A stretch of DNA of 36,324 bases from Candidatus Gastranaerophilales bacterium (GTDB lineage: Bacteria; Cyanobacteriota; Vampirovibrionia; Gastranaerophilales; Gastranaerophilaceae). The notes under the pieces were generated by a model, which worked only from the letters and a program-made list of their open reading frames with translations, was not told the origin of the DNA and searched no databases. This document shows, in pieces, positions 1 through 36,324 of this stretch (within the stretch, counting starts at the first letter, position 1; every line of letters starts with the position of its first letter). The DNA is taken from NCBI GenBank assembly GCA_944322945.1, contig CALUQN010000025.1, forward strand, positions 1-36,324, given 5' to 3'. A program made the translations under genes and the position numbers.

Positions 1-27
1 TAACTAAAAAATACAGAAAAGAATGCT

Positions 28-126
28 GTCAGGCAATGCCTGACCTACATAAACTTTGTACCCTCCCCAGGTCGGGGAGGGCTAGGGTGGGGAACAAACA
101 TTATGTTTGGGAAACGTTACGTTTGC
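28..126. repeat. 99-bp composite palindromic repeat, copy A
   Basis: Copy A of an element repeated at 467-565 with four mismatches over 99 bp. It is a chain of small palindromes: GTCAGGCAATGCCTGAC (28-44), a CCTCCCC/GGGGAGG stem (about 62-80), CAAACATTATGTTTG and AAACGTTACGTTT, ending at 126. No reading frame runs through it. The first palindrome recurs alone at 269-285 and, with one more change, at 21448-21464. The CAAACATTATGTTTG module recurs at 601-617 and partly near 315-330. It resembles REP/MITE-like intergenic repeats; mobility is inferred, not shown. Confidence 0.85.
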
Positions 127-134
127 ATCAATAG

Positions 135-239
135 GACTATTCATCTTTCAAAAAGTCGCCTTTCGAAGATATTCAAGAAACTTTAAAAGTCTTTGAAAAT
201 CCGGCTTTTATCACGCCCGTAAGAGCTTTTCAATCTTAG
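135..239 (+). pseudogene. Possible remnant of a coding 3' end
   Basis: An open stretch of 34 codons runs from just after a TAG (132-134) to a TAG at 237-239, without an ATG. The translation (DYSSFKKSPFED, then IQETLKVFENPAF, then ITPVRAFQS) has a balanced, protein-like composition unlike the surrounding GC-palindromic repeats. It could be the last codons of a gene whose 5' part was lost by insertion of the flanking repeats. I do not recognise the family. It could also be chance. Confidence 0.25.
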
Positions 240-268
240 TAGGAGTGGGGCTGGGGTGAGGTCTTTCT

Positions 269-285
269 GTCAGGCAGTGCCTGAC
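269..285. repeat. Solo copy of the GTCAGGC palindrome
   Basis: GTCAGGCAGTGCCTGAC matches the first module of the 99-bp repeats with a different centre, followed by the same CTACA flank. The rest of the 99-bp unit is absent here. Confidence 0.75.
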
Positions 286-330
286 CTACAGAAACTGTGT
301 AAAGAATAATGATGTAAATATTATGTTTGC

Positions 331-458
331 TGTCATCCTGAAAGCGTAGAAAATCCGTTTTTGAAAAACGAGATTTTCAAGCTGTTCAGGATCTTGCCGT
401 GCGGAAAATCTTGCCAGCACGCCACAAGCTAAGACCCTGAAATAAATTCAGGGTGACA
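331..458. repeat. Inverted-repeat-bounded intergenic element (TGTCAYCCTGAA type)
   Basis: The segment opens with TGTCATCCTGAA and closes with TTCAGGGTGACA, so its ends are near-complementary. The interior has complementary pieces such as AAAATCCGTTTTTG and CGAGATTTTC. A related segment lies at 24512-24626, and partial copies of its ends lie near 769-780 and 836-869. No coding frame is seen. Function is unknown; a long folded transcript or a non-autonomous mobile element is possible. Confidence 0.6.
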
Positions 459-466
459 ATAAGTAG

Positions 467-565
467 GTCAGGCATTGCCTGACCTACATAAACTTTGTTC
501 CCTCCCCAGGTCGGGGAGGGCTAGGGTGGGGAACAAACATTATGTTTGGAAAACGTAACGTTTGC
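467..565. repeat. 99-bp composite palindromic repeat, copy B
   Basis: Second copy of the element at 28-126, same orientation and same length, about 95 of 99 bases identical. Two of the four differences sit at the central base of odd-length palindromes (GTCAGGCATTGCCTGAC and AAACGTAACGTTT), so these modules read as the reverse complement of those in copy A. Confidence 0.85.
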
Positions 566-600
566 TCTTTTACTCGCAATAAAAAAGAAAGAAATGAACA

Positions 601-617
601 GCAAACATTATGTTTGC
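601..617. repeat. Solo GCAAACATTATGTTTGC palindrome
   Basis: A 17-bp near-perfect palindrome matching a module of the 99-bp repeats. It is followed by a CT-rich stretch (618-680) with CCCCATAGGGGCGAGGGG, another short dyad. From 680 to 948 I see only repeat-end fragments and no gene. Confidence 0.6.
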
Positions 618-798
618 CCCCCTCACCCGAATCCGTAGCTCACTAGCGTTTCGCACGGCTTCTCCCTCTCCCCATAGGGGCGAGGGGAAAGAGATAGTTA
701 TGTCGGTTTAATTTACAAATCCGACAATAAATCTTCCCAAAACTGGGGGAAGGTGGTTTAAACAAGTTCAGGGTGACAGATTAATGAAACGGACTTAA

Positions 799-826
799 CG
801 TCCTATCGTCCTATCGTCCTATCGTC
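799..826. repeat. Short tandem repeat, unit CGTCCTAT
   Basis: The 8-bp unit CGTCCTAT occurs three times in a row followed by CGTC. It looks like a slippage-prone microsatellite-like tract in gene-free DNA about 120 bp before the next gene. No regulatory role is evident. Confidence 0.7.
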
Positions 827-948
827 TTTAATACCCCGTCATTCCGAACCCGATAACAATTCAGGGGTGAAGAATCTCTATTTTTAGTGAATAGTGATTA
901 GAGATTGACTGTTGGCAATTTTTTACAAGTTTCTGTTTTAATATATGT

Positions 949-1230
949 ATGGTAGTGATGATTGAAAATTCCGCTAATTTGCAGATGAAAAATCCCGAAT
1001 TAAATGTCGGGGTTCTTACGCCTCCGAATTCATTCCATAAACCTGTTCTCTATTCAGATAAAGAGGCTTCAGATTCCTTTGAAAAAATGGATAAGGATGT
1101 CAGAAAAAACTCGAAAACTTTTGAAAAACAGAAGAAAACCCCTATTGCAATAAAGTTATTATACTGGACTGGTGGAATTGCTGCCACAATTTTTGGCGGC
1201 AAAAAATTCTACGCTGTTTGGAAAAAATAA
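949..1230 (+). CDS. Small membrane-anchored protein of unknown function, 93 aa
   Basis: I do not recognise a named family. The N-terminal two thirds is polar, with a DSFEK motif (about residues 42-46) followed by a lysine-rich stretch. A single hydrophobic, glycine-containing segment follows at about residues 66-84, ending in a short basic tail. The 139-aa protein at 32691 carries the same DSFEK motif before a basic stretch and hydrophobic segments, so the two may belong to one lineage-specific set. No signal peptide is seen, so the segment is probably a C-terminal anchor. Start: ATG 949 has no Shine-Dalgarno; a weak TGT-TTTAAT (934-942) ends 6 nt upstream, as in the leaderless genes of this window. 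ATG 958 would give 90 aa. Confidence 0.65.
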   Translation: MVVMIENSANLQMKNPELNVGVLTPPNSFHKPVLYSDKEASDSFEKMDKDVRKNSKTFEKQKKTPIAIKLLYWTGGIAATIFGGKKFYAVWKK

Positions 1231-1254
1231 CAATCACACCTCTTACTACTTTTT

Positions 1255-1283
1255 TTGTCAGAGAATTTATAGTATCATATTCT
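1255..1283 (+). promoter_or_regulatory. Candidate promoter of the M16 protease gene
   Basis: TTGTCA (1255-1260) and TATTCT (1278-1283) are separated by 17 bp. They lie directly upstream of the CAGGGGGA ribosome binding region (about 1295-1302). The -10 is only a partial match. Confidence 0.35.
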
Positions 1284-1303
1284 TGTGAGTTAATCAGGGG
1301 GAT

Positions 1304-3883
1304 ATGATGAAAAAATTACTTATATTTTTTGCACTCTTTACATTTTGTTCTACTGTATTTGCGGCTGATTTCAGTGTATTCAAGCTAGATAACGGTCAGA
1401 CTGTCGTTATTCAAGAAGTAAAAAATAACCCTATTGTTATTGTCGATACCTGGATTAAAACAGGTTCTATTGATGAAAATGATGAGAATAACGGTGTTGC
1501 ACACTTTTTGGAACACCTGTTTTTTAAGGGTACCAAAACCCACGGACCAGGCGAATTTGACAAAGCCATTGAAAATAAAGGCGGTATTACTAACGCCGCA
1601 ACAAGCAAAGATTTTACACATTATTACATAACTATTCCGTCAAAATATTACAATCTCGCTATGGAAATGCATGCTGATATGCTTCAAAATCCGCTCATTC
1701 CAGGAAACGAAATGGAAAAAGAACGTAAAGTCGTTCTTGAAGAAATCTCAAAAGACGCAAATTCTCCTGACAGATTAGTTTTTGACAACCTCGTTGATAT
1801 GATGTATCAGACTCACCCATATAAAAGAAAAGTTATAGGCAGGGCTGATGTTATTGAAACTATTACACGGGAAGGTGTTTTAGACTTTTTTAATAAAAAT
1901 TACTACCCCGGCAATATGGTCACTGTAGTTATAGGGGATGTTGATACCCAAACTGCACTCAATAAAATTAAAAAAGAATTCAACAGCGACATTAGAAAAG
2001 TTAAACGAAATACATACAAAAAAGAAGCTCAGCTCAAACAACAACTCAGAAAAATTGATTATACAAATACAAAGAGCGGATATATGCTGATAGGTTTCCG
2101 CAGTGTCGATATAAATAATAATGACTCTTATGCGCTTGACGTCTTGGCAACAATTCTGGGCGACGGACGCTCTTCAGTTTTTTATCAAAACATCAAGGAT
2201 AAAAAGCAGCTCGCTTACACAATTGCGGCAACAAATTCAGTCATGCGCGATGACGGAATTTTCTACATATCTGCAAATTTTGTGCCCGCACAGCTGGAAA
2301 AACTTGAAAAAACTATCTTTGAAGAAATAGCTCAGGTTCAAAAAAACGGCGTTACTCAAGAACAGGTTACCTTAGCTCAAAATATAATCGAACGTGATAC
2401 ATATTATTCAAGAGAATCAGTGTCCAACATTGCCTCTGAAATCGGCTACACCGTTGCGCTCACCGGTGATGTAAAATTCTATGATACATATCTTGAAAAT
2501 ATTAAAAAAGTTACCCCGCAAGATGTAAAACGCGTTGCTAACAAATACCTCGGTATAAACAAAAGTGCGGTATCTATTGTGCTGCCGGAAACAGAAAAAG
2601 AAGTAAAAATATCAAATAAAACTACTCAGCCGCTTACTGCGACCATTGTGAGTGAAAATAAAGGTACGCAGAAATATTCGCTTTCAAACGGTACTACCTT
2701 ATTGCTAAATCAAAATAAAAACAATGATATTGTGGCAATCTCAATTTACGCTAAAGGGGGCGAATTTTTAGAAAGTATTCCTGGCACAGCTAACCTCACA
2801 GCTACACTACTTTTGAAAGGTACCGAAAAATATACCGCGCTTGAACTTGCCCAGCTGCTTGATGACAACGGCATCAAAATATCTCCTGCAACTAAAGCTG
2901 ATGCTTTTATGATATCTGTGTTAACTACAAAGCCACAGATTGATAAAACATTAGAAATACTGGACGATATTATAAATAATTCTAAATTTGATGACTATGA
3001 ACTGGAAAAAGCACGCTCGGAAAAACTTAACGTTATTAAAAGAAATCGTGATATCCCGATTCAGTTAGCGTTGGAAGAATACAAAACATTGATTTTTGAG
3101 GGGTCGCCTTATTCAAATTCAACTAAAGTTCTTGAAAAATATCTACCGTCTATACAAAGAGATGATGTTGTTAAATTTGCTTCAACAATATTTAACCCTA
3201 AAAATCTTGTTATTTCTGTAAACGGTGACGTTGATAAAGATAAGATGACTGATGCAATATCAAAAATTTTCGGCAATAAACAGGGCGAAAATTTTGATTA
3301 CACAAAATATTCAATTCCGCGTATCAGTACACAAAAAACAACAACAAAAACTATCCCTGACTTGCAGACTGATTGGATTGTGTACGGCTGGCAGACATCC
3401 GGTGTAATCCCTGAAAAGGATTATGCTACTATGTCTGTTATTGATGCAATTTTAGGTTCAGGAATGAGTTCCAGACTGTTTAAAAATCTGCGTGACGCTC
3501 ACGGACTAGCTTATCAACTCGGTTCTGCCTACGGCGCAAACATTCTAAAAGGGGCTTTTGTTGTCTACATTGGCACTAATCCGGAAAACTTGGACGTAGC
3601 TCAGGAAAAACTCCTCGCTGAAATCAACAGGCTTAAATCTGAATATGTCAGCAGCAAAGAACTTAATGATGCTAAAGAAAAGCTCGCAGGAAACTATATA
3701 ATTGCTCTTGAAACTAACCTTGAAAAGGCTTCTAATGCTGCCTGGTTTGAAGCTTCCGGAAGAGGATACGATTTTGGTGATAAATATCTTGAACTAATAA
3801 ACAATGTTACAGAGGCAGATATCATTGAAGTCGCAAATAAATATTTTACGAATAATTATGTTAGAGCGATTGTAAGAAATTAA
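1304..3883 (+). CDS. Secreted M16 (pitrilysin/insulinase) zinc metalloprotease, two-domain
   Basis: An 859-aa zinc endopeptidase of the M16 family, PqqL/YmxG-like, expected to cleave peptides in the periplasm. A signal peptide (about residues 1-21, ending FA-AD) is clear. The inverted zinc motif HFLEH is at residues 67-71, and the distal zinc ligand fits E147 in VVLEEI, 76 residues after the second His as in the family. The first M16 lobe and its C-terminal partner fill about residues 25-430. A second M16 pair (about 455-859) has lost the HxxEH motif: the aligned place reads LTATLLLKGT. It therefore acts as a structural half of the clamshell. Start: ATGs at 1304 and 1307 overlap; the GGGGG ribosome binding region suits 1307 slightly better. 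A terminator follows at 3898. Substrate is unknown. Confidence 0.93.
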   Translation: MMKKLLIFFALFTFCSTVFAADFSVFKLDNGQTVVIQEVKNNPIVIVDTWIKTGSIDENDENNGVAHFLEHLFFKGTKTHGPGEFDKAIENKGGITNAATSKDFTHYYITIPSKYYNLAMEMHADMLQNPLIPGNEMEKERKVVLEEISKDANSPDRLVFDNLVDMMYQTHPYKRKVIGRADVIETITREGVLDFFNKNYYPGNMVTVVIGDVDTQTALNKIKKEFNSDIRKVKRNTYKKEAQLKQQLRKIDYTNTKSGYMLIGFRSVDINNNDSYALDVLATILGDGRSSVFYQNIKDKKQLAYTIAATNSVMRDDGIFYISANFVPAQLEKLEKTIFEEIAQVQKNGVTQEQVTLAQNIIERDTYYSRESVSNIASEIGYTVALTGDVKFYDTYLENIKKVTPQDVKRVANKYLGINKSAVSIVLPETEKEVKISNKTTQPLTATIVSENKGTQKYSLSNGTTLLLNQNKNNDIVAISIYAKGGEFLESIPGTANLTATLLLKGTEKYTALELAQLLDDNGIKISPATKADAFMISVLTTKPQIDKTLEILDDIINNSKFDDYELEKARSEKLNVIKRNRDIPIQLALEEYKTLIFEGSPYSNSTKVLEKYLPSIQRDDVVKFASTIFNPKNLVISVNGDVDKDKMTDAISKIFGNKQGENFDYTKYSIPRISTQKTTTKTIPDLQTDWIVYGWQTSGVIPEKDYATMSVIDAILGSGMSSRLFKNLRDAHGLAYQLGSAYGANILKGAFVVYIGTNPENLDVAQEKLLAEINRLKSEYVSSKELNDAKEKLAGNYIIALETNLEKASNAAWFEASGRGYDFGDKYLELINNVTEADIIEVANKYFTNNYVRAIVRN

Positions 3884-3897
3884 AATTCCATGTTAAA

Positions 3898-3936
3898 AAC
3901 GCCCATGTAAAATTAATTCATGGGCGTTATTTTGTT
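3898..3936 (+). terminator. Rho-independent terminator after the M16 gene
   Basis: A perfect 10-bp stem AACGCCCATG (3898-3907) / CATGGGCGTT (3919-3928) with an 11-nt AT loop is followed by ATTTTGTT. It lies 15 bp after the M16 stop codon. From here to 4066 I see nothing recognisable. Confidence 0.85.
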
Positions 3937-4066
3937 AATGCAAATTTCGTCAAAAATTTCTAAACTGCATCATACTTAGCGCTCTGCCGAATAAGAGGAT
4001 TAAGTATCGTTTGGTGAAAGGACGAATATCTAAATAATAAAAATTTATACAGATTTGTACATTATT

Positions 4067-4103
4067 AAAAAAGCTGTCACTCGTAAGAGAGTAACAGCTT
4101 TTT
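4067..4103 (-). terminator. Terminator of the giant exoprotein gene
   Basis: Stem AAAAAGCTGTCACTC (4068-4082) pairs with GAGTAACAGCTTTTT (4089-4103) with one mismatch and a 6-nt loop. Read on the minus strand it ends in a run of U, 34 bp after the stop of the 5029-codon gene. T-rich sequence on the plus side means it may also stop rightward transcripts. Confidence 0.85.
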
Positions 4104-4136
4104 ATTCTTTTATTTTGCACTTAATGGTTTAAGTTA

Positions 4137-7100
4137 TTAGTTCCAATTGTTTGACAGGTTTGACTTCATAGAATTAGCCCTGCGTAAGTTCAGATACAAG
4201 ATTTTGTTAGCCGTAGCCTTGCTCATATTCACGAACCTTACGCCCGCCATATTTTCCTGAAGCCGCATTACTTCAACCTGGACATCAATTTCCATATCCT
4301 CATACAACAAGGATACATCCATCTTGTCACCGACTTTAAGATTGAGTTCGTTGCCAATCAATGCGCCAGTCTTTGAAATATCATAAACCGGAACGGTAGA
4401 TTTGATATTTTGACCTGCTGTCGGGAATCTCATTGAAATACGTTTTGTTGCTTTATATGTGGCTTTATCAATATCTTTAAAGCCAGGAGTTGTTGTATAC
4501 TGCTGCAACTTATCATCTTTGTATGTCAGTCTGAAGAAGCTGTTTTCATTTCTGTAGAGGTTAGTTATTTCATACGGATTATATTGAACAGCCGGAGCTT
4601 TTGTTTCCAGGGTTATCAAATCTCCCATGTGAAGTCCGAAAGAACCTGTCTTTTGTGTATAGAGCTGCAATGTTGCATGGTCAAGATTTCTTCTGAAATC
4701 ATTATCCACAATTGTCAGCCATCTGTAGTCCTCACTTTGCGGTCTGTGAACACCACCTGAGCCGTCACGATTGCCGTTTCTGAATTCAGCATAATTGTTG
4801 ATAATTGCGTCACGTACGGTCAAATCCAAATCCTGGGTATCGACATAAGCATCATTTGCATACAATCTATTGATGTGCAGACCTCTGTTTGTATCTTGCT
4901 GTAAAGTATCATTTGAATTTAATGACAGAGTGACATCCTTAGCACGATAATCAGTTCCGGTTTGAAGAGTAAATTCATTCTGGAATACCTCAATAGTTGT
5001 CTTCAATTCCTGTTCAATGTAACTTCTTGTAGAACTGTCACCGTTATTTGCATCAGCTACAGCGTCTTTTGAAACACCAGTTATATCAAACGCCAGTTTT
5101 TCGCCGTCGCCGAAAGTATTAAATCCTGACGCATAAGAAGTCTTGCCGGTCAGCGGGTCAACATAAACCGTATCAGCTTTCGGGTCAAAGCCATCGTTAT
5201 GATGTTCTGTGTATACCGGTGATTCCATTGCGTCATAAGAATGAGCGTAGATATTATCCGCCATCAGGGTTACATCAGGTTTTTGGAAGATATTATCTCC
5301 AACTACTTCATATTCGCCTTTACCGTTGTTTGCACCGCGGACATAAGCGTTGTAAATTCTGAGTGTTGAATTTGCATTATCTCCGCCGAGAGCATCCAGA
5401 ACTTCAATAGCAACTGTCTGCGGGACAACTTCATTATTTTCACCGCCAAGTTTTATCTTGTCATGTGGATAGAGCAGATCGTTGAAATCTTCACTTCCGC
5501 CTGAAATTAAGCCCAGATTATATATCGTCAGATTTTTTGACTTATTTAAAATATGAAGATGATCATTTGATGTAATTTCCGCAATCTCAGCATCTGAACC
5601 GAGAGCAAAATCAATGGAGCCGCGTTTTGAAATCAAATGAGCGATATTAGTCTTGTCTCCAAAAGATGAACCGTCAAGGTAGATATCATTTTCAGCTTCA
5701 AAGCCTACTTTTGCATCACTATCTAAATCAGTTCTTTGTTTGTAGGTCAAGGCTTTACCATCTTCACCAATTTCGTTGCTTGAAATTACTGATATATTTT
5801 TACCTTCAAGGTTAGCCTGTGTGCTGTCTGATGAAGCATTTTTGATTGAGTAACCTCTGAAGTACGGTTCATTTTTTGGATCCGGATTTTCTTCGTCAGG
5901 CTGTTTCCAGTCAGCTGCTGTCAGGACAATATCACCGTCTGTTTTAATTTTATCAATATTCAAGTCTGACTTTTTAGCTCTCAGATTAACCAGACCGGAA
6001 TCTTCCACGCCAGCTTTTGCTGACGCCTCAATATCAACTTTTCCTTTTACATTAACATTGATTGATTTTGTATAATCTCTTGTATCAGCATCAATACTGT
6101 AAGCCGGTTTATCTGATACAGCCCGTTGACCGACACTTCCGCCGGTTAAGTTGATATCCAAATCTTTACCGGCTGCAACAAGAGTTTTGTCAACTCCGGC
6201 ATTCAGAATATCACCGTTTGTTTGATTAATTTTTACGTTGCCGTTAACTGCATTAATATTATTGTCAGTTGACGCATCAGCGATTGTTATATTGGCATCG
6301 CTGTTTGTAATATTAATATCCTGTTTATCGGTTTTTGTAATACCTGCGATAGTAATACCGCCAGCGGCTGTGTTTTTAATATTCAAATTGCCGTTGTTAT
6401 TTATAACAGAACCCGTTGAAGCGACTGTTATGCCGCCGTTTGTATTTGTAATATCAGTTTGTCCGAGGACATTCAGGACATCTCCTTGAACAAGTATTCC
6501 GTCGCCGCTGTTCAAGATTTCAAGTTTACCGTTATTATTTTTGAGCAGACCTGTGTCTGAAACAGTCAGCATGCCGGCGGTGTTTTCAACTTTTGAATCG
6601 CCTTTTTTATTATTCACGGTGCCTGCAATAGTTGTGCCGGCTGTGCCATTATTTGTAACGGTCATTTTACCGTTATTATTCAGAACCTTACCGCCTTTTT
6701 CAACAGTTATACCGCCGTTGGTATTTACAATATCAAGTGCACCGTTTTGGTTGTCAATCTTACCGGTTGAAGCGACCTGCACACCGTCAGCACCGTTGTT
6801 TTTAACGGTTGTATTACCCTGTTTGTTTTCAACTGTACCAGATACTTTCAAGCCTGCTTTCTCATTAGTAACTTCAGTTTTACCAATGTTGTTTGATACA
6901 GTACCGGTAATTTCAGTACCGCCTGAACCTTGAGAGGTTATTTTTGTGTTACCTTTACCGAAGTTTTTGAGCAAACCTGCAAGTGTCAGTTTGCCGCTTT
7001 CTTCTGTATTTGAAATTGTTACATTACCAGAGGCTGCCGGATTCTTTTCATTATTTTTTACTGCGGATGTGTCAGTCAATAGAATATCGCCTTTTGTATT

Positions 7101-10100
7101 TGTTATTTCAATATTGCCTTTTTCGTTTGCTATAGTGCCGCTGATTTCAGTTCCGTCTACGCCGTTATTTTTAACGGCAAGCTTTCCTTCATTTGCAATC
7201 TTACCGGCAATTTTAACTCCGGCATTACCGTCGTTTTCAATCGTTGAATTGCCGACAGCATCAATTGTTGCAACAATTTTACCGTCTTTATCATGTTTTT
7301 CATTTACAAGAACGCCGTTCTCCGATTTCAGGGTTAATTTTCCTGTTTCATCACCGGTTTGTTTATTTTTGCCGTGTGTGATTATACCGATGATATTGAG
7401 TTTACCGTTTGAAGTAACTTCGGTTGAAGCAAGTTTATGTCCCTGATTGACGGACGTTCCGGCAAATGTTCCTTTGTTATCAAATCCGCCGTTCATTCTG
7501 TCATTACCAAGGGTATTTATTACAAGTTCATTGTTTGTATCATTTTTGATAGTTACATTTGCGTAACCGTCAGTGTAGCGAACTTCACCTTTGCCGGAAA
7601 CATTACCTGTGAAGTTGACATTACCGCCTTCTTGTTTTGTATGGAATACAAGAAGTTTATTGTTTGCTTTGTCATAAATGACTTTAATATTATTGTCTTT
7701 ATTTAGATATGCAGTGTTAACCATATTCTTTTCTCCGGTATTCGGATCTACAATAAGGTTTTCATCTGTCAGCATATCATCTGTTATAGTAACATTTCTG
7801 TCACCGTAACCGGCTTGAACATATCCGTCGACTTTGATATTGTCAGCATTTACGGTAACATCTTTACCTGCAATAAATCTGTCGACTGTATTTATGTTCA
7901 AATCAGTGCCTTTTGCATCGTATGCAACATTGCCCTGTACTGCAACAACATCTTTCACAGCGGTGTTTATTGCTCCATTAAAGTTTATATCACCACTTTC
8001 GTTCCATACGTTTAGTTTAGCTCCGCTGAAATTAATCATTCCGTTGAAGGTTAAATCAGACGGGGTTGAATTTTTGAACTGATCTAACGGATTGTTATGG
8101 TCAAAGTAATTTTTGATATTAATACCAGGATCATAAGTCTGACCGTCGCCGCTCACAACAAGAACATTGTCATTTATCGGGATACCTGTATTTGCCAGAT
8201 AACTGTAATTGTTCTTTTCTATAATAAGTCCGACTTCATCAATATTATCAAAATTGATATTACCGAAGATTAAATCATATTTGCCGGAATAATTGTTTAC
8301 ATCAAATCCGGGTTCAAAGATTTTGAAATGACCGCTTCCTGTAATTTTATTCAGAGCAGTTTCGCCCTTGCTCCTGTCAATTGTTGTATCAGATTCAAGC
8401 CCGACAATCTCAATTTTAGATTTTGGCGCATTTATATCGTCAAATTTGATATAAGATTTGTCAACTGTAATATCTTCAAAAGTCAATCCGCTCAAGTATT
8501 CTTTTTGCGAAGTTAAGGCTTTTATATTTCCCTCAATGGTATTTTGTGTATCTTTAGTATTCTCTATTAATGTTTCAAGTGAATTTATCTGTGATTCATA
8601 ATTTGCAATAGAGGCATTTATATTATTTTTTGCAGCTTGTGCACTTGCAGAATCACCGATAAGTTTTTGGGTACCGTTATCATCATAATATGCGATTCCT
8701 GCATTTTCATCTGCGACTGTTATTTTGCCTTGTATTTCATTGTATGCGTTAAGAAGTGTTGTCTGCTGTTCCTCTGTCAAATTCAACGTGTCTGACGCAA
8801 TATACTTTTCAAAAGATAAAGCTTCACCATTTTCAGGTATTTCCTGATTCATAAACCCATTCCAGAATGTGTCAAAATCCTCAATAATACCGTCTGCGGC
8901 AGTCTTAACATTATCTTTTAGAGCATTCTGGACAGATTCCATTGAAATAGTCTCATAATCACCTGTATTCAAAGCCTCAAGCATTTGTTTAAGTTCAGCA
9001 ATCGAAGCTTTATATTCAGCAATTTTTTCATTGCTATATTCATTATCCTCTTCTATTGCAGAAAGTCTTTCTTGAAGTTCTGCAAGTTCTTCTGCTATAG
9101 ATTCAATAGCTTTCTGATTATCTTTTTCTTGTTCTTCTGCTGTGATTACACCGCCTTCGACGACTTCATATTTATTTTCAAAGCCTTCATCTTCTACAAT
9201 ATTGCCGTCTTTATCAATAAGCATATTGTATTTTGAGCCGGCGCCGGCACTGATTTCACCGTCCAGTTTTAGATTATTATCTATTTTTGTAGCAATATTC
9301 TGGCTCTTACCTGATGTAGTAATCGGAATACCAAACAACAAATAACTTGTTTTTTCGTATTCTACATTTGATGAAAGCTTTGTTCTGCCGTTGCCGTAGC
9401 GGATTGTAACATCCTTGTCTGAGGTTATTGCAGCATCTTTATTCACTGTCAAATTATTTGTAGTATTAAATTCAAGTTTTCCGTCAACATCACCGGTTGC
9501 AACACCTGCATCAACATCTAAAAAGGCATTTTGGGTTAAATTGTTCGTTGAATTTTGCATAAAGTTAATCTGAACTACATCATTGCCTAAAAGCTGTCCG
9601 TTGTTATTAACGTTATTATTTACATTCAATGTAAGGTAAGCATTAGCACCCGGGTCAACACCCCCAAACTGATCGGCGTCAATGCTTACGTCTGATACGA
9701 GCGTGTTATTAGAATCTAATGCGATATCCAGATCTCTTGCAAGAAGTGATGAGCCGCTTCCGATATCCAGATTATTGTTATTTGTTACAGTTAACCTTGA
9801 GGTTGCAACGTTTTTGGCTATAAACCCGCCGGCAGCAGAACCTATGTACTGCTTCAATGTACTGTCTGAAGTAACGTCAACATTCATCTTGTTAGCAGCT
9901 CTGAATTTAGAATCGTTAAGTTGAATCTTACTTGTTTGGCTAACATCGTTAGTAATATTTGTACTGTCTGATACTGAAAAACCGGCAAGTTTAACTTCAT
10001 ACTTGATATCTTTATCATCAATTGTACCAAGTTTTGCATTGGTTTTCATAGACATGTCGTAAGCTTCTATATCAGTGCCGTTTTGTGAAACAATATCAGC

Positions 10101-13100
10101 AGTTGATGTTATGTTATTTTTAACATTACCACCATACACAAGAACCGCTCCGGAAGCTTGAAGATTTCTCTTCATCGCAACACGGTTTTCACTATTTACA
10201 TCAAAATTAACATTTCCTGATGATTTGATTTTGGCTCCGTCAATGTTGATTTTGTTAGTTGTGTTTAGTGTATTCGATGTATCTGATTTTGAGATTGCAA
10301 CCAAGGTAACAGCTTTATCGCTTAATACGGTTTCTGTTTTGTTAACAGCATTTGATTTTACATTCATACTGTTTTCAAAATTTTCGTTTGTTGCATCTGC
10401 TGTGACATTGATAACTGAATCACCGTTAGCTGCGGTTGTAAGCTGATAAGTACCTACACTGACCAAACCGCCGACTTTAGATTCCGCTGTATTGAATGAA
10501 TCTCGTGAAACCTCAGATGTTACTGTCATATTATCCATAGCAAGCTTGCCGCCGATATTAATAGTGGTATCTGTATCTATCAATGCTTCACTCGTATTTA
10601 TTTCAACACCAACCAGGCTTATTTCTGCATTAACCATCTGTGTATTGACGTTAGCATTATCTTGTAATGCAACTTTAACAGCATTTGTTATTTCATTATT
10701 GCCGCCGATTGTTATTGTATTTGAACCACCTACTTTGGATTGCAACTTCAATGTTGAAATATTAATTGCGCCAAGACTTGCAGATGATGAACCTGATGTA
10801 GCAGTACGATTAACTTTTGAAATCACATTCAGATTATTTGATTTAAGACTTCCTGCATTAACAGTTGCATTTGTTTGAGCGTTAACTTCTGCATTTAGTC
10901 TAGTTACGCCGATACCTGCCAAACCTGCTTGTGCTTTTTTAGCAAGAACTTCAGCCCTGATTTCGCCGGCTTCATCTGTATTTGTCTTAACACCTGCGGC
11001 GACTTTAGTATTGACTGTATTTTCTATTGTTAAACCGGAATTATTAATACCTGAGTTAAATTGTGCATTAACAATAGCCCCCTGTGAGGTGACTGTTGCT
11101 GAGGCAAGTGACAGACCACCCATATTTACGGTTGTTTTGGCACTCACACCGCCTGTTGATGCAATTACGTTCATATTATTGGAATTGATTGTTCCGGTTG
11201 CATTTACAATTGCATTTGTAATAGCACTTGATTCAGCTTTATTAACAACAACCTGTCCTGAAATAGCAGAAGCTCTAAGAGATGCAAGTTCTGAACTTAA
11301 AGCGCTTGTATTGTCAGCTTTTACATCTAGGTTTCCGGTTGCATCAATATCTACTGCCCCTCTAATTGCAGCTTCTACCGTATTTTTAGATTCTGCAAGC
11401 GCAACGGTCGCATCAATGCTTACACCGGAAACATTTGCACCAACAGAACTTACATTTGTTGTATCTTTTGAAATTGCATTCACCGCAATATTTTGACCGC
11501 TTATTGTACCATTATTTATTTCTGATTTTGTAGTAGAGGTATTTGTAAAGTATGCAACGTTTCCGCCTACTGTAACACTACCAAGAGATGCAGCATAAGC
11601 ATTTGTGTCTGCTATAACCTCATTATTTGCAGTCACTGAAATATTATTACCCGATACATTACCGCCTAAACTTGCGGATGTATTGTATTTCATATTAGTT
11701 ACAAGCACATTTGCAGAAAATGCTCCTGCAGGCCCGATGGCAGCTGTTGCATTGTGTTTATCTAAATTGAGTGTATTAGACGCATCAACAGTTACGTCAC
11801 CCGTTGACTGAATATTGGCATTCACATTAGCTTGAACACCGCCTTTTGATGCATCTGATACAGTCACATCTGCACGATTAAGTGCAACATCGGTAATATT
11901 ACCATTATCGCTGGTTGTTAAATACTCATTTGTGTTGGCATCATCAAATTTGCCGCCGATAGATGTCACAGAAACAGCGCCTGCAACACCATACAAACCG
12001 CCTGCGGCTGATGCTGTAAGGATATTAATATCCATATCTGAAACGGCATCAACATCTACGGAAGATGCTATGATTACACCTGTTGTAGATGCAATTTCAG
12101 CTCTCACTGCATTATTAATTATATTAACGTTTGCAGCACCGGCTCCGCCACCGCCGACTCCTACAGCGACGATACCGACATTCATATCCAGATTAATTTT
12201 ATCCTGCGCATTTACAGTGAGTATTCCTGTTGTAATATCTTTAACACTGTTATCAACATAAGCACGGACTTCTGATTCTATCACGTTAACAATGACACCA
12301 AGACCAACTGCCAATCCGCCGATTGTTGCTGACAAATTATTGCCGCTAAATTCATTATTACTTGTTGAATTTACAGTCAATGCACCCGAATTAATTTCTG
12401 AATCTTTAATTTGTGCAACACTTGTATTCTTAGCCGAATTGGCAATAGCAGAACCGTTTACTGCTGTTGCAGAACCTGCACCGGCAGCCAGCACATCAAA
12501 AGTTTTAAATTCATTTGAAGCTTCTACTTTTGTTTCTCCACTGGATTTAATTATTGAGTTTTCAATAGAAGCTGTATTAGTTGTCGTATTTTCGTTTGCA
12601 ATTACAAGCGCATTACCCGCAACACCTCCGGAAGCTGCAACTCCGGCAGCAAGAGTTGCAGCCTCTTTATCATTCTCGGCTTTTACAGTTACTGTTTCGG
12701 CGTTTTGGATATCAGAATCTTTAATTTTTGCGGAAATTGTATTCTGCATATAATTATTATTCACTGTTGCATTCGCAGCAGCAGTACCGGAGCCTGCGGC
12801 ACCCAGCATAATTCCGCCTAAATATCCGCCGTCTTTTGCAGTTACTTCGACTGAGCCGTTTTTAACTGTTGTATCCAGTATTGATGCTTCTGTTGTTCCT
12901 AAAATAGTATTAACAAGCGCATTTCCTGTTACAGAGGTGACACCGGAACCTGCAAGGTTAGCAAGCGCGTCATAAGTAACCGCGACGGTTTCTGCTGAAA
13001 CATTCAATTTATTTGTATTTTCAATTTCTACCTGTTCAACAACCGCTGCAACATCGTTTGTCACGGTATTTGCTACAGCTACACCTCCGACAGAAGCAGT

Positions 13101-16100
13101 TCCGGAGCCGGTTACAGCAAGAATATTTACAATCGGAGTATATTTACCAATACTAATTCCTCCGCTAAAATCAGAATTATTGCCAACGAGAACCTCATAG
13201 AAATTGTCATTGTATTTCCATTTGTTGAAATCATTTTTTGCGATTACATTGATATCACTTGAGCCGTTAGAAAGGTTAGAGTTTACAACATAAGCTTTCA
13301 CCGCTGCATCAACAACATTAATAATGCCTGCACCGGCAACACCAGCACCGCCAGCTGCACCAACCATCATCATGGTTGCACCGAATGAAGATTTTGAATC
13401 CGCATTAACATTAATATCTTTTCCTGCTGTGATTGAAGTTTTAGCACCGTCAATTGTGCCGACTTTTGCTTCTGTAGTGTTAGAAAAAGCGTTTACATAA
13501 GCAATTGCGCCGACAGAAGCCATACCGGCACCGCTTACTGCAACATTTACACTCTCAACATCAGTTTTTTCAGCGGCATCGACATTCACAGCACCTGCGG
13601 ATTTTATGGTAACACCGTCTTCTACGGTTGCAAGTGTTTTATTTACAACAGTATTAACATTAGCTGAACCGTTAACCGCAACATTGCCGGCACCGCCGCC
13701 AACTACCATCAGAGTTCTGACAGTTTCATTATTTTGTGCTTTTACGTTAACATCTCCGGATGTGGTTTTGATATTAGCACCTTTTGCAATTTTTGCTTCG
13801 GTTGTGCCGGTTACCACATTTACAAAAGCAGAGCCGCCGACAGCCGCTGTACCCGCGCCCGTAATACTACCGACAATCGCGTTGATTACAACACTATCCG
13901 TTGCCTGAACATCTACTGAACCGGCATTTATTACAGCATTACCAACTGAAGCCAGTACATTGTTATTAACGACTTTTGTAATTATAGAACCGCTTACGCC
14001 TGCCGTACCGCCGCCTGCCAGATCAAATGTCATCTGCCAGTTTTTGAGGGATTCATAATCCTCAAGGGCTATACCGCCATTCACAACCTTAGTTATAATA
14101 TCATCAAGATTGATAGATACAATGTCTCTACCGCCGGAATAGTTGTTTGCCGCCGCATTGACATTCACTTTACCGCTTGAAGTTATATTTGCACCGTCTG
14201 CAACTGATGCTGAAACATTTTTATTCAAAACATCTACAATAATAGAACCGCCGACACCTGCTTTTGCTCCGCCTGTGATTACCCCGCCACGGCTCTTTAA
14301 GTCTGTAGTATCAGATGCAATAACATCAACTCCGGTTGAATTTGTCACAGTGCCGCCAACAGATGCCATTGTGTTGTTAACAATAACATTTGCACCAATA
14401 TTTGCGGCAGCCGCCAGAGTACCTGTTGATACGGAAACAGCTGCAGGAATAATGTCGATATTTTCATAAGATTGAGCAGCAGCACTTACTTTGCCGTCTG
14501 TTTCAATATTAGAATTTACGTTTGAAGTTGTTTCATTTGTATAAACATTTGTAATAATATTACCGCCTACTGCATTGCCGTTACCCAGTGCCAATCCTGC
14601 AACTGCCGTGACACCCTCGACTGTATTATTATAATCAGATGCTGCGGCAACATTTCCTGTTGATTTAATTGAACCGCCTGTAATATATGATTGAATATTA
14701 CTATTCAAAACATTTACAATAGCATTTGCCAGAACTTGGGTAGTTTGCCCCGTAGTAAGCCCGAAATTCACTGCAAGAAATCTTAAAAGTTCGTCAGAGT
14801 CTGCCGTAACAGATACAGAGGTTGAATTCTGTATTTTAGAATTTTGGATACCCGCAATAATTTCGTTATTAATAACATTCACAACAGTACCGATACCTAC
14901 ACCTGCACCGTTAGCAGTAGAAATAGAGGCTGAACCGGCAACATTTGCGGCATTAATATTTGAGTAAGCAAGAGTATCCACAGCACCGGAAGAATTTATT
15001 ACAGCATTATTAATCGCTGCTGAAACAGCATTCCCAATGACGTTAACCCCTATAGCACCTACAAATGAGAATGATGAAGAACCGCCTGTAATTACACTGC
15101 CTGCAATTGAAAATGCAATTATATCATCAGTTACACCGCCTTTATCGTTAGCCTTAACATTTACATTTTTGACACCTTGAAGATTACCACCGGTAATTTC
15201 AGAAGTTGTTGATTTATCATATATATCAATATTACCTGCAATACCGGCACCAACATTGGTACTGCTGCTTCCTCCGCCTGCGTAAGCAACACCGCCGGCA
15301 CCTTTATAAGATTTTGAATAATTGTTTGCAACTACATTTACATCGGTATTATTCCCTGTCAGAGTAACATTTTTCATAGAAGATGTTACCGTATTGTCTA
15401 TTGTGTTTACGTTAAATGAACCGCCCACAGCAGTCTTTGTATTGCCGCTTTGACCGGATGCAGCACCTACTCCGAGTGCAACTGCAATATTTTCATTATT
15501 TTCATCAGCCTTAATATTCAACGCGCCGTTTTGATTTGCAAACGTAACATTTGAGCCGTTCATTTTAGCTATTGTTGAACCGCCTTTGGAATTAACATTA
15601 ACAGCGGCACCTGCACCGACATTACCTGATTTTGCGACACCTGTTGCTATATCAAGACCTTTTGTTTCCTGTGTTGCTTCTACATTCAAAGAATTTCCGA
15701 CAGTAATAGTCGCATTGCCTACAGAAGCTTCTACATTGGTATCATTAGAATTTACTGTTACAACACCTGCTGCTGCGGCAGAAAAATTATCGGCTGCGGT
15801 CTGACCGTTTGCAGTTTGAGTTAAATTACCTGTAGTTCCGGCAAGCGCCTGACCTTGAGAAGTTGTAGAATTATTGTCAGTCGTTCCGTCATCAGGTGTT
15901 TTATTTGTATCATTCAATGATGATTGAACATTTTCGTCTTGAAGAGAATCTGTAACCGAACTTCCTGAAGCATCAGCGACAGCTTTATCTGAAGAAGATG
16001 CCCCGCCTTTGATTTTATCTACAATCGGCTGTAATTTATCCATCCAGCCGCCAAAGTTCCCGAAGGTCTGATTGCCGGAAGATGTTCCGCCGTTATTTAC

Positions 16101-19100
16101 AGCTTGCTGTGTATCTTTTTCAACACTTACGCCGCCGGCAAAAGCACCTGCCAGACCGACATTCAAAGATTGATATTTTGAATCTGCTTTAATATCAGCA
16201 CTTTCAGCTGCAGTAACAGTAGCCCCGTTACCGATTTGAGCCTGTACATTTTTATCAATATCGTTCACCATAACAGTGGCACCGACTGCGGCTCCTGAAG
16301 ATGATGTCTGACCGCTGCCCTGTGAGGTTGAACCTTTTTGTTTTGATACCGCACCGCCGATATTTAAAACGGAAGTTTTATCAGTTATATTTAATTCATT
16401 ACCAAAAGCAACGGTATTATTAACAAGATCTGTTTTATCCGCAACAGGTCTAAATTTTCCTTCACCGGCTTTTACTTCAACTTTTTTAGCGGAAACTTTT
16501 GCATTTTCACCGATTGAAGAAGTTGTGTTTCCACTTATACCGTTAACAAGAACAGAACCGGACAAAGCAAATGTACCGGAGGTTGCGCCTGTTGATATTA
16601 CATTCAGATAATTTGCTTCATTAGCCGAGCTAATCACTATATTTCCGTTTTGAACATTAACGGCTGCGCCTTTACCAATAGATGCAACCGCATTATTAGT
16701 AAAATCATTAACAAGCACGGAACCGCCTAAACCTACTTTGTCACCGCTTGCCGCACCTTTAAATATAGCAGTCAGTTCGCCCACACCGTTAAAGTTCACC
16801 GCAGAATTTACGGCGTTAACAAGAACATCGCCCCCGTCAGCTGTAACTTTTGCATTTTCACCGATTTTTGCTGTCGTATTATTTGCTATTGTGTTGTACA
16901 CAACAGAACCGGAAACACCGACGGTCTCACCTTTACCGGATGCGGCAACCTGATTGTTAAAAAGGTTGTAATCAAATGTATTGTTATCACCGGACGCCAG
17001 TTCAAATTCAACATCGGACAAATCAAGCCCTGAATACTCATCCCCGTTAGATTCAAACATGCTGAAATCCCAGCTCCAATTGCCCGAAGACGAAGGCCCG
17101 AGTTTTAGGCTGACAACATCCTGACCGAGAATATTAAGCTGAATATCAGCAAGTGAAAGCGGAAGTTCCGTTGTTGAATTAACTTTTACGGAATTTGCAT
17201 TAACATTACCTGTGATACTTGCTTTTGTTGTATTATCCTGACTGTTCACAAGAACCGCGGCACCCGGAGCAAACCTTGCGCCGTCCGTAGATTCTGAGGT
17301 TACTTTATTGGTTGTGTAATCAATAGTATTAGCTTCAACTGCAACATCACCGCCGGCTTTAAATTCAGCACTGCCTATTGATGCCGTGGTATTAACTACA
17401 CTTTTATTGATATCTACAACACCCGTCAATTCAACTTTTGGAGTCGGAGATGATGTTGTCGGATTTTTGGCATCTGCTTTGTCAGAAGAAAATGCCGACA
17501 TAATACCCTGAATTTTACTTAAAATACCTTTTTCCTGTTCATCGTGCTCCTTATCATCTTTATTTTCCCCTTGATCACCGGGTTTATATTCACTTCCTGT
17601 AGCGGAAATTTTTACATCGCTCACATGCAATGATTGCGCTGTAACATTTGCATCACCTTTCAATTCAGTATTTGCATTCACAACAGCAGATGTATTTACT
17701 CTGTCATTTTTCAAAACAAGAGATACACCGGCAGTACTTCCTGCGGATTGTCCCTGTGAAGCCTGTTGATATTTTACAGTATTGTCTGACTTTATAGAAT
17801 TATTTGTTACATTGACCGCTGCCACATTCAAATTATCTGCCTTGATAGTTGACTTATTGTCAACCTGAACATTAGTATCAGCAGTTGACGTATGATTTAT
17901 AACCATTAATTCATAAGCATTTGCTTTTTGACCTTTGTTTTGAATTAAAGTCTGGTTATTGAGTCTGAGTGAAGATTTGTTCTCTGACATTGCAAGAGCT
18001 TTAAAATCTCCGTTTGTATTAATATTTGAATTTTCAACATTTATATTAGATTTTGTAGAGTTACCCAGCGCGTAAATCAACGCTTTACCGGTCGGAATTG
18101 TTAATGAAGACACAGAAGTCTCAGCGTTTGCATTGGTACCTAAAATAATATCCCCGTTTGCGGCAAGGTCTGCATTTTCAATATTGATTTCAGCCTCAGC
18201 TCTTGCGCCGACAAAATCATCATAAGGGGTATCCATATTAAAAAATCCGTCAAGATTTGTTGCGGCGTCCATTGTCGCTGCCTTTATATTACTAAATTGC
18301 GAGTCTACTTTATCAGCAGCTTCCGCAGTGATATCAATTTGACCGCCTGCGATTGTAGCGTTTTTAATATTTACAGACGCCTTAACCGGCTCATTTTTAT
18401 CAACTTTGTTAAGAATTGAACCTGTTGTTTCACGAGAAGCCTGCGCACGGATTACAACTTTGCCGTTTTGTAAATCCAATCCTGTCGGATTTTGGATATT
18501 ATTTGATACAAGGCTGTTAAAAACTTCATTGGCTCTGTCAGCTGTCAGAATTTTTTCCTGATACTGGTTACCAATACCGGCAATAATTCCTGCAGTATTT
18601 TTAGCGGTTGAATCCTCTCCTACCGTAATATTTTTACCGTAAATTTCAACACCGTCGCGTGCAATGATTTTACCGTTAATTGTTATATTACCCTGTGAAT
18701 CGGTTTTCAAATTAGACAAATCTTCTGTCGGGTTTGCCTTCATGCCGGAAGTAAAAGAATTATAAGTATCCTGTGACGGAGTAATCAAAGACAATGCACC
18801 CACGTTCAACACGCCTGAAGCTCCGATTACAATACCGCTTGGAGAAACAAAGATTGCATGACCGTTATTAAATGCGCCGGAATTATTAAGAATGTTCAAA
18901 ATACCGTTTATATTAACCTGATTGTTTACGAGTGCAACAAATTTATCTCTGCCAATAGAGTTTATAAGGTTTGCAATATCACCTTCAGTTAAATTAAACT
19001 GATTAAAATGACCGAAGTCAGTCGAACCATGGCTAAAGTTTGGATTGATATCCCAGATATTACCATTTTGAGTTATATCAGGCGCCATGCCGGCTGATTT

Positions 19101-19226
19101 ATCAGGTGTAATCACACTCTCTGCCAGCAGCGGCAAAACTAAACTCTGCTGGAACACAAAACTTACGCATAAAATGGCAACAAAGACTCGGCGCACAATA
19201 TCCGTAAACAATCTTTTTCTCTTCAT
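4137..19226 (-). CDS. Giant two-partner-secretion exoprotein (TpsA/filamentous haemagglutinin-like) with C-terminal PilZ-like domain, 5029 aa
   Basis: A probable giant surface adhesin exported by Sec and then the TpsB pore encoded divergently at 19431. The extended basic signal peptide (residues 1-35, ending LLA-ES) is typical of TPS cargo. The TPS/haemagglutination-activity domain follows, with VNNQVNINGIL (100-110) and FVSPSGIVIGASG (126-138) at the place of the NPNG-type motif. About residues 200-3300 are beta-helix repeats rich in Asn, Gly, Ala, Val and Thr with a 54-55 residue period in places. Acidic or Ser/Thr linkers interrupt them near residues 555-600 and 1055-1130. Coiled-coil inserts lie near 3363-3419 and 3529-3579, a 23-25 residue repeat array at about 3995-4330, a non-repeat region to 4925, then a PilZ-like domain. 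The frame is intact, so the gene is probably functional. It resembles LktA/FhaB-type adhesins. An AAAGGA ribosome binding site precedes the ATG. Confidence 0.93.
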   Translation of the reverse strand: MKRKRLFTDIVRRVFVAILCVSFVFQQSLVLPLLAESVITPDKSAGMAPDITQNGNIWDINPNFSHGSTDFGHFNQFNLTEGDIANLINSIGRDKFVALVNNQVNINGILNILNNSGAFNNGHAIFVSPSGIVIGASGVLNVGALSLITPSQDTYNSFTSGMKANPTEDLSNLKTDSQGNITINGKIIARDGVEIYGKNITVGEDSTAKNTAGIIAGIGNQYQEKILTADRANEVFNSLVSNNIQNPTGLDLQNGKVVIRAQASRETTGSILNKVDKNEPVKASVNIKNATIAGGQIDITAEAADKVDSQFSNIKAATMDAATNLDGFFNMDTPYDDFVGARAEAEINIENADLAANGDIILGTNANAETSVSSLTIPTGKALIYALGNSTKSNINVENSNINTNGDFKALAMSENKSSLRLNNQTLIQNKGQKANAYELMVINHTSTADTNVQVDNKSTIKADNLNVAAVNVTNNSIKSDNTVKYQQASQGQSAGSTAGVSLVLKNDRVNTSAVVNANTELKGDANVTAQSLHVSDVKISATGSEYKPGDQGENKDDKEHDEQEKGILSKIQGIMSAFSSDKADAKNPTTSSPTPKVELTGVVDINKSVVNTTASIGSAEFKAGGDVAVEANTIDYTTNKVTSESTDGARFAPGAAVLVNSQDNTTKASITGNVNANSVKVNSTTELPLSLADIQLNILGQDVVSLKLGPSSSGNWSWDFSMFESNGDEYSGLDLSDVEFELASGDNNTFDYNLFNNQVAASGKGETVGVSGSVVYNTIANNTTAKIGENAKVTADGGDVLVNAVNSAVNFNGVGELTAIFKGAASGDKVGLGGSVLVNDFTNNAVASIGKGAAVNVQNGNIVISSANEANYLNVISTGATSGTFALSGSVLVNGISGNTTSSIGENAKVSAKKVEVKAGEGKFRPVADKTDLVNNTVAFGNELNITDKTSVLNIGGAVSKQKGSTSQGSGQTSSSGAAVGATVMVNDIDKNVQAQIGNGATVTAAESADIKADSKYQSLNVGLAGAFAGGVSVEKDTQQAVNNGGTSSGNQTFGNFGGWMDKLQPIVDKIKGGASSSDKAVADASGSSVTDSLQDENVQSSLNDTNKTPDDGTTDNNSTTSQGQALAGTTGNLTQTANGQTAADNFSAAAAGVVTVNSNDTNVEASVGNATITVGNSLNVEATQETKGLDIATGVAKSGNVGAGAAVNVNSKGGSTIAKMNGSNVTFANQNGALNIKADENNENIAVALGVGAASGQSGNTKTAVGGSFNVNTIDNTVTSSMKNVTLTGNNTDVNVVANNYSKSYKGAGGVAYAGGGSSSTNVGAGIAGNIDIYDKSTTSEITGGNLQGVKNVNVKANDKGGVTDDIIAFSIAGSVITGGSSSFSFVGAIGVNVIGNAVSAAINNAVINSSGAVDTLAYSNINAANVAGSASISTANGAGVGIGTVVNVINNEIIAGIQNSKIQNSTSVSVTADSDELLRFLAVNFGLTTGQTTQVLANAIVNVLNSNIQSYITGGSIKSTGNVAAASDYNNTVEGVTAVAGLALGNGNAVGGNIITNVYTNETTSNVNSNIETDGKVSAAAQSYENIDIIPAAVSVSTGTLAAAANIGANVIVNNTMASVGGTVTNSTGVDVIASDTTDLKSRGGVITGGAKAGVGGSIIVDVLNKNVSASVADGANITSSGKVNVNAAANNYSGGRDIVSINLDDIITKVVNGGIALEDYESLKNWQMTFDLAGGGTAGVSGSIITKVVNNNVLASVGNAVINAGSVDVQATDSVVINAIVGSITGAGTAAVGGSAFVNVVTGTTEAKIAKGANIKTTSGDVNVKAQNNETVRTLMVVGGGAGNVAVNGSANVNTVVNKTLATVEDGVTIKSAGAVNVDAAEKTDVESVNVAVSGAGMASVGAIAYVNAFSNTTEAKVGTIDGAKTSITAGKDINVNADSKSSFGATMMMVGAAGGAGVAGAGIINVVDAAVKAYVVNSNLSNGSSDINVIAKNDFNKWKYNDNFYEVLVGNNSDFSGGISIGKYTPIVNILAVTGSGTASVGGVAVANTVTNDVAAVVEQVEIENTNKLNVSAETVAVTYDALANLAGSGVTSVTGNALVNTILGTTEASILDTTVKNGSVEVTAKDGGYLGGIMLGAAGSGTAAANATVNNNYMQNTISAKIKDSDIQNAETVTVKAENDKEAATLAAGVAASGGVAGNALVIANENTTTNTASIENSIIKSSGETKVEASNEFKTFDVLAAGAGSATAVNGSAIANSAKNTSVAQIKDSEINSGALTVNSTSNNEFSGNNLSATIGGLAVGLGVIVNVIESEVRAYVDNSVKDITTGILTVNAQDKINLDMNVGIVAVGVGGGGAGAANVNIINNAVRAEIASTTGVIIASSVDVDAVSDMDINILTASAAGGLYGVAGAVSVTSIGGKFDDANTNEYLTTSDNGNITDVALNRADVTVSDASKGGVQANVNANIQSTGDVTVDASNTLNLDKHNATAAIGPAGAFSANVLVTNMKYNTSASLGGNVSGNNISVTANNEVIADTNAYAASLGSVTVGGNVAYFTNTSTTKSEINNGTISGQNIAVNAISKDTTNVSSVGANVSGVSIDATVALAESKNTVEAAIRGAVDIDATGNLDVKADNTSALSSELASLRASAISGQVVVNKAESSAITNAIVNATGTINSNNMNVIASTGGVSAKTTVNMGGLSLASATVTSQGAIVNAQFNSGINNSGLTIENTVNTKVAAGVKTNTDEAGEIRAEVLAKKAQAGLAGIGVTRLNAEVNAQTNATVNAGSLKSNNLNVISKVNRTATSGSSSASLGAINISTLKLQSKVGGSNTITIGGNNEITNAVKVALQDNANVNTQMVNAEISLVGVEINTSEALIDTDTTINIGGKLAMDNMTVTSEVSRDSFNTAESKVGGLVSVGTYQLTTAANGDSVINVTADATNENFENSMNVKSNAVNKTETVLSDKAVTLVAISKSDTSNTLNTTNKINIDGAKIKSSGNVNFDVNSENRVAMKRNLQASGAVLVYGGNVKNNITSTADIVSQNGTDIEAYDMSMKTNAKLGTIDDKDIKYEVKLAGFSVSDSTNITNDVSQTSKIQLNDSKFRAANKMNVDVTSDSTLKQYIGSAAGGFIAKNVATSRLTVTNNNNLDIGSGSSLLARDLDIALDSNNTLVSDVSIDADQFGGVDPGANAYLTLNVNNNVNNNGQLLGNDVVQINFMQNSTNNLTQNAFLDVDAGVATGDVDGKLEFNTTNNLTVNKDAAITSDKDVTIRYGNGRTKLSSNVEYEKTSYLLFGIPITTSGKSQNIATKIDNNLKLDGEISAGAGSKYNMLIDKDGNIVEDEGFENKYEVVEGGVITAEEQEKDNQKAIESIAEELAELQERLSAIEEDNEYSNEKIAEYKASIAELKQMLEALNTGDYETISMESVQNALKDNVKTAADGIIEDFDTFWNGFMNQEIPENGEALSFEKYIASDTLNLTEEQQTTLLNAYNEIQGKITVADENAGIAYYDDNGTQKLIGDSASAQAAKNNINASIANYESQINSLETLIENTKDTQNTIEGNIKALTSQKEYLSGLTFEDITVDKSYIKFDDINAPKSKIEIVGLESDTTIDRSKGETALNKITGSGHFKIFEPGFDVNNYSGKYDLIFGNINFDNIDEVGLIIEKNNYSYLANTGIPINDNVLVVSGDGQTYDPGINIKNYFDHNNPLDQFKNSTPSDLTFNGMINFSGAKLNVWNESGDINFNGAINTAVKDVVAVQGNVAYDAKGTDLNINTVDRFIAGKDVTVNADNIKVDGYVQAGYGDRNVTITDDMLTDENLIVDPNTGEKNMVNTAYLNKDNNIKVIYDKANNKLLVFHTKQEGGNVNFTGNVSGKGEVRYTDGYANVTIKNDTNNELVINTLGNDRMNGGFDNKGTFAGTSVNQGHKLASTEVTSNGKLNIIGIITHGKNKQTGDETGKLTLKSENGVLVNEKHDKDGKIVATIDAVGNSTIENDGNAGVKIAGKIANEGKLAVKNNGVDGTEISGTIANEKGNIEITNTKGDILLTDTSAVKNNEKNPAASGNVTISNTEESGKLTLAGLLKNFGKGNTKITSQGSGGTEITGTVSNNIGKTEVTNEKAGLKVSGTVENKQGNTTVKNNGADGVQVASTGKIDNQNGALDIVNTNGGITVEKGGKVLNNNGKMTVTNNGTAGTTIAGTVNNKKGDSKVENTAGMLTVSDTGLLKNNNGKLEILNSGDGILVQGDVLNVLGQTDITNTNGGITVASTGSVINNNGNLNIKNTAAGGITIAGITKTDKQDINITNSDANITIADASTDNNINAVNGNVKINQTNGDILNAGVDKTLVAAGKDLDINLTGGSVGQRAVSDKPAYSIDADTRDYTKSINVNVKGKVDIEASAKAGVEDSGLVNLRAKKSDLNIDKIKTDGDIVLTAADWKQPDEENPDPKNEPYFRGYSIKNASSDSTQANLEGKNISVISSNEIGEDGKALTYKQRTDLDSDAKVGFEAENDIYLDGSSFGDKTNIAHLISKRGSIDFALGSDAEIAEITSNDHLHILNKSKNLTIYNLGLISGGSEDFNDLLYPHDKIKLGGENNEVVPQTVAIEVLDALGGDNANSTLRIYNAYVRGANNGKGEYEVVGDNIFQKPDVTLMADNIYAHSYDAMESPVYTEHHNDGFDPKADTVYVDPLTGKTSYASGFNTFGDGEKLAFDITGVSKDAVADANNGDSSTRSYIEQELKTTIEVFQNEFTLQTGTDYRAKDVTLSLNSNDTLQQDTNRGLHINRLYANDAYVDTQDLDLTVRDAIINNYAEFRNGNRDGSGGVHRPQSEDYRWLTIVDNDFRRNLDHATLQLYTQKTGSFGLHMGDLITLETKAPAVQYNPYEITNLYRNENSFFRLTYKDDKLQQYTTTPGFKDIDKATYKATKRISMRFPTAGQNIKSTVPVYDISKTGALIGNELNLKVGDKMDVSLLYEDMEIDVQVEVMRLQENMAGVRFVNMSKATANKILYLNLRRANSMKSNLSNNWN
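4176..4445 (-). other. PilZ-like domain at the C-terminus of the exoprotein
   Basis: Residues about 4928-5017 of the giant protein. R4929-I-S-M-R4933 fits RxxxR and D4949-I-S-K-T-G4954 fits [D/N]xSxxG, the two c-di-GMP contact motifs of PilZ. The downstream pattern also fits: alternating beta strands (GALIGNELNL, KMDVSLLY, IDVQVEVMRL), then AGVRFVNMS and a closing amphipathic helix (KATANKILYLNLRR). The call rests on motif reading, not a profile search. PilZ domains normally sit in the cytoplasm, so the location on a secreted protein is odd. Confidence 0.75.
6230..7240 (-). repeat. Array of 23-25-residue beta-solenoid repeats in the exoprotein
   Basis: The encoded stretch (about residues 3995-4330) repeats a pattern of the form 'G-x-x-x-V-x-N-x-x-G-x-x-T-I-A-G-T-V-N-N' every 23-25 residues, for example GKMTVTNNG followed by TIAGTVNNKKG. 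This corresponds to about 70-75 bp per unit. The period is shorter and more regular than the repeats in the N-terminal half, so this is a separate solenoid section. Confidence 0.7.
8490..9138 (-). other. Coiled-coil inserts within the exoprotein
   Basis: Two Glu/Lys/Leu-rich helical stretches interrupt the beta-rich protein. The first is about residues 3363-3419 (SIAEELAELQERLSAIEED and IAEYKASIAELKQMLEAL). The second is about residues 3529-3579 (YESQINSLETLIENT and onward). Between them lies a non-repetitive, helix-prone segment with WNGFMNQ. An antiparallel helical hairpin projecting from the solenoid is a plausible reading; composition differs sharply from the flanking repeats. Confidence 0.7.
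12880..16960 (-). repeat. Long beta-helix repeat region (about 55-residue units) of the exoprotein
   Basis: Units share the skeleton 'G-x-A-x-V-G-G-S-x-x-V-N-x-x-x-N-x-T-x-A-x-I', then a Gly-Asp-Val-x-V-x-A turn. Two consecutive units beginning AVGGSAFVNVV and AVNGSANVNTV measure 55 and 54 residues (about 165 bp). Sequence between units is diverged, so these are old protein repeats, not fresh DNA duplications. Limits are approximate. Confidence 0.65.
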
Positions 19227-19430
19227 AAATTTATATATCCTTTTCTTCCGGTTAATTTACACACGTAACCACATTACAGTATTGTATACATGAAAATACA
19301 AACATAATTTATTTTGTTTAAATGTTACAGATTTATTACAAAGATGTAACATATCTTTAAAATTTAATTAAAAAATATATATTTATAGTAATTTAAAAAA
19401 TAAGGTGAAAAAGATTATAAGTGAGTGGTA
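19227..19430. promoter_or_regulatory. Divergent control region of the tpsA/tpsB pair
   Basis: About 200 bp of very AT-rich DNA separate the two divergent start codons. On the minus side an AAAGGA ribosome binding site lies about 13 nt before the exoprotein ATG, and a TACAAT hexamer (plus 19281-19286) is a possible -10. On the plus side only weak signals are visible: AAGGTG near 19402 and TATAAG at 19416-19421. I see no strong operator. Confidence 0.4.
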
Positions 19431-21272
19431 ATGAAAAATAAAAAACTTTTGCTAACAATTATCTGCGCGGTAAGTTTACAATGTACCGGAGGAGTTTTTG
19501 CTGAACCAGCACCGATGATACCGGCAGCAATTCAGTCAACAGGCGGAATTAACACTCACGATATGGATATCTTAAAACAGCAGCAAATTGAACAAATTGA
19601 GCGCAAAGATTTTCAAAACCTTGAAAAAAGCAACAAATTTAAAGATAAAGAAAAAAAACAAACTCGCAAAGAAAAAAAGCAAAAAGAAAAAGTAATAAAA
19701 GCTAAAGCAGTTGAATATGCCACAAAGGGTGTTTATATTGAAAACATTCAGGTTTCACCGAGCGAAATTTTGACGACAGAAGAAATTTCAGATATCATTG
19801 AACCCCACACAGGTCAAAACCTTACGTTTGATGCTATAAAACAAATAGTTGATGAGATAAACAATCTCTATCTTGAAAAAGGTTATGTAACGGCAAGAGC
19901 ATACGTTCCTGAACAAACAATCGACAATGAAACTTTGTACATCGAACTTGTGGAAGGTAAAGTCGGGAATGTAACAGTTACAAACAACCGCTGGACAAGA
20001 GATTCTTATATCAAAAACAGAATTCAAGGTAAAAAGGGAGACGTTTTTGATATTGTTGAATTGGAAGAAGATGTTCTGAACTTTAACAGATACACAACAG
20101 GCGTTGAGTTAAGCGCAAACCTGAAACCTGGCGAAGAAACTCTCGGAACAACGGATATTGAACTCAACGCAAGAGAAAAAATTCCGTTCCACATAACAGG
20201 TATTTTTGATAACGCAGGCCGCGACACAATCGGTAAACTCCGTGGCGGTGTAATGTTACAGCACGACAGCCTGTTTGGTTTCAGAGATAAACTCACAGCA
20301 GGTATGTATGCCAGCAGACACTCTATCACTCCGTTTGCTGATTACAATATACCGGTGAACAAATATGACGGGCGTGTCGGTTTTATGTTTTCATCAAGCA
20401 ACGCGGCTATCAGAAACGGCAGCTACTCAATGTTTAACATCAAGAGCCGTTCTTATGTGTATTCACTTTACTTTAACCAGCCGATTGTAAGAAAACCTTA
20501 TATGGAATTATCCAGCTACAGCGCATTAAATTACAAACAGGCAACAACAACATTTGACGGATATGACTTGTACACGGACAAAATCACCAGTGCACAAACC
20601 GGTTTGAACTTCAGATATGATACAAGAAAAGGTATCTGGTATTTAAACCAGAACGTATATTATGCGTTCCCGATATTTAAAGACAACTCAAACTACCTGA
20701 AATTAGAGGGCGGACTTGTCAGACTGCACGATTTCGGACACGGAATTGTCGGACAATTCAGAGCAAATTACCAATGGATTCCGCAGGATATTGTTCCTTA
20801 TATAGACCAGTACCAGGGCGGAGGTTTGTCATCAGTCAGAGGTTATTCTGAAGGGCTATTGATTGGTAAAACAGGATATTTTGTAAGCACTGAACTTTTA
20901 TTCCCGTTTATGCCGTCAAAAATTAAGACTAAAAAGAAAGAAGTACCGTTCCTTGGCAAATACGTAAAAGGGGTAGTATTCGTTGACCACGCTGGAGTTT
21001 TACCGTTCAAAGGAGAAGGGCCTGGAAAAGACTTGTCATACGCAAACGATTTTCTGTTAAGTGCAGGTCTTGGGCTTAGAATAACTCTGCCGGGAGATTT
21101 AACAGCGCGGTTATACTGGGGCTTCCCGATGATAAGAAACAGCCACGAGTACAAACATCCATCCAGCAGATTCCATTTTGAGATGATGCTGACACCGGAC
21201 TTTGACGCACTGGTTAAGATGAGACATCCAAAAGAACCAAAAGAGAATAAAAAAGAAATCAAAACACTCTAA
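19431..21272 (+). CDS. TpsB outer-membrane transporter, FhaC/ShlB/HecB family
   Basis: A 613-aa Omp85-superfamily pore that exports a TPS exoprotein, here presumably the divergent 5029-aa protein. The signal peptide ends GVFA-EP (residue 24). A Q-rich helix (about 46-66) and an unusually lysine-rich segment (67-93) precede POTRA 1 (about 101-176, with EKGYVTARAYVPEQ) and POTRA 2 (about 178-250). The 16-strand beta-barrel follows from about 252 to the end, with the conserved V469-R-G-Y motif of the lid-lock loop. Length is a little above the usual 550-590 because of the lysine-rich linker. Start: ATG 19431 gives a clean signal peptide; a GTG at 19425 would add two residues. Neither has a good Shine-Dalgarno. 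Confidence 0.93.
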   Translation: MKNKKLLLTIICAVSLQCTGGVFAEPAPMIPAAIQSTGGINTHDMDILKQQQIEQIERKDFQNLEKSNKFKDKEKKQTRKEKKQKEKVIKAKAVEYATKGVYIENIQVSPSEILTTEEISDIIEPHTGQNLTFDAIKQIVDEINNLYLEKGYVTARAYVPEQTIDNETLYIELVEGKVGNVTVTNNRWTRDSYIKNRIQGKKGDVFDIVELEEDVLNFNRYTTGVELSANLKPGEETLGTTDIELNAREKIPFHITGIFDNAGRDTIGKLRGGVMLQHDSLFGFRDKLTAGMYASRHSITPFADYNIPVNKYDGRVGFMFSSSNAAIRNGSYSMFNIKSRSYVYSLYFNQPIVRKPYMELSSYSALNYKQATTTFDGYDLYTDKITSAQTGLNFRYDTRKGIWYLNQNVYYAFPIFKDNSNYLKLEGGLVRLHDFGHGIVGQFRANYQWIPQDIVPYIDQYQGGGLSSVRGYSEGLLIGKTGYFVSTELLFPFMPSKIKTKKKEVPFLGKYVKGVVFVDHAGVLPFKGEGPGKDLSYANDFLLSAGLGLRITLPGDLTARLYWGFPMIRNSHEYKHPSSRFHFEMMLTPDFDALVKMRHPKEPKENKKEIKTL

Positions 21273-21475
21273 CTGAACATAAGATTTGAAAATAAGTAGA
21301 GTAAGACACGAAAAAAGCGTTCTCCTAAATTAGTAGAGCTGATTTGCGGGGGGGCGGAATTAAAACTGCTAAGCTCTTACGGGCATGACAAAGTTGGTGG
21401 GCACGCATGCGCCTTGTCAACCCTATAATTCAGAATGACGCATAACTGTCAGACATTGCCTGACATACAAGAAAT
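21273..21475. other. Intergenic DNA between convergent tpsB and tolC-like genes
   Basis: No gene seen. It contains a G-rich run near 21346-21355, a hairpin-prone stretch (TGACAAAG near 21387 with CTTGTCA near 21414), and a degenerate copy of the window's GTCAGGC palindrome at 21448-21464 (GTCAGACATTGCCTGAC). No convincing U-tailed terminator is visible. Confidence 0.5.
21448..21464. repeat. Distant copy of the GTCAGGC palindrome
   Basis: GTCAGACATTGCCTGAC differs by one base from the module in the 99-bp repeat at 467, more than 20 kb away. It lies a few bases from the stop codon of the TolC-like gene, so it could fold at the 3' end of that transcript. Confidence 0.6.
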
Positions 21476-22765
21476 TTACAACAACTCAAACTCATCAGAA
21501 TTAACTTCGCGTAAAAAGTTTGTCCAGCTGTTGTAGTACTCCGCAATAGCCATTGTGTAGCCCACGATAATTGATTTGTATGACTGCTTCATAACAATTA
21601 AGGATGTCAAGTCCGACTTGCCCGTCTCGTAATCCTTTACGGATACATCAATCAATTCCTCTGAACTTGTAAGTATTTTGGTTTCATAGTCATTGAGGTT
21701 TGCGGCTGATATTAATAATTTATAGTATGCAGCATTTAGGTCTTTAATTGCTTTATTTTTTACTGATTCATATTTTAGTTCAGCCTGTTCCATCTGTAAT
21801 TTTGCATTTTTAATCTCGGGTGTGTAATTGTAGAATACCGGCAGATTAACAATATTTCCACCGACGTAAGCCCCGCTGTTATATCGTCTGTCATCAGTTT
21901 GGGTCATTGTTTGATAAGCGTAGCCGCCTACAAGTTCCAAATCCGGAACTCTTTTGCGCATCACAACTGTCAAATTCTTTTTGGCGACTTCAATTTCCTG
22001 TTTTGCAATTTTTATATCAAACCTGTTTTCAAGGGCGCGTTCAGCTATCGTATCAAAGTCAGGAAACTTTGTTGTTGGCGGCGGGGTCATCAATTCTTCA
22101 AAATTGTTATTTTCATACAATACTTTATCAGCTGAATCATAGAAAACTTTTTCTTTAGAATTAATTATTTTGTTAAATTCGAAAAGAGCGCTTTTGACGT
22201 TAGCCTTTGCCGTATTAACCTGTGTAATCATCTGGTTAAGAGCGATTGTAGCTTGGATTGCATCAATCTCCGGAACCGCTCCTGATTTTACATGCCGCTT
22301 TGCTATTTCCAGAAGTTCTTCCTGGAGTTCTTGCTGCTGTTCCATTGTGTCCAGAACGGATTTTGCTGCAACAAGGTTTACGTACGCTTCTCTTACATCC
22401 ATTTCTATTGAAAATTTTCTGTAATCAATGTTTTTTATAATCAGGTCAAGATTAGCCTTTGCAAGATTTTTTCTTGCGCCGCGTTTTCCTATTTCTATAA
22501 GTTCAGAGAACCCGAGTTGGTTAGGTTCGGTTCTGCCGGCAGCTCCTAGAAAATAAAAGGCATTAAAATCAGGGTTTTGCAGCCTATTGGCAATTTTTAC
22601 ATCATTTTTTGCCATATCCTGTTCAAGATAGGAAGCCTTTAGGTCTATATTATTTTCCACAGTGATATCAATTGCCTGCTGAAGAGTAACCTTTTGCACA
22701 TCTTCAATTGCAAAGCTCATCACTGGGATAAAATATAAAACTAAAAAAATTAATAGCTTTTTCAT
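21476..22765 (-). CDS. TolC-family outer-membrane efflux protein (OEP/CzcC-like)
   Basis: A 429-aa protein with a signal peptide (residues 1-19, SFA-IE) and two repeats of the outer-membrane-efflux fold. Each repeat has long amphipathic helices, e.g. TLQQAIDITVENNIDLKA near the start and IAERALENRFDIKIAKQEIE in the second half. TolC homologues trimerise into a beta-barrel with a long periplasmic alpha-tunnel and dock onto RND, ABC or MFS pumps. No membrane-fusion or pump gene lies next to it, so its partner must be elsewhere. Substrate cannot be assigned; the NP-D-F-N pattern after the first helix is shared with CzcC-type proteins. It is convergent with tpsB and divergent from the EamA gene. 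Its -10 (TGG-TATAAT) leaves a short leader of about 15-20 nt. Confidence 0.9.
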   Translation of the reverse strand: MKKLLIFLVLYFIPVMSFAIEDVQKVTLQQAIDITVENNIDLKASYLEQDMAKNDVKIANRLQNPDFNAFYFLGAAGRTEPNQLGFSELIEIGKRGARKNLAKANLDLIIKNIDYRKFSIEMDVREAYVNLVAAKSVLDTMEQQQELQEELLEIAKRHVKSGAVPEIDAIQATIALNQMITQVNTAKANVKSALFEFNKIINSKEKVFYDSADKVLYENNNFEELMTPPPTTKFPDFDTIAERALENRFDIKIAKQEIEVAKKNLTVVMRKRVPDLELVGGYAYQTMTQTDDRRYNSGAYVGGNIVNLPVFYNYTPEIKNAKLQMEQAELKYESVKNKAIKDLNAAYYKLLISAANLNDYETKILTSSEELIDVSVKDYETGKSDLTSLIVMKQSYKSIIVGYTMAIAEYYNSWTNFLREVNSDEFELL

Positions 22766-22785
22766 AAAAATAACGTCCGGATAAA

Positions 22786-22794
22786 ATTATACCA
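22786..22794 (-). promoter_or_regulatory. Extended -10 of the TolC-family gene
   Basis: On the minus strand TGG-TATAAT lies 20 nt upstream of the ATG. No good -35 is seen. It is back to back with the promoter of the EamA gene. Confidence 0.6.
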
Positions 22795-22831
22795 TAATGT
22801 CAGCCCAGAAAAAAGTTTTTTTTATAAAAAG

Positions 22832-22860
22832 TTTACTAATAAAAAAGTTTCACATATAAT
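22832..22860 (+). promoter_or_regulatory. Promoter of the EamA transporter gene
   Basis: TTTACT (22832-22837), a 17-bp spacer and a perfect TATAAT (22855-22860) are followed by an AGGAG ribosome binding site at 22869-22873. Confidence 0.65.
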
Positions 22861-22880
22861 AAAAAAACAGGAGAGAAAAA

Positions 22881-23816
22881 TTGAATAAACAGATTTACGC
22901 AAATATAGCCTTGTTAACAGTAGCCGTAATATGGGGATTAACATTTACAGCCCAGCGTGTCGGCATGGAATTTTTAGGTCCGTTTACATTCAACGCGGTA
23001 CGCGCAATTCTCGGCAGTATAAGCCTTGTACCTGTTATTATTTTATTCAAACTGTTACAAAAGAAGAAACGCAAGCAGTATTCTCCGGAAAAAACTCGCG
23101 CCAGAAGAATACGCCTATTACAAGGCGGACTGGCATGCGGTTTGGTACTATTCTTAGGGATGACATTACAGCAGATTGGCTTGATTTATACATCTGCAGG
23201 TAAAGCCGGCTTTATCACAGCACTATACATTGTTATTGTCCCAATATTGTCATTTTTCTATAAGCATAAAATAACGGCAAATGTGTGGGTAAGTGTATTT
23301 CTTGCGGCTGTAGGACTTTATTTGTTATGCTGCCAGACTAATATGTCTGTTGCACCTGCCGATTTAATCCTTATTATCAGCGCATTGATGTTTGCAGTGC
23401 ATATTATGGTAATAAACCATTATTCACCTAAAGTTAACCCTATAAAACTTTCCTGCACCCAGTTTTTTGTAGCAGGTATACTTTCAATCGTGCCGATGTT
23501 TATATTTGAAACTCCTGATATTCATAATATTTGGCTTGCAAAAGATGCGATTATATATTCGGGATTTTTTGCATGCGGGGTTGCTTATACTCTGCAAATA
23601 GCAGGGCAGAAAAACACCTCTCCGGTTGTTGCGTCTCTAATTTTGAGTTTGGAATCGGTTTTTGCTGTAATCGGCGGATTTTTAATCCTGCATGAGGTTT
23701 TGTCATTGCGCGAACTTATAGGCTGCGGTTTTATGATTACCGCAACCATACTTTCGCAATTGAATATTCCTGCATTGAAAGAGCTTTTAAATTCTGCTGA
23801 TACCAAGAGCAAATAA
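22881..23816 (+). CDS. EamA/DMT-superfamily transporter
   Basis: A 311-aa inner-membrane protein with about ten hydrophobic segments in two EamA halves (about residues 5-150 and 155-300). Markers include the N-terminal VIWGLTFTAQRVGMEF and the Ser/Glu-containing ILSLESVFAVIGGFLILHE in the second half, both usual in this superfamily. A charged loop (about residues 60-80, KKKRKQYSPEKTRARR) sits between segments 2 and 3. Members export amino acids, drugs or metabolites; substrate cannot be read from sequence. The start is TTG, fixed by the AGGAG site 7 nt upstream. Its 3' end overlaps the convergent YvlD-like gene by 30 bp. Confidence 0.9.
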   Translation: MNKQIYANIALLTVAVIWGLTFTAQRVGMEFLGPFTFNAVRAILGSISLVPVIILFKLLQKKKRKQYSPEKTRARRIRLLQGGLACGLVLFLGMTLQQIGLIYTSAGKAGFITALYIVIVPILSFFYKHKITANVWVSVFLAAVGLYLLCCQTNMSVAPADLILIISALMFAVHIMVINHYSPKVNPIKLSCTQFFVAGILSIVPMFIFETPDIHNIWLAKDAIIYSGFFACGVAYTLQIAGQKNTSPVVASLILSLESVFAVIGGFLILHEVLSLRELIGCGFMITATILSQLNIPALKELLNSADTKSK

Positions 23817-24119
23817 TGATAATAAAATTGAACCTAAAAGTGCGCTGACAAAACCTTCGACTTCAAAGCCGGGCGCCACTGCACCCGCAAGCATTAATAA
23901 GAGCGCATTTATTACAAACGAAAATAATCCCAGCGTCAGGATATTTACAGGCAGCGTAATTATTTGTATTAGCGGTTTTATAAAAGTATTTATCAATGCA
24001 AGAATTACACACACAAGCAAAGCGCTTACAAAGCTTTCAACTTCGATTCCGGGCACAACCCAAGATACAAAAACAATTGCAAGTGCATAAACAACCCATC
24101 TCAATATTAAATTAAGCAT
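23787..24119 (-). CDS. YvlD-like small membrane protein (phage_holin_4_2 family)
   Basis: A 110-aa protein of four hydrophobic segments matching the YvlD/PF04020 pattern (LINTFIKPLIQIITLPVNIL is the hallmark stretch). The database label 'phage holin family 4' is historical; there is nothing phage-like around it. The protein has an internal duplication: VPGIEVESFVSALL near residues 22-35 and APGFEVEGFVSALL near 82-95 repeat the same motif. Cellular role is unknown; homologues are often linked to envelope stress. GTGAGG is a good ribosome binding site before the ATG, and TATAAT (minus strand, 24133-24138) is a likely -10. It overlaps the EamA gene tail to tail. Confidence 0.85.
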   Translation of the reverse strand: MLNLILRWVVYALAIVFVSWVVPGIEVESFVSALLVCVILALINTFIKPLIQIITLPVNILTLGLFSFVINALLLMLAGAVAPGFEVEGFVSALLGSILLSLFALGISRI

Positions 24120-24209
24120 ACGAACCTCACTTATTATATCTACAGAGACATAATAAGCCGAAAATAAATATAAATTATTAGCAGAAAAGGCTATTTAAAG
24201 TAGTAAAGA

Positions 24210-24401
24210 TTAGAAACTTGTAGCGTCGAGAATTTCTTTTTGGCGTCTTGCACGTCCGTCACGAACAGCACCCACCGCACCTTTTGTTTCAATATTATGT
24301 ATAACCGTATTTTTTACTTCTTCAACGTCTACGTTTTGATAGTTTATTCCTATATAATACAATCCCGCAAGAACCGCTATTAATACTATTAACTTACCCA
24401 T
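24210..24401 (-). CDS. Small single-pass membrane protein, 63 aa
   Basis: Not a recognised family. An N-terminal hydrophobic segment (about residues 4-19) is followed by a soluble, charged tail containing VEEVKNTVIHNIETKG and a basic run GRARRQKE. A GAGG ribosome binding site lies about 8 nt before the ATG, which supports real translation. Topology is probably N-in with the tail outside the membrane. The 90 bp separating it from the YvlD-like gene hold a promoter for the latter, so the two need not be co-transcribed. Confidence 0.7.
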   Translation of the reverse strand: MGKLIVLIAVLAGLYYIGINYQNVDVEEVKNTVIHNIETKGAVGAVRDGRARRQKEILDATSF

Positions 24402-24708
24402 AATTTAAACCTCATAATTGATAACAAAAATTATTATACATTATTTCTGCGGATACGGCAAGATGAACCGCCAGGGATTTATATAGCAGTTTACACTAAA
24501 AAGGCTAAAATTGTCACCCTGAACTTGTTTGACTACTTTTTCCAAAATCTTTGATTTTGTGAAAAATGTCCGGTTTTCCGCATGGTCTTACCAATGGCAA
24601 GATTCCGAAACAAGTTCGGAATGACATTATAGCTAGATTTCGAGTATATTTGGTGTAAAGTTGTATATAAATTCCAACCGCCATTAGTTATACATTAGCC
24701 AGCTTTCG
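24402..24708. other. Gene-free stretch before mnmA
   Basis: About 300 bp without a plausible gene. The first 80 bp are the upstream region of the 63-aa gene (a TATAAT-like hexamer on the minus strand near 24432). The middle holds the inverted-repeat element at 24512-24626. The last 80 bp are plain AT-rich DNA leading to the mnmA promoter. Confidence 0.6.
24512..24626. repeat. Inverted-repeat-bounded intergenic element, second example
   Basis: Starts TGTCACCCTGAACTTGTTT and ends AAACAAGTTCGGAATGACA, so its two ends are complementary over most of 19 bp. Shares its ends and internal pieces (TCCGGTTTTCC, GGCAAGATT) with the element at 331-458. The transcript would fold into a long imperfect hairpin. 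Confidence 0.65.
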
Positions 24709-24717
24709 TGTTAAAAT
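24709..24717 (+). promoter_or_regulatory. Extended -10 of mnmA, leaderless spacing
   Basis: TGT-TAAAAT ends exactly 6 nt before the mnmA ATG. There is no Shine-Dalgarno and no good -35. Transcription would start at or next to the A of the ATG. Confidence 0.55.
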
Positions 24718-24723
24718 TAGTTT

Positions 24724-25776
24724 ATGGAAGTAAGGAAGAAAAAAGTTGCGGTTGCATTGAGCGGCGGGGTAGACAGTTCTGTTGCAGCCTTGTTGCTGCA
24801 GCAGCAAGGGTATGAGGTCGTTGGACTGACTGGCAAAATGGTTAATACTCCGGCAGCTGATATAGTTTGCGAAAACGCAAGGCGTGTTGCGGATAAACTC
24901 GGCATAAAACATTATATCTGTGATGTCAGTGCAAATTTTCAGGATAAAATTATTGATTATTTTGAAAATTCGTACCGCTGCGGATTAACTCCGAACCCGT
25001 GCATTATGTGCAACCGGTTTATAAAATTCGGCGACCTTCTTGATTATGCCATAAATAATCTTGGGGCTGATTATTATTCTACTGGTCACTATGCACAAAT
25101 AGTAAATGACAACGGAATTTATAAGCTTTATCCAGCAAAAGATACAAAAAAAGATCAGCTTTATTTTTTATGCAGACTAAATCAGGAGCAGATATCAAGA
25201 CTCATCTTTCCGCTTGCGGATTTGGAGAAATCACAAATCAGACAAATAGCAATAGACGCCGATTTACCGCCAAAATCAGCTAAAGAAAGCCAGGATATTT
25301 GTTTTATTGAAAAGCCTAACACAACAAAAAAATATCTAACGGAAAAGTTTGGGCTAAAAAAAGGTAATTTTATAGACATAAAAGACGGTAAAAAATGGGG
25401 CGAACATTCAGGCACATATCAATATACAATCGGTCAGCGTAAGGGTATTGGAATTGCCGCACCGTACCCGCTGTATGTTATTGATATTGATGCAAAGAAT
25501 AATATTGTTTATTTAGGACGAGAAGAAGATAACTACAAAGCTGAATTAACCGTAGATAATGTAAACCTGACATATCCGATTAATACCACAGAGTTTGATG
25601 CAATGGTAAAAATCCGCTACAACATGCAGTCGCAAAAAGCCCGCATTGTTCTAAACGGCACCTGCGCGCAGATAAAATTTTATGAACCGGTAAATTCAAT
25701 TACAAAAGGACAAGCCGGAGTATTTTATGATATGACTGACGGACATCTTATAGGCGGCGGCTGGGTTACATCATAA
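24724..25776 (+). CDS. mnmA: tRNA-specific 2-thiouridylase MnmA
   Basis: A 350-aa cytoplasmic enzyme that activates U34 of Lys, Glu and Gln tRNAs with ATP and inserts sulfur to give s2U34. The N-terminal PP-loop ATPase motif is S13-G-G-V-D-S-S19. The catalytic region reads N91-P-C-I-M-C-N97, with C96 at the position of the usual nucleophile, and the second active-site cysteine is C193 in SQDICFI. GTYQYTIGQRKGIGI marks the central domain, and the C-terminal beta-barrel is complete. The extra C93 makes a CxxC pair with C96, the variant discussed for Fe-S-dependent thiouridylases. No Shine-Dalgarno precedes the ATG; the promoter spacing implies a leaderless message. hydG begins 52 bp downstream with its own ribosome binding site. 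Confidence 0.96.
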   Translation: MEVRKKKVAVALSGGVDSSVAALLLQQQGYEVVGLTGKMVNTPAADIVCENARRVADKLGIKHYICDVSANFQDKIIDYFENSYRCGLTPNPCIMCNRFIKFGDLLDYAINNLGADYYSTGHYAQIVNDNGIYKLYPAKDTKKDQLYFLCRLNQEQISRLIFPLADLEKSQIRQIAIDADLPPKSAKESQDICFIEKPNTTKKYLTEKFGLKKGNFIDIKDGKKWGEHSGTYQYTIGQRKGIGIAAPYPLYVIDIDAKNNIVYLGREEDNYKAELTVDNVNLTYPINTTEFDAMVKIRYNMQSQKARIVLNGTCAQIKFYEPVNSITKGQAGVFYDMTDGHLIGGGWVTS

Positions 25777-25828
25777 ACTTTACTTTTAATTTTTACAGGC
25801 TTATCATGGTATCAAGAGGAGGAGAAGT

Positions 25829-27247
25829 ATGTATAATCCCAAATCGCATAAAGCCGAAGAGTTTATTTGCCATGAAGAAGTTTTGGCATCTTTAGAGTAT
25901 GCAAAAGAAAATAAAAATAATGTTGAATTAATTGATAAAATTTTGGAAAAAGCCAGATTACAAAAAGGACTTACGCATAGAGAAGCCGCTGTTCTATTGG
26001 ATTGTGATATAAAAGAAAAAAATGATGAAATATTTGCACTTGCAGAACAAATAAAAAAAGATTACTACGGAAACAGAATAGTTTTGTTTGCGCCGCTTTA
26101 TCTTTCAAACTACTGCGTAAACGGCTGTGTCTACTGTCCGTATCACGCCAAAAACAAACATATTCCGAGAAGAAAACTCTCTCAGGAAGAAATAAAAAAA
26201 GAAGTTGAAGCCTTACAAGATATGGGTCACAAGCGGTTAGCCATAGAAGCAGGAGAAGATCCGGTTAATAATCCGATAGAATATATTCTGGACTCAATCA
26301 AAACCATCTATAGCGTAAAACATAAAAACGGTTCAATTAGACGTGTAAACGTAAATATTGCTGCCACAACAGTAGAAAATTACAAAAAACTGCACGAGGC
26401 AGGAATCGGCACTTACATACTCTTCCAGGAAACTTACAATAAAGAATCCTATGAGCAGCTTCACCCGACAGGACCAAAACACAATTACGCCTACCACACG
26501 GAAGCAATGGACAGAGCAATGCAGGGCGGAATTGATGATGTCGGACTGGGTGTTCTTTTCGGGCTGGAATCCTACAGATATGAATTTTCAGCACTGCTTA
26601 TGCACGCAGAGCACCTTGAAGCTTGTTTTGGTGTAGGACCCCACACTATCAGTGTTCCGAGAATAAAAAGAGCAGATGATATTGACCCTGACACCTTTGA
26701 CAACGGAATTGACGATGATATATTTGCCAAAATTGTTGCCTGCATAAGAATTGCTGTGCCCTATACCGGCATGATAATCTCAACCAGAGAAAGCGAAGAA
26801 TGCAGAAAAAGACTGCTTCACCTCGGAATTTCGCAGATTAGCGGAGGCTCAAAAACAAGTGTCGGCGGATATTTTAACCCTATGCCGGAAGATGAAAATT
26901 CAGCCCAGTTTGATGTTTCAGATAGACGTCCGCTTGATGAAGTCCTGCGATGGCTGATGCAGCTTGGTTATATCCCGAGCTTTTGTACAGCCTGCTACAG
27001 AAACGGCAGAACCGGCGAAAGGTTTATGGATATCTGTAAAAGCCAGCAAATTCATAACTTCTGTCAGCCAAACGCTATTATGACGTTGAAAGAATATCTG
27101 GAAGATTATGCGTCAGATGAAACAAAAAAAGTCGGAGAAGCTCTTATTGCCAAAGAAGTTGAAAAGCTTCAAAACGAAAATATCAAAGCAACTGTAAAAG
27201 AAGATTTGGTAAAAATTCATAACGGCGAACGCGATTTTACGTTCTAA
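25829..27247 (+). CDS. hydG: [FeFe]-hydrogenase H-cluster maturase HydG
   Basis: A 472-aa radical SAM tyrosine lyase that makes the CO and CN ligands of the [FeFe]-hydrogenase H-cluster from tyrosine, releasing p-cresol. The SAM-cluster motif is C96-V-N-G-C100-V-Y-C103 (CX3CX2C). The C-terminal auxiliary cluster motif C386-T-A-C389, then 22 residues, then C412 (CX2CX22C) is the feature that separates HydG from the related tyrosine lyase ThiH. Length is normal for HydG. The ribosome binding site AGAGGAGGAG is very strong. HydE, HydF and hydrogenase subunits are not in this window, so maturation genes are scattered or partly elsewhere. Its 3' end overlaps the convergent formyltransferase-like gene by 11 bp. 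Confidence 0.95.
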   Translation: MYNPKSHKAEEFICHEEVLASLEYAKENKNNVELIDKILEKARLQKGLTHREAAVLLDCDIKEKNDEIFALAEQIKKDYYGNRIVLFAPLYLSNYCVNGCVYCPYHAKNKHIPRRKLSQEEIKKEVEALQDMGHKRLAIEAGEDPVNNPIEYILDSIKTIYSVKHKNGSIRRVNVNIAATTVENYKKLHEAGIGTYILFQETYNKESYEQLHPTGPKHNYAYHTEAMDRAMQGGIDDVGLGVLFGLESYRYEFSALLMHAEHLEACFGVGPHTISVPRIKRADDIDPDTFDNGIDDDIFAKIVACIRIAVPYTGMIISTRESEECRKRLLHLGISQISGGSKTSVGGYFNPMPEDENSAQFDVSDRRPLDEVLRWLMQLGYIPSFCTACYRNGRTGERFMDICKSQQIHNFCQPNAIMTLKEYLEDYASDETKKVGEALIAKEVEKLQNENIKATVKEDLVKIHNGERDFTF

Positions 27248-28181
27248 TAGAATGAATAAATAATTTAGAAAACGGGCGGTTGAAAAATCCATAAAGTTTG
27301 AGACCATCCATTTTTAATGCTTTTTTGTTTTTACAAACAATCGTGAGAGATGCTTTGCGACCGCTTTTTGCAATGATTTTACCTGCAGGATAGAAATTGT
27401 TCAGTTCTACAATTTTTAATTTGTATGGGTTTGGGATAAGAAAATGTCGTCCAACCGTTACGTAAGCAGGTGCCCAGGGGTGAAGCGCACGGATTTTTGC
27501 ATGAAGCTCCTCTGCTGTACAGTTTTCAAAGTCAAGCATAAGGTCATTGTTAGAAATATTTTCGCAATATATAGCGTTATCCTCATTTTGAGGAACGGGA
27601 ATTATCGTACCGTATGCAATGTTTTGCAGAATATCAGCAGCTTCAAATCTGGCTTCAAATGTTATCTTGTTTTTTAATTCCCGCCCTGTGTCATTCGGAA
27701 GAATTTCAATTTCTTTTTGTTTTAAAATAGCACCGTGGTCAAATTTTTCGTCTATCAAATGCAGTGTCAATCCGGATTTTGTCTCCATATTTTTGATGGC
27801 GTTGTAATAAGGATTAGCACCGCGGTATTTGGGCAGCAGGGACGGATGCAGATTTATTGAAGCAATTTTTGGAATATCAAATATTTTTTTTGATATTTTT
27901 TCTCTCCATGTGCCGACAAGTAGTACATCTGTATTATTTTTAATCAAAAAATCACGGAATTTTTTACTGTTTGCCGATTTAACCTTTATTTCCGGGATTT
28001 TAAACTTCTTTATAAAGGTGACATCAGGATTTGTCTTAAAAAAATCATGCAGAAAAAGCTTAAACCAATTTAGAACGACTCTTTCATACCTCAACACGCC
28101 GATAATCTCACAACCCGCATCCTGCGCGCCTTTTATGAGATTAATAAGCATTGCGCCTTTTCCTAAAATAACAACTTTCAT
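27237..28181 (-). CDS. Formyltransferase of the Fmt type (methionyl-tRNA or sugar substrate unresolved)
   Basis: A 314-aa protein with the 10-formyl-THF transferase fold. Catalytic residues are all present: N110 and H112 in SINLHPSLLP, the S114-to-G121 loop (SLLPKYRG), and D148 in FDHGAIL. A C-terminal Fmt_C-like domain follows (about residues 205-300, with CTAEELHAKIRALHPWAPA). Length equals that of methionyl-tRNA formyltransferase. The N-terminus, however, reads MKVVILGKGAMLINLI and lacks the GTPxFA motif of classical Fmt, so a sugar-nucleotide N-formyltransferase or another Fmt paralogue is possible. No Shine-Dalgarno is visible; a poor TGC-GAAAAT lies 7 nt upstream. Convergent with hydG and divergent from the EF-hand gene. 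Confidence 0.8.
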   Translation of the reverse strand: MKVVILGKGAMLINLIKGAQDAGCEIIGVLRYERVVLNWFKLFLHDFFKTNPDVTFIKKFKIPEIKVKSANSKKFRDFLIKNNTDVLLVGTWREKISKKIFDIPKIASINLHPSLLPKYRGANPYYNAIKNMETKSGLTLHLIDEKFDHGAILKQKEIEILPNDTGRELKNKITFEARFEAADILQNIAYGTIIPVPQNEDNAIYCENISNNDLMLDFENCTAEELHAKIRALHPWAPAYVTVGRHFLIPNPYKLKIVELNNFYPAGKIIAKSGRKASLTIVCKNKKALKMDGLKLYGFFNRPFSKLFIHSIRT

Positions 28182-28210
28182 AAAATTTATTTTCGCACAT
28201 CCGTAAACTT

Positions 28211-28233
28211 TTGTAAAATTGTAAATTTTACAA
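28211..28233. promoter_or_regulatory. Perfect inverted repeat between divergent genes
   Basis: TTGTAAAAT (28211-28219) and ATTTTACAA (28225-28233) form a perfect 9-bp inverted repeat with a 5-nt spacer. It lies between the divergent formyltransferase and EF-hand genes. It could be an operator for a dimeric regulator or a weak hairpin; no U-tract makes it a clear terminator. Confidence 0.4.
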
Positions 28234-28295
28234 TTAAAGAATTCAGTGACATGTGCCGATATATAAAATGTGTTATTTTAATTAAAGGAGAAAAC

Positions 28296-28862
28296 ATGGT
28301 TGAATTTGACGGAAACGTATCGAGCTCAAGGGGTAATGTACCAAGCTCAGGTGAAGGTTATGGTTCTGAACCACTTACGGAAAAAATTGCAAAAAAGATT
28401 TTGATTGACTTTAAGAAAAAAGATACAGATTCATCAATGCGCGTATCTTTTGATGAGCTTTCTAATGCAATTATCAAAGAATATGTTGATAACGGCTACA
28501 AACGAACAGATCCGCATAAACCGGGCGAAACTATTACGGACTTGCTGCACTATTATCAGGAACGTGCAAAAGAGTTTGATGCCAACGGCGACGGAGCTTT
28601 GAATATTGACGAATATACAGCAATGTTCAGAGAAAAATTTGAAGAAGCTGAAAGAGAAGCTGCTGCACGTGCTGATTCAAAAGATGACAAAAACAGAAAC
28701 ATTGGACAACCTAAAGTTGAGAAGCATGGCAATCCAACGCCTCCAGACGTTCCTCAAAGTGTTTCTGAGCAAAAGGATGTACAACCGGAGACTATATCAA
28801 ATAGTATTGGAGAGCTTAATAAAAAATCCGGTCAAAATTTTATTAACAAATTTATAGAATAA
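28296..28862 (+). CDS. EF-hand calcium-binding protein, 188 aa
   Basis: A soluble protein with two EF-hands. The second loop is canonical, D95-A-N-G-D-G-A-L-N-I-D-E106, with ligands at positions 1, 3, 5, 9 and 12 and Gly at 6. The first, D43-T-D-S-S-M-R-V-S-F-D-E54, has acceptable ligands but no Gly at 6, so it may bind weakly. Helices flank both loops as a calmodulin-type pair. The rest is low complexity: a Ser/Gly-rich N-terminus (residues 7-24) and a polar, Pro-containing tail (from about 125). No signal peptide or membrane segment is present, so it is cytoplasmic unless exported by another route. Start: ATG 28296 follows AAAGGAG by 5 nt; in-frame codons further upstream lack a site. A terminator follows. 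Confidence 0.85.
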   Translation: MVEFDGNVSSSRGNVPSSGEGYGSEPLTEKIAKKILIDFKKKDTDSSMRVSFDELSNAIIKEYVDNGYKRTDPHKPGETITDLLHYYQERAKEFDANGDGALNIDEYTAMFREKFEEAEREAAARADSKDDKNRNIGQPKVEKHGNPTPPDVPQSVSEQKDVQPETISNSIGELNKKSGQNFINKFIE

Positions 28863-28870
28863 TCAGAATC

Positions 28871-28905
28871 TGGCGGATGCTCATAAGTTGCGTCCGCCAT
28901 TTTGT
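28871..28905 (+). terminator. Terminator after the EF-hand gene
   Basis: Stem TGGCGGATGC (28871-28880) / GCGTCCGCCA (28890-28899), with one G-T pair and a 9-nt loop, then TTTTGT. The convergent smpB gene ends 4 bp beyond, at 28909. Confidence 0.8.
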
Positions 28906-28908
28906 AAA

Positions 28909-29361
28909 TTAATATTTAATCTTTGAAGCTCTGTCCATTTCCCGTTTCTGGTCTTTTTTGGCGATATCATCGCGCTTGTCATGGATTTTTTTACCTTTGG
29001 CAAGTCCTATTTCCACTTTTGCAAACCCGTGCGACAGAAAAACCTCAAGCGGTACAACCGTATAGCCGTCTTTTTTAATTTTATTTGATATTTTGAGGAT
29101 TTCCTTTTTATTCAACAGCAATTTTCTCGTACGATCAGCCTTATGATTATAACGGTTGCCCTGTTCGTACGGGGATATGTGGCAGTTGTATAAGAAAATT
29201 TCATTATCTTCGATTTTACAAAAACTGTCTTTGAGGTTAATTGCGTTTTTGCGGATAGATTTAATTTCAGTTCCTGTGAGAACAATACCCGCTATATATT
29301 TTTCAAAAATAGTAAAATCATGGAATGCTTTTCTGTTTGTGGTGATAACTTTTCTGTCCAT
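28909..29361 (-). CDS. smpB: SsrA-binding protein SmpB
   Basis: A 150-aa RNA-binding protein that escorts tmRNA to stalled ribosomes for trans-translation. The N-terminal oligonucleotide-binding barrel (about residues 8-120) has the family sequences GIVLTGTEIKSIR, SFCKIEDNEIFLYNCHI and YEQGNRYNHKADRTRKLLL. The C-terminal basic tail, KKIHDKRDDIAKKDQKRE, is the part that enters the mRNA channel. Length is typical. The ATG lies 6 nt after an extended -10 with no Shine-Dalgarno, so its transcript should be leaderless. It follows the unknown 199-aa gene on the same strand with a 23-bp gap that holds this promoter. Confidence 0.96.
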   Translation of the reverse strand: MDRKVITTNRKAFHDFTIFEKYIAGIVLTGTEIKSIRKNAINLKDSFCKIEDNEIFLYNCHISPYEQGNRYNHKADRTRKLLLNKKEILKISNKIKKDGYTVVPLEVFLSHGFAKVEIGLAKGKKIHDKRDDIAKKDQKREMDRASKIKY

Positions 29362-29367
29362 AAAAAG

Positions 29368-29376
29368 ATTATATCA
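29368..29376 (-). promoter_or_regulatory. Extended -10 of smpB, leaderless spacing
   Basis: On the minus strand TGA-TATAAT (a perfect -10) is followed by exactly 6 nt (CTTTTT) and the smpB ATG. No Shine-Dalgarno or -35 is present. Confidence 0.65.
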
Positions 29377-29384
29377 CGGAAAAA

Positions 29385-29984
29385 TTACTTTATTTGTTTG
29401 AAAAATTCATCAGAGATTAATTGGGAGTACTTTGAATTTTCGTTAGCCGCAAGCAGAACTCTGGGTTCACCTTCTGAATTTTCAACAACTGAAATAATTC
29501 CGCCGATATCACCAAACGGGAGTTTACTTACTTTTGCTTCAAATTTTACGTAAGGTGCAGTTTTGCCAAACGCATTCATTGTGCCCCTTTTAGTCACTTT
29601 AAAATCCTCAATTGAAGCTGATTGATTTTTAAATTTACCGATAGCTGTTTTAATTTTTTGTTCTGCTGCGTCAGACTTTAAATCTTCTGCAGTAATAAGC
29701 TGTTTGTTACCGGAATCCACTACTACAAGTTTTTGTCCTGAAGCTTTGTGTTCCGCGACAACCGCATTATACCCCATAATTCCTGCAGCTCGTTCTATTT
29801 CAAATTCTTCGTTAATGCCGCTGAAATCACCGACCTTTTTAGCTTTTTCCAGCATGCTTTCCTGAGAGTGCTTAAAATACGGACCAATGTATTTGACTAC
29901 CAAATCTTTGCCGCCTATTGATATAAAACCAATAATAGCAAGTGTTAAAATTATTGCATTTATGAAATTTTTTAAACATCCCAT
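29385..29984 (-). CDS. Membrane-anchored protein of unknown function, 199 aa
   Basis: Not recognised. One N-terminal hydrophobic segment (about residues 7-24) would anchor or export it; there is no lipobox, although a Cys is at position 3. The remainder is a soluble domain with alternating strands and helices (EFEIERAAGIMGYNAVVAE, QKLVVVDSGNKQLI, SKLPFGDIGGIISVVENS). A GTGAGG ribosome binding site lies about 8 nt before the ATG. It is divergent from mutS with 40 bp between start codons. A small periplasmic or extracytoplasmic domain protein is the best description; no function is assigned. Confidence 0.75.
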   Translation of the reverse strand: MGCLKNFINAIILTLAIIGFISIGGKDLVVKYIGPYFKHSQESMLEKAKKVGDFSGINEEFEIERAAGIMGYNAVVAEHKASGQKLVVVDSGNKQLITAEDLKSDAAEQKIKTAIGKFKNQSASIEDFKVTKRGTMNAFGKTAPYVKFEAKVSKLPFGDIGGIISVVENSEGEPRVLLAANENSKYSQLISDEFFKQIK

Positions 29985-30005
29985 GTTGAATTCCTCACAT
30001 TATCC

Positions 30006-30021
30006 TGCTACAATTATTATA
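30006..30021. promoter_or_regulatory. Overlapping divergent -10 elements of mutS and the 199-aa gene
   Basis: On the plus strand TGC-TACAAT (30006-30014) is an extended -10 ending 10 nt before the mutS ATG. On the minus strand TATAAT (30016-30021) faces the 199-aa gene. The two elements lie side by side, so RNA polymerase probably cannot occupy both at once. Confidence 0.45.
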
Positions 30022-30024
30022 AAT

Positions 30025-32604
30025 ATGACAAAATCAGAAATCAACAATATAAACACTTGGGATGTGGATATCAACGAATTGACGCCTGTTATGCAGCAAT
30101 ATTTGGAGTGTAAGCGTCAAAATCCCGATGCTGTTTTATTCTACAGGCTCGGCGATTTTTATGAAACTTTTTTTGAAGACGCAGTTTTGATGTCAAAGGA
30201 ACTGGAATTAACGCTAACAGGTCGCGATGCCGGTGCAAAATACGGCAGAATACCGCTTGCCGGTATCCCGGCAAAGGCTGTTGCGGGGTATTTGGAAAAA
30301 TTGGTTCAAAAAAATATCAAGGTTGCTATATGTGACCAGCTAGAAGATCCCAAACTGGCTAAAGGGCTTGTCAAAAGAGGTGTTACAAGAATAATTACTT
30401 CAGGAACACTCACGGAGAGCGATTTTTTAAACCAAAATTCAAACAATTATATTTGTGCGTTATTTAAAGATGAAAAAACTGATATTTACGGATTTGCATA
30501 CGCTGATATTTCAACAGGTGAATTCAAAACTACCCAGGGGCTCTTGCCGCTTATTATGTCAGAACTTGCGCGTATCAGACCGGCGGAAGTCATAGCGCCA
30601 TCTGTTGAGCAAAAAATTCAGCCGTTTCAAATAGTTCCGGAAACTAAAATTAATCTTCCTGATGAGATTGTAAAATTGTATAATTGTTCAAAAATTCCTG
30701 CGTCTGTATTTGATACAAATTTTGCGGAAAACAATTTGAAAGCTGTGTTTGAAGCGCAAAGTCTTGAATCTTTCGGTTATACAAAATATAAAACAGGTTT
30801 TCGCGCGGCAGGCGCACTTCTTGCTTATGTATGGGAGAATATGAAAGATAACCTTCCGAAATTTGACAGAATTGAACCTTATGAACTCTCTGAATTCATG
30901 ATTTTAGACGGCAGTACACGCAAAAACCTTGAACTAACTGAAACATTGAGAGAAAAAAACAAGTATGGCTCGTTATTTTGGGCAATAGACAGAACCAGAA
31001 CCAATATGGGCGCAAGACTCTTGAAAAATTGGATTTGCCAGCCGCTAAAAAAAGTTGAAGACATCCTCGCCCGCCAGAATGTAGTGAGTGAATTTGTTGA
31101 AAACAGTGATGTAAGAATTAACGTTAACAATGTTTTGGAAAAAATATATGATATCCAGCGGCTTGCGACAAGGATGAGCAACAATTCAGCTAACCCGAAA
31201 GATTTTCTCTCTCTTAAAAATTCGCTGCACTTTTTGCCGGAACTTCTTGATGCCGCAAATCCGCTTGAAAATAATCCGCTTGTCTCTATTGAAAAGTACA
31301 GAGAAGAAATCAGTGATTATGTTGAACTTATAGAAAGAACAATAGCTGATGATGCGCCTATGATTATCAAAGAAGGCGGAATACTGAAGCAAGGTGTTAA
31401 CGGCGAATTGGACTATTTTCGCGAGCTTTTGACAGGGGGCGAAAATTGGCTCAAAGACTTTGAAGAAAGGGAGAAAGAAGCAACCGGAATTAAAAATCTC
31501 AAAGTCGGCTATAACAAGGTGTTCGGGTATTTCATAGAAGTAACTAATTCCTATAGAAATCTTGTTCCTTCGACATATATCCGCAAACAAACTCTAACCG
31601 GCGCAGAACGGTTTATAACAGACGAACTAAAAAAACACGAGGATGATGTGCTTTCTGCAAAATTCAAGGCAGTAGAACTCGAATACAAATTATTCTGTGA
31701 TTTCAGGGAATATTCCAAAGAATTTGTGACCAAAATCAGAGAAATTGCGGATGCAATTGCAAAAACTGATGTTTACGCCTCACTTGCGCAGACTGCGGTT
31801 GAAAACGCTTACTGTAAGCCGGAAATTGATGAATCTGATGATTTTATAGTCAAAAACGGCAGACATCCGGTGCTGGAAAAAATTCTTCCTCTTGGTGAAT
31901 ATGTATCAAACGACTTGGAATTAAAAAGTAAATCTCACGATACAACACAATTTATGATACTAACCGGTCCCAATATGGCAGGTAAATCAACCTATATGCG
32001 CCAAAATGCTTTAATTGCTCTATTGGCACAGATAGGTTCATGGGTTCCGGCTGATTACGCAAAAGTCGGCGTGTTTGATAAAATTTTCACTCGAGTAGGT
32101 GCGTCTGATGATTTAACTCTCGGACAGTCAACATTTATGGTGGAAATGATTGAAACCGCTTATATATTGAACGCGGCTACTGATAGAAGTTTTATTCTCC
32201 TTGATGAAATAGGACGTGGTACAAGCACATACGACGGTGTTGCAATTGCCTGGGCAGTTGCGGAATACATCGCAACCAAAATAAAAGCAAGATGTATTTT
32301 TGCCACACATTACCATGAATTGAACGTGATGACAAAGACTTACCCGCAGATTAAAAATTACAGAATAACAATAAGCGAAGAAAACGGTCATATAGAATTT
32401 TTGCGCAAGATAGTCCAGGGCGGAGCCAGCAAAAGCTATGGTATACAGGTTGCCAAAATGGCAGGTCTTCCTAACGCTGTCATAAAAAAATCAGAAGATT
32501 TGATGGTCAAAATGCAAAAAGATTTTTCAAACAACCTTGCAACGCGGCGAAAATCAGAAGAAAATGTGCCTGAGATTCCTCAGTTAAATCTTTTTGGCAG
32601 ATAA
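30025..32604 (+). CDS. mutS: DNA mismatch repair protein MutS
   Basis: An 859-aa mismatch-recognition ATPase that works with MutL. The N-terminal mismatch-binding F45-Y46-E47 motif lies in RLGDFYETF. Connector, lever and clamp domains fill about residues 130-590. The C-terminal ABC-type ATPase has Walker A G648-P-N-M-A-G-K-S-T656, the Walker B D727-E728 in FILLDEIGRGTSTYDG, and ATHYHEL. Length is standard for MutS1. The frame stays open upstream to 29887, but those codons lie across the start of the divergent 199-aa gene and do not resemble MutS. ATG 30025 is therefore preferred. There is no Shine-Dalgarno and only a very short leader is expected. No mutL is in the window. Confidence 0.97.
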   Translation: MTKSEINNINTWDVDINELTPVMQQYLECKRQNPDAVLFYRLGDFYETFFEDAVLMSKELELTLTGRDAGAKYGRIPLAGIPAKAVAGYLEKLVQKNIKVAICDQLEDPKLAKGLVKRGVTRIITSGTLTESDFLNQNSNNYICALFKDEKTDIYGFAYADISTGEFKTTQGLLPLIMSELARIRPAEVIAPSVEQKIQPFQIVPETKINLPDEIVKLYNCSKIPASVFDTNFAENNLKAVFEAQSLESFGYTKYKTGFRAAGALLAYVWENMKDNLPKFDRIEPYELSEFMILDGSTRKNLELTETLREKNKYGSLFWAIDRTRTNMGARLLKNWICQPLKKVEDILARQNVVSEFVENSDVRINVNNVLEKIYDIQRLATRMSNNSANPKDFLSLKNSLHFLPELLDAANPLENNPLVSIEKYREEISDYVELIERTIADDAPMIIKEGGILKQGVNGELDYFRELLTGGENWLKDFEEREKEATGIKNLKVGYNKVFGYFIEVTNSYRNLVPSTYIRKQTLTGAERFITDELKKHEDDVLSAKFKAVELEYKLFCDFREYSKEFVTKIREIADAIAKTDVYASLAQTAVENAYCKPEIDESDDFIVKNGRHPVLEKILPLGEYVSNDLELKSKSHDTTQFMILTGPNMAGKSTYMRQNALIALLAQIGSWVPADYAKVGVFDKIFTRVGASDDLTLGQSTFMVEMIETAYILNAATDRSFILLDEIGRGTSTYDGVAIAWAVAEYIATKIKARCIFATHYHELNVMTKTYPQIKNYRITISEENGHIEFLRKIVQGGASKSYGIQVAKMAGLPNAVIKKSEDLMVKMQKDFSNNLATRRKSEENVPEIPQLNLFGR

Positions 32605-32690
32605 AATTAACTTTTGTAAAAATTTCTGTAAAAAATGCGCAAAATTTTTTATTTATGAGTTTTAATGTAAATGAAATATAAGGAGAAAAT

Positions 32691-33110
32691 ATGCAGTTAG
32701 TAGGTCTTAATCCGCAAGTAGCTTTTCAGGCGAAACAAGCAGAAAACAGAACAGACGCAAATGCAGCTGTCAATACTCAAACTGCACCAGTACCTAATGA
32801 TTCGTTTGAAAAACCGGAGCGAAAAAAAACTTTTAAAGAAGGTCTCGGCAGTGTTGCCAAATTTTTTGTAAATATTAAGGAAATGGCTGTCGGTATTGTT
32901 AAAGGGCTTTTGTACGGCGGAGCAGCAGCAGGTGCTATTGTTTTAGGAGACAGAGCAATCAACTTAAAACATACTGTAAAAGGCGGTATGGCAGCTTCAA
33001 TTGTGGGCGGGGGTATTGCTGCTTTCCATATTATCAAAGCACGTTTAAAATCCAACCAAAGAACCGCAAATGTTGATCACCAGTTAAAAATCGGTCACCG
33101 CGATAAATAA
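32691..33110 (+). CDS. Small two-helix membrane protein, 139 aa, paralogue-like to the 120-aa gene after radA
   Basis: Unknown family. The N-terminal ~45 residues are polar, begin MQLVGLNPQVAFQAK and contain NDSFEKPERKK, sharing DSFEK plus basic residues with the 93-aa protein at 949. Two glycine-rich hydrophobic segments follow (about residues 66-86 and 96-115), with IVKGLLYGG, INLKH and KGGMA between and around them. The 120-aa protein at 34551-34913 has the same order of motifs (IFKGYLG, INREKH, FKGTMA). The C-terminal tail is basic. A strong AAGGAG ribosome binding site lies 6 nt upstream. It sits 61 bp before radA, which has its own promoter. Confidence 0.75.
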   Translation: MQLVGLNPQVAFQAKQAENRTDANAAVNTQTAPVPNDSFEKPERKKTFKEGLGSVAKFFVNIKEMAVGIVKGLLYGGAAAGAIVLGDRAINLKHTVKGGMAASIVGGGIAAFHIIKARLKSNQRTANVDHQLKIGHRDK

Positions 33111-33156
33111 TCATATAATCATGTTTTCTTCATCAAATTTTGTTTTTTAATTTGCA

Positions 33157-33165
33157 TGGTATAAT
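33157..33165 (+). promoter_or_regulatory. Extended -10 of radA, leaderless spacing
   Basis: TGG-TATAAT, a perfect extended -10, ends exactly 6 nt (TTACTT) before the radA ATG. No Shine-Dalgarno precedes the start codon. Confidence 0.65.
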
Positions 33166-33171
33166 TTACTT

Positions 33172-34545
33172 ATGGCAAAAGTAAAAACAAAATGGATATG
33201 TCAGAATTGCGGGTATGAAACGGCAGGATATCTGGGGAGATGTCCTGAATGCGGTCAGTGGGGAACTTTTACGGAAGAAGTTCAAGCTGACATCAAAACT
33301 CCTGCAATGACACCACAAGGAATACTAAACAACGCAAAACCGGAACTTTTGTCAGACATACATATAGGTGAAGAAGTCCGTGTCAGCACTAATATAAAAG
33401 AATTTGACAGGATACTCGGCGGCGGACTGGTGCAAGGTTCTCTTGTGCTAATTGCAGGAGACCCGGGTATAGGCAAATCTACAATCCTTTTGCAGACAAG
33501 CGGTCAGCTTTGTCAAAACGGTAAAAAGGTGCTTTACGTTTCTGCTGAAGAAAGCGCAAGCCAGCTTAAACTACGGGCGGAAAGACTTTCTATAAATTCT
33601 GACGCACTCTATATCTACCCTCAGACTAATCTGGAAAATATCAGAACAGAAATTGATAATATTTCGCCAGATGTGGTTGTTATAGACAGTATTCAGGCAA
33701 TATATTCGCAAACAATTACAAGCTCAGCAGGAAGCGTTTCACAGATTAGAGAATGCTGCAACATTCTGATGCAAATTGCTAAAAATCAAAATATAACAAT
33801 CATTGTAATAGGTCATGTAACAAAAGACGGCAATATTGCCGGACCCAAAGTGCTTGAACACATGGTTGATACCGTAATCTACTTTGAGGGTGACAAATAC
33901 AAATCCTATAGAATGCTTCGCTCAATGAAAAACCGTTTCGGCAACACTTCAGAGGTCGGAATATTTGAAATGCATTCCAATGGCTTAAAAGAAGTCACAA
34001 ACCCTAATGAGTTATTTTTAAATGAGCGCTCGCAAGTTGCGGCTCCGGGGAGCGCAATTATCGTCACGAACGAAGGCTCTAGACCGCTGCTTGTTGAAAT
34101 ACAGGCTCTTGTCGGCTCTACACCCTACCCGACACCAAGACGTGTTACAAACGGTGTTGATTTGAGCAGACTTCTGCAAATTCTTGCAGTACTGGAAAAA
34201 CGCGTCGGACTAAACTTATCGAAACAAGATGTCTATGTGAATGTTATGGGCGGAATAGATGTGGATGAACCAAGCGCAGATTTAGGAATTGCACTGGCTG
34301 TCGCGACTTGCGCAAGGGATGTAGTTGTCGACCCGCAGACTGTTATCATCGGTGAAATAGGTCTCTCCGGCGAAATCCACCCCGTCAACGGAATCGAAAA
34401 ACGTCTGAAAGAAGCAGTTACTTCAGGATTTAAAAAAGCAATTATCCCTTATGCCAATAAAATTTCGTTTAACGGAATTGAAATTGTTCCTGTAAAACGT
34501 CTCATTGACGCCATTGCAGCTTGTATTTCAGCGCCTGCTAAATAA
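33172..34545 (+). CDS. radA: DNA repair/recombination protein RadA (Sms)
   Basis: A 457-aa DnaB-like helicase that extends branch migration in homologous recombination. In order: the N-terminal zinc finger C10-x2-C13 and C24-x2-C27; a RecA-type ATPase with Walker A G96-D-P-G-I-G-K-S-T104; the RadA-specific K253-N-R-F-G257 motif; and a C-terminal Lon-protease-like domain (about residues 290-455, with GGIDVDEPSADLGIA) lacking protease function. Length is typical. The start is fixed by the extended -10 six bases upstream, with no ribosome binding site. The two flanking genes encode similar small membrane proteins with no known link to RadA. It is convergent with the 120-aa gene, with only 5 bp between stop codons. 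Confidence 0.97.
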   Translation: MAKVKTKWICQNCGYETAGYLGRCPECGQWGTFTEEVQADIKTPAMTPQGILNNAKPELLSDIHIGEEVRVSTNIKEFDRILGGGLVQGSLVLIAGDPGIGKSTILLQTSGQLCQNGKKVLYVSAEESASQLKLRAERLSINSDALYIYPQTNLENIRTEIDNISPDVVVIDSIQAIYSQTITSSAGSVSQIRECCNILMQIAKNQNITIIVIGHVTKDGNIAGPKVLEHMVDTVIYFEGDKYKSYRMLRSMKNRFGNTSEVGIFEMHSNGLKEVTNPNELFLNERSQVAAPGSAIIVTNEGSRPLLVEIQALVGSTPYPTPRRVTNGVDLSRLLQILAVLEKRVGLNLSKQDVYVNVMGGIDVDEPSADLGIALAVATCARDVVVDPQTVIIGEIGLSGEIHPVNGIEKRLKEAVTSGFKKAIIPYANKISFNGIEIVPVKRLIDAIAACISAPAK

Positions 34546-34550
34546 ATAAT

Positions 34551-34913
34551 CTACTTTTGTTTCTGTACACCTTTTGCATCTTTCACGATAAAAGGTCTGA
34601 CAAATGCCCAAGTCCCGTATAACGACGTTAAAAGCCCGCCAGCCATAGTGCCTTTAAAAACTGCCGGATGCTTTTCACGGTTAATTAATCCGCCTAATGT
34701 CACAATCGTTGTACCTGTCATTATTCCTAAATATCCCTTAAAAATCGTTCTCGGGACAACTATTGTATCAGTCATATCAGACGCGTTTTTAACCTTTGAT
34801 TGAATATTATCAAGAAAAGACTTACGCTCTGCCTGCGTGTTTGAGGTTTCTTGCTTGCTTATTTGCATTTGATTTCTAAAATATATACCATGGGATATCT
34901 TTGTTATTTGCAT
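34551..34913 (-). CDS. Small two-helix membrane protein, 120 aa
   Basis: Unknown family. The N-terminus is polar (MQITKISHGIYFRNQMQISK), followed by a charged linker, then two hydrophobic segments (about residues 57-77 and 88-110) separated by LINREKHPAVFKG. The pattern K-G-x-L, I-N-x-x-x-H, K-G-x-M-A matches the 139-aa protein on the other side of radA. Start: the frame is open back to 35159, but that would overlap the divergent pilin-like gene. ATG 34913 lies exactly 6 nt after a perfect extended -10, the same leaderless arrangement as radA and smpB, and gives an N-terminus (MQI..) like that of the paralogue (MQL..). Confidence 0.75.
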   Translation of the reverse strand: MQITKISHGIYFRNQMQISKQETSNTQAERKSFLDNIQSKVKNASDMTDTIVVPRTIFKGYLGIMTGTTIVTLGGLINREKHPAVFKGTMAGGLLTSLYGTWAFVRPFIVKDAKGVQKQK

Positions 34914-34919
34914 AGGAAA

Positions 34920-34928
34920 ATTATAACA
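34920..34928 (-). promoter_or_regulatory. Extended -10 of the 120-aa gene, leaderless spacing
   Basis: On the minus strand TGT-TATAAT is followed by 6 nt (TTTCCT) and the ATG at 34913. It decides the start of this gene. Confidence 0.65.
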
Positions 34929-34941
34929 CGTAAATGAAAAA

Positions 34942-34970
34942 TTGATTTTTTTTGAGAAAAATTTTATAAT
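34942..34970 (+). promoter_or_regulatory. Promoter of the pilin-like gene
   Basis: TTGATT (34942-34947), a 17-bp spacer and a perfect TATAAT (34965-34970). It is followed by the GGAGGT ribosome binding site at 34981-34986. The transcript would have a leader of about 17 nt. Confidence 0.7.
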
Positions 34971-34993
34971 AAAACTTAACGGAGGTTGGTTAA

Positions 34994-35719
34994 TTGAAAA
35001 AACAAGGATACACCCTTGCGCAAACGTTGATTCCTGTGTGCATACTGATATGCGCAATAGGAATGCTTGTTGCAAAATGTGTGCGTCACAGCAATGAACA
35101 GGCAAGCATATCACAACTAAAAATAGCATACCAAATGCTAACAGAAGCGTACATAACAACAGCTAATCTATACGGAAATCCGACCTACTGGCATTTTAGA
35201 ACAGAAAACAACAAAGAAAACGGCTACATAATTCTTCTGGCATTGTCAGAAGGCACACCGCAGATGAAAGTTTTTGAAAAAGACAGCAGCCCGGATTACG
35301 AACACAGCGGCCTAGACGGCAAAGTGCCGGCACTTTTTACAACAGATAAAATAAAAAAGAATTTTTCACAAGCCAGCTTAGGCAATAATTTATACCTGTA
35401 TGCTACGGGATTAAATCCTTATTGTGATGAAGTATACGGAGAAAGCACCCCACTCCAGAATGTTTGCGGCGAAATTATCGTTGACCTTAATGGTGAAAAC
35501 AGACCAAATATTTTTGGAAAAGACACCTTTTTATTTTATATAACAGCAAACGGCATAGTTCCTTCTGGACTGGAAGATGACAAAAAAAATCCATTCCCCG
35601 ACGAGTGCAGCCTTATAAATTCACAAGGTTACGGCTGTACAGCCTGGGTTCTAATGAACCAGAATATGGATTACATCTCCTGCTCAAACCTGAACTGGGA
35701 TAAAAAAAGCTGCAAATAA
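34994..35719 (+). CDS. Type IV pilin/type II secretion pseudopilin-like protein with Gln at the +5 position
   Basis: A 241-aa protein with a class III prepilin signal: MKKQG, then a cleavage point before YTLAQTLIPVCILICAIGM, a hydrophobic helix to about residue 29. The usual Glu at +5 of the mature protein is Gln here (YTLAQ). The C-terminal domain has several Cys (for example YCDEVY, VCGEI, DECSL, GCTAW, SCSN, KSCK), probably disulfide-bonded. It carries the pattern VDLNGENRPNIFGKDTFLF followed by NGIVPSG, which I recall from abundant pseudopilin-like proteins of Gastranaerophilales. The start is TTG, fixed by GGAGGT 7 nt upstream. No pilus assembly genes are adjacent, so it is a solitary surface or pseudopilus component. 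Confidence 0.8.
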   Translation: MKKQGYTLAQTLIPVCILICAIGMLVAKCVRHSNEQASISQLKIAYQMLTEAYITTANLYGNPTYWHFRTENNKENGYIILLALSEGTPQMKVFEKDSSPDYEHSGLDGKVPALFTTDKIKKNFSQASLGNNLYLYATGLNPYCDEVYGESTPLQNVCGEIIVDLNGENRPNIFGKDTFLFYITANGIVPSGLEDDKKNPFPDECSLINSQGYGCTAWVLMNQNMDYISCSNLNWDKKSCK

Positions 35720-35735
35720 AAAATATATTACATAT

Positions 35736-35777
35736 AAAAACGCCCTCTATAAAATATAGAGAGCGCTTTTTGTGTCA
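35736..35777. terminator. Bidirectional terminator between the pilin-like gene and gap
   Basis: AAAAACGCCCTCTAT (35736-35750) pairs imperfectly with ATAGAGAGCGCTTTTT, leaving a small loop. Flanking A and T runs allow it to work on both strands; the two genes converge here. Confidence 0.75.
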
Positions 35778-35790
35778 TAAATTATAATAA

Positions 35791-36324
<534 letters not shown>

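What the first reader, a model, noticed from the sequence alone, without database searches (positions are those of the whole stretch)
4176..4445. PilZ-like c-di-GMP domain at the very end of a 5029-residue two-partner-secretion exoprotein
The sequence shows RISMR (RxxxR) and DISKTG (DxSxxG) at residues 4929-4933 and 4949-4954, followed by a PilZ-like strand pattern, in the same uninterrupted frame as a TPS signal peptide and haemagglutination domain. PilZ domains are known as cytoplasmic c-di-GMP receptors, while TPS cargo leaves the cell N-terminus first. Two inferences follow. (a) The C-terminus may stay in the cytosol or be exported last, so that c-di-GMP binding could hold or release the adhesin: a built-in switch analogous in logic, not homology, to the FhaB prodomain or LapA/LapD control. 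(b) The fold may have been reused outside the cell with another ligand. I know of no described TPS exoprotein with this ending.
Basis: partly seen in the sequence, partly recalled or inferred. Interest (0 to 1): 0.9.

Follow-up and report, generated by a model that had tools for sequence, protein, structure and literature searches.

The report
Exported PilZ tail on giant adhesins
A giant surface adhesin of an uncultured gut bacterium ends in a domain normally used inside cells to sense the messenger c-di-GMP, and the same tail recurs, with its messenger-binding residues preserved, on the secreted adhesins and even on small stand-alone secreted proteins of its whole order, which suggests a messenger-binding module that works outside the cytoplasm.

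Summary
The 5029-aa frame ends in a true PilZ domain: Pfam E=5.8e-9, above cut-off, and an AlphaFold core whose best PDB matches are PilZ. It is not a fusion artefact: a sister species has the same ending at 93% identity. The N-terminus is an LktA-type TPS adhesin domain with a TpsB gene alongside. The tail recurs across Candidatus Gastranaerophilales, always C-terminal, in adhesins of about 1000-6400 aa. In 77 non-redundant tails the five c-di-GMP motif positions are 96-100% conserved, against a median of 51%. The tails avoid cysteine like exported proteins (5 in 3394 residues; cytosolic PilZ of the same genomes 45 in 2181). Twelve fetched loci also encode stand-alone PilZ proteins with apparent signal peptides and intact motifs, several beside a TPS adhesin or TpsB gene. 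I favour an exported, ligand-binding C-terminal anchor on the periplasmic side of TpsB. Ligand, compartment and release step are inferred. No description of exported PilZ domains turned up in the open-access papers searched.

The parts
4137..19226 (-). TPS exoprotein (TpsA), 5029 aa, LktA-type filamentous adhesin ending in PilZ
   Evidence: Open frame; no cysteine in residues 61-5029; 93%-identical tail in a sister species
19122..19226 (-). Probable Sec signal peptide, residues 1-35 (cleavage site judged by eye)
   Evidence: Sequence MKRKRLFTDIVRRVFVAILCVSFVFQQSLVLPLLA; aligned with relatives
18612..19052 (-). N-terminal TPS/LktA adhesin domain, residues 59-205
   Evidence: NF012204 E=1.1e-38, 132.5 bits, cut-off 60
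4452..4562 (-). Lead-in to the PilZ domain, predicted disordered; its ENSF.RLTYKDDK start is conserved in giant relatives
   Evidence: pLDDT under 50 for model residues 1-37; alignment
4146..4442 (-). C-terminal PilZ domain; RISMR 4442-4428, DISKTG 4382-4365
   Evidence: PF07238 E=5.8e-9; model and PilZ structure matches; motif conservation
19425..21272 (+). TpsB transporter, 615 aa, divergent from the exoprotein
   Evidence: POTRA_2 1.6e-18, ShlB 8.2e-20; no cysteine in the mature part

Best explanation
The tail is an exported PilZ domain. The adhesin leaves the cytosol through Sec and then threads through TpsB N-terminus first. The PilZ domain is made and translocated last and folds on the periplasmic side of TpsB. 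As a folded beta-barrel it cannot follow the unfolded chain through the pore, so it anchors the adhesin to the cell, as the C-terminal disulfide knot of HMW1/HxuA does, but without cysteines. The lead-in or low-complexity stalk just before it occupies the pore and lifts the beta-helix off the surface. The intact RxxxR/DxSxxG pocket suggests that the domain also binds a small ligand, most simply c-di-GMP or a related dinucleotide, which would stabilise or release the anchor. Shown here: PilZ identity, C-terminal position, motif conservation across the order, cysteine avoidance, and stand-alone PilZ proteins with apparent signal peptides. Inferred: periplasmic location, anchoring, ligand identity and the release switch.
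For: PilZ identity. Motif positions 96-100% conserved in 77 non-redundant tails against a median of 51%, although a few tails keep a recognisable domain without the arginines. 5 Cys in 3394 tail residues against 45 in 2181 for cytosolic PilZ of the same genomes and 16 per 1000 in cytosolic window proteins; passengers 0.46 per 1000; other exported window proteins none. Twelve stand-alone PilZ proteins with hydrophobic signals and intact motifs, several directly downstream of a class-B adhesin or next to TpsB, nested inside the exported PilZ group in the tree. Low-complexity stalk just before the PilZ in class B, 71 of 111 tails under 3.0 bits. Precedent for a periplasmic C-terminal anchor in HMW1/HxuA (PMC5422565).
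Against: No periplasmic source of c-di-GMP is known here. No localisation or binding data. Some stand-alone proteins contain single cysteines (4 in 1991 residues). Giant class-A proteins lack the low-complexity stalk and have only a roughly 37-residue disordered lead-in. Cysteine avoidance would also be expected of a tail that is held in the cytosol only for a time and then exported.
Confidence: 0.42

Rival explanations
1. Cytosolic export gate. The PilZ domain folds in the cytosol before SecA reaches it. With c-di-GMP bound it resists unfolding and stalls export, leaving the adhesin spanning the envelope; when c-di-GMP falls, the tail unfolds, export finishes and the adhesin is released.
For: c-di-GMP is made in the cytosol (GGDEF in all 191 genomes); the pocket is conserved; LapG, the known release protease, is absent; cysteine avoidance fits a tail that is eventually exported.
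Against: Stand-alone signal-peptide PilZ proteins with intact motifs have no adhesin to hold back; tails that lost the arginines persist.
Confidence: 0.2
2. Structural plug only. The fold was recruited as a stable C-terminal stop for TpsB, and motif conservation reflects folding or another protein contact, not ligand binding.
For: Four distinct tails, in several genera, keep a PilZ-like sequence without the arginines.
Against: Those tails show that the motif is not needed for the fold, yet 73 of 77 non-redundant tails keep it.
Confidence: 0.18
3. Sensor of extracellular dinucleotides. The domain, on the adhesin or secreted alone, binds c-di-GMP or similar molecules released by neighbouring gut bacteria and tunes adhesion.
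For: Exported PilZ proteins with intact pockets; added extracellular c-di-GMP affects Campylobacter biofilms (PMC9608569).
Against: A C-terminal tail is expected at the cell end, not the tip; the amount of free c-di-GMP in the gut is not established here.
Confidence: 0.1

Closest known systems
HMW1/HxuA C-terminal anchor of TPS adhesins (PMC5422565, citing Buscher et al. 2006)
   Same: TPS exoprotein whose C-terminus is thought to stay in the periplasm and lock the protein in TpsB
   Different: The known anchor is a short disulfide loop; here a PilZ-fold domain without cysteines and with a conserved ligand pocket
CdrA/LapA adhesins with LapD/LapG (PMC11898600, PMC12805831)
   Same: Adhesin release controlled by c-di-GMP is the logic proposed; CdrA is also a TPS cargo cut near its C-terminus
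   Different: No LapG in 40 genomes; the putative receptor is part of the adhesin itself
FhaB prodomain (Noel et al. 2012, listed in PMC5422565)
   Same: C-terminal part of a giant TPS exoprotein held back in the cell
   Different: No PilZ in FhaB as far as I know; no prodomain homology was tested
Cytosolic PilZ receptors (YcgR, Alg44, MrkH, BcsA)
   Same: Fold and RxxxR/(D/N)xSxxG motif
   Different: Those act in the cytosol; this group is a separate branch, cysteine-poor and fused to exported proteins or signal peptides
LktA-family filamentous adhesins (NF012204)
   Same: N-terminal TPS domain
   Different: I found no description of a C-terminal PilZ in that family

Membership tests
PilZ domain family (PF07238) | Profile match above the curated cut-off | tested here: met
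   36.7 bits against 22.5, E=5.8e-9
PilZ domain family (PF07238) | PilZ beta-barrel fold | tested here: met
   AlphaFold core, best PDB matches are PilZ, Z about 10-11; predicted, not solved
PilZ domain family (PF07238) | RxxxR and (D/N)xSxxG ligand motif | tested here: met
   RISMR and DISKTG in the window; 73 of 77 non-redundant relatives
Canonical cytosolic c-di-GMP receptor | Binds c-di-GMP | not testable with these tools
   Needs a binding assay
Canonical cytosolic c-di-GMP receptor | Works in the cytosol | tested here: inconclusive
   Cysteine avoidance and signal-peptide homologues point outside the cytosol, but location was not measured
Two-partner secretion exoprotein | Signal peptide and TPS-type N-terminal domain | tested here: met
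   NF012204 above cut-off; signal peptide judged by eye; PF05860 not reported
Two-partner secretion exoprotein | TpsB partner gene alongside | tested here: met
   ShlB/POTRA_2 protein at 19425-21272
Two-partner secretion exoprotein | Secretion through TpsB | not testable with these tools
   Needs an experiment
LapA/CdrA-type c-di-GMP-controlled adhesin | LapG-type periplasmic protease in the genome | tested here: not met
   PF06035 in 0 of 40 family genomes, own genome included
HMW1/HxuA-type disulfide anchor | C-terminal cysteine pair | tested here: not met
   No cysteine in residues 61-5029 of the window protein

The most novel reading that the evidence does not exclude
An order of gut bacteria has moved a cyclic-dinucleotide receptor domain out of the cytosol: it serves as the ligand-controlled C-terminal anchor of its surface adhesins and as small secreted partner proteins. 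This would be second-messenger (or related dinucleotide) sensing in the cell envelope, with the sensor built into the adhesin.
Probability: 0.3. Interest if true: 0.93.

Novelty: new variant of a known kind. Interest (0 to 1): 0.82.

Why it matters
PilZ domains are textbook cytosolic receptors. Here a large family keeps the ligand residues nearly invariant while showing the marks of exported proteins. Either c-di-GMP meets an exported protein during its exit, giving a one-protein alternative to the LapD/LapG switch, or a dinucleotide-like ligand acts outside the cytosol. Both can be tested with one purified domain of about 105 residues. It also offers a handle on how the largely uncultured Gastranaerophilales may attach in the gut.

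Tried and rejected
Assembly fusion: rejected, same ending in a sister species and dozens of others. Chance motif: rejected by profile, fold and conservation. LapG-type control: no LapG. Disulfide anchor: no cysteines. Correlating motif loss with loss of GGDEF: not possible, all 191 genomes have GGDEF. Pfam reported no TPS match for the window N-terminus; NCBIfam's LktA model resolved this. A search of PDB sequences with the N-terminal profile gave nothing useful. The PF07238 genome search missed the window's own copy, so the tail and profile A1 were used instead. Three weak hits outside the order were not examined. dN/dS could not be computed for two pairs because synonymous sites were saturated. 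Paper searches for extracytoplasmic PilZ, PilZ-adhesin fusions and Gastranaerophilales adhesins gave no precedent; only open-access full texts were covered. One cited paper on the FhaB prodomain was not held.

Full report
What is there. The minus-strand frame 4137-19226 encodes a 5029-aa protein. It starts with a probable signal peptide and an N-terminal domain of the leukotoxin LktA family of filamentous adhesins (NF012204, E=1.1e-38, 132.5 bits against a cut-off of 60). A divergent gene at 19425-21272 encodes the TpsB transporter (POTRA_2, ShlB). The last hundred residues match PilZ (PF07238) at 5.8e-9, above the family cut-off. An AlphaFold2 model on 33 sequences has a well-defined core (pLDDT mostly 90-96) and a disordered lead-in (residues 1-37 of the piece). 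Foldseek and VIA-align rank PilZ domains first, several of them bound to c-di-GMP (Z about 10-11).

How widespread it is. A search with the 141-aa tail found matches in 97 of 191 genomes of the same family. A profile found matches in 102 of 146 genomes of the order. A phylum-wide sample of 292 genomes gave only three weak hits outside the order, which I did not examine. A few of the weak order hits are ordinary cytosolic PilZ proteins (G191, G038). Most named relatives are Candidatus Gastranaerophilales or Melainabacteria MAGs; the rest are unnamed MAGs, plus two with other labels that I take to be misnamed or misbinned. Two architectures occur. Class A is a giant adhesin of about 4600-6400 aa, like the window. 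Class B is an adhesin of about 1000-3200 aa with the same TPS N-terminus. Among fetched loci, 61 complete frames carry both the TPS N-terminus and the PilZ, and the PilZ sits at the very end (median 4 residues after the profile). A few TPS adhesins in the same clusters lack it. The window's genome has four TPS N-termini and two exported-type PilZ tails; the second tail lies on a contig that ends inside a (DA)n repeat.

The ligand site is under selection. In 77 tails that are less than 80% alike, the first Arg is 96%, the second Arg 96%, D or N 96%, and the Ser and last Gly 100%, against a median column of 51%. dN/dS is about 0.04-0.06 in the tail pairs where it could be computed. Four distinct tails (L053, L055, L096, L107) have lost the arginines while the rest of the domain is still recognisable. 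The motif is therefore probably not needed for the fold, and its near-universal retention is best read as retention of ligand binding. In characterised PilZ domains this motif is the c-di-GMP site (PMC10333796), but binding is not tested here.

Where the domain works. Three lines point outside the cytosol. First, cysteine. Tails have 5 Cys in 3394 residues (non-redundant), whereas the YcgR-like cytosolic PilZ proteins of the same family of genomes have 45 in 2181, and cytosolic window proteins 16 per 1000. Passengers have 0.46 per 1000, and the mature TpsB, TolC-like and M16 proteins of the window have none. The cytosolic PilZ comparison is partly biased, because it is mainly one orthologous family with conserved cysteines; the comparison with general window proteins is not affected by that. 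Second, stand-alone proteins. Twelve fetched loci encode PilZ proteins of 151-238 aa with an N-terminal hydrophobic signal and an intact motif. Several lie directly downstream of a class-B adhesin gene. In two genomes of another family the protein lies next to a TpsB gene (ShlB 5.7e-18), and no adhesin of this type was found in those genomes. In the tree the stand-alone proteins fall in two separate places inside the exported group: one clade near class B and one with the G019/G008 lineage. The exported group as a whole is separate from the cytosolic PilZ (100/100), though long branches make the deep joins unsure. Third, the stalk. In most class-B proteins the residues just before the PilZ are a low-complexity run (DA, DT, DS, EP, PG, PTE or GDD repeats): 71 of 111 tails of both classes fall under 3.0 bits of entropy where passenger windows average 3.56. 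Different repeats in the same place suggest a physical spacer, like the stalks before cell-wall anchors of Gram-positive adhesins (own knowledge). That fits the PilZ end being the cell end.

How it most likely works. Type 5 secreted proteins leave Sec unfolded and N-terminus first (PMC8151025), and HMW1 and HxuA are thought to keep a C-terminal anchor in the periplasm that locks them in TpsB (PMC5422565). A folded PilZ barrel on the periplasmic side would do the same without cysteines. Ligand binding would then strengthen or release the anchor. The weak point is the ligand: no periplasmic source of c-di-GMP is known here. The main rival is a cytosolic gate in which c-di-GMP-bound PilZ stalls the last step of Sec export; it explains the ligand but not the stand-alone signal-peptide proteins. 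A sensor of extracellular dinucleotides and a purely structural plug are further rivals. LapG is absent in 40 of 40 genomes, so the known c-di-GMP release system is not available. Cytosolic c-di-GMP signalling probably exists, with GGDEF proteins in all 191 genomes and a YcgR-like PilZ match in all 60 tested, some of those matches being weak.

Novelty. Neither a PilZ domain on a TPS exoprotein nor a secreted PilZ protein turned up in the open-access papers searched. A C-terminal anchor on a TPS adhesin and a PilZ domain are each known; their combination and the export of PilZ appear new. Without a binding or localisation assay I file it as a new variant of a known kind, with a categorically new reading still open.

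Limits. Nearly all sequences come from metagenome-assembled genomes; genome counts are samples; signal peptides were judged by eye and by hydrophobicity; the cytosolic PilZ comparison rests mainly on one family; and no structure with ligand could be modelled here.

Noticed in passing
L202:4855-5322; L208:5981-6628; L209:6207-6662; L205:9325-9798; L168:1095-1811; L084, L085, L091, L173, L195; L095, L098: Stand-alone PilZ proteins of 151-238 aa with apparent signal peptides and intact c-di-GMP motifs, several directly downstream of a class-B TPS adhesin or next to TpsB.
   Followed up: partly
L053, L055, L096/L106, L107: Giant adhesins whose PilZ tail has lost the ligand arginines while the rest of the domain is still recognisable.
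   Followed up: partly
L043 (G002:C5) and L044 (G003:C14); own genome contigs C14 and C30: Tandem clusters of TPS adhesins in which only the last carries a PilZ tail; in the window's genome the matching cluster seems to be split over two contigs at a (DA)n repeat (the join is inferred).
   Followed up: partly
L208:6684-8729, L202:5724-7808, L168:1808-3862, L173:1799-3712, L195:10310-12223: A roughly 600-690-aa protein without any Pfam match, on the opposite strand beside the stand-alone PilZ genes.
   Followed up: no
window 1304-3883: An M16-family peptidase with an apparent signal peptide, convergent with the adhesin gene; a possible processing protease, not tested.
   Followed up: no
L205 (JAMPCZ010000007.1) and L183 (JAISCP010000137.1): MAG contigs labelled Muribaculaceae and Heliobacteriaceae carry typical Gastranaerophilales adhesin loci, so they are probably misnamed or misbinned.
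   Followed up: no

What the first reader, a model, noticed from the sequence alone, without database searches (positions are those of the whole stretch)
32691..34913. Two paralogous small membrane proteins bracket radA
The 139-aa and 120-aa proteins share the order K-G-x-L, hydrophobic Gly-rich segment, I-N-x-x-x-H, K-G-x-M-A, second hydrophobic segment, and MQ-I/L starts. One is upstream of radA on the plus strand, the other immediately downstream on the minus strand. The 93-aa protein at 949 shares DSFEK with the first. This points to an expanded, undescribed lineage-specific family with a polar N-terminus and Gly-rich membrane helices.
Basis: partly seen in the sequence, partly recalled or inferred. 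Interest (0 to 1): 0.5.

Follow-up and report, generated by a model that had tools for sequence, protein, structure and literature searches.

The report
Shared N-terminal tag on unrelated proteins
Two small proteins next to a DNA-repair gene in a gut relative of cyanobacteria are not shown to be siblings, but both begin with the same short tag, which also turns up on other unrelated proteins of this bacterium and may send them out through a non-flagellar export machine.

Summary
Both proteins exist, but paralogy is not shown. P1 (32691-33110 +) and P2 (34551-34913 -) belong to two undescribed Gastranaerophilales families, found in 23 and 49 of 146 genomes. BLASTP and profile comparison fail (hhalign 2.7% and 4.7%), though the first Gly-rich helix scored above 149 of 150 block-shuffled profiles. 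P1 tends to follow mutS and P2 to face radA, so the bracket looks like two linkages meeting. DSFEK is not conserved in P3's family.

What they share is an N-terminal tag, roughly M-[KRQ]-[IV]...[SNAP]-F-x-[GA]. A profile from these two families gives 17 strong hits (P1 included) among 748 proteins from 41% of this genome, against 1.3 expected. Hits cluster, are mostly non-homologous, and the excess recurs in other Gastranaerophilales DNA.

The genome has no flagellin or P-ring match, yet keeps a conserved second type III export core. I infer, without direct evidence, that the tag is its export signal (0.4). That the tag is real I put at 0.85.

The parts
32691..33110 (+). P1, 139 aa, family 1
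   Evidence: 23 of 146 genomes; no Pfam or NCBIfam match over cut-off
32691..32735 (+). N-terminal tag of P1 (residues 1-15, Phe12)
   Evidence: Score 13.2 with the tag profile, of which its family is a training set
32889..33041 (+). Two Gly-rich hydrophobic segments of P1 (residues 67-85 and 99-117) with the loop between
   Evidence: Hydropathy windows 1.74 and 1.39
34551..34913 (-). P2, 120 aa, family 2
   Evidence: 49 of 146 genomes; 140 relatives in genome contigs, 80 kept; start 34913 inferred from relatives and leaderless promoter, a script chose 34868
34872..34913 (-). N-terminal tag of P2 (residues 1-14, Phe12)
   Evidence: Phe12 in 90% or more of 37 aligned relatives; score 11.3, training family
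34584..34736 (-). Two hydrophobic segments of P2 (residues 60-78 and 92-110) with the loop between
   Evidence: Hydropathy 1.13 and 1.05; helices 55-75 and 83-105 in a model of mean pLDDT 59.9
34920..34925 (-). TATAAT 12 nt before the P2 start, leaderless-type promoter element
   Evidence: Sequence; same spacing is the genome-wide peak for genes without a ribosome-binding site

Best explanation
P1 and P2 are members of two small-protein families of Gastranaerophilales, not shown to be related, that carry the same N-terminal short linear signal: Met, usually a basic or polar residue, Ile/Val, a spacer rich in Pro, Asn, Gln, Ser and Thr, then [SNAP]-Phe-x-[Gly/Ala]. The signal sits on other, mostly non-homologous proteins, most of them without a known domain. 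Most likely mechanism: it is an export signal read by a second, non-flagellar type III export apparatus that these bacteria keep (FlhA-, FlhB-, FliP-, FliI-, FliE-, FliF- and FliH-like plus rod-like proteins). P1 and P2 would leave the cytoplasm by it and insert their two hydrophobic segments into a membrane outside the cytoplasm. Shown: the families, the tag, its excess over chance, its clustering, the apparatus genes and their separateness from the flagellar set. Inferred: that the tag is an export signal, that this apparatus reads it, and the fate of P1 and P2.
For: Tag kept while the linker varies (78 of 79 P2 relatives with [FY]x[GASQTN]; Phe12 in 90% or more of 37). 17 of 748 proteins at score 10 or more against 1.3 in shuffles; 10 of 920 against 0.9 in loci of other genomes. 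Tagged genes cluster, 14 pairs against 3.45, 0 of 2000 permutations. Of 35 tagged proteins picked by eye 5 have a Pfam domain over cut-off, of 10 random untagged ones 7. Tag regions are enriched in P, N, Q, S, T (their lack of acidic residues is partly built into the filter). Export core present: FHIPEP in 94 of 99 relatives, FliE, FliF, FliH, FlhB, FliP, FliI, rod-like, with no flagellin or FlgI match in this genome; second FlhA 76-92% identical across five Gastranaerophilales genera. In the three sampled genomes without FHIPEP the tag count at score 10 is 1, 0 and 1.
Against: No direct evidence of export. Three tagged proteins have a signal-peptide- or lipobox-like stretch after the tag. No tagged gene was recognised in the export cluster itself (by eye). 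FHIPEP is in nearly all relatives, so co-occurrence hardly tests the link; G111 and G124 have FHIPEP but no excess at score 10 (0 against 0.1, 0 against 0.3), and G115 without FHIPEP has an unexplained excess at score 7 (7 against 1.6). With the loose pattern the excess over shuffles is clear only in G000 (1 of 1000) and not in G074 (78 of 1000) or G098 (112 of 1000). Half of the training members of family 2 score below 10 (15 of 30; family 1: 18 of 23). The Phe lies at about residue 12 in P1 and P2, closer than the 19 residues that flagellar substrates need.
Confidence: 0.4

Rival explanations
1. The tag is a real sorting or docking peptide but not for type III export: for example a handle for an envelope-assembly factor, an extension placed before Sec signals and late membrane helices, a cleaved leader, or a binding peptide for a protease or scaffold.
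For: Three tagged proteins have signal-peptide- or lipobox-like stretches after the tag, and 10 of 30 have a hydrophobic segment. The core F-x-[GA] is a sharper motif than type III signals are usually said to have (recalled).
Against: The share with a hydrophobic segment is like that of untagged proteins, 263 of 890, so the tag does not mark membrane proteins as such; several tagged proteins look like soluble enzymes.
Confidence: 0.38
2. Chance plus N-terminal composition bias: AT-rich gene starts favour Lys, Asn and Ile, and a Phe followed by Gly or Ala turns up now and then.
For: With a loose pattern 25.2 of 42 hits are expected from shuffled N-termini; gene starts were called by a simple script.
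Against: The profile trained on two families finds 17 against 1.3 in composition-preserving shuffles, maximum 6 of 100, repeats in other loci, and its hits cluster. Pro, Gln and Ser are enriched too.
Confidence: 0.12
3. P1 and P2 are distant paralogs.
For: Same layout: tag, polar linker, KG before a Gly-rich segment, second segment, charged tail. The first-helix resemblance scored above 149 of 150 block-shuffled profiles.
Against: BLASTP E 0.24; hhalign 2.7% and 4.7% over 22-23 columns of one helix; different conserved cores and tails. P3 lacks the tag (score -1.7) and the second segment.
Confidence: 0.1

Closest known systems
Bipartite export signal of early flagellar rod/hook subunits (PMC8983047; abstract and passages read)
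   Different: There the second element is the gate recognition motif (FLTLL in FlgD) and needs at least 19 residues of separation; here it is F-x-[GA], at about residue 12 in P1 and P2 and up to about residue 43 in others. Recognition is untested.
Non-flagellar type III secretion systems (PMC3459982; passages read)
   Same: Export core without a filament.
   Different: The second apparatus keeps FliE and rod-like genes, which that study's definition excludes, and its secretin is not shown.
Partial flagellar gene sets in Gastranaerophilales (PMC4040986, PMC3787301; passages read)
   Same: Probably the same genes: those papers report most genomes with subsets, one genome lacking filament, cap, hook-filament junction, L and P rings, and two flhA genes in another.
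   Different: They infer loss of flagella. Here the set is seen as a separate, conserved system, because G035 and G098 have it beside a flagellar set.
Chlamydial Inc-type membrane proteins (recalled, not tested)
   Same: N-terminal export region and a two-segment hydrophobic hairpin.
   Different: No sequence comparison was made, no target membrane is known, and family 2 is strongly conserved in sequence.

Membership tests
One paralogous family P1+P2(+P3) | Significant sequence or profile similarity | tested here: not met
   BLASTP E 0.24; hhalign 2.7% and 4.7%; 1 of 150 block shuffles reaches the score
[quoted passage not shown]
   FlhA, FlhB, FliP, FliI, FliF types found; Q, R and M/N types not searched; one secretin per genome, not in the cluster and possibly of another system
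Non-flagellar T3SS (definition of PMC3459982) | No flgB, flgC, fliE | tested here: not met
   FliE 65.1 bits over its cut-off; two Flg_bb_rod matches over cut-off in G000
Bacterial flagellum | Flagellin and P-ring | tested here: not met
   No flagellin match in G000; no FlgI match in G000, G001, G009, G052, G074; genome 98.6% complete by the tool's estimate
Early flagellar substrate signal | Small non-polar residues near the N-terminus | tested here: met
   Ile/Val at residue 3 is a main feature of the profile; partly favoured by my choice of starts in the training families
Early flagellar substrate signal | Docking motif at least 19 residues downstream | tested here: not met
   Phe at residue 12 in P1 and P2
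Type III exported protein | Gate-dependent export | not testable with these tools
   Needs an experiment
Inc-type membrane protein | Two close hydrophobic segments | tested here: inconclusive
   Two segments of moderate hydropathy; helix hairpin in a model of mean pLDDT 59.9

The most novel reading that the evidence does not exclude
Gastranaerophilales, gut relatives of cyanobacteria, run a vertically inherited, flagellum-derived but non-flagellar type III export machine, earlier taken for flagellar leftovers. Its cargo, some dozens of orphan proteins that include kinase-like, acetyltransferase-like and two-segment membrane proteins such as P1 and P2, is marked by a conserved short N-terminal tag, an explicit sequence code for export to a host or neighbour.
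Probability: 0.33. Interest if true: 0.87.

Novelty: new variant of a known kind. Interest (0 to 1): 0.6.

Why it matters
If the tag is a signal of any kind, it gives a sequence handle on many orphan proteins of a widespread, mostly uncultured gut lineage whose dealings with host and neighbours are unknown. If the second apparatus reads it, 'partial flagella' in these genomes are a working exporter, and its cargo could be listed from a visible motif.

Tried and rejected
Paralogy of P1 and P2: BLASTP, profile comparison and block shuffles; not shown. DSFEK link to P3: rejected. A conserved radA-bracketing unit: rejected. Known families: Pfam and NCBIfam gave nothing over cut-off for P1, P2, P3, the PDB nothing for the P2 profile (P1 was not searched there). 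Blind motif discovery by EM found only charged and hydrophobic periodicity, somewhat stronger at N-termini than inside. Loose patterns mix true tags with chance, so I rely on the profile; its length and acidity penalties were set by hand, and the start choice in the training families favoured K/Q or M[KRQNS][IV]. P2 itself was called with the later start and so is not among the 17 hits. The AlphaFold model of P2 is used only for the helix layout; no fold search was run. Literature: searches listed no paper that by title or abstract describes such a tag or a type III apparatus distinct from the flagellum in this group; subscription papers and preprints are not held. One search repeated part with a higher limit and added nothing. 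One search stopped on a script error and was rerun, changed.

Full report
What was claimed.

The observation. Both ORFs are real and conserved. P1 is 88-93% identical in the three same-genus genomes and weaker elsewhere, 23 of 146 genomes in all. P2 is in 49 of 146 (of the same genus in G001 and G003, not matched in G002). A scan of one genome per species gave 140 relatives of P2, 80 kept. Neither these nor P3 reach a Pfam or NCBIfam cut-off, and the P2 profile matches no PDB chain up to E 1.

Not paralogs as far as can be shown. BLASTP between P1 and P2 gives E 0.24 on an irrelevant stretch. hhalign gives 2.7% and, with 23 and 87 members and without N-termini, 4.7% over 22 columns of the first helix. 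That score was equalled by 1 of 150 block-shuffled profiles, so the KG...G...G resemblance is more than random; it may be convergence or a very old kinship. The conserved parts differ: family 2 has a near-invariant core around PRTIFKGYLG and YGTWAFVRPF, family 1 a C-terminal stretch ending in V-DH. P3's family (15 of 59 genomes) has one hydrophobic segment in P3 itself, another N-terminus and no conserved DSFEK (8 loci read).

The radA bracket. mutS was found near P1 relatives in 13 of 23 genomes and radA near P2 relatives in 15 of 30 loci (loci reach at most 1.5 kb to each side and some contigs end earlier, so these are lower bounds). P1 beside radA was seen only here; in the three same-genus genomes the contig ends just after P1.

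What they share. Family 1 begins MQLVGLNPQVAFQA, MEIGFNPVVSFRA, MQVSFNPAVSFRQ, MAINFNPAISFRA; family 2 MKIQNINTTVFKA, MKIQSIANYRFTG, MRIQKISTAEFKG, MKINPITPNFKQ. In family 2 the Phe is kept in 90% or more of 37 aligned sequences; 78 of 79 have [FY]x[GASQTN] in the region and 58 of 79 the stricter core. Some members (MLERIGNYPTTSY) have lost the Phe. With the later profile 18 of 23 family 1 and 15 of 30 family 2 members score 10 or more. Caveats: starts in the families were chosen by a script that favoured the tag's second residues, and P2's own start is uncertain.

Is it wider? I took sample stretches of the window's genome (876 kb with window and contig C21, 748 called proteins of 60 aa or more; starts approximate). 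A first pattern gave 42 hits among 354 proteins with a fitting start, against 70 of 1567 internal windows (p 7e-7). Shuffling each N-terminus in place gave 25.2 expected (1 of 1000 reached 42); for G074 78 of 1000 and for G098 112 of 1000 shuffles reached the observed number, and the five other genomes show no excess. A profile trained on families 1 and 2 was then applied. At score 10: G000 17 against 1.3 expected (maximum 6 in 100 shuffles; P1, a training member, is one of the 17), G074 3 against 0.1, G098 2 against 0.3, G111 0 against 0.1, G124 0 against 0.3; and in three genomes without an FHIPEP match G110 1 against 0.3, G125 0 against 0.2, G115 1 against 0.2. At score 7: G000 28 against 9.9, G074 8 against 1.8, G098 7 against 2.6, G110 4 against 1.6, G125 3 against 1.6, G115 7 against 1.6. 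The G115 excess is unexplained; its hits do not look to me like the Gastranaerophilales tags. In the loci, most family 2 members removed, 10 of 920 proteins in 7 groups score 10 or more against 0.9; one group is a family 2 remnant. Among the 42 loose G000 hits with a body long enough, one homologous pair was found. Hits at score 7 lie near each other: 14 pairs within four genes against 3.45, 0 of 2000 permutations; at least two of these pairs may be duplicates.

What the tagged proteins are. Of 35 picked by eye (30 G000, 5 G074; not all score high) 5 have a Pfam domain over cut-off: two CheR, one GNAT, one AAA, one alpha/beta hydrolase; of 10 random untagged G000 proteins 7 do. Two read as protein-kinase-like by a Gly loop, a D-x4-N pair and a following ID[DF] (my reading). 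For one there is no Pfam match up to E 0.1 and a single PDB match up to E 0.1, the secreted effector kinase SteC, E 0.0016, 31 residues; for the other nothing of weight. The largest, 1409 aa, has a weak alpha-amylase-like stretch. Of 30 proteins at score 8 or more (G000 and G074) 10 have a hydrophobic segment, of 890 others 263. Three have a signal-peptide- or lipobox-like stretch after the tag, which speaks against a single type III route.

A candidate machine. FHIPEP (FlhA/SctV) is in 94 of 99 relatives; this genome has one full-length copy, of the lower-scoring class, and a partial one. Beside it lie FliE-, YscJ/FliF- and FliH-like genes. FlhB with NPTH is elsewhere, as are FliP, FliI/YscN over its cut-off and two rod-like genes. 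Flagellin gave no match here or in the three same-genus genomes, but in 35 of 59 relatives (G052 and G074 were not in that set). FlgI gave no match in G000, G001, G009, G052, G074; it is in G035 and G098, which have two FliP and two FliI over cut-off where the other five have one. In an 11-sequence tree the second FlhA (76-92% identical among five Gastranaerophilales, 64-66% to G111) stands apart from the flagellar FlhA of G035 and G098, which goes with E. coli FlhA. Its nearest solved relatives are FlhA proteins, then a low calcium response protein. In G009 and G052 proteins starting MGMAASQAR lie a few genes before this cluster. Each of seven genomes has one secretin, which may belong elsewhere. 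So it is neither a standard injectisome nor, by its conservation, a dying flagellum. Earlier papers describe such gene sets as flagellum loss: PMC4040986 (three of nine genomes with complete sets) and PMC3787301 (one genome without filament, cap, junction, L and P rings; two flhA genes listed for another), passages read.

How it may work. [quoted passage not shown] The tag has a similar two-part plan with another motif and, in P1 and P2, a shorter spacer. I favour export by the second apparatus at about 0.4, another sorting role at 0.38, bias and chance at 0.12, distant paralogy at 0.1. Nothing here shows export; the route, the receptor and the fate of P1 and P2 are inference.

Noticed in passing
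G000 sample stretches; e.g. window 34920-34925 before P2: Many genes without a ribosome-binding site have a TATAAT-like hexamer starting exactly 12 nt before the start codon (38 of 150 at -12; 87 hexamers at -20 to -8 against 37 at -44 to -21; reversed for genes with a good site), pointing to common leaderless transcripts.
   Followed up: partly
L080:8039-9514 -: A 491-aa protein matching only the C-terminal, cytoplasmic part of FlhA (FHIPEP positions 322-654); similar partial matches of about 500 aa were listed in several other genomes.
   Followed up: no
L058:16499-18256 +, L059:12206-13723 -, L092:9536-11143 +, L265:2585-3559 +, L267:3276-4868 +: Proteins sharing the start MG[LM]AASQAR; three in the G000 sample and one each before the second export cluster of G009 and G052. 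No Pfam match for the three G000 ones; candidate extracellular parts of the apparatus.
   Followed up: partly
L090:1901-2896 +, L060:16882-17889 -: Two tagged proteins with kinase-like motifs not recognised by Pfam.
   Followed up: partly
L067:17206-17490 +, L072:8492-9646 +, L090:9262-9894 +: Tag followed by a signal-peptide- or lipobox-like stretch; possibly two alternative starts.
   Followed up: no
L058:157-291 +, L059:11125-11259 +, L061:16659-16802 +: The same or a similar short ORF (MGNKHDVYCHPESV / MGSKHYVCCHPESV) at three places, probably a dispersed non-coding repeat.
   Followed up: no
window 4137-19226 -; L071:3609-14374 -: Very large proteins (5029, 859 and 2666 aa) with signal-peptide-like starts; L071's two share the ITGVTGNNG start of the mature part, adhesin-like.
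   Followed up: no
window 949-1230 +: P3's family has a conserved LNVGV-[LI]-x-[PA]-P-N ... VLYS-type core and no tag; its start is uncertain.
   Followed up: partly
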